A program made the position numbers and the translations under genes. 64,000 nucleotides of DNA from positions 30,704,927-30,768,926 of the forward strand of contig NC_092649.1 of NCBI RefSeq assembly GCF_032118995.1, given 5' to 3'. Below are positions 1-64,000 of this stretch, piece by piece (positions within the stretch are counted from its first letter, which is position 1; the number at the start of each line of letters is the position of its first letter). This DNA is from Asterias amurensis (lineage: Eukaryota > Echinodermata > Asteroidea > Forcipulatida > Asteriidae). Below the pieces are notes generated by a model, which searched no databases, was not told the DNA's origin, and saw nothing but the letters and a program-made list of their open reading frames with translations.

Positions 1-149
1 CTATATTGGCACTAATTGTGCTGTATGGTGGAACTACTTTACACTGCTAGCTATAGTTCTTCATAGGTGAAGAGTTGCTTATAACTTGCCAAAAATTATG
101 GGGGAAGAAGGACTTCATCTCAAATAAAGGCTATAAAATGTCTAGCTTC

Positions 150-1190
150 AAACCATTCTGACTGCTGATGACTTTCTGCACCTGTATTCTCAACTCCACC
201 AATGCAGCTCCCATTGTAGCCTCCAGTTATAATGGTGCTTACAGAACCCAGGGTTTTCGCTGAAATAAGGGAAATTACATACAGTAAGCCCATACCACTC
301 TGTTAATTTGTGATTATTTGCAAAAAGAGCTGAATGCTACATTGTTTCAAGATACAGTAGGGTACTATCTCAACTTCAAGAGGGAGAAATTAGTATCATT
401 TTTTGAATGATAATGCTGTTGTGAAATTGTAAATGGAGGAAAAATGTTTGACCATGTGCTCCTTCTTTGAAGGTTGGTTTTGAAATCACTGCCCAAGCTT
501 GTTATTGAGTCAGCCAAACTCTGGATGTCTTCAAGAACAGGCTAAAATCAACCCCTCCTCACACCGAATGCCAAATTTAATAACTGCTATAGTTACTTGC
601 TTATACAAATCTGTTGTTATGCCTTGAGTGTCTGCACCTGCTTGTTTTACACCTCAACCAATGTATGAGTTTACACCAGTGGAGGCTTCAGCAGTACAAG
701 ATAGATGATGTGCTATGTAATGATGATGATTATGAATGATGATAACTGCTAGCTATATATCTAGATGTTCAAATGTGATAACTTGCTTAATTTCCTAACA
801 TCAAAACAACAAGTTTTTCTCGATGGTAACTGCAACCCTAACCCTAACCTCAACTCAAATTTAAATCATGTTTCACCTAAACCAGGCTGTTGTTGACTCT
901 CTACACCTGCATCCTCTTGTACCCATCCCAATGCAGCTCCAAACAACTCCAGTTGTAGTCACCACTGCACATAATGTGGCCTTCAGTCAAGGCACTCGCA
1001 GATCTCTGGATGATTAAAGCTGAAATTAGACGACTGATAACAAGCTCACACAACCTTTGTGTCGGCCCCGGTTGCAATCATTCTCCATGTGCCTTGCATC
1101 CGTGCGCTCTTACAGAACGAACGCATTGCACACGGAGGGTGACTGCAACAGGGTTGTGATTATTTGCAAGAAGAGCTAGAGTGAATAACA
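150..1190. repeat. Diverged duplicated segment, otherwise no gene seen
   Basis: 150-360 and 890-1190 share CACC-AATGCAGCTCC, CTCCAGTT-TA and TTTGTGATTATTTGCAAAAA GAGCT-like words. A short CTAACCCTAACCCTAACC at about 837-855 is telomere-like but only three units. Nothing coding was supported in 1-1440. Confidence 0.4.
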
Positions 1191-1448
1191 TATTAAAAGA
1201 TGGAGGGCATCTTGTACAGAAATGCAAACAATTGTTTGTAAATCAATCACTGCTTGTTCAATGGAAAAGCAAACAATGCATTACTTTGGCAAAATTTTAA
1301 ACGACTGGCTAAATTTTTAAGGATTTGGGATAACAAAGACAAGTTTACTAGAGCAGGATTATACCAACTGGAGCTTTACAAACTGAGCTATGTAGATCTA
1401 TGTTGGTGCTTTGCCTAATATTGGTCCTGGGTGCAATTCAAACAATAT

Positions 1449-1795
1449 TTAAAGGCAATGGACACTATCGGTAATTACTCAAGCTATTTATTAGCATAAC
1501 ACCGTTCTTGGTGACGAAGAATGGGGAGAAGTGCCATAGTTTTCAAGAAAGAAGTAAATTTCCACGAATTTGATTTCGAGACTTCAGGTTTAGAACTTGA
1601 GGTCTCAAAATCAACCATATAAACGCACACAACTGTGGTGACAAGGGTGTTTTTTGCGTCTTTCATTATTATCTCGCAAGTTCGATGACTGATTGAGCTC
1701 AAATTTTCACAGGTTTGTTATTTCATGCATATGTTGAGCTACACCAACTGTGAAGACTAGTCTTTGACAATTATTAATAGTGTCCTCTTCAAAAA
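1449..1795 (+). mobile_element. MITE, GGCAGTGGACACTATTGGTA family (copy 1)
   Basis: It opens TTAAAGGCAATGGACACTAT and closes with an inverted, degraded counterpart (TTAATAGTGTCCTCTTC). The interior has the family's landmarks: a direct pair of AACTTGAGGTCTCAAAATCA-like segments, and TCAAATTTTCACAGGTTTGT before the right end. Non-coding. Other copies in this window: 31361-31746, 46697-47106, 54032-54419. Confidence 0.8.
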
Positions 1796-2137
1796 ATTAA
1801 AAATACTATTTCCTATGTAAATTTAATAATAAAAAGACGTTCAGAAATGTTTATGATTCTTAAAAATGTCTTATTATACTATAGTTGGGTAAAATCTTCC
1901 ATAAGTAGTTTCTTGACCAGAAACTCCTTTCTTACATAACTTTATGCATTACCAAACCTTGTGCGAGACCTTTTTCCCTGCAGGTAGACATCACTTCAGC
2001 TGCACAAGAAAGTTTAGTCACTTCAAGATGGGAAAACATCACCTGCATACTTGGGAAGAAAACTATCTAGAAAGGTTAGCATTTGGGGGTCACATCATGC
2101 CATAGCGTGATTTACACCATGAGTTTACCCTGAGACC

Positions 2138-2618
2138 TTACCAACCTGTCATTATGTACGGTGCCCATGAGTTAGCCACCAATGTGCAGTCACATGTCAT
2201 TGGCAGTAGGAAGAATCGGTTATACTGTGAAAAACAAGAAAAAGGTTATTGCCTGAAAAGGAAGAGGTTAGAAACCTGTGGAAGTAAGAGCTGCAAAAAT
2301 GGTTAGAATTCAGCTGTGGAGAAAAGTGTTAGTTTCTTTCTCACTTACCAATACTTTACCTGTCGTGAATAACTTGACCTTTGCTTGAAAACACTTAACC
2401 TCACTGACCCCTGATCATCAGCAACATCGGAGAGAGAATCGTCATCGTCTACCATGGAGCTACCAATATTCAGTAAACCTGCTAGAAAAGGGAGTTAATC
2501 TTATCTCTAGGCCAACACTATTATTAACTCTAGGCCTACACTTACCACTAATACATACCTTCAGGAATCAATGACATCAGTGTTCTCATCAGTGGTTGGC
2601 AGCTGTTGGTTGATCTCC
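2138..2618 (-). CDS. Last exons of an unidentified minus-strand gene
   Basis: Three linked exon candidates read on the minus strand: 2559-2618 (or 2559-2602, two possible acceptors), 2360-2478 and 2138-2224. The middle one is open in only one frame (SSMVDDDDSLSDVADDQGSV...), flanked by a good acceptor (TTTTCTAGCAG) and donor (GTAAAG), with a 79-nt intron on its upstream side. The last reads YNRFFLLPMTCDCTLVANSW...TGW and stops; its acceptor is GTTTTTCACAG. Phases agree across all three. An ATTAAA on the minus strand at 1822-1827 could be the polyadenylation signal. An alternative last exon begins near 2314 with LNSNHFCSSYFH. Upstream exons were not found with confidence between 2.6 and 8 kb. 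Function unknown. Confidence 0.42.
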
Positions 2619-4295
2619 CTGTTTCATCATGGAGAGGGAAGTTCCCCCTTTTTTTTCTTCTTTCTTCTCTTCCAGCTATTATTATTATTATTATTTTTTT
2701 TTTGTCGCAGAGCTTATAAAAATAATTTCATATATTTTACCAACAGGGCCATGACTTAAAACATATTTGTATTCGTTGAATTTGGGCTGAAGTTATCTGT
2801 AACTGCTTTTGCCAATATTCGTTTGTAATCACTTCCTTCATGAGAACTTTGCTAAGATAGTATGTGTTGTCTTTTGTTACTACATAATTTGAAGGACCTT
2901 TGGTCATCCCTATGCTTAAAGAACAATAGCTATAACATAATTAATGAAATGCTGTCATTAGGAATATTATGTATATTAACTTAGTCTGTTTAAATTGCTT
3001 TACATAATATTCCTTAATCAAACATTGATCATCAATATGAATTGTTGGTTCCGTGCCAGTGAAGTAAAACAAACAGATTTTAGGGAAGATTCCACCACTT
3101 TCTCAATAATTTATGACAACTATAATTAATTATGACAACTGACGACTTTGAAGTTTCAACCCCAAGAAATTTCCAGTAAGACTTGTCTTCTAATTAAAAA
3201 GCATCATTGGCTTCGACCAATATGCAAAACAAGAAATACCAAGACAGAGTGAAGTCACATTGAAAGCTCAACAAAATGTGGGACAACATCAACAAGTTCA
3301 TCGTAGATCACCTAGTGGGGACAGGGGCTGTAAAACAAGGGTGGGAACCTGCAAGAAATGGGTTAGATCTTCGCTTACCGTTTTCACACTCTAGTCTTTG
3401 TCTTTCGTTGGATGAAATCCAATGCCATATCCAGAACCACACAATCCATAGATTACTCTCACCAGAAAAATGTTGTGCCTTGAATCTTGACTTGGAACAC
3501 GGCAGCTTTCAACGTCCGCACTCCTATCGTCGTTCGCCGACTCGGCCTACATCCGCCAGCAAGGCCCGGTGCACATTCTTGACGGAAAAGTCAGTTAAAA
3601 AACAACCCCTATACTCAACACTACAGTTCAAGTTCTGAAGGGGTCTATTAAGGTTAAGTTTCAAACGTAGGCATTGAGATTATGTGCTTGAACAAAAAGT
3701 TTTTAAAAGAGCTCTAGTCTATGCTCGACATCACATGGCTTCGGTCGTGCATCTTAATACACTGCAGTCAGTCCGCGTTCAGTTGTCACTGAGCACTCTT
3801 TAGCCACACTCGAGTGCTCAATATTGAAGTTAAATATTGTCTAATGGTTCACTTCTAACAAGTCTGTAGTCCTAGTTGAACTCACGATATGTACTGAAGG
3901 GCTCAATGGTGATTTGTTTCTTCTTCTGCATTTTGTAAAAGTGACAATTCCTTCTTGCAAGTGAAAGATTTACACAGCACTCTCCCCGTCCTTTCTCTAT
4001 GCTCCGTTTCAGAAACATGGTCTCAGACGACTGTGCTTCAAAACTCAACCAAGGCTATTGTCAAATGCTGCATCAGTTTCAGCCAAAATTTCCTTAACTT
4101 TTTATCAGCAATTATGAGTTATTTTGTTCGGTAAAGTTCATCAAAAACGCGACGTCCAAATCCAGCGCTGGAGCCCAGAGGTAGGGCCCATCCTTCGTGC
4201 AGTCCACGCGTACTAAAAGTGACTTGTCAAAATGTCGTCTGCCCACAAGTGCCCACACGCCCGCACGTGCGCCTCGTTTGCATAATTACACCTGC
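2619..4295. other. No supported gene
   Basis: Contains T-rich and ATT runs (2648-2704) and AT-rich sequence. A 120-codon plus-strand frame at 3276-3638 shows no recognisable motif. Upstream exons of the minus-strand gene ending at 2138 may lie here, but none could be defended. Confidence 0.4.
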
Positions 4296-4500
4296 TGAGA
4301 TTGCAATTAGTGAATCTGATTGGAGGTTGGATCGCAATCAGTGAATCTGATTGGAGGACCCAACTCTTAAGAATAACAAACTCGCGTGGGGTCTTTCTGC
4401 CCATTTCAACTGGATCTGATTGGAGGTTGAAATTACAATCAGTGAATCTGATTGGAGGATCCAACTCTTCAAGAACAACAAACTCGCGTGTAGGCTAGTC
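4296..4500. repeat. Tandem duplication with AGTGAATCTGATTGGAGG words
   Basis: AGTGAATCTGATTGGAGG occurs three times, a shorter CTGATTGGAGGTTG once, and the longer CAACTCTTAAGAATAACAAA / CAACTCTTCAAGAACAACAAA plus CTCGCGTG segment is present twice about 130 bp apart. GATTGG is a reverse CCAAT box. No coding. Confidence 0.75.
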
Positions 4501-4949
4501 ACTCTGCCCATTTTAACTGCGCAGGTCACTGTTATCTAGGGACTGGATGCTTGTAATGCATTTGCATGCAGTGTGGTTAAATCCAGGGGCCAAAAAGGCA
4601 ACAAGCCATTTCTCAGTAAAGTGAGGGCGCTGTTTCGATTTCTCGACACCGGGCTTGGAATTAAGACATATGATTATTATTGTTCCATAATAAAAAGCTT
4701 AAGTAAAGGCAGTCCCAAAAGATCTGAGCAACTTCTCACTCTCTTCATTACAAATGTCAGAGTTCTTTTTAACTTTGTATAGAGAATGGTGTTTATTGCG
4801 GGAAGTGAAAGTAAATGATTTTATTAAATAACGTGAAGGATGTATGTCGGAGCTAACCCTAGTGGTCAGAGAGATTCATCTATTGTTCAGCTTTCAAAAT
4901 TAATGGAAGTCACACACCTGTTTCCTTCGCTTTCAACCAGAAATACTCT

Positions 4950-5048
4950 TTAACCCCCCCCCCCAAAAAAAAAAAAAAAATAAAAAATAAAAAAAATAAA
5001 ATATCTATATAAGAAAACAATTATAATAATAATAATAATAATAATCAT

Positions 5049-5090
<42 letters not shown>

Positions 5091-5120
5091 AATAAAGTAA
5101 GAATATATATATATATATTA
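4950..5120. repeat. Poly-C/poly-A tract and AAT microsatellite
   Basis: A run of C then A (4953-4981), A/T-rich sequence, then about 20 AAT units with two interruptions (5025-5093) and a short TA run. Simple sequence only. Confidence 0.95.
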
Positions 5121-5676
5121 TTTTGTTTTAGTTCCCAGTTAAAAGTTGAAGTTTTTCTTCCCAGTTAATATGTGACCATAAGTAGAGTAAATGGCCTTAG
5201 CTTTCGATCTTATCCTCGGAGGCATAAAACAAGTACAATCAATACCATACCAATTTTGTTGAAAAAAGAAAGAGGGGAGACTGCCCTTAGAGGGTTTCTT
5301 TTGATTGATTTCCAAACATACAAACAAGGCCATCGCTATAAGAAAAGGATCACCACACTTGATGAACTGACCTATGGGCATATCTGTTTCAATTAGGTTT
5401 TTCTTCCCAGTTAATATTTGTTGCCAAATTAATGTTCAGAGTGCTGGTTGTTATTTGTACAGTTCTTTTTGTTGTCTTTTTGGTTTTCTCGCTTGTTGGC
5501 CTTTAGGTCTTTTTGCTTGATTTTGTTGAACTGGGGTCATCCCCCAAACTGTGAACATGAAGCTCCATTATTGCACTGTGTAATACCAAATCAAGAGCAT
5601 CAATCCTGGGGGCAGCAGATGACACCACTTAAAGGGTAAAAATTTCACCTCCCCCCCCTCCCCCCCCTCAAGATTA

Positions 5677-6470
5677 CACACCACAGAGCATCTTAAATGA
5701 AAAGTGATGACACGACGTAAAGGATTATCGTGCGAATGCTCCATCTTTGACAGATTTGCAACCCCCCCCACCCTAAACAGAGTGGGAGGGACATGTCCCC
5801 CACACTCTTTTTTTGTAGGTGGGGGTACACAATATGAAATATCCCCGTGTCTTTGACCACCTTTTACATGATACCCAAATATCGCACTGTGTAATACCGA
5901 ACCATGTACGTGTACCATAATGGGCATTTATCTAAAGTAAGGGGCGGGAGACACATCCCACACTTTATGAGGGGACACCACATCTCGTCCCTCCATATTT
6001 TTGAGCATTTTTATCATACACATACACTACACATACCCTTCTGTTAAAAAAAAAAAAATGAAAGTTCAAGAAGTTCAAGAATCCAAAAGGGCCCTGAAGG
6101 CTTATTGTTCTGTTTCGTTTGCCATGATTCCTCTAAATGGCCTAAGATTGCACAACAGAGCATCTAGAATGCAACTTTCCCAGACCCATGGCGTAAAGGT
6201 TTCACACTCGCATGCCCACTCTTTGACAGATTTGTCACCTAAAATTTGTTACAGATCTGCAACTGAAGATGCTGCTTACCCACCATAAAGCATCTGAAAT
6301 GTAAAATATTCCCCAGACCCCAAGGCCATAAGAAGGCTTCTCGTTTTGACTCGCATCTTTAATAGATTTGCCCCACCACCCCTCCCCCCCTGCCATCCAA
6401 GTGATTGTTTGGATCAACCTTTGACGATGCTGGTGATAATTTGGATGAAACGTCCACATCACCCACATCA
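5677..6470. repeat. Degenerate three-copy repeat with C-rich runs
   Basis: Three blocks (near 5677, 6147 and 6277) share CAGAGCATCT/AAGCATCTGAAATG, a CGTAAAGG or GGCCATAAG core and CTTTGACAGATTTG(C) followed by C runs. GCACTGTGTAATACC occurs at about 5572 and 5884. Old tandem duplication. Confidence 0.5.
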
Positions 6471-6984
6471 CCCCAGACCCCACGCTGCCAATGTTGTGAC
6501 TAACAATGCCCCCCCCAATCTTTCAAGACGGATCGACACCCATGGTGCCCATTAGTCAATTTATTCCAATCCAATGTTAATATTGTGATACGATAGTAGA
6601 GTTGTGTTTTGGTTTTCCAGGAAACAATAACACAATCCATATAACAAGATTTCTAAATTTAACGAACATATTGTTATTTATTAGTTACAAGCTCAATTTT
6701 CAGTTAAGTAAAAAGTCAATCAACAAATATGTTAATTGTTCATAATCATTGTGACATTACTTGAACAGACTGTTATAAACACTGAGGGCCCCTTCCAGTA
6801 CTCAATAGTCCTGTGCGATGTACCACCACTCAGAGCTTGTCAGCTATTCCATCATTTACAGTTACTGTGTTTTCTGACTTACTGATAGGCCTACTAATTG
6901 TTCATCTTTGCTCCCTCAAAATATTCTGACAAATTAATATGTTAAATGAACTTGAGCAACATTTGAAGAATGTGAAGTACATGA

Positions 6985-7105
6985 CAGGCGCCTTGTCGGT
7001 CTGGGTTCCTTCATGAAAGGCGCCTTATGGGTCTGGACTCCTGCATGACAGGTGCCTTGTGGGTCTGGGTTCCTTCATGACAGGTGCCTCATCGGTCTGG
7101 GTTCC
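6985..7105. repeat. 32-bp tandem repeat (4 units)
   Basis: Repeats of CATGACAGGCGCCTTGTCGG TCTGGGTTCCTT with G/T and A/G variants. Short and imperfect. Confidence 0.85.
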
Positions 7106-7674
7106 TTCAATTCTAGCACTGGACTCACAGGTTCTACAATTCAGAAGGTTATTATATCCCAGTTAGGGTAAAGACTCTTTGTGTTTGTTGGTACCACTGT
7201 ACAAAATTCAAACAGGGAGTAACACAAAAACCCAGATCCAAATCTTTTAAAGACCTCTATAGTATACTTAAACCCCACCTGATAAGGTGGTATCATCGTG
7301 TCAGACAAAGGTCTCACAAAAAGGGAGAATTTAACCGCCCAAAAAATCTTTACCGGTGTAAACAAAATAAAATGGATCACACTTAATTTCTCTAGTGCAT
7401 TGATGCTTATGGAGCGATTCTATGCAGATTTGCACAATTTTCCCAGTATGAAGAATGCACAAATCGACAGAATACACAAAGTAAGCATTGACTCACAACA
7501 GCTGTCAGGGGAAAATCAATTCTGGACATCAGTTCAGATCTTTAGGGAGGAATTTATTTTTGAGAAACATGTCTGATCTAACACAATCCTATAACCATAT
7601 CGTACAAGATCTTCTACATACCTCAGGTGAGTTAAAGTAGATTAGTAACAACAATAACAATAATAATATTAAAT

Positions 7675-8182
7675 TTGGTTTTTACCCATACACCAATGTG
7701 TGTTAGCACTGTATACTCAGTACAATCCAGAGTCATGTGAACAAATATCACAAGCATATTACTCGGGTGGGATTCGAACCCACGACCCTTGCAAAAAGAC
7801 AAAATGCAAGTTTAGCATCTCTTATATTGGGTGCGTTCGTTTAGCTTGCCCGGGTCGACCCCTTGTTCCTCTTGGGAAAAAAAAACCCCGCCACACACCG
7901 GGGTAAACCCAGGGAAGCTAAACAAATGCACCCAATGTTGCGGTACCCACTGCCAAAACATTCAAACTGCCTCTAGCTACCGGGCAACCTTGGTAGTCTA
8001 GTTGGTAAGACACTGCTCTAGAATTGCAAGGGTCGTGGGTTCGGATTCACCCCTAGTAACATGTCTGTATTATTTTTGTACTGGACTCAGGAAAGTACCG
8101 AGTATAAAGTGCTAACACACATCGGTGTATGGGTTAAAAAAAAAAGTTAAATATTCTTTATCCCCGATGCAAATTTAACATC
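7675..8182. mobile_element. Foldback element with tRNA-like arms (copy 1), carrying a nested MITE
   Basis: The left end TTGGTTTTTACCCATACACC is mirrored at the right (GTGTATGGGT near 8130). Both arms contain a tRNA-like block with a box B (GGATTCGAACC, and GGTTCGGATTC on the other strand). The left block is interrupted at 7827-7935 by a separate inverted-repeat element. Related copies lie at 15716-16112 and 48033-48645. Confidence 0.75.
7827..7935. mobile_element. Nested 109-bp MITE inside the tRNA-like foldback
   Basis: Terminal inverted repeats TTGGGTGCGTTCGTTTAGCT and, inverted at the right end, TTGGGTGCATTTGTTTAGCT. The short internal region is C/A-rich. It interrupts the left arm of the surrounding foldback, so it is the younger of the two. 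Confidence 0.75.
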
Positions 8183-8222
8183 CCTAACAATAATAATATT
8201 ACAAGGTTAGGGTCCCTACTGT

Positions 8223-8228
8223 TTTATT
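8223..8228 (-). promoter_or_regulatory. Candidate polyadenylation signal of the UBX-LRR gene
   Basis: The minus strand reads AATAAA here, about 515 nt past the stop codon at 8741-8743. The intervening 8229-8740 shows no other gene and would be the 3' UTR. A weaker CATAAA lies closer to the stop. The assignment is by position only. Confidence 0.4.
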
Positions 8229-8740
8229 AGCACAGGTTCTTACATAGCGCTTCATCACACCTCTAGGAGCGTGTCAAGCTCTTTTTTCCCTGCAAGGTAT
8301 GCATAGCTATGTTATGAGACATATTCCTGTTTACATGTGGAACCACTGAAAGTATTTATGAATAAATAGCTTTTCAGATTGATGTGGGTAAGCACTTGTC
8401 GACTCGCTAAGCATGTATGGGCTTGACATCTTGTGAAAATACTGTTACAGTTTTTTCTTGAGTTCTCAGTAAGTTGACATTGACAATGTATTCAGCTGAG
8501 ACTTTTGCTTGTTACTTTCATTGTATCTTTCTTTATAATGTTCCCCTTAAATCAGCATTACGTTGACATAACTTATGTATGACCCTACCTTTACATAATC
8601 AATATTTGCTACTAAAGCTCCATGTTCTCTTCAAACAGTGTGGATTGCCATAATGCTGATATGCAGAAAACAAATAATAAAAAATTGTTTCAAAATGTCC
8701 CTTAACTATCCAAAGAGTGCATGACTGTGGAACACTCTGA

Positions 8741-11700
8741 TCAGTTATCATCTTCATCACCCCTATAGACTCTCAGGTTGTTGGTACGAACCACCCTGAG
8801 ATTGGGACAACCATGCAGCTGGTTGGCACCATCCATTGTGACGCAGGTAGAATCAAGGTTGAGGAGGGACAGATGTGGCAACTGGAGAGACTGTATGCCT
8901 ATAGAGAATAAAACACACAAATTATATTTGGAACAGCCATTATCAAGAAGTAAAACCAGCCAATATGACGATTCTCAATGCACATGATCGACACACCAAA
9001 GGATGCTTGGTGACATCGGAGTCTAAGCAACACCAGCAGCCATATGGCAGGCTTGTTTTCAAGTTTGTATAATGCAGTGAAGGTACACTAAGCATGTAAT
9101 GCAGTATGGGGTAACAACAGTTTCCCTGATGCTGTATACAGAAAGTTTGTATAATGCAGTGAAGGTACACTAAGCATGTAATGCAGTATGGGGTAACAAC
9201 AGTTTCCCTGATGCTGTATACAGAAAGTTTGTATAATGCAGTGAAGGTACACTAAGCATGTAATGCAGTATGGGGTAGCAACAGTTTCCCTGATGCTGTA
9301 TACAGAAAGTTTGTATAATGCAGTGAAGGTACACTAAGCATGTAATGCAGTATGGGGTAACAATAGTTTCCCTGATGCTGTGTACAGAAAGTTTGTATAA
9401 TGCAGTGAAGGTACACTAAGCATGTAATGCAGTATGGAGTAACAACAGTTTCCCTGATGCTGTATACAGAAAGTTTGTATAATGCAGTGAAGGTACACTA
9501 AGCATGTAATGCAGTATGGGGTAACAATAGTTTCCCTGATGCTGTATACAGAAAGTTTGTATAATGCAGTGAAGGTACACTAAGCATGTAATGCAGTATG
9601 GGGTAACAATAGTTTCCCTGATGCTGTGTACAGAAAGTTTGTATAATGCAGTGAAGGTACACTAAGCATGTAATGCAGTATGGGGTAGCAACAGTTTCCC
9701 TGATGCTGTATACAGAAAGTTTGTATAATGCAGTGAAGGTACACTAAGCATGTAATGCAGTATGGGGTAACAATAGTTTCCCTGATGCTGTATACAGAAA
9801 GTTTGTATAATGCAGTGAAGGTACACTAAGCATGTAATGCAGTATGGGGTAGCAACAGTTTCCCTGATGCTGTATACAGAAAGTTTGTATAATGCAGTGA
9901 AGGTACACTAAGCATGTAATGCAGTATGGGGTAACAATAGTTTCCCTGATGCTGTATACAGAAAGTTTGTATAATGCAGTGAAGGTACACTAAGCATGTA
10001 ATGCAGTATGGGGTAACAACAGTTTACCTGATGCTGTATACAGAAAGTTTGTATAATGCAGTGAAGGTACACTAAGCATGTAATGCAGTATGGGGTAACA
10101 ACAGTTTCCCTGATGCTGTATACAGAAAGTTTGTATAATGCAGTGAAGGTACACTAAGCATGTAATGCAGTATGGGGTAACAATAGTTTCCCTGATGCTG
10201 TATACAGAAAGTTTGTATAATGCAGTGAAGGTACACTAAGCATGTAATGCAGTATGGGGTAACAATAGTTTCCCTGATGCTGTATACAGAAAGTTTGTAT
10301 AATGCAGTGAAGGTACACTAAGCATGTAATGCAGTATGGAGTAACAACAGTTTCCCCGATGCTGTATACAGAAAGTTTGTATAATGCAGTGAAGGTACAC
10401 TAAGCATGTAATGCAGTATGGGGTAACAATAGTTTCCCTGATGCTGTATACAGAAAGTTTGTATAATGCAGTGAAGGTACACTAAGCATGTAATGCAGTA
10501 TGGGGTAACAATAGTTTCCCTGATGCTGTATACAGAAAGTTTGTATAATGCAGTGAAGGTACACTAAGCATGTAATGCAGTATGGAGTAACAACAGTTTC
10601 CCCGATGCTGTATACAGAAAGTTTGTATAATGCAGTGAAGGTACACTAAGCATGTAATGCAGTATGGGGTAACAATAGTTTCCCTGATGCTGTATACAGA
10701 AAGTTTGTATAATGCAGTGAAGGTACACTAAGCATGTAATGCAGTATGGGGTAACAATAGTTTCCCTGATGCTGTATACAGAAAGTTTGTATAATGCAGT
10801 GAAGGTACACTAAGCATGTAATGCAGTATGGGGTAACAACAGTTTACCTGATGCTGTATACAGAAAGTTTGTATAATGCAGTGAAGGTACACTAAGCATG
10901 TAATGCAGTATGGGGTAGCAACAGTTTACCTGATGCTGTATACAGAAAGTTTGTATAATGCAGTGAAGGTACACTAAGCATGTAATGCAGTATGGGGTAA
11001 CAATAGTTTCCCTGATGCTGTATACAGAAAGTTTGTATAATGCAGTGAAGGTACACTAAGCATGTAATGCAGTATGGGGTAACAACAGTTTACCTGATGC
11101 TGTATACAGAAAGTTTGTATAATGCAGTGAAGGTACACTAAGCATGTAATGCAGTATGGGGTAGCAACAGTTTACCTGATGCTGTATACAGAAAGTTTGT
11201 ATAATGCAGTGAAGGTACACTAAGCATGTAATGCAGTATGGGGTAACAATAGTTTCCCTGATGCTGTATACAGAAAGTTTGTATAATGCAGTGAAGGTAC
11301 ACTAAGCATGTAATGCAGTATGGGGTAACAACAGTTTACCTGATGCTGTATACAGAAAGTTTGTATAATGCAGTGAAGGTACACTAAGCATGTAATGCAG
11401 TATGGGGTAGCAACAGTTTACCTGATGCTGTATACAGAAAGTTTGTATAATGCAGTGAAGGTACACTAAGCATGTAATGCAGTATGGGGTAACAATAGTT
11501 TCCCTGATGCTGTATACAGAAAGTTTGTATAATGCAGTGAAGGTACACTAAGCATGTAATGCAGGGTGGGTAGCAACAGTTTCCCTGATGCTGTATACAG
11601 AAAGTTTGTATAATGCAGTGAAGGTACACTAAGCATGTAATGGGCCTTTTTGAGGCATGGCAGACGTGATACGCGCACATCACACGCTGCGACTTCACTG

Positions 11701-14700
11701 AATAACATACATTCTATTTCTTTGGTCAATATGTTGTAGCATTGTGTCCGCCATATCTCAATAAGGCTTATGCAGTATGGGGTAACATTAGTTTCCCTGA
11801 TGCTGTTTTACCTTGGTTAGAAACGTTGGTTCTACTCAGGTTGAGGCGAGTCATCTGTGAGCAGCTATTCAATGCCTTGGAACAAAGAAACTTATTCCTT
11901 ATCCTGTACAGTCAAAGATAAATGGAGTACATTGGACGACTTCATTTAGGTAAGCCTCCTACTCTTTCACCAACTATTTGAATATAACTCGTAAAATGGC
12001 ACAACCAAGATTAATTGTAATGATAAAGAAAAGTGAATTGAATTTCAAGAACTTTGAAAAAAGGGACAACAATTTCACCTTTGCAATAACAATAGAGCTT
12101 CTCAGATAACGTTACTTTTAAGTCTGATTTGACACTTTAAGTGAAAGCGAATGCAAAGCGAATTGCACAACTCAAATAATCAAATACACGCTGTTTTCCA
12201 ATTGTAACACAAAGAAACTTTGTTTGCTTTAGCAATTTATGTGAAGGATGAACCGGGCTTTACACATGCACATCATTAACAAATGTGACTACAACTATGC
12301 TACAAAACCCATACAATATATCCTTTTGTGCGTGTTGTACCCTACGATGGCAGACCTGTCACATTGCTTTACAAATGGCAGAGAGATTGATCTACTGTAT
12401 AGATCCATGTTTATGAGGACACTTAGAGTGGACAAAGCAAAACAATTGAAGTGAATTGGCTCTAATGGTGTGTTGTGCCTGAGCAGTTTAATGCATCAGA
12501 CTCAAGTTGTTATGGCAAAGTCATCAGGGTGTGGGTGCTAATCCCAGTCATGATACTTAGGTCCTAAGTCATCAGGGTGTGGGTGCTAATCCCAGTCATG
12601 ATACTTAGGTCCTAAGTCATCAGGGTGTGGGTGCTAATCCCAGTCATGATACTTAGGTCCTAAGTCATCAGGGTGTGGGTTCTAATCCCGGTCATGATAC
12701 TTAGGTCCTAAGTCATCAGGGTGTGGGTGCTAATCCCAGTCATGATACTTTGGTCCTAAGTCATCAGGGTGTGGGTTCTAATCCCAGTCATGATACTTAG
12801 GTCCTAAGTCATCAGGGTGTGGGTGCTAATCCCAGTCATGATACTTAGGTCCTAAGTCATCAGGGTGTGGGTGCTAATCCCAGTCATGATACTTAGGTCC
12901 TAAGTCATCAGGGTGTGGGTTCTAATCCCAGTCATGATACTTAGGTCCTAAGTCATCAGGGTGTGGGTGCTAATCCCAGTCATGATACTTAGGTCCTAAG
13001 TCATCAGGGTGTGGGTTCTAATCCCAGTCATGATACTTAGGTCCTAAGTCATCAGGGTGTGGGTGCTAATCCCAGTCATGATACTTAGGTCCTAAGTCAT
13101 CAGGGTGTGGGTGCTAATCCCAGTCATGATACTTAGGTCCTAAGTCATCAGGGTGTGGGTGCTAATCCCAGTCATGATACTTAGGTCCTAAGTCATCAGG
13201 GTGTGGGTGCTAATCCCAGTCATGATACTTAGGTCCTAAGTCATCAGGGTGTGGGTTCTAATCCCAGTCATGATACTTAGGTCCTAAGTCATCAGGGTGT
13301 GGGTGCTAATCCCAGTCATGATACTTAGGTCCTAAGTCATCAGAGTGTGGGTTCTAATCCCAGTCATGATACTTAGGTCCTTGAGTAAAACTTAATTGCT
13401 TCTCTGCATCCAGGGGTGAATGGGTACCTATGAGGGCAGATATGGTTCTTGTGCTTGGTGTGTTACAAACTGGCAGTGCAAGTTACATACTCCCCAGTAA
13501 GCTGAGATGGCCCTACAGTGGTAAGAATGTGGAAACACCATGAGGCACCACTGAGTGACAGATAAAACTTACTGAGTTGCAGCCATACTGAGGACCTGTA
13601 ACCTGTTGAAGCATCCAATAACACTAGCTCCTTCATCTGTAATAGCTGTACGATCCAAGTGCAGCTCCTTTAATTCCACTAAGCCTATATTAAGCAAACC
13701 AGGCAGATAATCCATTATCTTTCAATATATATTTGGTTTGCGGTAACACCATGTGTATATCTACTTGCCAGGTAGAGGTTGTTCTTTAGAGAAGTGTCTT
13801 GCTATATATTCTACTACCGTGGAGTAGATTAACACCATGTGTATATCTCCTTCTGGGTTAGAATGGTGACGTCTTGCATAAATATTAAGAGAGGTGTATA
13901 GGATTGTTATGAACATCCGCATCTCCATCTACACACAATGAGACAGGTTTAAAGAATATTTTGCTTGGCTGAAGGTCCATACTGTTCTATTTTTACCATA
14001 TATAAATAAGGGAATGAATGTGTGGTGAAGAGGTTTTCAACTAGTGGTTTAATCCCAACGAGGCCTGTTCTTGATAGTTTACCGAGAGGAAGTCAAGGTA
14101 AATTATCAAGAACCAGGCCTTGGCGGGTTTAAACCACTAGTTTAAAACTGATTCAACACACTTTGATTCCCATTCATAAATACCTTTTCGGTCAAAATCA
14201 TAATCACTTGTTGGTCAAAAAATAAAATAAATGCAAAAATTTTAAGTGTTAAATGATTTCTTTCAACACAACACCCCTCCAGCTACGAAATGGTAGAGCC
14301 CTCCGCTGCCCTCGCGTAAACAACTTATAAAAAGTGAATGCTGTGGGCGTCGCGCGTATCGCGTGATGTGGCACAACTGTCTCAGCCATTGCTCTCAACC
14401 AATAGGAATGAAGAAACTGTCTTATAAGTACAGGTGCAAGGTTGCGTGTCACGTCTATGAATTACCACTTTTTACCGATCATTAACAAAAGGTTTATGCA
14501 TACCCACGTGACGCGCTCTCCACCAATAGGAGTAGAGAAACTGTCTGGGGTATTTATGATTAACTGATGATTCCCAAAGCCCAACGTATTTCTTAACAAC
14601 AATTAACAAGAATTTTGGTGAGCAGACCAACTGCTGTGCTTAATTCCCCCTGACCCCCAATCTATAACCATCTAAGACTAGTTTGATTTTAACAAAATAT

Positions 14701-17700
14701 AAAATAGGACCATATATGTGATTTGAGGCATTGTAACAATGTTGACAATTGTTTTTTTTAACAATCTGTGCTCGTTCTCATCAAGAGACTGAAGACTTGG
14801 CTAAAGTTTTTATTTCTTGTCTCCTGTTGAAGTGAATGCTTATTTTCCAAAGTTCCTACCTTTGATATATGTCATGGCAAGGTCCGTTATCTTGGTGTTG
14901 TTGAGAGACAGCTTTGTCAAACTGCAATTAATCAATATAATCCAACTCTTGTTCAAATGAGACCAACTCTAGCATTCACAGTGATGTATTACAACCATTA
15001 AAAGGGCCAAAATATGAGGGGTGAGTGGGTCAAAGAAAATACTGAATTATTATAATTTACTTTAACTTTTGTTTAAAATATACAAGTTCAAGTATAATTT
15101 CTCAGACACAATTTCTATTGGCCAACTAGTCAGATTGTGGACTTAATTCCTGGTAACAATACATGTTAATTCAACCAGCTTGAGGTTGGAGTTGAGAAAG
15201 ATTGAGGAATAGTTCAATTCTACCGGTTGAACAGGGATAATAATGAAAGTGTCTTGATCTACAATCCCAGCCAAACTGCTTGGGCCACCCATTCGCTACC
15301 TTACAGTAAACATTCCTTATCGACTTCCCCCTGACAATAAACATTCTCTCTCCGTCTCCCACTCAATGTTGATTGAGACGCAGAATACCGCACAATGAGG
15401 ACCAACATGGAAAGGGGGCATGGAGGCCCAGCGAGATATGGCAGGGATTGTAGCTACTAGGGTTATTATTAATGACAACATTCCCACACAGGTAAATAGA
15501 TAGTTGATATTGTGCATCAGGTTGCCTCCATACCTTGTCATATCAGCAATGTGATGAATACCATCATCTGTTATGTGAATGTAGTCAGTCAGATCCAATG
15601 CTACTAATGGCATACCTTCATAAAATGCACAAAAATAATAGAGTTAGTGGAACTGCACTGGTATACACATAACACATTTAAGAGCACACTGGAAACTCAT
15701 CCACTTAAAACTATTAATTTTGGTTTTTACCCATACACCGCTGTGTATTGGCATTGTATACTCAGTTCTTTCCAGAGTCCTTTGAAAAAATATCACAGGC
15801 ATATTACTCGGGTAGGATTCAAACCCACGACCCTTGCAATTCTAGAGCAGTGTCTTACCAACTAGACTACCCAGGTTGCCCGGTAGCTAGAGGCAGTTCG
15901 AATCCTATGTTTTGGAAGCGAGTAAATCCCAGTTGGCAAGACACTGCTCTAGAATTGCAAGGGTCGTGGGTTCGAATCCCACCCAAGTAACCAAGTAATA
16001 TGCCTGTGATATTTTTTCACAGGACTCGGGAAAGTACTGAGTATACTGTGCTAACACACAACAGTGTATGGGTAAAAACCATAATTTATTTATCCCCGAT
16101 GCAAATTTAACATCTCTTATACTTACAACTAAATATTTTCACTTGAATGGTTTAAACTTCAACTGTTAATAAGCAAGATGTAGTTTTAGCCTGTGAATTA
16201 GCCATTAATGATTAGTAATGTTTAATAATAGTTTGTATTTTAGATCAAACTGCATTTTTAATACTTCGTTAATTCACTTTATCCAGCTACATGTACTCAT
16301 TGATTGTTTTGAAGACTTTTTACTCATACAGTTAAAATTCCTAATCTGTTCTAATAGTTTGTCTGTACAACTGTACCTGCTTAGTTTTTGACTCGTGCCT
16401 TTTCTTCAGCACCCTGGAGCATGTCAATATGATTAAGGCCTTCCATATACACATTGGGTATTTTTTTAATATTGTTATTATTATATTGAAGAGGGAGGCT
16501 CATGAAGAATTAGAACCCCCATGAGCATTTCAATCAATACTAAAAGGATAACTTTTGGGGCACACAATAGAAACCAGCTTTTCTGTGTATGTGTTTGATG
16601 TTGTTTTGTACATGAGAAACACCCATCCCAAAGCCCCAGCCCCACACCTGCTAAAGCTAGTTCTCAGCCCCATACAAAGATATTTGCTGGGTGCACACTC
16701 ACTATATGGACACTGTATGTTTGGCCTGAAGTATCTTTATGCTATTAGATTTGGTCGTCATTTTTCCTTATTTATAAGTAAGCATCTAATCTTTCAAGCT
16801 TTTCTAAATAAAAAGCTTTTGTAAATAGAACTCAAAGCTCATTCCACAATTGATTTTGACTGACACGTCATTGTGCGAATGGAGTTGTTTATAATTTTTT
16901 GCTAACTTAAAGCGCGCAGCACTAAGTCAAACTCTGTGTGTCTGTGGAGTTGTTTTTCAATTTTTGTTTTAATCTCAAGATACCATGTTTTCAATGGTCA
17001 CTGCTACAACTTACCTGCAATTGAGCAAAGTCCATTGTTTGTAGTGGTATGTCTGTCTGGCATCTGTAACTGCTTAAGATCCAAACCTGAGTATAAGAGA
17101 AGATAGGATCCTGAGTTAGTGATTAGGTCCTCAAGGAATTCAATATCTATAAGCATAAACATACACACAATGTTTTACTAAGCTGTTCATAAAAAGACAA
17201 TTGCTGTGTAGCACCTTGTCCCCAGTCATGATCAACCCCTTTGCCCCCCTTAACCCAAGAGTCCCCCTACACTCATCAACATGACACACCTTGGAGATGA
17301 TGCAGCACCTTGTCCCCGTCATGATCAACCCCTTTGCCCCCTTAACCAAAGAGTCCCCCTACACCCATCAACATGACACACCTTGGAGATGGTGCAGCAC
17401 CTTGTCTCCAGTCATGATCAACCCCTTTGCCCCCTTAACCAAAGAGTCCCCCTACACTCATCAACATGACACACCTTGGAGATGATGCAGCACCTTGTCC
17501 CCAGTCATGATCAACCCCTTTGCCCCCTTAACCAAAGAGTCCCCCTACACTCATCAACATGACACACCTTGGAGATGATGCAGCACCTTGTCCCCAGTCA
17601 TGATCAACCCCTTTGCCCCCCTTAACCAAAGAGTCCCCCTACACCCATCAACATGACACACCTTGGAGATGATGCAGCACCTTGTCCCCAGTCGTGATCA

Positions 17701-20700
17701 ACCCCTTTGCCCCCCTTAACCAAAGAGTCCCCCTACACCCATCAACATGACACACCTTGGAGATGATGCAGCACCTTGTCCCCAGTCATGATCAACCCCT
17801 TTGCCCCCCTTAACCAAAGAGTCCCCCTACACTTATCAACATGACACACCTTGGAGATGGTGCAGCACCTTGTCTCCAGTCATGATCAACCCCTTTGCCC
17901 CCCTTAACCAAAGAGTCCCCCTACACTTATCAACATGACACACCTTGGAGATGGTGCAGCACCTTGTCCCCAGTCATGATCAACCCCTTTGCCCCCCTTA
18001 ACCAAAGAGTCCCCCTACACTTATCAACATGACACACCTTGGAGATGGTGCAGCACCTTGTCTCCAGTCAGGCCTTCTAGCAGCATAACATTGACAGCTT
18101 GTAAGTCAGGAAGATTAGCAAGTTGATCCAAGGCTTCAGCAGTGAGAGTATTTCGTGCAATGTTAATGGAGCCTAGAGTTGTCAGATTTCCAATTCCTTG
18201 TAGACTGGACACCTACATGTAAGAACATCCAAAAATAAACAAGAATTTAGCACAATGTGTTACAAGGTAAAAGTGTTTTGATTGTTTTGCCTTTAATTTT
18301 TTTTTAATAGTTTCTCTTCATTGTTATTTTAGGTTTTCGCGGTAATTTTATTACAAATTCCGATATTATATTTTTAGTAAAATTGAAAGCGACTCAAACC
18401 AGTCGCAAAATGTTCACAATGTAGTAGCAATTGTTCTTTTGGGATTAAAAAAGATTTAACAATTCAATTTAACAATCTATTATTTATAGTTATTATTGGA
18501 CACATAACTCCAACAAAACTCAAAAACAAATTAACCAAGCTTAGTAGGGTAAAATGATCAATTGAGCCAACTTTAAAAACAGTGCCTTCATAAATGAGCA
18601 TCATTACAAAGTGTCCACAAAAACTAATATTACTTACTTTTGTTTTTTCCAAGCTAAGACTCTTCAAATTTGGAAACACTGCAACAACAAAAAAAGTGTT
18701 GTAAATTTTTGCATGATTTTCTAACAAACTCCAAAACCAGAACCACAACTCAACATCCGAGCTGTTGGACTCTGAATATGGTGTTATGATATGTCATTTC
18801 GACCAACAATCAGAGGAAATGTTCAGTGAAATACGATTCTAACATTTTCAATGGTTTCAGATTTGTATCCCTTGAACAAATTGTTGCCTCCACAAAATGT
18901 GGACCATAAGTTCTGCTAAGTAATTTTGTCAATAGTAATAATAATACTTGGTTCTCATTTAGTACTTTTTATCATACCCCTTGGTGCGAAACAAAGCACT
19001 CAGTGGTTTATCTGCAAGGTATGTTGAGCTATGATTTTGAAGTATAATACATTCTTCTTATATCACCATGTAATGGTTTTACAAGGTGCTGTGGCGCAAT
19101 ATGCTGCCAATCAAACTAGGAACACCGGGGCAAACCCCTACTTTTACGATAAGCGCACTGGATTTCTTTCTGGCGTTTCACAACACACGAGACCAACAGT
19201 TTTACAGAACCATCGGAAGGATGAAGCATGTGGTTAAGTATCTTGATGGATGAAGCATGTGTTTAAGTGTCTTGATTAAGGACACAAGTGTCACGACTGG
19301 GACTGGAACCCATACTCTGTTGATCAGAAACACCAGAGCTCGAGTTTGGTGCTCTTTACCACTTGGCCACTACACGCCACAGGCACAAGTATTAAGCAGC
19401 GAATTTAGTAGTGAAATAAGTTACTTGTGTGAACATACCCTTATTGGGCTTAACAAGACAATTGAGCCACTCACCTGCTAGTAATGGAATGACAATATCG
19501 GATACATTGGTTCTGCTTAGACTCAGATGAGTTAAATGAACCATAGATGAGGAAGCCAAAACTCTGACTCCTTTATCACTCACTGAGGTATCGGCTTTAC
19601 AAGACAATTGAGCCACTCACCTGCTAGTAATGGAATGACAATATCGGATACATTGGTTCTGCTTAGACTCAGATGAGTTAAATGAACCATAGATGAGGAA
19701 GCCAAAACTCTGACTCCTTTATCACTCACTGAGGTATCGGCTTTACAAGACAATTGAGCCACTCACCTGCTAGTAATGGAATGACAATATCGGATACATT
19801 GGTTCTGCTTAGACTCAGATGAGTTAAATGAACCATAGATGAGGAAGCCAAAACTCTGACTCCTTTATCACTCACTGAGGTATCGGCTTTACAAGACAAT
19901 TGAGCCACTCACCTGCTAGTAATGGAATGACAATATCGGATACATTGGTTCTGCTTAGACTCAGATGAGTTAAATGAACCATAGATGAGGAAGCCAAAAC
20001 TCTGACTCCTTTATCACTCACTGAGGTATCGGCTTTACAAGACAATTGAGCCACTCACCTGCTAGTAATGGAATGACAGTATCGGATACATTGGTTCTGC
20101 TTAGACTCAGATGAGTTAAATGAACCATAGATGAGGAAGCCAAATCACTGACTCCTTTATCACTCACTGAGGTATCCTCCATAATCAAGGTCACCAGATT
20201 GGATAGATCTGAAAACAACCAACAATCAATCATTATACAAATAATACTATGCAGCTCTTACATGTCTGCAGGTATAACAGAAACTTGAGTGTGTCAGAGA
20301 TACTTCACATCACAGTCTTCCAAAGTCTGACAAATTGTGACCTCTGACGTCACACGAAAACCATAACATGATTCGCGCGCATACCGCCGGGCAAAACCTT
20401 TGTGTTTTGGCAGCCAGCAAGAAAGTGTACGCAATCTTACTACGACTACGCAACTTAGTGCCCGGCGAAACATGACGTATATAGTGTTTTGTCAACAGAG
20501 GGCGGTTGGAATGTAAACATAGGTCACATCGTCTATAGGATGTGAATGTATGGCTTGGGTATACCGACAAACACACAGCAAAGTAATACAGGGGAAATCT
20601 TATTCAAGATGTATGTGGTTGCTTATAATGTGATTTAGCACTTCCGGATACCTGATCAAATTAAGCAAGCCTTTTAAAATCAAAGCTCCAAATTGATAAA

Positions 20701-23141
20701 GTAGTCCAGTCTTGAGTTTCTTGAAGTCAAGTATTAAAGTTGATTGATAAAGTTGGGCAGGAAGGTTGTTTCAAAGCCTAGGACCAGTAAAGCGGTAAGC
20801 ACTGTGACCAACCGAGTACAAGACGGTATTTGAAACTTCACCATGCTAACCTTCAAACCATGCTAACCTTCAACCATGCTAACCTTTAAACTATGCTAAC
20901 CTTCAAACTATGCTAACCTTCAAACCATGCTAACCTTCAAACCATGCTAACCTTCAAACTATGCCAACCTTCAAACTATGCTAACCTTCAAACTATGCTA
21001 ACCTTCAAACCATTCTTACCCTCAAACCATGCTAACCTTCAAACCATGCTAACCTTCAAACTATGCTAACCTTCAAACCATTCTTACCTTTGATTGATTG
21101 TAGACTCCCATCAGTGAGTTGTTTGTTGTTACTGATGTTCAGATGCTGAAGTTTCTTCATACCTTGAAGAAAACAAATGATGTTATTCTTGAGTTGGGTA
21201 GTGAGAAGTACAGTGGACGTGGGGGGGGGGGGGGGCAGGGGGTTGGATGGTGAGGGGTTTATAGATTACAACGATACTAATGTAGAGAAGCTGAATTTTT
21301 AAGGATGTGGGTCCAACGTGTTAGAGCTGAAGGCAAACAAGGATGCCTTTGTGAAAGAGTTACATGCCACATCAGAATATAGAGATTATGGAACACAGCC
21401 ACAAAAAAGCTTGGGCGATATCACGATATTATCGAATATCGCGATACTAATTTGGAAATGATTTTGATATCGGTTCGATTTGGTTTTAATCAAAATATCA
21501 ATATATGGCGATATATGGCGATATATCGTGATATCGATTTAGTATCGCAATATCGCGATGTATTTCCTAGATGAGACATCTTGCACCCCATAGGCTTTGA
21601 GTAAAACCATAAGCATAGGTCATTATAACACCTCTCTTATGCTACGATTGTCTCTTCTACAACTTTCACTGGGAGTTTGAAGACTGATGATGTCAAATTT
21701 AAATAATTGCGATTCTATCGAATATCGCGATATATTATCGGCGATATATCGTGAATAAAGTAATTTGATATCGCCCAAGCTTAGCCATAAACTAAAGGTA
21801 TTTGGTTTTCTTTGGTCTGTAAGGAGATGGCATGTACTATAACCACAGGGTAGACTTACTACTGATAGAGACAAATGCTTGGTCTGTGAGGAGAGGGCAT
21901 GTACTATAACCACAGGGTACCCTTACTACTGATAGAGACAAATGCTTTGTCTGTGAGGAGGGGGCATGTACTATAACCACAGGGCAGACTTACTACTGAT
22001 AGAGACAAATGCTTGGTCTGTGAGGAGAGGGCATGTACTATAACCACAGGGCAGACTTACTACTGATAGAGACAAATGCTTGGTCTGTGAGGAGAGGGCA
22101 TGTACTATAACCACAGGGTAGACTTACTACTGATAGAGACAAATGCTTTGTCTGTGAGGAGGGGGCATGTACTATAACCACAGGGCAGACTTACTACTGA
22201 TAGAGACAAATGCTTGGTCTGTGAGGAGAGGGCATGTACTATAACCACAGGGCAGACTTACTACTGATAGAGACAAATGCTTGGTCTGTGAGGAGAGGGC
22301 ATGTACTATAACCACAGGGTAGACTTACTACTGATAGAGACAAATGCTTGGTCTGTGAGGAGAGGGCATGTACTATAACCACAGGGTAGACTTACTACTG
22401 ATAGAGACAAATGCTTGGTCTGTGAGGAGATGGCATGTACTATAACCACAGGGTAGACTTACTACTGATAGAGACAAATGCTTGGTCTGTGAGGAGAGGG
22501 CATGTACTACAACCACAGGGTAGACTTACTACTGATAGAGACAAATGCTTGGTCTGTGAGGAGAGGGCATGTACTATAACCACAGGGTAGACTTACTACT
22601 GATAGAGACAAATGCTTGGTCTGTGAGGAGAGGGCAGGTACTATAACCACAGGGCAGACTTACTACTGATAGAGACAAATGCTTGGTCTGTGAGGAGAGG
22701 GCATGTACTATAACCACAGGGTAGACTTACTACTGATAGAGACAAATGCTTGGTCTGTGAGGAGAGGGCAGGTACTATAACCACAGGGCAGACTTACTAC
22801 TGATAGAGACAAATGCTTGGTCTGTGAGGAGAGGGCATGTACTATAACCACAGGGTAGACTTACTACTGATAGAGACAAATGCTTGGTCTGTGAGGAGGG
22901 GGCAGGTACTATAACCACAGGGCAGACTTACTACTGATAGAGACAAATGCTTGGTCTGTGAGGAGGGGGCAGGTACTATAACCACAGGGCAGACTTACTA
23001 CTGATAGAGACAAATGCTTGGTCTGTGAGGAGGGGGCATGCACATAGGCTGAGTCTGTTGATGTGGATGTGCAGTCTGACAGCTTGCATAAGCTCATTGG
23101 TAGTGTACTTGTAGCAGTCCAGCGTCAAGTGCTGAAGATGA
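8741..23141 (-). CDS. Exons 11-21 of the UBX-LRR gene: leucine-rich repeat domain and stop
   Basis: These exons carry about a dozen LRRs of the L..L.L..T.ITD.G type. Examples: LQHLNISNNKQLTDGSL (exon 12), LTHLSLSRTNVSDTV (13), LKSLSLEKTKVSS (14/15), LVALDLTDYIHITDDGI (17), LTKLSLNNTKITDLA (18), LKELHLDRTAITDEGA (19), MTRLNLSRTNVSNQG (20). The ITD/VSD signature is that of cysteine-containing-type LRRs seen in FBXL and AMN1 proteins, which bind protein substrates. Most exons are close to one repeat long. The protein ends GDEDDN. Six introns here and just upstream (8, 11, 12, 13, 15, 20) begin with tandem arrays. Confidence 0.87.
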
Positions 23142-26100
23142 CTGAGGAAAAGAAGGTGAAAAATGATTTTTGATCTGATAATTAACCCAAATAGAAACAA
23201 ATGGTAGTGTGTCGTAGCTGAGTGGTTTAGATCACTGAACCTAAGTTCTGATGTTGAGAAGGAATGCCCTAGTGGCACAAACCATAATCCAGTGGACCAC
23301 AAGGCATTCTGCAGGATTGAGCCATTGTGCAGAACTTGTAAAACATTCAAACTTATGTATTTTGAACATTCCGATAAAACAATCTGGTGGTCCAAGTAAC
23401 CCCACTGGAATACCTGACCGGTTATTGTGGAACACTCTTACAGTTTAGACTACTCAGGCACTCTCTACAGACCACGCAGTGATTGGAAACCAGACTGAGA
23501 ATGAACTCACCAGGGCAAGAACAAATTAAGTGTCTTAGGTCTGAGAGTTGCAGACTTCTTTAGTTCATCTACTAATTGGCTAGCAATGTGTGGAGGTAAT
23601 GCCTCCAGGGTAGTTACAGGTTGATGTGATCTCCCCTCGATGCGTTTACTGACACAGTGGAGACATAGATCTTGTAAAGCTGGTAGGGATGAGGCTGGTC
23701 TCTCTGGGCTCTTAGAGGTACAAGAGGAAGCCTGGGACACGGCAGCGGCTGCTAGCCTTGACAGCGCTGCTGCAGCTATGGATAGAACAAACAAACTTGT
23801 CCATGACATCACTGGCGTGTCAAGGCAGAGAGATATAGAGCATGAAAATCCAGATCTAATCGTTATCAGAGTTTGGGTTGCAAGCTGTGTGGTGACACTG
23901 ATGTCCTTTAGAGAGACATACATCAATGTTTTAGATTCAAAGGCTCTCTTGTAGCACTAAGACACTGCATATAAATGCTTTCAAATTATGTGATTTACAC
24001 AGAGTGTGTCTTTGAAACTCGGCCTGACTGGTCATAGTGCTTGTGTTTTTGAGTGAGATAAATAATCACCTTTTGTTTGGAAACAATAATCTAGGTTAAT
24101 AGGTCGTTATAGGAATATAACCGGGAATACTTGTCATGGAAGATTATGGGTTAACCCCAGTGTTTTGTTTCTTAGAAAACACCTTTGTCACCAGGTGTCC
24201 TTAGCCTTCTCCTCAATATTCTTTCTTTACGCATCCTCACTTTTACAACTGGAAATCTGTTTAATTGGTTTCAAAATTAAAAATCAATAACAATAAAATA
24301 AAGTAGAAAAAAATACACTGGCCTAAACTGATCTTAGAATAAGTTTAGCTTTTATTTTTTCAACCCTTTTGCAGAGTTGAGTCTTACCTGCTCTCTGTGG
24401 GCTTGGTACGCCCTCTGGATCATTGGCACCAGGCTCAACATTTCTGAAGCCATAGTCAAAGTTGAGATTTCTCCTGCCATCTTGAAGACGGTTTCCTCCT
24501 CCCCAATCATAATTGCCTCCTCCTAAACGATAGCAAATTATTCCAGGCTTTTTATGTATTTTATTTTATTTATTACAAATCCAACAGCCTAATTACAACC
24601 AATAGCAGGATAGATAGGAAACAGGAACTTTTTAAAAACTAAGATGTGGAGGGACAACTCAAATTAGAAAAACACCCGCAATTAGAATGAAAACGCAATC
24701 CACATGCAAGGCTCCGGTCTATGGCAGGATTATGACGGAATTCTAACCAGAGGTAAAAAGGCAGGGAAATAAACCACTAAGACAACCTGATCCCTTGTTG
24801 TCTTAACCCTGATGAATACATTGTAAACAAATCACACAATTAGGTCAGTAGAAAACTGTAAAGGCAAATGAGATTGAGGCAGGGCTAAGGATTGGGTCAA
24901 GGTTACAAAGTCTTTACATGATCTTGCTTCGTATTGGATTGGTGGGTTATAGAATGACTGATATGTTAGGACTAGGGGTTAGGGTCTAACTACCTTGTAC
25001 ATCCTGCAGACCCCAAGGTACATGTTGAGGTGGTGCTATGAGCAATGAGTATTGGACTGGTGGGTTATAGAATGACTGATATGTTAGGACCATGGGTTAG
25101 GGTCTAACTACCTTGTACATCCTGCAGACCCCAATGTACATGTTGAGGTGGTGCTATGAGCAATGAATATTGGACTGTTGGGTTATAGAATGACTGATAT
25201 GTTAGGACCATGGGTTAGGGTCTATCTACCTTGTACATCCTGTAGACCCCAAGGTACATGTTGAGGTGGTGCTATGAGCAATGAGTATTGGATTGGTGGT
25301 GTATAGAATGATTGATATGTTAGGACTAGGGGTTAGGGTCTAACTACCTTGTACATCCTGTAGACCCCAAGGTACATGTTGAGGTGGAGCTGGGGCTCCC
25401 CAAAGCATATCCTCTTCCCTTTCACCTTCCTCATCGACATCACCCATTTCCTCATCTTGCACTATGACATCCTCCACATCCATTGGTGCATGCTCTTCCC
25501 CGCTCAGATCATTTTCTGGGCTAAGGGCTTGTCCGCTGCCCCATTGGTGAAGGGGTACTGGTGGTTGAGGAAGAAGGTGTGGTGGGAGAATGGCATTGAC
25601 CAAGGAACTGGGAAGCTGACCATCAAGTAGTTTGGGTGGACTGCTCTGATCAGGAGGGGCAGACTGTGCCATTCCATCATTAACTTCTCTGTCATCTGAG
25701 GGAGAAAGTAAACACAATTATGCTTTTTTCAATTGCCTCTTACTATTATTTTTTTCAAAAACTATTACATGTGATAGATTGGAGATGTGCAATAACAGTA
25801 GTATATTACTGCCATACATGATGTCATCAAACAAAACATTTGTCAGCAAGGACAAACCCATCCGACAGACAAACCCATCGACCAATCCAAATTGTTCACA
25901 ATTAATCACATAGTTCTGCTTCAACTTAAATTGATTGTTTTTACTGCACCCAATACAAATAATTCACTCTAAGAAAGGAGCCAGACAATGCGATCTCTGT
26001 ATAGTTATATGGCCATAAACTAAGAAGGTCAAAGTTACCTAAAGTTGTACTAGTTTTATGAGGAGAGACTAAAGACATACAAACAGGTTAGGTAACAACA

Positions 26101-29100
26101 GAAACACAATTAAAGTAAGTGCTTACCACTTGATGATTGTGGTGGTGCTATTTTGACCACCAGACAGCCAGTGGGTGTCAACTTTAACTCTTCCAGAGTT
26201 GAATTACCATCCTGAGTTGTGAATAGCCGATGAGGAAATGGCTAAGAGTAGGAGGTAACAAGAAAAGGCACCTAATTAACGTTTGAAGGAGACTGTATCT
26301 TTAGTGACATGAGCAACATGACTAGACGAGCATTGCAAACTCACCAAAACAACTTTCCAATTTGCGTTCCTCTTCTCAAATTCAGTTCATTGCATTCTAA
26401 GCACCACCAAGGAGAGCCAATAAGCTTGTCATTTCATTGGTCCATCAGCTCGTTCACTTAGTCCAGAATGATATTAAATAAAGGATGCTATTTTCAGCTC
26501 AAAGGGAGTATTTACCTGAATGAAATTAATAGATGTCAAGTCAGCTTGCTTAGTCCTAATGCAGTCATCAACAGACTGAAGCGTTGCTGATGAAAGAAAC
26601 TTCTCTCGTATGGTCTGTCCAGATGGTAACCTTATCTGATGAAACAAAACAAACAACCAATGAGAATGGGTGACAGAGTTTACAATAGGTCTACCTCATA
26701 GGTATTTTCTAGGTATTTGAGTGCTTGAGAATTTCTTTTGGAGGTGTTAAGCGCTATAGAAATGCAGTTGTTTTTATTATTATTTCTTTCAAGATAAGAC
26801 ATTCAGTCTTGAGTCACCAGGTTTGATATTAAGATTTTGAACAACTGAACCCTGTTACATTTCCCAGATTTCTTGTCTCCCTATCTTTCTAATCTGGTAT
26901 GCCTTAATGGTTATCTTGCCCTGCCTTTCAAATATCTGGTCCCTGGTTTAAATCCCATCTTGGACAGCACCTTACATGCAGTTTCGATTTGGAGTATCTC
27001 CTTGATTACATTGGTCTTCCCTTCTTTAGGGCTCTTCTCCCACAATTAAAACTGAACAGGTCTACCATGTCATCTCTACAAGGCCCCTTGGTTGCAAAAC
27101 TAGAAAGGTTGAACAAACCGAATAACACTTATTAACAACATAGATCTTTTTGGACATATTTCTTTGGAAGCTTTCATTAGTGATGGGCAAGAAAAAGTTT
27201 TCGGATATATACTATGAAACATGATAATAAAAACAAACACACTTAGGGGCCTTGTCCAAACCTCCAAGCTGTTCCTTTCCACATGCATTCTGCGGGTGTC
27301 CAAAGATTTTTAAAACAAAAGGACCATTAGCAACCGAGCAGGTCCATGGCCAGGACCAATCATTTACATGTCAATAAACGTGAATATTCCAGCGGCTCTG
27401 CAGAGCGACTGGTTGGCTATTGTAAGGACCAGCTTATTTTAATATCAATAAGCATTTCATGGCAGCTCTGCGGACTCGCTGATCAGCAGAACCGCAGAGG
27501 AACGCAGGTTGTGAACAATGACTTTACCTTTGAAGAGCAAAACGCAAGGTAAGGGTGGATGTGTAACTAATAGCAATTTTCTCAATTTGTAAGTCAATTT
27601 TCTTGATTTTTAAGACCCAGTTAGGCCTATTGACCAAAACGGGTCTTTTTTAGAAATGGTTTTCTTTATTCCCGGCTTTGACTGACAAAAGTTTCAGCCA
27701 TTACATTGCAGGCTACGTATAAGCTCCGGTTTATTTCCATAGTTTTAGTGATTTACGATTTTGTCCCACGAAGTTGCAAAAGTGGGCGTCAGAGTAAAGC
27801 AATTACAGGGAACAATTTAACAATTACAATAATCCTTTGCAGCGATCGTGATGAACATAAAACTATACTAGTTATCATACAAGAAAATGAAAGGGGGATG
27901 TGTTTATTTACGGGACAGGGTTACGAGACGTGAACAGACGAGAACCAGTTTATTTACGTAAGTACGGCGGGATTGGAACAAGTTATATAGAAACCTCCAT
28001 GTATTTACATAAACGGGCACTCCTCTCAGGGGCCAGGATGTGAATAAATGAATTTGGGACTTTGGTTTTTTTACAGAAAGATGTGAGCAGGTAATGTGTT
28101 CGGATGTGGGAACTTATGGCAAAGATATATTTATCATAGGAGAAGACGGGACTTGTATGTTGCAACAAAACTTTAAGTGACTTTACCAATCTTCCTTTTA
28201 GCAACCAAACATGTGGTCTGACGTTTGGACCCTATTCTGGAAGGTCCACTCGTCACACTACTCACTCATTTTTGCACCATATTAACTCATGGACCGAACA
28301 CAGCCGAAAAAAGTGGTGAACATTTTAAGTTGTTTAGCCGTGACTGAATATTTTGCTTTTTTAAAAATACAAACCAGTTCTGTGCCTCTTGAATAAGAGA
28401 AAAAAAGGGTAGCGACAAGTTCTTTAACGGCTGTTAAAACCGACAGGGTCATTGCTGTGTGATAAAGGTCAGAGCTTTTGAGAAAGAGTCACTACTCTTT
28501 TATTCCCTTTCATAAATGCTTTTTTTGTGTTAAAAAACATTAAAAATATAATTATAGACACTTTGGCAATTGAACATTGAAGGTCTGAGGTATTTATTTC
28601 AAAAACTTTGTGAAGAATCTGTTTGATGCGTGCGGGTTGAGGTACACGCAGGTTGAGGTACGCTTAAAATAGATTACGCGCTGTAACTAATAGCTATAAA
28701 TTGCGCATTCCGCATGATAATAGTGGCATACACGCTTGCCCGACACGCAGAAGGCAGCCAATTATAAACAGCTCCAGCTGGTCATTATCAACCGTTTAAA
28801 CACCCCATCTCCACAGATAGGAGTAGGGAAACGGTCTGGGGTTTATGAATGCCGTTAACTGCCTCTGGATAGATGCTGAGTTTCAAAGTCGGCGATTTGG
28901 TTGACTCTATTGAATGTCTAAACAATCTTGCAGCGCTCGATTATCACATGAGCAGGGGGTTGGCTGGCGCACCCAATGTGCATGGTGCAATGGTATTGTC
29001 GATGCGGCCTGTCCGCTTCCAGGACGATGGTATTCATGAGTTAAAAAAGTATTATTTTGGGGAGAGCAAGGCCGGTCCCCGTCCAAGCTGCAGATATTCA

Positions 29101-32100
29101 TGACCTGAAAACTTACAACTTATTTTTTCATGAGACTTATTGTTATAACAACACTAGGGCCCGGCATGGATCATCACATGAGCAGGGGGTTGGCTGGCGC
29201 ACCCAATGTGCATGGTGCAATGGTATTGTCGATGCGGCCTGTCCGCTTCCAGGACGATGGTATTCATGAGTTAAAAAAGTATTATTCTGGGGAGAGCAAG
29301 GCCGGTCCGCGTCCAAGCTGCTGATATTCATGACCTGAAAACTTACAACTTGTTTTTTCATGAGACTTATTGTTATAACAACACTAGGGCCCGGCATGGA
29401 TAACTCATTAAACTTTGCCCGCGCTTCGATGCACATGGCCGTTCTTCCGTGGACTGTCCTTAGCAACGCACTATTTGCTGTCCAGTCTGCGGCTTGTCTG
29501 CAGAGGAACGCTCGGGCGGTTTTGACAAGGCGCCTTAATGTCTACAAACCTGAAGTACGCATGTGGCTGGTTCCTCATGTGTTGCTGAACCCCCAATTGA
29601 GGTTGGTGTATCTCTGACTAAGGTTGGTGAACCCCCTCCTGACTTCTTCTGATCAGCCTCATGATGAGGTACAGAGGCTAATGTTGGTTTGAAACACTGA
29701 TCCTCAACCCCTAGTGCCTCTTGCTGCTGATGTGTGCTCTTGGGACTAGTGGTTACTTTACTCAGACCCTGCCTGGCTTCTTTATCCGCTTCAATATTCT
29801 TCAACAGGTAACTTCTTGCCTATGGTTCAGCAAAAGATATAGTGATACGAATTTTGAACAGTGGGTACTTATAAACCCTCTCAAAATTACTCCAGGACAA
29901 CTTGTGGATAGACTTCTCCACAGTTACTTTTTGAATGTAGGTATAGCTTCCTTGGTCACTTTGGATAAATAAGCAGCAACATTTTAACTTCATTTTGTTA
30001 ATAGTATAATTGAAAAGCCTCAACCCAAAGCTATCGTTAAATTTTGTTTTAGGTTATTTTACTCTTAAAACTAATGATGAATGTAGATATTTGTCTCAGA
30101 TGTTCACTTTTAGGGCTGATATTGGTTCATTGATTGTACAACAGGCATGGAGAGTTATGAATATGAGACCCATTTTACATAGTACATTGCAAGGTTTTAC
30201 AACAGGCATTCTGCAGGCATCTGCAGCCAACCATGCCAGAAACACATGAGCAAACCCTTTCCTTAACTGTGTTCTTTTACATGCATTACACCAAAACACA
30301 GGACCTACATGGGTTTACATCCAGTCCAACCACACAAAGCAATAATGGTTAAATGTCTGGATCAAGAACACAAATGTTATGACTGGGACTCAAACCTAAA
30401 ATAAGCTGATTAGAACACCATAACTTGACTCTAGAGCTCTACATGTATACCGTCCAGCAATGACACTACACAATCAACTCCAACAGTAAACACAAAGCAA
30501 CTCATACAGATAGTATTAGATGGTTTTACCACAAATCTTCCTAGATTGACCATACATGTACCTTCTTCTCTTGAAGTCTCGCTTGGCGTGCCTGAGCTGC
30601 TGCCTTCTCTCTCTGTTCCGTTTCCCATTTTTCCTTCTCTTGTTTCTTCTGCTCTGACAGTGAGAATCGACTGACTACATCCTTTTGCAGAAATTTACTC
30701 TTATCCTCTGTTAATGAAGAGTGTTGTTCTGTAGTTTCCTTTGGAGAGCTAGATAGAGATGAAACTGGTGGTAAGGTGATTGGGTGATTCCCTGCATCCG
30801 TTCCTGGTCGGGTCTGGCAAACAAACATGAATAGTACTAATCAAATTTCAGTTCTTATACAGTTATAAACATGTAGTGTCATTTATATACAGTCATCTCG
30901 CATCACTTATGAAATAGCTCTTTGTTAAGGTTGTTTTACAGGGTTAGGGTTATTTATAGGGTGTTGCAGCACAAGCAGCAGCAAACAATGCCGGCTATGA
31001 CCTTAAGTTGCATCAATTTTTTTCCCAGTAACGTGTACAAATTTAAACACTCAGTGTATTTGTGTCCCAGTATTAATGTTACCAAATACCTTACAGGCTA
31101 TTATAGCAAAGGACCCATGAGCCTTACTTAAAATTACAAATGCATTTATTATCTTCACAGGTACTCAAAGAACAAGCAAAAATCTGCAAAGATTGCTGTT
31201 CAACTGTAAGCCATCCACTTCACAGAACCTTGCTCCATTGATTGCCATATAAGCTCATAGGAGTTGCATTGAGCTAGTTTTAGGCAAGGAAGGTATAAAA
31301 CATGGACTTGGCTTTTACAAATGCACTTCATAGACTCGAGTGCTTCTAAAAATTTGAAGTTTAAAGACAGTGGACACTATTGGTAATTGTCAAAGACTAG
31401 TCTTCACAGTTGGTGTATCTCGACATATGCATGAAATAACAAACCTGTGAAAATTTGAGCTCAGCCGGTTGTTGAATTTGCAAGACAATAATGAAAGAAA
31501 AAACACCCTTGTCACACAAAGTTGTGTGCTTTCCGATGCTTGATGCCCAGACCTTAAATTCTAAACTTGAGGTCTTGAAATCAAATTCTTGGAAAATAAA
31601 TTCTTTCTCAAAAACTACGTCACTTCAGAGGGAGCTGTTTCTCACAATATTTTATACGATCCATCTCTCCCCATTACTTGTAATCAAGAAAGGTTTTATA
31701 ATGATAAATATTTTGAGTAATTACCAATAGTGTCCACTGCCTTTAAGGAACGCTTTTTTTACAATGAAATGTTACAATGACTTATGTACATACGAGGAAA
31801 CATTGATTCACATGTACTCTCAATTGGCTTGCAACACTTTCCTAAGTTTACTTCACTGAAGGATTAGTGCCGGTGTATAATTTATCATATCAAACAGTGG
31901 ACTTTCCGAGTGATCTAATCATTTCTTTACCAATCATAATTACAAAGTGTTTGATCAAGTATGCAACCTGAAGTTTGTCCTACAAAAACAGGAAGTTAAA
32001 AAAATTAAAAATCAGGGCTTAATTATGGCAAGGCTTACTGCTGAATTGTTTAATTTAATATGAACCATAGAATCAGGCGTCTTATTTAAAGGGATCCATC

Positions 32101-34872
32101 AGTAAGCAGTGTTAGGACACTGGGCCTGGCTGTACACTCCTAAGTAGTTGAGATTGTTTTAGAATAGCTTAGAACCAATCTAACAGGAGTATAAGTGTTG
32201 TAAGTTGCTTTGATGCAATTTGGCTTGATAGAGCAAACAAATTAATATTATTATTAAAATAAAACACATAAGAAAATATTTGAGCTGTACTGACCTCTTG
32301 GCCTTGTATATTAAGACTCAGCGTCGGTGCTGAATGCATAGGAATCTCATCTTGCAATAACCTGAAAAGATAAATTATCAACAACTTGTAATAATTTAGT
32401 GACAGCTTGGTTGTTTTCTTTGAGAAAACAGCAAACAGTTGAATTGTATGTTTATAAAAAAGAGATTTTGTGGTCATCTACAGTTAGAGCGCTGGTGCGC
32501 AAGGTTTAATCTAATGTTACTTGAAAGATCCATACGACACATATAACAGTGTTGGTTCTAAAAGTTGTTTTTTTGTTTTAGCTCAACCTTAATGTAAAGG
32601 TGTCAATGTATCATCAACACTGCTTTGGGGTGATTTTCATACAAAAATAACTTGTTTGTACAGCAGGACAGTACATTTCGACTGACTTACCACTCTACAG
32701 CATCATGAACAGTAAGCTTTCCAAAACTTACTGCTGCTTGGCATCGTTCCAATGTAAACCCCATTCCAACAAGAGTGGCTAGCAACGAGTCCATTGTCTA
32801 TATGTAAACAAATCATATGACAAACAACATTACTGAATATAAATATATACCAGCTAGTTTCTGTGAGAACTAGCGAAAAATGACCTAGATGTAAAAAGAT
32901 GTGCACTGTGCTTGTAATATGGATTGGCACTTTTAAATCAACCATTTTCTCCATGCGTATTGTTAAGTGTTTTGTTGGCAAGGAGAGATTGTGTATCAAA
33001 AGGTAGCTGGTATGCACATGAAAAATAAAAAAATGTGTTGAATTTATATTTGTCGGCTTCCAGGAGTTTTCCTTGCCAATGCAGAAGTTTTGTTGTAGAA
33101 ATCTACATGTTGGCTTGAACATGAAGAATACGTAGGTAACATAATACAAATAAGTTTAGTATTTTTGTCAAAGTTGGCAGCAATTTTATTTGATTAATTC
33201 ACAGAGAAATGAGAATGGTGGATCCAAAAGTTGTTGATTCTTTTATTCTCTTTCTATGAGATGATTTAGCTCTTTGAGTGGTGATGATTTAGATGATGTC
33301 CCTAGTGCCCTAGAAAAAACAAAATAGGATATTTCAAAAGAGTCATTTCAAATGATCATTGATCATTAAAATGTCAGAGCAAAATGGTTTTGAGAGGTTC
33401 AGCAAATTCCAGAAGGAGGGCTATGTTGTATCTACAGAGTATCTTACAAAAAAGTACAGCAGCAAAACAACATTCAATCGGTTAGATTTATATTTGTTTC
33501 AAAAGGCAAAACAACATTCGATCGGTTAGATTCGTACTTGTTTCAAAAGACATAAACGAGAACGACACAGAAAAATAACAGCACAGGATTGGTTGGATTC
33601 ATAAAAACACATGTTCTAATTATGGAATGACGCGATATAACAATTAATATTTTTGTATTTACAAGTACAAATTATCACAGCCCACCTTGTTAACCTTTAA
33701 ATGGCTCGCTTTTAACATTGGTCACATCACAGTAATTATTACAGCCCACCTTCGATACATGTCTAAAACGCGAAATTTTCATTTCGTTTGATTGCATAAA
33801 AATCCTATACTACTCCAATGTACCTAACTTTATTCCTTACATTTGTGGAATTCATGACACATACCAGTAACATGGCTTACCAACAAATGATGACTTTATC
33901 CAGATGTGATGATTTGAAAAAAGCAACAACAAAAAAACATGTACAAAATTCCATCAACGCTTGTCGTTCAAGGGCATCTTTTAATGATTCTTTAGCGATT
34001 CTATTTAAGGTTAAAACAAACACAGAGGATGGCATGTACGATACAACTAGACTACAACAAGTTACAACCCTGGTCATGCTGGGGGTGGTACTGGTAGCTC
34101 TAGTTGGCGCAAAACCAAAGGTCAAGGATACACAAAGAGGAATTGCCTTATTTCTTGTCCCCACTTTTCTAACCTCAGCTGTCTACCTCAGTTCTCCCAT
34201 TATGTGCGATGCCATAATTAATACAACATGTATTAAAGGAACACGTTGCCTTGGATCGGACGAGTTGGTCTATAAAAAGCGTTTGTAACAGTTTTTTTTT
34301 ATAAAATGCATATGATTGGAAAGATGTTTTAAAAGTAGAATACAATGATCCACACAAGTTTGCCTCGAAATTGCGTGGTTTTCTTTTTACTGTGCGAACT
34401 AACACGGTTGGCCATTTATATATGGGAGTCAAAAATTTGACTCCCATAAATGGCCGACCGTGTTAGTCGACGAGGTAAAAGGAAAACCGTGCAATTTCGA
34501 GGCATGTTTGTGTGGATCATTGTATTCTACTTTTACAACATCTTTCTACACATATGCATTTTAATTTTATAAAAAACGGTTACAAACGCTTTTCAAAGAC
34601 CAACTCGACCGATCCAAGGCAACGTGTTCCTTTAAATAAACTATTGACTGATGAGAAAAGCCAGGGCGTCGATGTGACAATTGCAAAATAAGCACAACGC
34701 AAAAAGCAAAGTCAGAAAGTAGAAACATTCTGATTCAACATAACAACAAAAAGGTGAAACTAAAGTGAAGAAGAACAGTGAAGAGCGGGGCAAAAAGTTG
34801 TCAAAACCTTTACAGCACTAAGAGGAGGTCGGTCTTTCTCCCAGGTTAACTTACCTGACTCGCAGATGCCAT
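8741..34872 (-). CDS. UBA-coiled coil-UBX-leucine-rich repeat protein, 21 coding exons, 937 residues
   Basis: Coding exons in transcript order: 34855-34872, 32691-32797, 32295-32361, 30562-30813, 29550-29819, 26516-26635, 26127-26241, 25348-25695, 24388-24522, 23511-23775, 22999-23141, 21088-21162, 20059-20208, 18638-18678, 18038-18212, 17015-17086, 15534-15615, 14860-14921, 13573-13678, 11812-11864, 8741-8898. Every junction is GT-AG, the phases agree throughout, and the lengths sum to 2814 nt ending in TGA. The domain order is UBA (about residues 8-45), coiled coil (114-167), UBX (235-312), an acidic/Pro/Gly linker, then LRRs to the C terminus. Known of the families: UBA binds ubiquitin and UBX docks on the p97/VCP N domain. 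Inferred: a p97 adaptor whose LRRs select a substrate, probably cytosolic or nuclear because no signal peptide or membrane segment is visible. The start is the ATG in the first exon; a second ATG in exon 2 (residue 8) is an alternative. The least certain junction is the exon 20 acceptor, which has a weak pyrimidine tract. I do not recognise a named orthologue. Confidence 0.88.
9061..11808 (-). repeat. 82-bp minisatellite (about 31 units) at the start of intron 20
   Basis: Intron 20 begins GTAAAACAGCATCAGGGAAA on the minus strand, and the unit contains the matching GTATACAGCATCAGGGAAA, so the array starts at the donor. About 31 units fill 9061-11641. The first unit is split by a small insertion (11642-11770). 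Diagnostic variants (AACAAC/AACAAT/AGCAAC; TTTCCC/TTTACC) show a higher-order pattern with a 246-bp trimer. Reading frames across this array are by-products of the repeat. Confidence 0.93.
11642..11770. mobile_element. Small MITE-like insertion splitting the first unit of the 82-bp array
   Basis: About 129 bp with terminal inverted repeats of roughly 22 bp: GCCTTTTTGAGGCATGGCAG at the left and, inverted, GCCTTATTGAGATATGGCGG at the right, about four mismatches apart. The flanking sequence resumes the 82-bp unit on either side. No coding capacity is visible. The superfamily was not determined. Confidence 0.6.
12462..13545 (+). mobile_element. tRNA-Leu-derived SINE with an internal 48-bp tandem expansion
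   Basis: The head (12462-12517) has the box A region of tRNA-Leu, including the CAGACTCAAG anticodon stem. The 48-bp segment that follows contains a box B-like GGTTCTAATCCC and is repeated about 18 times (12518-13381). The tail (13382-13545) is the ordinary SINE body (GGGGTGAATGGGTACCTATG). It lies in intron 19 of the UBX-LRR gene, antisense to it. The array does not touch the exon 19 donor, which is about 190 bp away. Confidence 0.75.
14030..14575. mobile_element. Hairpin element (CAACTAGTGGTTTAA) and adjoining repeat sequence
   Basis: At 14035-14150, TTTTCAACTAGTGGTTTAAT and AACCAGGCCT...CCACTAGTTTAAAAC pair as a long hairpin around GAGGAAGTC. The following 400 bp contains two CCAATAGGA-TGAAGAAACTGTCT-like segments; the second resembles 28795-28870 (ATAGGAGTAGGGAAACGGTC). 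This suggests one larger element family with a second, degraded copy in intron 5. Boundaries are approximate. Confidence 0.55.
15716..16112. mobile_element. Foldback element with tRNA-like arms (copy 2), intact architecture
   Basis: The two arms (about 15716-15880 and 15935-16112) are inverted copies. Each has a terminal TTTTTACCCATACAC block, a CTCAGT/CTTTCC block, and a tRNA-like segment with GGTTCGAATCC and the stem region CTCTAGAATTGCAAGGGTCG. A unique centre (TAGCTAGAGGCAGTTCGAAT) separates them. It lies in intron 16 of the UBX-LRR gene. The right end includes the family's outer sequence, GATGCAAATTTAACATC. Confidence 0.8.
17200..18073 (-). repeat. 92-bp tandem repeat (about 9 units) spanning the exon 15 5' splice site
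   Basis: The unit carries the last 31 nt of exon 15 (ACAAGGTGCTGCACCATCTC and flanks), the GTGTGT donor and about 55 nt of intron. Exon-end equivalents run from 18038 (genuine) to about 17290. Single-base indels in runs of C shift the spacing by one base between some copies. Confidence 0.92.
19075..19385 (-). mobile_element. tRNA-derived SINE (copy 1)
   Basis: On the minus strand the head reads GTGGCCAAGTGGTAAAGAGC, a tRNA box A, then ATCAACAGAGTATGGGTTCC and a box B-like region before the body GTCCTTAATCAAGACACTTA. The layout fits a Leu/Ser-tRNA-derived SINE. It lies in intron 13 of the UBX-LRR gene. Further copies: 30185-30470 and 54420-54560. Confidence 0.65.
19447..20175 (-). repeat. 146-bp tandem repeat: near-complete copies of LRR exon 13 with donor
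   Basis: The genuine exon is 20059-20208. Four further copies follow, with exon-end positions at 19913, 19767, 19621 and 19475, exactly 146 bp apart. Each copy contains 118 nt of exon sequence (from DTSVSDKG to VIPLLA) plus 28 nt of intron start, GTGAGT donor included. The copies agree with one another but differ from the genuine exon at a few codons, such as VRVLASS for VSDLASS and DIV for DTV, so they spread as copies of one derived unit. The first 22 codons of the genuine exon (with its acceptor) are not included. Confidence 0.95.
20838..21087 (-). repeat. 17-bp tandem repeat (about 14 units) beginning at the exon 12 donor
   Basis: Read on the minus strand, intron 12 starts GTAAGAATGGTTTGAAGG and continues as repeats of CATGGTTTGAAGGTTAG with C/T variants. 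One internal unit repeats GGTAAGAATGG exactly, and the others carry the donor-like GGTTAG. The array starts at the first intron base. Confidence 0.9.
21407..21782. mobile_element. MITE with AAGCTTGGGCGATATCACGA inverted ends
   Basis: The left end AAGCTTGGGCGATATCACGA is matched at the right by TTGATATCGCCCAAGCTT. The interior is full of GATATCGCGATA-type words that pair internally. It lies in intron 11, just beyond the 67-bp array. The same TATCG-rich elements are widespread in aquatic animals; superfamily not assigned. Confidence 0.8.
21812..23040 (-). repeat. 67-bp tandem repeat (about 18 units) spanning the exon 11 5' splice site
   Basis: The unit contains the last 35 nt of exon 11 (CTCACAGACCAAGCATTTGT onward to AGTA) joined to the GTAAGT donor and about 30 nt of intron. 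The genuine donor is at 22993-22998. Near-identical copies follow every 67 bp to about 21855, nearly all with GTAAGT intact; one distal copy reads GTAAGG. Minor variants (ATGTACTATAA/AGGTACTATAA, AGAGGG/GGGGGG) indicate recent slippage or unequal exchange. Confidence 0.93.
23511..25695 (-). CDS. Exons 8-10 of the UBX-LRR gene: acidic, Pro- and Gly-rich linker and Ala-rich helix
   Basis: Exon 8 (116 residues) is Pro-rich, then strongly acidic (MDVEDVIVQDEEMGDVDEEG). Exon 9 is Gly/Asn/Arg-rich (NYDWGGGNRLQDGRRN). Exon 10 opens with an Ala-rich helix and then SLPALQDLCLHCVSKRI and LEALPPHIASQLVDELKK, a pattern like the helical cap preceding LRRs in FBXL/AMN1-like proteins (a resemblance only). 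The 3' end of exon 8 with its donor is repeated downstream at 118-bp intervals; see the repeat at 24931-25388. Confidence 0.82.
24931..25388 (-). repeat. 118-bp tandem repeat (4 units) spanning the exon 8 5' splice site
   Basis: Units are spaced exactly 118 bp apart. Their exon-end positions are 25348 (the genuine exon), 25230, 25112 and 24994. Each unit carries about 40 nt matching the 3' end of exon 8 followed by a GTAG donor and intron sequence. Upstream of those 40 nt the copies differ from exon 8, so they are exon tails, not whole exons. All four potential donors are intact. Confidence 0.92.
26127..26635 (-). CDS. Exons 6-7 of the UBX-LRR gene: UBX domain
   Basis: Exon 6 encodes IRLPSGQTIREKF, the first beta hairpin of a UBX fold with its conserved Arg. 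Exon 7 encodes PFPHRLFT, then LEELKLTPTGCLVVKI, the last strand. The S3/S4 loop of UBX domains normally reads FPR and inserts into the p97 N domain. Here it reads FPHR: the cis-Pro turn is kept, but the Arg is displaced by one residue. p97 binding is therefore likely but not certain. Both junctions are phase 0 on the upstream side. Exon 7 ends one base into a codon before a GTAAGC donor. Confidence 0.88.
28943..29402. repeat. 230-bp tandem duplication in intron 5
   Basis: Two nearly identical units start at 28943 and 29173 (ATCACATGAGCAGGGGGTTG ... CTAGGGCCCGGCATGGA). They differ at only a few bases (for example TATTTTGG/TATTCTGG, CCCCGTCC/CCGCGTCC), which indicates a recent duplication. Frames on both strands inside it are unsupported. 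Confidence 0.92.
29550..30813 (-). CDS. Exons 4-5 of the UBX-LRR gene: Ser-rich linker and charged coiled coil
   Basis: Exon 4 (84 codons, phase 0 at both ends) starts with a Ser/Thr/Pro-rich stretch and ends in a highly charged helix (LSEQKKQEKEKWETEQREKA and onward). Exon 5 (90 codons, phase 0) continues it with ARSYLLKNIEADKEARQG. The same Lys/Glu/Arg-rich helix lies between the UBA and UBX domains of UBXN1-type proteins, where it supports self-association or substrate contacts; the role here is inferred. The rest of exon 5 is a low-complexity linker. Its last codons (CVLQ) begin the first UBX strand. Confidence 0.85.
30185..30470 (-). mobile_element. tRNA-derived SINE (copy 2)
   Basis: Diverged copy of the 19 kb element, recognisable by AGAACACAAATGTTATGACT, GACTCAAACC and the tRNA-like end near 30470. 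It lies in intron 4 of the UBX-LRR gene. Confidence 0.5.
31361..31746 (-). mobile_element. MITE, GGCAGTGGACACTATTGGTA family (copy 2)
   Basis: Full-length, in the opposite orientation to copy 1, with both ends preserved (TTAAAGACAGTGGACACTAT; GTGTCCACTGCCTTTAA). It lies in intron 3 of the UBX-LRR gene. TTAA at both ends suggests a TTAA target, as in piggyBac-type elements (inference). Confidence 0.85.
32295..34872 (-). CDS. Exons 1-3 of the UBX-LRR gene: start codon and UBA domain
   Basis: Exon 1 codes only MASASQ before a GTAAGT donor. Exon 2 reads TMDSLLATLVGMGF and continues TLERCQAAV; it carries the MGF loop that marks ubiquitin-associated domains. The third UBA helix, ending DAVEWLLQ, is split across the exon 2/3 junction (codon TG|G). 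Family knowledge: the MGF loop and the C-terminal hydrophobic patch contact the Ile44 face of ubiquitin. An N-terminal UBA of this kind is typical of UBXN1-class p97 cofactors. Exon 3 ends with a linker and a GTCAGT donor. Confidence 0.85.
33465..33550. repeat. Short direct duplication in intron 1
   Basis: ACAACATTCAATCGGTTAGA TTTATATTTGTTTCAAAAG is repeated at once as ACAACATTCGATCGGTTAGA with TTCGTACTTGTTTCAAAAG. Two copies about 50 bp long. Confidence 0.85.
34233..34635. mobile_element. 403-bp near-perfect palindrome bounded by TTAA
   Basis: The sequence from TTAAAGGAACACGTTGCCTT to its mirror ACGTGTTCCTTTAA folds on a centre near 34435 (GGGAGTCAAAAATTTGACTC). The arms are about 200 bp and highly similar, and no coding potential is visible. 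TTAA at both borders fits a piggyBac-like target, though the superfamily is an inference. It lies in intron 1 of the UBX-LRR gene, about 220 bp from the first coding exon. Confidence 0.85.
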
Positions 34873-36759
34873 TTTTAATAACTCTTTAAGAACAAATTAA
34901 GTACTCAGGACTTTACACATTACCAAATCATGACAGACATTCGTCATGTTCGTAAAGGGCGCCATCAAGAGTAAAATAATGCAACCGAATTGTATTGTTA
35001 AACTCGTCACCAGTCCTCATAGTAATGAAGTCCCCCGTGCCCCCGCCCCTTAACCCACCTGTCCCCATATAAAACAAAATGTTTTCTCCGGCCAAGTTTA
35101 ATTAAAGAAAATGTGTTTCATACATTATCACAAACTCTATTTTATTATATAATCTGCATTCATAAATTCTCACAAACCCTATTTTATGATAAAATTTCAA
35201 AAAATATTTTATTTATTTCCTTTCATTATCTACACATTAAGGCAGTAACAATCTCAAATTTCCATTTTAAACACCATGTGATAGAACCTGCGATAAGTAT
35301 CTTTTTAAAAGACATAATTAATTCAGGTTAGTGTAAATTATTGCAAGTTTAAATGAAGTAAAAAAATATGTTGAATTAACTTGATTAAATTGTCTAAATA
35401 ATGTAATACATGTATAAACAACCTGTTGTTAGTTTGAAAATGCAGTCTGTACGACAGTTCCAGCTGTAGTTAAAACTTGTTATGGTGGGAAAGATTGGAC
35501 ATTTCTTAGTCAATAGTCTGGATACAGATTTATGCAAAAACCAAAATTGTTTGGGCACGCTACTTCGCTATACACTACAATCATGGAGGAAGGAAATTCA
35601 ATCCAGTCATGTTGATAACTCTTACTTTCAACTTTAATTTGAAGAGAAAAGCAACTGTATTTGACATTGTATTAAGCATCACTTTAAAATATGATGATTG
35701 CATTCTTAGAACATCTGGGTCAAAATGGAACCAGATCCAGGTCTAGGGGGCCTGGCACAAATTATAAAACACTTGCCTGGGGAAACACATCTAAATGAAA
35801 TAAGGACAAAATTGAACTTATATTCTGCGTATAAGTTGGAGTCATTTTCACTAAATGACAAATATTCCAAGTCATATTGACCCAGAAAGTGGTCAGACTC
35901 CATGGAATTGGATCCGGATCAATTCTCATCCGGATGTTTCTAGAGTACAGTATTGCAACTCTTATTGAGGCCCACCAGAATTGGAAACTTCCTTCAAACA
36001 AAAAATAATCAATTAACTTTTTATATTGGTTTACTTGCCCATTTCCATATGTGTCTTTGCAAATTAATTTGTTTCTACTGATCTGTTTCCTATTATTTCC
36101 ATGCGATACTTCTAATTCAAAAAACTAAAACAACAATGAATGTAGTGTTCTAATCAGGAGTTGAATACATTGTCTTCGTAGTGCTAGTTCCATTTGAGAA
36201 ACAGAGTATAGCCTGACTTACCCGGCTATCTGATTCATTTGGTTATAATAACTGAAAGAACACTATTGGACTAGCACCATGGTGAATCAAACATTGTAAG
36301 TGTTTTCCTTGATGATGCTTAAGAGACATCTAACATTTCTGCCCTATTTTCCCAAGCCGAAGTGCCTCTGAGTAAAATTTCATCACAGAATATTCTGGAA
36401 TGAATCTGTACTCATAATGGGTTGATATATTGTGAGCAAACAAAGCAATGAGAATGCTGAACACAATTGCCTAATTTGGCAATCGAATGGTTACACATTT
36501 ATGTATCAATACAAAAATACATTTATTTGATTTACTGACACTTAGATTATCATTAAACCATGGATGTATTAAACTTCGATGGATACAGCTGGGTAAATTT
36601 GTTTTTACTATAAATATTACTATAAATATTACATTCTAATAGTAATTGGGAAAAAAGAAACTTTCAAGGCCTCAAAATACCTGTGCAGGAAGCATTGAAG
36701 CAATCTTTACAGCTTAAAATGTAAGAGGAAAACTTCAACTAGGGAAAACACCCCCAACC
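34873..36759. other. Upstream region of the UBX-LRR gene and downstream flank of the EGF-TM gene, nothing recognised
   Basis: AT-rich sequence with no supported exon, RNA gene or element. The UBX-LRR promoter should lie just above 34873; no clear TATA box was found there, though a C-rich stretch lies at 35031-35070. A minus-strand AATAAA at 36522-36527 could serve the EGF-TM gene but is about 780 nt past its stop. Confidence 0.5.
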
Positions 36760-37020
36760 AAATGCAATGCACAATCCAGAGTCTACAGAGATGTGAAATG
36801 CAATGCACAATCCAAAGTTGGGTTTGAACCAGAGTCTACATAGATTTGAAATGCAATGCACAATCCAAAGTTGGGTTTGAACTAGAGTCTACAGAGATGT
36901 GAAATGCAATGCACAATCCAAAGTTGGATTTGAACCAGAGTCTACAGAGATGTGAAATGCATTGCACAATCCAAAATTGGATTTGAACCAGAGTCTAAAG
37001 AGATGTGAAATGCAATGCAT
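36760..37020. repeat. 53-bp tandem repeat (about 5 units) below the EGF-TM gene
   Basis: The unit is GAAATGCAATGCACAATCCA AAGTTGGGTTTGAACCAGAG TCTACAGAGATGT. The first unit lacks the middle. It lies about 280 bp downstream of the EGF-TM stop codon, probably in or just past its 3' UTR. TTTGAACC is box B-like, so the source may be a tRNA-related repeat (inference). Confidence 0.85.
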
Positions 37021-37301
37021 GGAAATTAGTCTTGGTCAGCATGTGAAGCACTATATTTACAACTGTAATTATGTTGTTTGGTTGTGTATTAAGCGCAGAA
37101 ATGACAGGCGCATGGTATACAAAACAGGTGTTTTATGCTGCATAACTATTAGAAAGATGCATGGTGTACAACACAGGTGTACTTTAACCTGGATCATCTT
37201 CGCTGATAGTAGTGCTCTTTATATTTATAGCAGACTGATTTACTGTGGCAGTATCTGTTGCACTCACATTGACATCTTGAATGGAGAGACGGTTTGTTTC
37301 A

Positions 37302-39434
37302 TCATTCATCAATGTCTTCTGTCCCATCATCATTAATTGTATCAATTCCTTCTTCTTTGTCATCCATCTCTTCCCCCTCAATGCCAGAGATCTGGCTCAG
37401 CTGTGAAGGTGCAACCTCTTGTTTGTTTATTAATGACGGGGCATCAGATGATATGTTTGGCTGTGATGAATCAGTGGATAAGTTTGGCTGTGATGGATCG
37501 GTGGATACGAGAAAGGATGAATGTGATGCAGACTGTAACAACGTTGTCTCATCAATAGTGTCAGCATCTTGGATAACCTCACTTCCTTGTTGGGACGAGG
37601 AGCTTCCGTCTTCCACATGAACCCCATCACCAAGATCCATCAGATGTTTATGTATGAACTTAAGATCATCATAGTGTGGAGGAGGTATGAGGGTGTCTTC
37701 ACCCTGTAATGTCCAGTCGGTGTTCTCATCTAATCCAGAGATGGTGATTGGATTGGAGTATACAGCTTGGTCATAGCAAGGTGGATCATCGTGTAAAGGG
37801 ATGCCATCAGCTAAGTCCCGCAATCCAGCTTGGTTTTCAACTTGAAGCTGCCGAAGTCGCCGTCTTGCCTTAGTCTTTCTCACTGTTTGGTTAATAACAA
37901 AGAGCAGAAAATCATGGCTTTATTTCGCTAATCATTTTTGCAAAATCATCCATAAAGTGATCAATACTTCTGTGTTCTGAACTATGAGCTAATTCATGAA
38001 TTCTTTTTAATATCCAAATCATTTTAAATCATTTTGACCATTTGAATGAAGCAAAATGAAATATTCTACTTTATCCCACACAATGGAAGCACTTTATTAA
38101 ATCAAAGCACACAATGAAACTGAATCCTTTTCTCCAAAATCAAAAATGTACTATTTCAATATCAAAACATGTCACCATTTTTTGCTGTTGTTGATACACA
38201 TTACAATTTGATCCTGTGCCTAATTATTCTTCGGGCTTTAATTTTAAAGATCAAATTTATATTGAGATGTTAAGACTTAAGAGACAAGGTCCATTTTGGA
38301 GAAAAACATTCTACCAGTTATAACAATGATAACTTACAATTACTGCAGCCATAGCAGCATACAATAGTCCAAGTAATCAGAGGAAGTATGAAAACAAGCA
38401 AAAGAACAATCACATTTGCAGGCCCACCTGTAAACAAGCACAATCAAGCAGGAGTTCAAAACACAAAATAATCAAGCTTTACTTTATTGCAGCCGCATTG
38501 TAGCCGCACTTTGATTGGAGCCTTTAATTCCTTGCACATAGGTAACCAGGATTGTATAGCTCAGCAGCTGAGACAGGTGACATAAAAACCATCTATGCCT
38601 GTAACCTCACTTTACCATGAAGCAGACCATGCTACACTTACTTGAATTTGCACATGTTCTTCCAGAAAAGCCTGACTGACACACACACTTGTCCAAGACA
38701 CACTTGCCGTCATTCAAACATGGAAAAAGGGTCTCGTTCTTGCATGAACCTGAATTAGAAAAATCACAGAAAAGAACCATCATTTACAAACCATTATGTT
38801 GGACAACAATATTTGATCTTAAGGTTCACTGGGTCCTACAACCATGGTCGGATCCATTGTGTCCAATAAACTAGGTCCAGTACAGTGTCCTTAAAAACAT
38901 TGTTTGACACATGTGTTTGAAGTCATGTTTTCGTACCCAGTATAAACTGTATGCTCCCTTCCATGTCTGACATTAAACATATTTAAGTTACTCAAAAGGT
39001 AAACCATAGGATAATGCCAAACCTGACACACAAAAATATGTTTAAACATACAGCAATTTGTTGTCTAGCTTCCTGATGATAAAAACATTAAACCTACTAA
39101 CCAAAGAAGGTGTGTTTTTTCACAGTTGATTGGATGAAAAAGTAGAATTATCACTGGTTGAAAAATATTGAATGAAATCAAGTACTATATTTAAGTTGTA
39201 AAGAGTAACTAAGCTTTGAGATTCAGTAACAAGCATGGCACAATCCTTCGTTGATGGTGCACCTGTTTTGTCACTTAAGAACCGTCCCAACTATAGTTTG
39301 GGTACATGAGTCATATTTCCTCATTAACAAAAGGCAGTTTATGTTACCAAAATAATTTTACCTGCAACAGATGAATGGGTGAACATGAGCAACAGGACGA
39401 TATGACAGTTCAGTATGTCTGTACACGATCCCAT
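37302..39434 (-). CDS. Single-pass membrane protein with one EGF-like domain and PPxY-bearing tail, 4 exons, 283 residues
   Basis: Exons: 39362-39434, 38642-38749, 38338-38427, 37302-37882. Phases are consistent and the length is 852 nt with TGA. Exon 1 encodes a signal peptide (MGSCTDILNCHIVLLLMFTH). Exon 2 is a single EGF-like domain with six cysteines at residues 27, 35, 41, 46, 48 and 57 (spacing 7-5-4-1-8) ending GFSGRTC. Exon 3 is the membrane span, about residues 66-83 (VIVLLLVFILPLITWTIV), followed by CCYGC. Exon 4 is a tail of about 190 residues: a basic stop-transfer (RKTKARRRLR), PPCY at 124-127 and PPHY at 158-161, a Ser/Gln-rich part with a short internal repeat (PSQPN, SSQPN), and an acidic end. 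PPxY motifs bind WW domains, for example of Nedd4-family ligases. The role is inferred: a small type I surface protein controlled by WW-domain partners. No orthologue recognised. Confidence 0.85.
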
Positions 39435-40039
39435 GATTGTATTTGAGTCACAGTTTGAAATTTGAAAAGAAGTGTACACCATAAACAGCTATCCCAAACC
39501 ACGCAATACTTCCTCTATTGACTTGTTTACTACCTTACTTGTGTCTACATAAAAAACATCCTACTTGCACAGACCCTGCACAGAAGCATGTAAAGCTTAT
39601 GAGGTTAGACCATGGAGGTAGCTGTCTATGTGTTAGTATGGCGTTATTAACAAAAGGCCCAACAGTGACAAAGCTTTTTTTGTATCATGGTCCAGTGCAC
39701 AAGAATACAAACACACTTTTGTTAGTCCTTGTTTGGAGAAAGTTCTGAAGTGAACCCCTGAAAGTTTATAAAGCCTCCATGGCTAACCCAAGATTAATTT
39801 GTAAAATTAACCCAAACAATTTAAAGTTATAATTATACACACATTGTTTGATTAAGTTGATTATTTCTTTGGGTTTATTCAGTTTAGGCCCACAGTGGCA
39901 GGAATAGTTTCCTTACTGATCCGTCTATAATTCGCTGGCTTTTAGATACATATCAAAAATTATCCCAGATCCACTTACACCCATATGGAAGCCGTCTGCA
40001 TCCCCATGGTGTACATGAATAAAGGAAATGGTACATGAA

Positions 40040-40590
40040 TACTGTCATGTCACTGATCTGCAATGGCCATACAATGTGCACACAGCAATGGATACAGAAA
40101 GATTGTCATACCACGAGTCCATCTAGGCCATACACTGTGCACACAGCTATGGGTACAGAAATATTGTCATGTCACTGATCTGCAATGGCCATACACTGTG
40201 CACACAGCAATGGGTACAGAAATATTGTCATACCACGGGTCCATCAAGGCATACACTGTGCACAAAGCAATGAGTACAGGAATACTGTCATGTCACTGAT
40301 CTGCTATGGCCATACCCTGTGCACACAGCATTGTGTAAAGGAATATTGTTGTTACATGGGTCCACAAGGCCGTGCACTGTGCACAAAGCAATGGGGTACA
40401 ATAACATTGACATATCAAGGGTCCATCAAGGCCAGTATACTATGCACGAAGCAATACTGCAGATCCAAGGGTCCATAGCACAAAACTGAATGATCCATCT
40501 TCTCATATACTGTGTACAAGCAATGTGCAAAAGGAATATTATTGACATCTCAGGTCCACTAAGGCCTGTTCCCTGTGCCCAAAGCAATGG
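40040..40590. repeat. Degenerate tandem repeat of about 60 bp (roughly 9 units)
   Basis: Repeats of GCCATACACTGTGCACACAG CAATGGGTACAG with alternating GTCACTGATCTGCAATGGCC and ACCACGGGTCCATCAAGGC halves, decaying to the right. The plus-strand frames here are repeats of the same translated motif, not genes. Confidence 0.85.
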
Positions 40591-41080
40591 GTACACACAC
40601 TTATGTGGGCGTTCCAGAATTGTTTAAAATATGAAGCCAAAAAAAACATACCCAAAACCAACCAATATCTACACAGCTCCTCATTCCACCATCCACGGTT
40701 CATATCTGCCGTCCATGCTTCAAGTCTGCCGTCCACAACACAATGGTCCGCCGTGAGTTCAACAACTGTGACCAAGACAGCTTGAAGCAGAAACCTCACC
40801 ACTCAAGACATCGCTACAACTGAACAGATACAATCAAATACAAGACATTCAACTTTAGACAGCTCAACACCACTTCATACATAAATGTTTGTTATTTAAC
40901 TCAACAAAAAGGCAATACATACATTATGAATTCAAATTGAGTGTCTTGGATAAGGTGGCTAACAGTCGTAAAAATTTCATCTATCAACGTCCATTTCAAA
41001 AAATTTCTAGCGTTAAGGAGGGCCAAAACATGAGATTTTCTGTATGTAAGAGTGTTAACTTTCATATCCGTAATTTATAG

Positions 41081-41880
41081 CGTATTCGCAGATTTCTAAC
41101 TCAGTCGTCATGCCATCATGCTGTCAGATCTTTGGTTCTTTCTCGCATTGACTACGCCAACACACTAATGTCCGGTGTCAGAGAAGTAGATCTCGAGCGT
41201 CTACAGCGCCTTCAGAACAAAACTGCTCGTCTTGTGTTTGCCTGTGGCAGAAAACAACATTCCTCTGACCTGCTTAGATCTCTTCACTGGCTGCCAGTAT
41301 GAGAAAGAATCAAATACAAAATCCTTCTGTATGTTTACAAAAAATACCTTACAGAAAACTTCATCCTCTACAATGCTGGTCATTCAGAAGACCATAGAAG
41401 GCTCCGCTCTGCTTCTGACGTCACACGCTTGGTTGTTCCTCGCTCCTATAAAAAGGCTGGAGACAATTTTTTGTTTCAATGCAGCTCCTAAGCTTTGAAA
41501 CCGACTGCCTATGTGACGTCAGAGAAGCAGAGTCTACTTCAAGGCCTGTATGCTTCATTTTTGAAAGGGCAAGGACACCAAGGCATTTTCTCTTTGGCAA
41601 AGGGCACCCTCTGAGGAAATTCTAAATTTCTATTACAGCATTTCAAGGGCACCAAGGCAATGGCAAGGGGCAACAGAGGCAATCGCCTCCGTTGCCTCCG
41701 TGAAGTATCAGGCCTATACTTCGATCTTCAAGAGGTCTCTCAAAACTTTTGTGTTTCCCTACTGAGAGCCTCTTGTAGTTTTCTTTTGTTTTGTTTTCTA
41801 CTTATGTTATTTTGTTTTTCTTGTGAGGCGCTGTGTTAATTGTAGAGCGCCATAGAAATGTTAATTATTATTATAAGGAT
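41081..41880 (+). mobile_element. 3' fragment of a CR1-like LINE reverse transcriptase
   Basis: Translation from about 41085 gives the C-terminal part of a non-LTR retrotransposon ORF2: SLVLSRIDYANTLMSGV, LERLQRLQNKTARLVF, DLLRSLHWLPV, then KYKILLYVYK. The LHWLPV-R-RI-YKIL signature is shared by CR1/L2-type elements. In-frame stops interrupt it (one right after LHWLPV), and it lacks everything upstream of the RT thumb. The 3' end is GCGCCATAGAAATGTTAATT followed by ATT repeats, the usual tail. A separate repeat is inserted at 41565-41712. A dead 5'-truncated copy. Confidence 0.82.
41565..41712. mobile_element. GGGCACCAAGGCA repeat inserted in the LINE
   Basis: The segment contains AAGGACACCAAGGCATTTTC and AAGGGCACCAAGGCAATGGC in tandem, plus an inverted pair GGCAACAGAGGCAATCGCCT / CCGTTGCCTCCG. 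The LINE sequence resumes after ATCAGGCC. I take it as a short non-autonomous element; its ends are not exact. Confidence 0.5.
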
Positions 41881-42654
41881 CACGGGGAGCTTTATAGTTT
41901 CTAAAAGTAGGCCTCGTACCCCATCATTATCGCTAGCCTAGCCAAAAGTATAGCCATGATAGTACCTTAGTTAGTACATGGAGGAATAATTCCTCCATGG
42001 TTAGTACTAGTGTATTGTAATTTGTAGTACTACATACTCATACGTAGTAAGTTGTAGTGCGACCGATAATCACTGAACAAGAAAGCTATGACAAAAGTGA
42101 CAAAAAGGAATCTACAGCGCCCAAGTTCTACCTCCATAGTTCTACCCCCATGCATGGTCTAATACAGAACCAAGACTTTCCCCACACACTCAATGCATTC
42201 GTAAAAATAATGCTTGTAAAATTGTATTGCCTTTTTTGTAAAGTTAAATTAAAAACTTTTACTTTTTACTAAAACTAAGGCAGTCAGTGCAAGTGAATGG
42301 ACAGTAAATTGGTAACTACTTTTATACCATAGACTTACTCTATGCTTATACTTATGTTACTCAAATAATAATTAGCACAAATAAAACCTTACCTTGCATG
42401 GTATTTAAGTATGCATGCCAATACAATCAATATGGGTACAGGCTGTTGTATAAAACTAGTTTACTTACAAACGATTGCTTTCTGTTATTCTGTCAGCTAA
42501 CTTTCACCGTCACGACAGCGTGCAGCTAGCCGTAGCCGGCCAATCATTGTCTGATTGTCCCAACTACTATTTGGGTAGTAAAGTTGTCACGATCCGATCA
42601 CCGCGTCGTTAGCCTTGATTAAAGACCTTTTGTGTAGGTTGTCAAAATTGTACT

Positions 42655-42723
42655 CACAAGAGAGCGCTGTCCCTCCTCCACGGGAACGATCCCGAGCGAG
42701 CGGTAACAGCACCCTCTTGTGTA
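42655..42723. repeat. Small imperfect inverted repeat
   Basis: CACAAGAGAGCGCTGT and ACAGCACCCTCTTGTG pair across about 35 bp. The segment is GC-rich compared with its surroundings. It may be the end of an old element; nothing else in 41881-42847 was recognised. Confidence 0.4.
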
Positions 42724-42959
42724 AAAACGATGATAATTAACATGAGAAAGGTCTACACCAAGCAAGACAAGCAAGAGGAGAAGGCGCCGGGATCCCAGCT
42801 ATAGTTGGGCCACCCAACTGTAAATACCCAAGTTCATGTGACAAGTCTATGGCGTGTCAAACGTTGCATTATTCGATAATGTACAATATATGTGCGATGT
42901 TTCTCATATATATGCGATAATTGTCACATATGTGCGATATTCATTTGATGTATGCAATA

Positions 42960-43345
42960 AATGTAATATATATGCAATAAATGTAATATATATGCAATAA
43001 ATATAATATATATGCAATAAATTGTAATATATGTGCGATAAATTGTAATATATGTGCGATAAATTGTAATATATGTGCGATAAATTGTAATATATGTGCG
43101 ATAAATTGTAATATATGTGCGATAAATTGTAATATATGTGCGATAAATTGTAATATATGTGCGATAAATTGTAATATATGTGCGATAAATTGTAATATAT
43201 GTGCGATAAATTGTAATATATGTGCGATAAATTGTAATATGTGTGCGATAAATTGTAATATATGTGCGATAAATTGTAATATATGTGCGATAAATTGTAA
43301 TATATGTGCAATAATTTGCAATATATGTGCGATAATTTGCAATAG
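42960..43345. repeat. 21-bp minisatellite in the left arm of the foldback
   Basis: About 14 tidy units of 21 bp (GATAAATTGTAATATATGTGC) with flanking degenerate units. Because 21 is a multiple of three, all minus-strand frames stay open and produce spurious repeats of ITIYRTY; these are not genes. Confidence 0.92.
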
Positions 43346-45454
43346 ATATGTGATATTTTTTAATATCTGTTTGATAATTTTGTAGTATATTATATGCGAT
43401 CATTTGTATGCGATGTTTTGTGACGGTATACATATGCGATAATTTAATATACATGTGCGATGTTCATTCTTATATATGTGCGAAAACGGAATTGTGGGTT
43501 ATAGTATGGCTTCCTGTCCACTTGATCCCGGTATCCGTAATGTTTTAGATCGGGCCAGACTATACTCTGGACGGTATAGTATGGTTCCTATGGTTCAATG
43601 AGATTGGCGTAGGGTTTATAGTGATGGTCAGGGTACGAGACTCGAGCAGCGTATTTCCGAAACAGCCAGCCAGCCGCGTATTCGGATAATAGAACACATA
43701 CAGTACAGGGAGGTGACAAAATGTTGCATTTTGCTCAAATCTGAAGGTGAAGATCTGTTTTACTCGAACGAATTCTGCAATATTAGCATAATTTAGAATT
43801 TTTAATTGATAATATGTCAATTTCATAGCTTCACATGATTAAAAAATAATTTTTAAAAAGTGAAAAACATTAACAAAACGTCAAAAAATGACCCGCAAAC
43901 AAAAAGGCAAAAGTATTTATTTTGTATTTTTTGCATTTTTTAATATGTCAAAAAAACATCACTGTGAAATACAAAACCATAACTTGAAAAGAATTTATAC
44001 CCTTCGTTAAAACAAAACATTTAATTTGTAATCCAGAACTTTCAAGACTAATATAGTGGGCGTATCAAATTTTGGAGCTGGGTAAATTTGGTTCACTATC
44101 TAGTGGTTAATTAACCACAGTTATTCTGACGCCATTGTCAATGTACATTCCGCCCAATTACATAGACGGTGCACTTAAACACAATTTGAAAAGAATTTGA
44201 ACCCTTCGTTAAGACAAAAAGTTGCTTTCTTGTTCCAGAACCTTGAAGGAAGATAGACTGGACGTATCAAATTTTGAGCTGGCTAAATTGGTCAACTATT
44301 ATTGATTCTGCAATAAAAAGAAAATGTTTAAAGAAAATGTTTAAAGAAATTGTTTGTCTTATCGAAGGGTGTCACCACTTTTTGCTCGCGGCTGACATAA
44401 CTATAAATGTGGTGACTAAGATTCAAAAAATTTGAAAAATGATTTTGCAAACAAGACACAGTTGAATTTTTATAGCACAAGAACTTTTAAATTTTATTGA
44501 CAACAATTAAAAATAATCAATCATGAGTGTTTCAGATATAGCTCGGTAATTTACTAACTTTAACTGTTCTACGATTTAAAGTCACCTGGAAATAGAAGTG
44601 TTTTTCTTTCAAACATAAGAGTATATGCTTACGAACAATAAAACAATTTATTTAGTAATTGATAAGACAAACATTTTCTTTTTATTGCAGAATCAATAAT
44701 AGTTGACCAATTTAGCCAGCTCAAAATTTGATACGTCCAGTATATTAGTCTTGAAAGTTCTGGATTACAAATTAAATGTTTTGTTTTAACGAAGGGTATA
44801 AATTCTTTTCAAGTTATGGTTTTGTATTTCACAGTGATGATTTTTTGACATATTAAAAAATGCAAAAAATACAAAATAAATACTTTTGCCTTTTTGTTTG
44901 CGGGTCATTTTTTGACGTTTTGTTAATGTTTTTCACTTTTTAAAAATTATTTTTTAATCATGTGAAGCTATGAAATTGACATATTATCAATTAAAAATTC
45001 TAAATTATGCTAATATTGCAGAATTCGTTCGAGTAAAACAGATCTTCACCTTCAGATTTGAGCAAAATGCAACATTTTGTCACCTCCCTGTACTGTATGT
45101 GTTCTATTATCCGAATACGCGGCTGGCTGGCTATTTCGGAAATACGCTGCTCGAGTCTCGTACCCTGACCATCACTATAAACCCTACGCCAATCTCATTG
45201 AACCATAGGAACTATACTATACCGTCCAGAGTATAGTCTGGCCCGATCTAAAACATTACGGATACGGGGATCAAGTGGACAGGAAGCCATACTATATCCC
45301 ACAATTCCGTTTTCGCACATGATTATAAGAACGAACATCGCACATGTATATTAAATTATCGCATATGTATACCGTCACAAAACATCGCATACAAATGATC
45401 GCATATAATATACTACAAAATTATCAAACATATATTAAAAATTATCGCATATAT

Positions 45455-45660
45455 TTTGCAATTTATCGCACATATATTACAATTTATCGCACATATACTA
45501 CAATTTATCGCACATATATTACAATTTATCGCACATATATTACAATTTATCGCACATATATTACAATTTATCGCACATATATTACAATTTATTGCATATA
45601 TATTACATTTATTGCATATATATTACATTTATTGCATATATATTACATTTATTGCATACA
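45455..45660. repeat. 21-bp minisatellite in the right arm of the foldback
   Basis: The mirror of the left-arm array, with only about six tidy units plus three degenerate ones. The length difference between otherwise well-matched arms shows the array changed size after the arms formed. Confidence 0.9.
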
Positions 45661-45764
45661 TCAAATGAATATCGCACATATGTGACAATTATCGCATATA
45701 TATGAGAAACATCGCACATATATTGTACATTATCGAATAATGCAACGTTTGACACGCCATACTA

Positions 45765-46680
45765 GTCAGGTGGCCGAACATGTCAATATCAATAGAGGGC
45801 GATATTCACGTTAACAGCAAGGACGGAGCCTGAACACGAATCCAAAGCCGAAGCCGTGGTTTTGAAAAGGGCAAAGGCTTACAGAATCGCCCTCAAGTGT
45901 GGAATCGCGACGGCCTCGGTGTTCCCAACTCAACAAACGTTTTTCATCAAGACTAACGGACATCAGTCAAACGCGCAATCATTGCTGCGGTTTCGATAAG
46001 CTAGTCTTTTTTTTGTCGCAGTGTACTCCACGCTGCCTAATTAATGTTGCTGATGCACTTCCCGTGGGGGCGCTCTGTGAGCAAAGAATCAACGACAAAC
46101 GTTATGCAGACGATGTTTTTGGGGAAAAATGTTTCAAAGAATTCACCAAAACGAGGGGGCACACTTTCGAGTTAATGTGCTCTCCCCAAAGCGCTATCTA
46201 CGGCAACTGAAACAAGTTATGGGACATTCTAAAGTTTGGGCGGATCAATCACATGACAAGTCAGGTGACTGAACTTTAACAGCGAGGACGGAGCCTGAAC
46301 CCGAATCCAAAGCCAAAGCCGTGGTTTCGAAAAGGGCCAGGGGTATCAGAAACGCCCTTTATTGGTGGTACGTGGAGTAATTGCGACGGTATGTGTTTTT
46401 ACAAACTCAACAAACGTCTTGCATCAAGACTAACGTACATCAGTCAAACGCCCATCAAACTGCAGTTTCGATTAGCTAGTCTTTTTTCTCCGCGCTGCTT
46501 CATGTTGCTGATGCACTTCCTTGGGGGCGCTATGATGAGCCAAGAATAAACTATAAACATCATGCAGACGATGTTTTTGGGGGAAAATGTTTCATAGAAT
46601 TACACCAAAACGAGCGGGCACATTTTCGAGTTAATGTGCTCTCCCCAAAGCGCTACGGTAAGTGAAACACATTGAGAAAA
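45765..46680. repeat. Direct tandem duplication of about 480 bp
   Basis: Copy 1 (about 45765-46230) and copy 2 (46250-46670) share ACGGAGCCTGAACACGAATC, AAAGCCGTGGTTTTGAAAAG, AACTCAACAAACGT, CATCAGTCAAACGC and GTTAATGTGCTCTCCCCAAA. Copy 2 is shorter by several deletions. The 103-codon frame in copy 1 is not kept in copy 2 and is therefore not treated as a gene. The block abuts the right end of the 2.9-kb foldback. Confidence 0.75.
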
Positions 46681-46696
46681 TATCGACTTGAAGTGA

Positions 46697-47106
46697 ACAG
46701 GCAGTGGACAATATTATATTGGTAATTACTCATAAAACCTTCTTGCCTTGGTTTGGTAATTTATTCAAACAAAATGTATTATTACTTGTTGTAAGAAAAG
46801 GCTCCCATGGCTCCTCTGATTCTGAAGTAGGCCCTTATGTAGTTTTCGAGAAAGAAGTAATTTTCCTTTTTTCAACGATTTTGATTTAGATTTAGAATTT
46901 GAAGTCTCAAAATCAAGCATCCAGAAGCACACAACTTCGTCGTGTGACAAGCGTGTTGTTAGGGTTATTTCATTTATGATCTCGCAACTTCGACAACCAA
47001 TGAGCTCAAATTTTCCCAGGTTTGTTATTTTATTATTATGCATGTTGAGATACATCAAGTGAGAAGACTGGTCTTTGACAATTACCAAAGTGTCTAGTGT
47101 CTTTTA
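46697..47106 (+). mobile_element. MITE, GGCAGTGGACACTATTGGTA family (copy 3)
   Basis: Same orientation as copy 1. The left end is slightly altered (GGCAGTGGACAATATTATAT) and the right end degraded (AAGTGTCTAGTGTCTTTT). The interior AACTTCGACAACCAATGAGC and TTTGTTATTTTATTATTATG are recognisable. Confidence 0.8.
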
Positions 47107-47221
47107 AAAAGTGTTTTTTCTATTCAAAAAGTGATTTTACCTCCTCCCGGCCTGCTGCTGGACATGCTAAGCTTGAGAAAGACAGCAGTAGTTTTGTAAG
47201 CACTAAGAATGACTAATGTAA

Positions 47222-47700
47222 GGGGGGGGGTGACTTTGGTAGGTTAGGGGTGACTTTGGTAGGTAAGGGGTGACTTTGGTAGGTTAGGGGTGACTTTGGT
47301 AGGTTAGGGGTGACTTTGGTAGGTTAGGGGTGACTTTGGTAGGTTAGGGGTGACTTTGTAAAATAATGCAAGGGCTGGGGGTGACTTTGTAAGGTTAGGG
47401 TTAGGGTTAGGGTACAACTTAGTAAAGGGTGACTTTGTAAGGGGGCGACTATGTCATGGGGCAACTTTGTAAGGGATGACTTTGTAAGGGGGTGTGTGTA
47501 AGTCACCCCAAGTCACCCCTACTAAAGGGGGGGGGGACTCCATATATAAGGGGATGGTGTTGTCAGGGTACGACCTTGTAAGGGGTTTTGTAAGTGGATG
47601 ACTTTGTAAGGGGGTGACTTTGTAAAGGGATGACTTTGTAAGGGGGATGACTTTGTAAGGTGTTGACTTTGTAAGGGGGTAAATTTGTTAGGGGGCATTA
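47222..47700. repeat. G-rich tandem repeat with a short telomere-like run
   Basis: Repeats of GGTGACTTTGGTAGGTTAGG (22 bp) at 47225-47355, then looser GTGACTTTGTAAGGGG units to 47700. At 47393-47415 the sequence becomes GGTTAGGGTTAGGGTTAGGG. TTAGGG is the animal telomere repeat, but here it can arise from the flanking GGTTAGG motif. Confidence 0.85.
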
Positions 47701-48032
47701 CACATTTCTATAGCCTCACGCCACATGTGGTCGAATGCTAGCCGGACCAAGTTGTTGGGCCTAGGATGATCGAGGGCGGTCTCTTGGTCGCTAAGCTTTC
47801 CCCTGGACACGCTCGAAAAAACTTGAAGAGTTCCCCCTTTTACGAGGCATGAATATTTAAAACTTTACGAGTTTAATGAAGTAATGAGTTCCTTATTTCT
47901 CCTGACAGCATCCCAGAGAGAGAGGAACATTGGAACATATGGAAGAATTAAGCCTGCCCAAGCTACATCAGAGAACAGTAAGATCCAGAATCATGTTAAG
48001 AAAATTCCAGACTCCAATGTGATAATATAATA

Positions 48033-48645
48033 GATGTTAAATTTGCATTGATACATAGAATATTAGTTTTGCTTTTTTACCCATACACCGATGTGTGTTA
48101 GCACTGTATACTCAGTACTTTCCCGAGTCCTGTGAAAAAATATCACAGGCATGTTACTCGGGTGGGATTCGAACCTACGACCCTTGCAATTCTAGAGCAG
48201 TGTCTTACCAACTGGGATTTACTCGCTGCCAAAATATAGGATTAGAACTGCCTCTAGCTACCGGGCAACCTCAGTAATCTAGATATTTTTCACAGGACTC
48301 GGGGAAAGTACCGAGTATACAGTGCTAACACCAGGGGTCGAAATTAAGTGTATTTCCATGGTAGTCAGCAGGGCTAGTGACCAATAATTTTTAGTAGCCC
48401 TGATTAGATTTTGGTAGCCCGAAAGACACATTATGTCCCGCGTCACGGCTCAAACTTTACAATACACCAAAAACATAGTTCTTTATTGTTTGTGATGATG
48501 ATTTTTGCATTATTTTTCCACTAACCCGTCGGGCTATCAAGCTGGAAAAATGAGTAGCCCGGCTGTTAATCTGGTAGTCCCGGGCTAGCGGGCTAGTGGC
48601 AATTTCGACCCCTGTAACACACATCAGTGTATGGGTAAAAAATAA
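48033..48645. mobile_element. Foldback element with tRNA-like arms (copy 3), split by a nested MITE
   Basis: It starts GATGTTAAATTTGCATTG, passes through the tRNA-like block (GGGATTCGAACCTACGACCC), the centre and a degraded second arm, and ends near the GTGTATGGGTAAAAAA at about 48640. The right arm is interrupted at 48332-48614 by another element. A short AAT microsatellite follows the right end. Confidence 0.75.
48332..48614. mobile_element. 283-bp MITE with CAGGGGTCGAAATT ends and a TAACAC target duplication
   Basis: The ends are CAGGGGTCGAAATTAAG and, inverted, CAGGGGTCGAAATTGCC. The inner parts (GTAGCCC blocks) are also inverted repeats. TAACAC is present directly on both sides (48326-48331 and 48615-48620), and removing the element restores the host sequence GCTAACACAC seen in the other copies. 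CAGGGG ends recall hAT-type elements, but hATs usually duplicate 8 bp, so the superfamily is left open. Confidence 0.82.
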
Positions 48646-49281
48646 TAATAATAATAATAATGTGATTATACCTGGACAAATCTTCTTTTTTAATTGAAAT
48701 AGATTAAGCTGTTGCAAACTGCTTACCAAGTCAAATTACCCCACTAAAAAGCCAATTTTAAACCTTACACTCTTCAAATTTGCTCAAATATATGAGGTGA
48801 TAAGGTAAGATAAGATACACTGGGCTAGATGGGTTACCGGGCTAGGTGGGTCAACACCCAAACAGTACCCTATTCAGCACCCCGCAACGCAAACCTCAAA
48901 CACCTTGAATCAAATACCTTTGGTTTTACCAGTCGCACTGCAAAACCCAGTACAAAAGCTTAACCGCCAAAATGACATTCCAGCTGCAGTGATTCAAATA
49001 TCAAACAATTATTGCCCCTCCCATGTTATGTCTATAGCAATGCACATTACCTTTTAGCCATTTAGAGGAGTATTTTACCCACATATTGTTACACTTGCCT
49101 TACCCTCTTAGCTCCTAATTTATACACCTGGGTGGAGAGAAACAATTATGGGAAGTGCCTTGTACCAGGACACAAGTGTCGAATGACCAAAAAAACAAAC
49201 CCACACTACACTGATTCAACCATCATGACTTCAGTCCAATACCTGAGCTAAACTTGACATCAATTATTATTGTCATTGCAG

Positions 49282-49474
49282 TTACTACATTTCCCATCAG
49301 CGGTTTGAGTGCACCTCCTACTGTATATAGAATGATGGTTCAACAGGATCTTAAAGGGACACACCGGCCGAATTGAGTGCACCTCCTACTGTATATAGAA
49401 TGATGGTTCAACAGGATCTTAACAAGTATAACCTCAAGTCAGTTCATCATACAGTCACTGCAGGGGAACCTCTG
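49282..49474 (+). pseudogene. Isolated, disrupted exon of a medium-chain acyl-CoA synthetase (ACSM family)
   Basis: The frame TFPISGLSAPPTVYRMMVQQ and then DLNKYNLKSVHHTVTAGEPL matches the ACSM segment around SAPTVYRMLVQ...SAGEP. It lies between an AG acceptor (CATTGCAG) and a GTAAGA donor at the position expected after GEPL. Within it, a 50-bp stretch from TTGAGTGCACC is present twice (from 49305 and 49373), separated by 18 bp (AGGGACACACCGGCCGAA). The 68-bp offset shifts the frame and brings in a TGA. Without the duplication the exon would be 125 nt. No other ACSM exon was seen in the window. So this is a broken exon, a stray gene fragment, or an assembly error in a live gene with very long introns. 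Confidence 0.6.
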
Positions 49475-49559
49475 GTAAGAATCTTGATTCTTCCTAACTC
49501 AAAAACAAGTTTAATGGCCCAACGTTTCCAGTCCACCCTATACGAGTCTTTCTAGAACA

Positions 49560-51290
49560 CTTTAGTTACCTGTTCAGGTTTGTTGTGTTGTCATTTAGGC
49601 TTGGAGAAATACTCTGGTAGGTTGGAAATGTCAGGCCATGTAACTATTTGTTTGCATTTACACCACACATGTAGGTCCTTGGTTGGTAAGCAGTTTGCAC
49701 CAGTTTATTCTTTTTTTCTCAGGCAGGGGGAAATTATTCATTGTTTTGGCTAGTTCCCCAAGTTTCTTAACACTACTCTTCCAAATGAGGGAACAGTGGC
49801 TGTTTTGTATGCAGTTGGAGCCTGCGTGATGCAGACGTGATTATATGCGTTTTCTGAGTGCACATCTCTTTGGTACTAGGCCTGGGTGACTAATGAAATT
49901 GACTACTCGACTAGTCGCACCTGCCAATGTGTACCACTAGGCAAAGTAAAATTTAAGTTTTGGTTGGGGAGGAGTTGAGTGTTACTTTAGTTTTGAAAAC
50001 TGTATTCGGTGGTACTACAACCTTCCTATCTAGAACTACTTGCTGTACAACGTAACTTGCGTCTTGATTTTTCTTAATTTTTCCTAGAACCTTGTCACCT
50101 CTTGGAACAAACTTTTTAAAATCTATACTTTGGGTAAATATTCCAACAACTATCCAGAGGCTGCAAAATATTATTTTATCTAACTTGCCCCTTGATTCTC
50201 CTCCAAATCCATTTTTAGTTTACAATAAATTTAAAATAATTGTCTGTGGTTACCTTATAATTAATTACCACTACCCTTCCATTTTAAACAAAGTCTTTTA
50301 TTTTCTAAAGAATTTTATTTATATTCATATTTAGTTTTATTCAACAGATCAATGGTATGTGAGACAACTTCTCTGTGCTGTTTTTCTTCTTTATTCAGCA
50401 AGGAAGAGGCATAACACAAAGCTAATGCATCCTTGTTCCCCCCCCCCGTTTTTAATTTTTTGTTTAAACGTTTTTATTAAAGTACATAGATCCCCTCAGC
50501 ACCACAAAGTCCTATACTGCTAGAAGTGCAACCCGAAACAATTGAAAAGGGAAAGACTAAGCTCAAGTTCCCTTGTGAATCCATGCAATTTGTAATAAAA
50601 TTTTAATTCAAGTAAAAAAAAATACTTGGTAAAGTTTTAATCATTTGGGCTTGAACAAAGCAAAAATGACTGGAGTGGGATGTGAACCCTCGTACCAGTA
50701 CTCTACCAAGTGAGCTATCCAGTCATAATATGTTGGTTGGCCCCCTATTAGTAGTTATCTTTATTTGGGTGTCAGTCAGAATTGTTGCCTAATAATATTT
50801 TAATTTATGTGCATGGTGTTTCCTTATTCTCTAAATTTGGAACTTTAAATTTAAAGTTTAATTGACTCAGAATTGACACAATTAAAATTCTCACAATTAG
50901 ATGAAAAATATTGTAATTGCCTGTTAATACTTTAAATAAAGATTTAAAAAGAAAATGCTGTTTATACAGGAATTATGAATGATAAAAAAACCCGATGGTA
51001 ACCTTTAATCTTGCCTGATGTAAGCAATTGTTTTGGGGTTCTTTTTTTCTTGGGGGCGTGATCTGATAACAACATTTGTACAGCAAATTAATAGTGCATC
51101 GATCAGAAGCTTTAAGCTTTCTCTAAATTGCCTATTTGTCTGAACTTACAGTGATAAAAAAGATAAACAGTTTTTGAAAATTGAACAAGAACAATGTTTA
51201 AACCAAAAATCATAACCCTTCATCAATTATTTCATGACAAATCACGGCCGCAATGTAGCCTTTGTTGACTGCGTATTACTGCTGTCTAAA
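49560..51290. other. No gene recognised downstream of the ACSM exon
   Basis: Long AT-rich stretch. The next ACSM exon, which should begin with a NPEV-like motif, was looked for and not found. Apart from the tRNA-like segment at 50666-50728 nothing was identified. Confidence 0.45.
50666..50728 (-). ncRNA. tRNA-like SINE head, not a functional tRNA
   Basis: The minus strand has a pairing acceptor stem (GACTGGA / TCCAGTC), a D-arm GCTCACTTGGTAGAGT and a T-arm-like GGGTTCACATCCC. The anticodon arm is too short for a canonical tRNA. Probably a tRNA-derived repeat head. Confidence 0.4.
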
Positions 51291-51296
51291 TCAAAG

Positions 51297-51546
51297 ATTA
51301 TAGAGCGCCGCAAGGCGCAATATGCGGAACTGAAGTTTTATCTATTGTTGGAACGTGAAATACGCATGGGCGCCATTTCAGCAAGTGAATGTTTTGTTTC
51401 CCATTGATAGGAATGGGCATGTTTTGTTTCCCATTGGTAAGAATGGTCATTGTCTGCGCTGATCTACTGTTGTATTAAAAGAGTTACTTGCCGAAATGGC
51501 GTCCAGTGGGATTTCACATTTCAGCCCGAGTTCGGCGCTCTATAAT
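51297..51546. mobile_element. MITE with ATTATAGAGCGCCG inverted ends
   Basis: The left end ATTATAGAGCGCCGCAAG is mirrored by CGGCGCTCTATAAT. Inner inverted segments include GGCGCCATTTC / GAAATGGCGTC. Two direct copies of TGTTTTGTTTCCCATTG lie in the loop. 250 bp, no coding. Confidence 0.78.
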
Positions 51547-51772
51547 TGGTTTGTTTAGTCGGGGGCTCACCCGAGTGAGCATCGCGGGGTAGACACAGGG
51601 AAGCTAGTCGAAAATACTCTGTCCTTGCATCTCTCTGCGCAGGGGTTAATGGTTACATGAGGGGGCAGGCAGACATTGCAATTTTTTGAATACCAAACAA
51701 AAAAGAAGAAGAAAAAAGAAGTGTGTTTCTTTCTGAAGACTTCAGTATCGAATATTATTCCCTCTTGAAAAG

Positions 51773-52440
51773 TACCTGCACAGGTTTTTACCTGCACAGG
51801 TTTTTACCTGCACAGTTCTTATGGAGGGTATTTAACACACGAAATCCCATTGGCAATGTTGTGACAAAATGAGGATCCAAGCTCAAGAGCGGTTCACCAA
51901 TCAGATCTTGGTATTTTTACCTGCACAGTTCTTATGGAGGGCATTTAACACACGAAATCCCATGGGCAATTTTTGTGACAAAATGAGGATCCAAGCTCAA
52001 GAGCGGTTGACCAATCAGATCTTGGTATTTTTACCTGCACAGTTCTTATGTAGGGCATTTAACACACGAAATCCCATTGGCAATTTTGTGACAAAATGAG
52101 GATCCAAGCTCAAGAGCGGTTGACCAATCAGATCTTGGTATTTTTACCTGCACAGTTCTTATAGAGGGCATTTAACACACGAAATCCCATTGGCAATTTT
52201 GTGACAAAATGAGGATCCAAGCTCAAGAGTGGTTGACCAATCAGATCTTGGTATTTTTACCTGCACAGTTCTTATAGAGGGCATTTAACACACGAAATCC
52301 CATTGAGAATTTTGTGACAAAGCAAGGATCCAAGCTCAAGAGGGGTTGACCAATCAGATCTTGGTATTTTTACCTGCACAGTTCTTATGTAGGGCATTTA
52401 ACACACGAAATCCCATTGAGAATTTTGTGACAAAGCAAGG
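51773..52440. repeat. 113-bp satellite (about 6 units) with a CCAAT box in each unit
   Basis: The unit runs CCTGCACAGTTCTTATGGAG ... CACGAAATCCCATTGGCAAT ... GACCAATCAGATCTTGG. Unit starts are near 51807, 51920, 52033, 52146, 52258 and 52372. The copies are over 90 percent alike by eye. The two distal copies share CATTGAGAATTTTG and AAAGCAAGG. A short CCTGCACAGGTTTTTA triplication precedes the array. Open frames across it are by-products. Confidence 0.92.
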
Positions 52441-54031
52441 ATCCATGGCCATCCAATCATATTGTGCGCTTAAGTTCTGGCGCCACACTCAATTTTGGGT
52501 AAGCAGACAAACCTGCTGAGCAGTGGAATTTGCCCCTGGATGTGTAGGTGACATAAACGTCACAGAGCAGACCAATCAGAACACGGAGCGTAAAAGCCCA
52601 ATGCAAGCTATTATCCATCTATTGAAATCATTCATAAATACAGTGCCTTTCTTCGGGCCCAGCCTTTGTTTCTTGTTATCATGTGGAGTTTTCTACCCCT
52701 CGACTATTTTAAATAGAGCTTTGTTTGGGTGATTTACCCAGTTGTAAAAGTATTACGAAGTTCTTTTTCTTTTCTGTTCGCACGTGATTCAGTGGAAATT
52801 TCCGTTCAGATTTCGTTCACTTTTGTTAAAACTCTGGCAGCGTGGTTGGCCAGTTGACTCAACGCTAAGATACGGTAAGGGTGGTTGTGGCCGGATGCGG
52901 CCGGTAACGTTTTACAGTAAGATGACTGAACTTAGTTAGATATTGTTTTATATTTATGGGAGAATTTTGCCTTATTTTCATGTGCACCATGTGCTATATG
53001 CTGTGCTACATTACTAAATGCTGTGTTCGCTGTCTATATGCTTATTCTCGTATCGTAGGACATCCTGTTTTCAAGGTGTCCCTATAATCGCGGCAAATCT
53101 GTTACCTTTCGTGCTTGATGTATAAACATTCTCTAAATAAATTGTTTGTGGTTTGACCATGGTTTGACTTGCCAAGCAAAGAGTCTCCTATCACTTGACC
53201 AAAACTTAGAACCATGTAAGGCTCCACTCGTTAGTTGCACTTGCAAATGCAAATTTAGTGCTTTAGGCGTTTTTACAACTTTTTACTAGGTACAAAAATT
53301 GGTCACAATGTTGGGCCATATAAAGAAAAATTGCCCTCCGGAAAAGTTTTATCAAACACTTTTTAACTTACATTTTACGAGGATCAGATCTTGTGACTGA
53401 ATATTCTGCTGAGCATTCTGTGAAATAAATACAGAGACTTAAATAAGCCATGTGCCCTATATCATTTTCTTTTGAGAATGTTGTTTTAACCCTCATTATT
53501 ATTAAAACACTTGCTAGGTGATTCAATTATCACTATTTATTTATGAGTTTTACTATATATATTAAGGAAACAAAATAAAGAAAAAACAAATACAAATACA
53601 AGCCATTTACAGCTCAACAAGGTGGGCTAGGAAACGTTTTGCCCTTCACACTCCTGGAATTGTTATTTAAAACTGCATCTGGCAATTAGTCTATTTGCAA
53701 GCTTGTCTCTATGTTGTTTGTTCTCACGGTGAGCTCAGCCGCGTTGGTCCAGAAAATTATCCCTGCAAAAAAGAAGTAGCAAACAAATGCTCACCCAATT
53801 TTCACTCTCGTTAGTAAATATATATGCCTCCCCCTCGTTGAATTGTTTTAGGTTTAAGACTAAGTTTCTTATTGTGTCTGCCTCATCTCTGTTTTTCCTT
53901 CAATTTAACATCTGTTATTTAACATCAATTATTTGAGGATTACAAGTTCTATTGTAGCCTGCCTGATAATAGTCCAAACATTGATACATTATAAAATTGT
54001 GTCTCTTGTCTATAGTAAATATAATCAGATT
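52441..54031. other. No supported gene
   Basis: Mixed unique sequence. A donor-like ATACGGTAAGGG follows a GC-richer patch at 52780-52910 and could mark a first exon of a plus-strand transcript, but no coding frame supports it. A 36-nt minus-strand splice-bounded frame near 53730-53763 is discussed under rejections. Confidence 0.35.
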
Positions 54032-54419
54032 CTTTAAGACAGTGGACGCTATTGGTATTTGTCAAAGACTAGCCTTCACAGTTGGTGTATCTCAACAAAT
54101 GCATAAAATAACAAACTTGTGAAAATTTAAGCTCAAACGGTCATCGAACTTGCGAGATAATAATGAAAGAAAAAAAACCCACCCTTGTCACACGAAGTTA
54201 TGTTCGTTTTATGGTTGATTTGGAGACCTCAAGTTCTAAATCTTAGGTCTTGTGATCAAATTCGTGGAAAATTACTTCTAGAAAACTATGGCACTATAGA
54301 GGGAGCCGTTTCTCACAATGTTTTATACCATTAACCTCTCCCCGTTACTCGTCACCATATGAAAGGTTTTATGCTAATAGTTATTTTGAGTAATTACCAA
54401 TAGTGTCCACTGCCTTTAA
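54032..54419 (-). mobile_element. MITE, GGCAGTGGACACTATTGGTA family (copy 4)
   Basis: Ends TTTAAGACAGTGGACGCTAT and GTGTCCACTGCCTTTAA, same orientation as copy 2. A truncated tRNA-like SINE abuts it directly on the right (54420-54560). Confidence 0.83.
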
Positions 54420-54560
54420 CGTCCCATCCGAAGGACAAAGCAATGGTTAAGTGTCTTGCTTAAGGACACAAGTGGCACGGCTGGGGATTTGAACCCTCAC
54501 TCTGCTGATCAGAAACACCAGAGTTTGAATATGGTGCTCTTGACAGTACTGCTTGTCCAC
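54420..54560 (-). mobile_element. tRNA-derived SINE fragment (copy 3)
   Basis: GTCCCATCCGAAGGACAAAG, AAGGACACAAGTGGCACGGC and GGGATTTGAACCCTCACTCT mark the same SINE as at 19 kb. Its left part is missing where it meets the MITE at 54032-54419. Confidence 0.6.
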
Positions 54561-56440
54561 TACTCTTCCACAACTGCAGGTTACCTTTGTGGGCTAATGT
54601 ATGCCTCCATGTATTAAGTAAAAACACTACAGAAACTCTGTGGTTGACATGCTCTCACTATGAAATCTTCTTGTAGTTCATCATTCTCATTGAAATTGCC
54701 TTTTCAATCCCTTTTGACCTTGTTTTCATGGAGTTCTCTGCTAACTAGCCACAACCTTAGTTTTAAATTGTTTTCACTGTGCTGTACTGCCAAACCCTCC
54801 TAAGGCTATCATGAACACAGCCAGATAGATTACTGTTTAATGAGGGGAAGTCAACCTGAGTGATAAGTGGTCTATTGGTAAGCCTTCACCTTGTTTAAGG
54901 TCAGCAGTACTGTGTCCAGCCATGGATCTAGGGTCCTAGCTCTATGGTCCAGCAGTGTCCAACATACTGTGCTTGTTTACATTTGGAGTAGAGCATGACA
55001 TAGCATGAGCAAATGAGGCCATGGAATTGGGCAAGTGTGAAATTACATTTCAGAGAATTAGTCAACAATTTAAAAGGTCTGGGCTTGGATGGGGAGCATT
55101 CCTTGAAACCATAGTGAAAGTCACAGAGCCCAGGTGAAGAAAAAAATGCCCCAAGGTGAATTGGATGGTTCACAAAAGAGAAACAATTAAATTTCAGCCA
55201 ACTCCTGCGTTCAATGAGATTTTGGATGGTTTCACAGTGGATAGTGTCTGGTGTGATATCTTTTAATTTACAGAAACAACTTTGCCAAAACCAAATACTT
55301 CCCAGCGATCATTCATTTACAATCCTGCATGTGGAATGGGCTGCTTACGGGAAACCGATCTTTGTCAAACTTCTTTGAAACCTGATCTTTTTAAGACTGG
55401 TTAATAAAAGAAAGTTAAACAGTTAGGGTCTGGATTGAAGTGCTTAGTGTGTGATCCAAAAAGGCTAGGGTTTCACTTTGAACTTAGACCTCAGTGTGGC
55501 AATAAAATTTAACAAGTTTTGGAATAAGATGACGTTATAACTTTAAATCAATGTTTAAGTTTTTACTAAAAAATATATCTGGAGAACCGTAGTTGCTACA
55601 TGCATGATCTTTGCATCCTGTGAAAGACCATGGATATTTTTTTTAAAGCTTACACAAAGTGTGTGATCTTTACTTCTGTTTAAAAATTAAAGCATTTGGA
55701 TACTTTTGGTAACACAAAAGACAATGTCCGCAGATTTACATTATTTAACTTACACCAAAGATAATGATTGTGTAAAGCTTTCCTAAAAATATTACTATCT
55801 GAGGTGCTGTAGTTCTTGAGAAATTCGCTCTACATGCTTAGTAGTTTTTGTGAATGATAACGGCAGGAAAACAAGAAGTGTAAATGCACCAAAAATACAG
55901 TTATACAAACGTATTATAAGCAAGTTTACATGTAATTGGCATTCCAATGCATTCAGTCTCCTTCAAGTACTTTATTTAGCACCTTGCCCCTCGTTCCAAA
56001 ACTACTCTCTAACCACTGGAGCTACCATCTTTTACTCTGATGTTGGCAAACATGTTTCACAACTTAGAGAATGTTATCTTTATTTCCCAACATGCAGTGA
56101 CTGAGATTGAGAACCTGGGATGGAGTCCTTCTCATCTACATGCTCTCTCATGACAGACCCAGCAACCACTGTAATCTTGTGGTATTACGGCACAGAGGGA
56201 TTACGTCCATCCTAAAGGTATATTATTATCACCATTTATTCACTCTAACATCAAACCTGCACCAAACTGCATGATTAACAAGCTCACTCCCATCTACACC
56301 ATCACTTTAAAATATACTAAGCTCATTTCCATGCTTGCATGTTACATCTTAACAATCGGGGGTTTCGTTATACGACAGCGAAAACGTACCCCATCTATAA
56401 CTCCACACCATCCGTTATCAGTCACTTGTCATGTAACAAC
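54561..56440. other. No supported gene
   Basis: Unique AT-rich sequence with scattered short frames on both strands. None has splice sites or recognisable motifs that justify a call. Confidence 0.4.
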
Positions 56441-56599
56441 CACTCACACCATTTATATGCACCTGAACTATTCCCAAACTAAATGGAATCATTCTGTTTG
56501 GAGGTGCATTTTCTGAATGTATGTATTTTCTGTTCTTTATTTACTGCAATGGTGAAATGCGGAACCAACTGCCATTGGAATACGCAATATGGAGTCCAA

Positions 56600-57500
56600 T
56601 GGAAACTGCACCAGTCATTCCAGGGCCATGAAGACTTCATTGGAGCTGTGGTGAGCGGAGGTTGCTGCGAGGAAAACAACACTTACCCATTTTAAAGTTC
56701 AGGAATAGAACCTGAAGGTAAGTTTATGTTCAGGATGTTTATAGTTTAGAAGTTTTTGCAGGACCAAAATTGTTAACAAAAAATCCTGAAATTATCATAT
56801 TTGGTTAATTTTGGTTAAAGCCAATGAACACTCTCTGAACAGAACAACAAATTAAAGTTCACAGATTAATAAATAACTCACAGGTTTTACAGAAGGTAAT
56901 GGTTATAGACTTCCCTGTGAAATATTATTCCGTGAAATGCTTTACTTTTTGAGAAGACATTAGTACAATTCTCAATTCTCAATATTGAGAACAACTGATT
57001 ATTATAAACACTTGTTGTGACCTGGGGAAACGTGCGTAAACATAGGTGGGTTTTCCCAGTTTTTTTCCCCCGACTCTGATGACCGATTGAGCTGAAATTT
57101 TCACAGGTTTGTGTACAAGTTGTGATACAGGAACTGTGGGTCTTTGGACAATACTGTTTTATCGTTGATGTGCTATTGCTTAAAATAGAGCCTCCTGCAA
57201 AGAACAATGTCAAATTGAGTTTTGCGCTTCACTACTTTTCAAATTGATATGAAAATTGTTGAGTTCTTTTGGGTTTTTTTGGGGGGTGGGGGGGGGGGGG
57301 GGAGGTCTCTGACTTCATTTTATAATGGTGTAAAATGCCATTATGTTTGATACCCTTCAACATCTTTTATGTTTCATTCCCTTCAGCTGTTTTCCAGACC
57401 CTGATGACACCATTGGAGCTGTGGTGAGCGGAGGTATGCTGTGAGGAATCGACACTCATTTTAAAGTTCAGGAATACAACCTGAGGGTAAGTTTATTTGC
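56600..57500 (+). repeat. Older duplication of a GGAGCTGTGGTGAGCGGAGG block
   Basis: The segments 56625-56735 and 57400-57500 share CATTGGAGCTGTGGTGAGCG, TTTTAAAGTTCAGGAATA and a donor-like GGTAAGTTTAT. A MITE (56815-57185) separates them. They form the upstream, more diverged part of the same tandemly duplicated region. Confidence 0.6.
56815..57185 (+). mobile_element. Related MITE of a sister family
   Basis: It begins TTAAAGCCAATGAACACTCT and shares the interior GACCGATTGAGCTGAAATTT and TTCACAGGTTTGT with the preceding family, but the rest differs (AAATGCTTTACTTTTTGAGA). The right end is degraded. It sits inside the 56-62 kb exon-like region. Confidence 0.65.
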
Positions 57501-57988
57501 ATGATGTTAATAGTTTGGAAGTTCATTCAGGGCCGTAATTTGTAAAGAATTTTCCTGAAATGATGACATTTTGTAAATTTATGTTAAAGAGGGGCTCCTG
57601 CAAAGGTCAAATTGAGCTGGGGGATTCACTATTTTTCAATAAAATTGTTTATTGGGGGAGGGTTTCTGACACCATATTGTAATGGTGTAAAATGCCATTA
57701 TGTCTGATGCCCAACAATTTATTTTATAGAAATAAAATAATAGTGGATATCATCATATTTTGAAATACATGGTCGATAAATTGTTGTACATAAATTGTTA
57801 ATTTCATTTTGAAACTGATCATTCAATCCAAATGGCATTACATCTGAGTTAATGTGACTGACACACATTCCTCTTGGGAATGAACATACCCATTTATTTT
57901 ATGACCGATGATGTCATGTTACATTAACTCAATGATTGAGCTAATTTTGTGGTTTAAATGCAGTTATTGAATGATTCTCCATATACAG

Positions 57989-60900
57989 GTGATGTCACAA
58001 GGATAATGGCTACCAAGGATAATGGAAGGAGGACGAGGGTGTCTTATGGTCTGAGGATGCAAGTTTCCAGGTAAGACGACTTAAAAAGGTAAAATACACT
58101 TTAAGTTATTGCTGTCCATAAGTATCAAGTCGTAACAAAAGTTCTTTTGAAAACTTAATGTTGCTTATTTTGAATGCCCAAACAAAACTAGCTCAATAAA
58201 ACCATGCAGTTTAACCCTGAACAAAACCTATACATTCCTTTCTTTCCTCTGATGTGTTCATCAGTTTTCTTCAAAGTTGAACGAAAAATTTACAATTTAT
58301 TTTACGATTTGCTAAATGCAGACACATGAGTTGATGAGAAATATTTGACTCTAAAAATTCATAGAAATAAACCCTAATGAATAATATGATCGAGAAACTC
58401 AAACCCACATTTATGTTGACCTGAACTATTCCCAAACTAAATGGAATAACTCTATTTGGAAGTGCATTTTCTGAATGTATCTATTTTTGTCTTTTATTAA
58501 CTGCAATGGTGAAATGCGAAACCAACTGCCTGTGAACTACGGAGTCCAATGGAGACTGCACATCAATGGAATCTGCGTTCGTGCTGGTGACGTCCATCCG
58601 CCGATGACCAAGAAGACAACCGCTGGTTGCCTCGCTTCATAGAGGAGTGTTCCTGTCTCCCTGGTGGATGAGAGAATGCATTGCAGTCGGATGGATCAAC
58701 AACAGATGTATTTATGGCAACTATACTTGTTTTGACATGAAACTAAAACAGATTTTACACATGTAATAACTTATCTTTAAAGGATTGCGCAGAAAGTTTG
58801 TTGCGTCAATCTTTTTACAACAGTCAATGTCTTTGAGATGATATAAATAGTTCAAACTTGTTGTTGAAAAGAAGCGACTGAACTCAATTTTTGAACTAAC
58901 TTAGTGATGCAGTTTGTTGAATGTTTCTCCATATACAGGTGATGTCACAAGGATAATGGCTACCAAGGATCATGGAAGGAGGACGAGGGTGTCTTATGGT
59001 CTGAGGATGCAAGTTTCCGGGTAAGACGACTTAAGAAGGTAAAATACAGTATAAGTTATTGCTGTCCATGAGTAATAAGTCGTAAAAAAAGTTCTTTTGA
59101 AAACTTAATGTGGCTTATTTTGAATGCCCAAACAAAATTAGCTCAATAAAACCATGCAGTTTAACCCTGAACAAAACCTCTACATTCCTTTCTTTCCTCT
59201 GATGTGTTCATCAGTGTTCCTCAAAGTTGAACGAAAAAATTTACAATTTATTTTACGATTTGCTAAATGCAGACACAAGAGTTGATGAGAAATATTTGAC
59301 TCTAAAAATTCAAAGAAATAAACTCAAATGAATAATATGATCGAAAAACTCAAACCACATTTATGTTGACCTGAACTATTCCCAAACTAAATGGAATAAC
59401 TCTATTTGGAAGTACATTTTCTGAATGTATCTATTGTTTGTCTTTTATTTACTGCAATGGTGAAATGCGAAACCAACTGCCTGTGAAGTACGGAGTCCAA
59501 TGGAACTGCACATCAATGGAATCTGCGTTCGTGCTGGTGACGTCCATCCACCGATGACCAAGAAGACAACCGCTGGGTTGCCTGGCTTCATAGAGGAGTG
59601 TTCCTGTCTCCCTGGTGGATGAGAGAATGCATTGCAGTCTAATGGATCAACAACAGATGTAATTAATGGCAACTATACTTGTTTTTGAAATGAAACTAAA
59701 ACAGATTTTACACATGTAATAACATATCTTTAAAGGATTGCGCAGAAAGTTTGTTGCGTCAATCTTTTTACAACAATCGATGTCTTTGAGATGATATAAA
59801 TAGTTAAAACTTGTTGCTGAAAAGCAGCGACTGGACTCAATTTTTGAACTAATTTAGTGATGCAGTTGTTGAATGTTTCTCCATATACAGGTGATGTCAC
59901 AAGGATAATGGCTACCAAGGATCATGGAAGGAGGACGATGATGTCTTATGGTCTGAGGATGCAAGTTTCCAGGTAAGACGACTTAAGAAAGTAAAATACA
60001 GTATAAGTTATTTGACTGTCCATGAGTATTAAGTTGGAAAATTTTTTTTTTGGAAAACTAAATTTGGCTTATTTTGAATGCCCAAACAAAACTAGCTCAA
60101 TAAAACATGCAGTTTAACCCTTAAAAAAACCTAAACATTCCTTTCTTTCCTCTGATGTGTTCATCAGTGTTCATCAAAATTTAACAAAAAATTTACAATT
60201 TATTTTACAATTTGCTAAATGCAAGACACATTAGTTGATGAGAAATACTTTACTCTAAAAATTCAAAGAAATAAACCCTAATGAATAATATGATCGAAAA
60301 ACTCAAACCCACATTTATGTTGACCTGAATTATTCCCAAACTAAATGGAACAACTCTATTTGGAAGTGCATTTTCTGAATGTATCTATTGTTTGTCTTTT
60401 ATTTACTGCAATGGTGAAATGCGAAACCAACTGCCTGTGAAGTACGGAGTCCAATGAAGACTGCACATCAATGGAATCTGCGTTCGTGCTGGTGACGTCC
60501 ATCCGCCGATGACCAAGAAGACAACCGCTGGTTGCCTGGCTTCATAGAGGAGTGCTCCTGTCTCCTGGTGGATGAGAGAATGCATTGCAGTCTGATGGAT
60601 CAACAACAGATGTAATAATGGCAACTATATTTGTTTTGACATGAAACTAAAACAGATTTTACACATGTAATAACATATCTTTAAAGGATTGCGCAGAAAG
60701 TTTGTTGCGTCAATCTTTTTACAGCAATCGATGTCTTTGAGATGATATAAATAGTTCAAAACATGTTGTTGAAAAGCAGCGACTGGACTCAATTTTGAAC
60801 TAACTTAGTGATGCAGTTGTTGAATGTTTCTCCATATACAGGTGATGTCAAAAGGATAATGGCTACCAAGGATCATGGAAGGAGGACGAGGGTGTCTAAT

Positions 60901-61790
60901 GGTCTGAGGATGCAAGTTTCCAGGTAAGATGACTTAATAAAGTAAAATACAGTATAAGTTATTTTACTGTCCATGAGTATTAAGTTGTAAAAAAAGTTCT
61001 TTTGAAAACTTAATGTGGCTTATTTTGAATGCCCAAACAAAACTAGCTCAATAAAACCATGCAGTTTAACCCTTAAAAAAACCTAAACATTCCTTTCTTT
61101 CCTCTGATGTGTTCATCAGTGTTCATCAAAGTTTAACGAAAAAATTACAATTTATTTTCAATTTGCTAAATGCAGACAAACGAGTTGATGAGAAATATTT
61201 GACTCTCTAAAAATTCAAAGAAATAAACCCTAAAGAATAATATGATTGAAAAACTTGAACCCACATTTATGTTCATCTAAATTATTCCCAAACTAAATGG
61301 AATAACTCTATTTGGAAGTGCATTTTCTGAATGTATCTATTGTTTGTCTTTTATTTTACTGCAATGGTGAAATGCGAAACAACTGCCTGTGAACTACGGG
61401 AGTCCAATGAAGACTGCACATCAATGGAATCTGCGTTCGTGCTGGTGACGTCCATCCGCCGATGACCAAGAAGACAACCGCTGGCTGCCTGGCTTCATAG
61501 AGGAGTGTTCCTGTCTCCCTGGTGGATGAGAGAATGCATTGCAGTCTGATGGATGGATCAACAGATGTAATAATGGCAACTATATTTGTTTTGACATTAA
61601 ACTAAAACAGATTTTACATATGTAATAACGTAACTTTAAAGGATTGTGGATAGAGTCTGTTGCATCAATCTTTTTAACAGTCTGCATCTTTGAGATGACA
61701 GAAACTTCAAACTTGTTCATGAAAAGTGGTGTTTGAACTCAATTTTTGAGCTAATTTTGTGATTTTATTTTGAAGCAGTAGTCCCATAAT
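57989..61790 (+). repeat. Four tandem 951-bp units, each with an exon-like cassette
   Basis: The cassette starts (GTGATGTCA after CCATATACAG) fall at 57989, 58939, 59891 and 60842, i.e. spacings of 950, 952 and 951. Each cassette is about 80-90 nt and ends AAGTTTCCAG|GTAAGA (one copy CCGGGTAAGA), so it looks like an exon with acceptor and donor. The other half of each unit holds a block ATGGTGAAATGCGAAACCAA to CATTGCAGTC. Partial, older copies of that block lie at 56450-56700. Reading frames are not conserved between copies, so a non-coding or decayed transcript is likelier than a protein. Confidence 0.8.
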
Positions 61791-61860
61791 GATCATCAGA
61801 TGGTTACATTATATTAGTCTCTATATGTTTTGTACTGATGTGATAACAACTCTCTTTCAG

Positions 61861-62222
61861 ATGGCGCACCCCTAGAGGTCATCCGCTAGACGGGGGTCTA
61901 TACAAGAATACTACCAATGGCCATTGATGTAGCATTCTTACATCAGCTGAATGACACAGCACACAACCAGAAACAACTGAGCTTAAGATGCTGATGCTGG
62001 ACGGGTCGTAGAAGGCTGCCATCAGAGGTTCTCAAGATGGCGTCAGCTACAGACAACCTGTCGCTCTACTACTTACATACAGGTTATTGTGATGACTACT
62101 TTTCTGCCATCCTGTCAACATGGACCATGAAGATGTGACATCACAACACAAAGATAGATACGTCATGGCTTGAGGAGATATACATTAAGTATTTCTACAA
62201 CTACTTACCAGGATCCTTGAAG
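61861..62222 (+). ncRNA. Exon-like block downstream of the 951-bp array, possible lncRNA exon
   Basis: Bounded by a strong acceptor (TCTCTTTCAG before ATGGCGCACC) and a GTAAGA donor, but closed in all three frames near its 5' end. Together with the repeated cassettes upstream and the exon at 62348 it would make a spliced, mostly non-coding transcript. Inference from splice-site look-alikes only. Confidence 0.3.
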
Positions 62223-62533
62223 GTAAGATCTCTTTAGCTAATAAATCTGAGAAACCCATTAACGTGCGGAAAATAAACTTTGCTTAAACACAAAAAATTG
62301 AACTTACAAATCTTTTTATTTCAATTTTGTTTCATACCATATTACAGGATGAACAGAGTGGAACAACTAAGAGCTGGTTACGTCAAGATGCTGAGCCACA
62401 TTATGCAGCACCAATAAAACTGTTGCTTCAACACCGTCTTTGTAAAGGAGGACTGTTCTTCATGATGACTGCCCTCATCGAAGGTCTTATCCACCAGCTT
62501 CGACTGTTACTAAGGATGTACTTTGACCAATGA
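62147..62533 (+). CDS. Possible 3'-terminal coding exons of an unidentified gene
   Basis: A frame TSWLEEIYIKYFYNYLPGSL ends at a clean donor (TTGAAG|GTAAGA, exon end 62222). It continues in phase after an acceptor at 62347 (ATATTACAG) as DEQSGTTKSWLRQDAEPHYA and on to LLLRMYFDQ and a TGA at 62531-62533. The composition looks protein-like. However, the frame is closed by a stop about 30 nt upstream of TSWLEE, with no ATG at the front, and the larger exon-like block 61861-62222 has stops in every frame. It could be a real C terminus with an unseen internal acceptor, a decayed gene, or chance. Confidence 0.25.
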
Positions 62534-63194
62534 GTTGACTTTCCAAGAGCTATGAACAACATTGAACAATTCTTCCAATGGATCTTGATATTACAGCATG
62601 ACCATCCGGATTCATCTGCAGAGTTGAACTCACTTACACAACAAAGTTTTCTTATTGTGGAACAATGACTTGAATATTTGTAGTATTGCTTGAAGCTTTG
62701 CATGGTAAATAGAAATAGGAAGAAACTATAATTATGTATATTTAACTTGTGGGCACACTCTTTTGTGTGAGTGTTGGCTCTGAAACACCTTTTGTTTGTG
62801 TGAGTGTTTGATCAAGGCTGATTTTGTCATGGTGTCCCAGACTGTCGTGCGCTTTATGTTTCTTGATTCTCATGGATATGAATGCAGCAGGTCTCCTCTG
62901 TGTCATCGCATTCTGAGGGAATGCATGCTGGTCGTCTGTGTGAAGTGATGTTTGAATCTTGTTTGTTTCTGGGAAGGTCTTGAGTTGAGCTTGGCTGACG
63001 ATTCGTTGAAGCTTGTGAGATGCATGGCCGATGTTTCGAAGGGTGATGGTAGCCTTGAACTGCGGACTTTTGTCTACTGGTGTGATGAGGAATGGCTTGG
63101 GCTGGCTGTAAGAATTTAAGGTATTTACTTGTTGAGTTGTAGTGATGTCTTGATGTGATGAAGTTCCTGCTTCAAGCTGCCTTGTTCAACTTAT

Positions 63195-63440
63195 TTTGTA
63201 GACAGAATACGTAATAACTTGTAATGAGATAATTCCTTACAAGTTAATGTATTCACATTTTAATATTGCTTGTTTGTAATGAGGTATTTCATTACACTCA
63301 TGCAAAACATCCTTGCAATGAAATACCTCATTGCAAGTATGTAATAGTTTCAAGTGTGTAATGAAGTACTGCATTACAAGCATGAAACAAGTTATGTAAA
63401 TTTGTAATGCAATTGCTCATTACAAATATGAAACAATAGG
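63195..63440. repeat. Cluster of TAATGAAATA palindromic words
   Basis: TTGTAATGAGGTATTTCATT and TTGCAATGAAATACCTCATT are near mirror images, and similar words recur about every 40 bp. The cluster can form several small hairpins. No gene visible. Confidence 0.6.
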
Positions 63441-63729
63441 GTAAACTCACCAGAAATATAAAGACAACAAGCTTGTCATGTAGTGTATTCTATATTATGA
63501 GTGGTTTAACATTACAAACTAATAAAATTTAGTTTTACTTTTACTGAATTTGAATATTGTATTAAATAGAATGGTACCTTTTATTAAGTGTCACTCTGTC
63601 TTTCGTTATTCATCCAAACAATATTATAAGTGTTCTGGGGGTACCCCCACATGGTGGCCACCATGTTTTTTTTGTATTAGTTATTATTTAAGGACATAAA
63701 TATTGTGACTCACAATAACTGTTATTGAG

Positions 63730-64000
63730 GTTTTAAATTATGGTCATGACATTGTACTGTGTTCCTTGAGGATGTTTTAGTCCTCATTATTATGCTAATA
63801 AATTACAATGGTCATGACATTGTATGTTTATTGAGGGTAATTCGAGTAAACTTATTAATTATAATGGGCATGGCATTGTAGGTTTATGGAGTCCTCATAA
63901 ATATGTTAATTAACTACAATGGTTTTGACATTGTACTGTGTTCCTTGAGGGTGGTTTGAGTCCTCATTGTTATGCTAATTAATTATAATGTTCATTGTTA
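63730..64000. repeat. AT-rich tandem repeat of about 80 bp running off the window
   Basis: Units of ATGGTCATGACATTGTACTG ... TTCCTTGAGG ... AGTCCTCATTATTATGCTAA; about 3.5 diverged copies up to the end. It probably continues beyond the window. Confidence 0.8.

Follow-up and report, generated by a model that had tools for sequence, protein, structure and literature searches.

The window, the 64,000-nucleotide stretch of Asterias amurensis DNA analysed here, carries on its minus strand a UBX and LRR gene (the UBX-LRR gene). The gene body examined (positions 8741..26635) holds coding exons 6–21, with 15 donors and 16 acceptors tested. An automatic exon caller proved too strict (9 candidates), and the exons were instead assigned by inspection of the sequence, with the frame as a check. 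Joined at AG/GT, exons 6–21 form a single open frame ending in a stop, which fixes the native donors. The first intron bases of introns 8, 11, 12, 13, 15 and 20 are window positions 25347, 22998, 21087, 20058, 18037 and 11811, respectively. On the same strand, and likewise set by the frame, lie exon 8 (348 nt, 25348..25695), the 3' end of which is copied in intron 8, exon 11 (143 nt, 22999..23141), exon 12 (75 nt, 21088..21162), exon 13 (150 nt, 20059..20208), exon 15 (175 nt, 18038..18212) and exon 20 (92 nt, 11812..11903).

Tandem arrays sit at the donors of these six introns, and Tandem Repeats Finder (TRF) puts all six where the first-pass annotation had reported them, so that the observation itself is confirmed. 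All lie on the minus strand. The intron 8 array (24931..25391; 118 bp x 3.9) has a unit made of the last 44 nt of exon 8, the donor and 74 intron nt. In intron 11 (21812..23040; 67 bp x 18.3), the last 42 nt of exon 11 are followed by a GTAAGT donor and about 25 nt; in intron 13 (19447..20176; 146 bp x 5.0), the last 118 nt of exon 13 by a GTGAGT donor and 28 nt; and in intron 15 (17210..18070; 9.2 copies), the last 33 nt of exon 15 by a GTGTGT donor and about 61 nt. The reported presence of the exon end and its donor within these four units thus stands. In the intron 15 array, the unit length starts at 94 bp and falls to 93 and 92 bp further along, and is not simply 92 bp as had been given; the other five unit lengths agree. 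In intron 12 (20840..21090; 17 bp x 14.8), the unit had been said to start at the first intron bases, whereas it opens with the final three exon bases (AAG/GT, the slash marking the junction); in most copies the donor is weakened to GTTAGC.

The exception is intron 20. Its array body (9061..11642; 82 bp x 31.5) has a unit without exon sequence, and what lies at the donor, from +6 to +42, is only a 37-nt partial copy of that unit, 97% identical (11770..11806). This copy is followed by 127 nt of other sequence and then by the body. The array unit therefore straddles the exon–intron junction in five of the six cases, with an exonic share by TRF of 44/118, 42/67, 3/17, 118/146 and 33/94 nt in introns 8, 11, 12, 13 and 15; a second measure gave 40, 40, 3, 118 and 33 exon nt. 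The copied junctions number 4, 18, 14, 5 and 9 in the same order. Two further arrays are interior: a 48 bp x 18 array in intron 19 (12518..13381, minus strand), away from the donor and built from a dispersed repeat that matches it, and, within intron 11, a short array with a 10-bp unit (21501–21534). The assertion that the arrays always occupy the downstream edge of an exon consequently holds for six of eight, counting arrays of at least 3 copies and a period of at least 10.

When the 21 pairs of seven units were compared, the only similarity was a 12-mer shared by introns 15 and 19. Separate origins, as first proposed, are supported by the unrelated units and by the presence of the respective exon's own sequence in five of the six, from which the arrays appear to have arisen independently. 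In DNA searches of the genome, neither the intron 8 array nor that of intron 20 had a match elsewhere, which rules against a mobile or dispersed origin for these two. Within intron 13, the mean difference among copies 2–5 is 0.003, compared with 0.022 between these and copy 1, which is the real exon, as expected from recent local re-expansion. This contrast is absent from the copy divergence of introns 8, 11 and 15 (copy 1 versus the rest and among the rest: 0.096/0.102, 0.029/0.029 and 0.036/0.039).

These point changes between copies also bear on the possibility that the assembly collapsed or over-expanded the repeats. Copy numbers in arrays are open to misassembly, and one mirage (a junction-spanning minisatellite) of the amphioxus draft genome was apparently assembled aberrantly, according to the text of PMC3087553 available. 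However, the A. amurensis assembly is described as based on PacBio HiFi reads from a library of about 15 kb (PMC10625585), longer than the longest array of the gene (2.6 kb), point changes distinguish the copies, and a like structure recurs in unrelated genes. An artefact is therefore extremely improbable.

The reading frame indicates which of the repeated donors would give a message. Among the downstream donor copies of introns 8, 11, 12, 13 and 15, none of 45 preserves an uninterrupted frame, and 44 of them run into an in-frame stop. Together with statements on amphioxus in PMC3087553, this suggests use of the first donor. No copied junction was found within 600 nt upstream of any of the 16 acceptors of the gene.

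The concentration of arrays at donors exceeds what random placement produces. In a simulation that scattered the gene's 8 arrays randomly over its array-collapsed sequence (11,465 nt, 15 donors; 20,000 trials, three viability rules), the mean number touching a donor was 0.82–0.92, with P(≥6) between 0 and 1e-4; this P is conditional on a gene picked after the fact for its striking look. Array-bearing donors are likewise more frequent in this gene (6/15) than in a sample of other genes (5/120; Fisher p=0.0002), also under the strict junction-spanning test (4/15; p=0.009). The sample comprised 246 kb from three conserved families, whose strong conservation could mean that genes under weaker constraint have a higher rate. 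Its splice sites were picked by a script with weight tables, and the donor count fell from 6/121 to 5/120 after a "donor" inside a duplicated exon copy was dropped. Two arrays stand outside these counts: an acceptor array on C9, whose exon had no row and was recognised by hand, and a short donor array at L039 that shares one exon base.

Does this concentration reflect a process that acts at donors? The first-pass annotation had favoured a mechanism specific to exon–intron boundaries, and transcription-linked breaks, R-loops or template switching at the 5' splice site could each seed duplications there. The clustering of six of eight arrays at donors speaks for such a process. In the sample, junction repeats occur at 5/120 donors, 2/126 acceptors and 26/1500 random positions, the donor rate being about 2.4 times the random rate (p=0.07); the p-values are approximate, since the control positions, taken within those 246 kb at distances above 150 nt from any annotated exon, overlap each other. 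A general donor preference is thus not shown in the sample, and the acceptors, at about the random rate, show no clear depletion. Cases found in the sampled genes favour donors over acceptors by 9:3 (p=0.15), or by 15:3 once the UBX-LRR gene is added (p=0.008, not independent).

On the other side, 10 of the 15 large arrays in the sample lie away from any annotated boundary, an upper figure because exons outside the Pfam rows are unannotated. The array edges also sit at no fixed place, unlike what a break at the donor predicts: at nine edges, the exonic fraction of the unit ranges from 0.03 to 0.84, compatible with a uniform spread (KS p=0.94; small n and a weak test). Four of these nine arrays lie outside the UBX-LRR gene and were measured by reading; L093, C14, C13, C17 and C10:21437299 were left out. 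Over one unit length directly downstream of the donor, strand composition differs between arrays (G 0.37/C 0.15 in intron 15 versus G 0.13/C 0.31 in intron 8), which leaves no common R-loop signature. A genome-wide pattern of two CAGGTAAGT words 41–71 nt apart gave 27 matches in 7 places versus 44 for the reversed word; since one array can yield many matches and the control places are unlisted, these counts argue neither for nor against donor enrichment. A donor-side mutational process is therefore unlikely, and the boundary mechanism originally proposed is not shown, acceptors having matched as well. We regard as unlikely the broader claim that a process linked to transcription or splicing makes 5' splice sites preferred seeding points for tandem duplication, with hot genes bearing arrays at no less than a third of their donors.

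Arrays with copied junctions are found in other genes of the genome. Dynein genes L092 and L093 have 6 junction copies each, kinesin L038 has 5 in its main array and 2 further on, kinesin L094 has 3, and a CCT gene on C14 has 5. Diverged two-copy donor duplications occur on C13, on C17 and at C10:21437299. At acceptors, a kinesin duplication has an upstream copy without AG (GTGG for GTAG), and two others, on C9 (7 copies) and C22, keep intact upstream acceptors. Seven family searches yielded 596 rows (81+129+58+94+92+72+70), in which repeated exon ends, scored by eye and not by script, appeared three times at donors (C2 dynein, C11 dynein and C10 kinesin) and once at an acceptor (C10 kinesin). 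The kinesin genes show more cases in their sequence than in these rows, which implies that the rows miss many. With the cutoff set at E≤10, the kinesin search rose from 129 to 138 rows, among which no additional duplicate ends were seen.

The copied donors might instead have been selected, as the first-pass annotation had also suggested, to serve as decoy or regulatory sites, for instance by retaining U1 snRNP, delaying splicing or preventing premature polyadenylation. All but one of the 18 intron 11 copies indeed keep the junction unchanged, as do 5/5 in intron 13 and 9/9 in intron 15. However, in six arrays (four of the UBX-LRR gene and two others), the 9-nt junction varies at 2/54 sites versus 25/422 exonic and 33/384 intronic sites, or 58 of 806 taken together, a figure that includes the junction sites themselves. 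The donor copies are thus not specially conserved relative to the rest of the unit. Moreover, most intron 12 copies have a weakened donor, as does the diverged copy on C13, and two of the four downstream donors of the CCT gene on C14 read AT instead of GT, so that some copies elsewhere have lost their donor. Selection for decoys has no support and is highly improbable.

A different role would be that of a step towards new introns or exons, the copied exon end being recruited as an exon. In intron 13, the one junction array of the five that was considered in this way, every copy contains 108 nt bounded by a strong donor (8.2) and an acceptor-like AG that scores 0.21, within the span of the gene's real acceptors (−0.71 to 4.74), and read by hand the stretch is open and in phase. 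In the first copy, this candidate exon would begin 38 nt past the donor. A length of 38 nt is probably too short for an intron. Nor is there a new intron position bounded by duplicated AGGT, as the arrays sit in introns whose acceptors are elsewhere. This role is very unlikely.

The arrays are probably best understood as junction-spanning "mirage" minisatellites that arose by ordinary tandem duplication and are tolerated at donors. A short stretch (17–146 bp in the five spanning arrays), lying by chance across an existing donor, would have been tandemly duplicated, and the duplicate would then have grown through ordinary minisatellite turnover, by unequal exchange or slippage. Tolerance would follow from the native upstream donor, which would still close the exon while splicing removes the later copies as part of the intron. 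For acceptors the order is reversed, so that the copy would lie ahead of the true site and would have to be ignored or disabled; the kinesin upstream acceptor without AG is as this tolerance model predicts, whereas the intact upstream acceptors on C9 and C22, together with the acceptor rate in the sample, speak against it. The spread of the array edges, compatible with uniformity, was counted, weakly at n=9, in favour of ordinary duplication; the missing re-expansion contrast in introns 8, 11 and 15 was counted against it. The anatomy of the arrays, the reading frame of the gene, the pattern in intron 13 and their occurrence in other genes are observed directly, and the route of growth and the neutrality of the process are inferred. 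The array density in the UBX-LRR gene is not predicted by ordinary duplication and counts against it. The earlier interpretation is supported in part, namely for the independent origins.

Repeats of this kind have been described in amphioxus. There, "mirages" are junction-spanning minisatellites at both splice sites (PMC3087553), reported from Adh3, the globins BflGb6 and BflGb9, and TnC, with PGBD5 repeats compared with them (PMC3087553, PMC3902484). Their units measure 10–160 bp, many contain copied splice signals, and they evolve in concert within a cluster (PMC3087553, PMC3902484); regular splicing is undisturbed, and array length is unstable between haplotypes and in the soma (PMC3087553). 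The six sea-star donor arrays fall within the mirage range (118, 67, 17, 146, 94 and 82 bp; 3.9–31.5 copies), and those of introns 8, 11, 12, 13 and 15 likewise straddle the exon–intron boundary with copied splice signals. They differ in belonging to a sea star and in occurring six to a gene with up to 18 junction copies; the sequence analysed represents one haplotype. As to density, the initial statement that no case this dense in one gene was known stands for the literature covered, in which subscription journals were mostly outside the scope: no echinoderm report of mirage-type arrays and none this dense were found.

Two other systems are partly comparable, as far as the available text of their sources goes. 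Tandem genomic duplication has been proposed for intron gain, whereby a duplicated exonic AGGT creates a new intron (PMC3443670). The sea-star arrays share with it the in-gene tandem copy of a splice-site segment and an extra copy that leaves with the intron, whereas their intron pre-exists and only grows, with no new intron position seen. Earthworm metallothionein genes have minisatellite arrays in the first intron (PMC12783039), similarly within a coding gene; unlike the sea-star units, their monomers are not described in that text as holding an exon end with a donor. For the amphioxus globins, the copied exon end was proposed as a source of a new exon or intron (PMC3087553).

The kind of repeat is thus already known from amphioxus, and it is found here in several unrelated genes of another deuterostome lineage. 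For models that derive the gain of introns and exons from duplication, the donor arrays provide starting material. They are also natural test constructs for donor choice among up to 18 near-identical, evenly spaced donors. If duplications were indeed seeded preferentially at 5' splice sites, the spliceosome would routinely pick the first of up to 18 such donors.

Joined together, exons 6-21 (n = 16) of the minus-strand UBX-LRR gene encode 714 residues in one uninterrupted frame, whose only stop is at its end. The product matches UBX (2.9e-12) and several LRR models in Pfam, the best of which is LRR_4 (6.3e-14). The gene lies within positions 30,704,927-30,768,926 of contig C2, and the genome searched comprises 23 contigs with 491,506,623 bases; the Asterias amurensis assembly is described as 491.53 Mb on 22 chromosomes, obtained from PacBio HiFi reads of a library of about 15 kb (PMC10625585).

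All six donor arrays named in the first-pass annotation were recovered with TRF, and all lie on the minus strand. The unit straddles the donor in introns 8 (118 bp, including 44 nt of exon end; four junction copies), 11 (67 bp, 42 nt; 18 copies), 12 (17 bp, 3 nt; 14 copies, mostly weakened), 13 (146 bp, 118 nt; five copies) and 15 (94 bp, 33 nt; nine copies). In intron 20, a 37-nt partial copy occupies +6 to +42, and 127 nt of other sequence separate it from the body of an 82-bp array. The earlier unit lengths hold, except that intron 15 had been given as 92 bp; the intron 12 unit, previously thought to begin with the first intron bases, lies at the donor but includes three exon nucleotides. 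No unit length among the six (118, 67, 17, 146, 94 and 82; 9061-25391) is divisible by three, but six are too few for a test. In a local-alignment test of whether a 60-nt junction recurs within 600 nt, no copied junction was found at the acceptors of exons 6-21 (0/16) or at the donors of exons 6, 7, 9, 10, 14 and 16-19.

TRF detected two more arrays of at least three copies within the gene, neither at a donor: a short 10-bp array in intron 11, and a 48-bp array in intron 19 (12518-13381, minus strand) made of a dispersed repeat. The latter and the intron 15 unit (17210-18070) have the 12-mer ATCATGACTGGG in common, and this shared word may have been the source of short homology for the intron 15 duplication.

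The density of arrays at donors is unusually high in this gene. When its eight arrays were scattered randomly over the array-collapsed gene (three rules, 20,000 trials each), a mean of 0.82-0.92 touched a donor, and six or more did so in at most 1/10,000 trials, a result conditional on the gene having been reported for being striking. Arrays occur at 6/15 of its donors, against junction repeats at 5/120 sampled donors (p = 0.0002; 4/15 in a strict test, p = 0.009).

The sample covered the surroundings of myosin, kinesin and CCT exons (131 exon matches) in 65 merged segments with a total of 245,895 bases. Among its 15 arrays with a TRF score of at least 100, three lie on donors, one on an annotated acceptor, and an additional one, on contig C9, extends across the acceptor of an exon that has no Pfam row and was identified by hand. 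The other ten are away from annotated boundaries, where exons outside Pfam rows carry no annotation, and one of them continues a donor cluster on C14. Junctions recurred at 5/120 donors (6/121 before removal of one false donor), 2/126 acceptors and 26/1500 random non-exon positions (donor versus random, p = 0.07; donor versus acceptor, p = 0.27; acceptor versus random, p = 1.0). On these values, junction repeats form a genuine background at donors and acceptors alike, while a donor excess in the sampled genes is only suggested. A mutational mechanism linked to exon-intron boundaries, as first put forward, is possible, at low probability: the dense arrays of the gene favour it, and the sampled donor rate (5/120 versus 26/1500, p = 0.07) hints at it.

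Further donor cases include two dynein segments with six junction copies each (L092, exon end plus CTATAG/GTAAGG, spacing 176-188 nt; L093, GCTATAG/GTGAGT) and three kinesin segments: L094 with three copies about 152 bp apart, L038 with five at about 187 nt and two more further downstream, and L039 with 2.3 copies of 30 bp whose first base is the last exon base. The CCT gene on C14 has its native donor and four downstream copies, two of which read AT for GT. At acceptors, C9 has seven copies and C22 one diverged copy, and a kinesin exon at C10:21436943-21437169 is duplicated.

Elsewhere in the window, a 113-bp array of 5.7 copies (51773-52445, minus strand), whose minus-strand unit ends in the donor-like CTGTGCAG/GTAAAAA, is followed by a 16-bp array of the same word; this may mark a further donor array, at a putative non-coding exon. 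The window also has a pair of 21-bp arrays facing opposite ways (42885-43390 and 45408-45724) and a pair of nearly identical frames of 92 residues (43560-43838, minus; 44958-45236, plus); together (42885-45724) these form a large inverted repeat that may be a mobile element.

Nine array edges are distributed along the unit in a way compatible with uniformity (KS p = 0.94, with a small n), as random segments would give and breaks at one point would not. Selection for decoy donors, the other explanation offered earlier, receives no support, because the junction is not better conserved. Over the arrays of introns 8, 11, 13 and 15, dynein L092 and kinesin L038, with last copies excluded, 2/54 sites of the 9-nt junction vary, against 25/422 exonic and 33/384 intronic sites, counts that also contain the junction sites; variability in the exonic part does not differ from that in the intronic part (p = 0.17). 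Copies 2-5 of intron 13 are nearly identical and copy 1, that of the real exon, is set apart, as expected of local re-expansion; this contrast is absent from introns 8, 11 and 15. Each intron 13 copy (19447-20058, minus strand) also holds a 108-nt stretch with a strong donor at its end. The AG before this stretch has a score in the range set by the gene's real acceptors, and reading by hand shows the stretch to be open and to match the phase of exons 13 and 14. In principle, such a copy could therefore add 36 LRR residues to the protein if spliced in.

Tandem repeats that cross exon-intron boundaries received the name "mirages" in amphioxus Adh3 and were met again, at both boundaries and with length instability, in amphioxus globin genes; both the Adh3 data and RT-PCR of the globins reportedly suggest undisturbed regular splicing (PMC3087553). 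Two more cases are TnC and an imperfect one, PGBD5 (PMC3902484). Five of the six UBX-LRR arrays share with them a minisatellite across the boundary. No echinoderm report was found by title or abstract opening in the literature covered, which leaves out most subscription journals. The kind is therefore already known, and an echinoderm example with six arrays in one gene appears to be new on that literature.

The native reading frame runs through the first donor only. Each of the 45 copies of the donor further downstream in introns 8, 11, 12, 13 and 15 would either shift the frame or introduce a stop, and 44 of them run into an in-frame stop, so that splicing at the first donor, or nearly so, would be required if the gene makes this protein. 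With the first donor used, later copies would be spliced out inside the intron, and duplication across a donor would cost nothing, because every extra copy is removed. Duplication across an acceptor would place an extra acceptor before the real one. In line with this model, the upstream copy of the C10 kinesin exon has lost its AG (GTGG versus GTAG in the used copy) and represents a naturally occurring example of a duplicate acceptor that has been silenced; the C9 and C22 acceptor copies keep theirs. Tolerated tandem duplication is the simplest account of the arrays.
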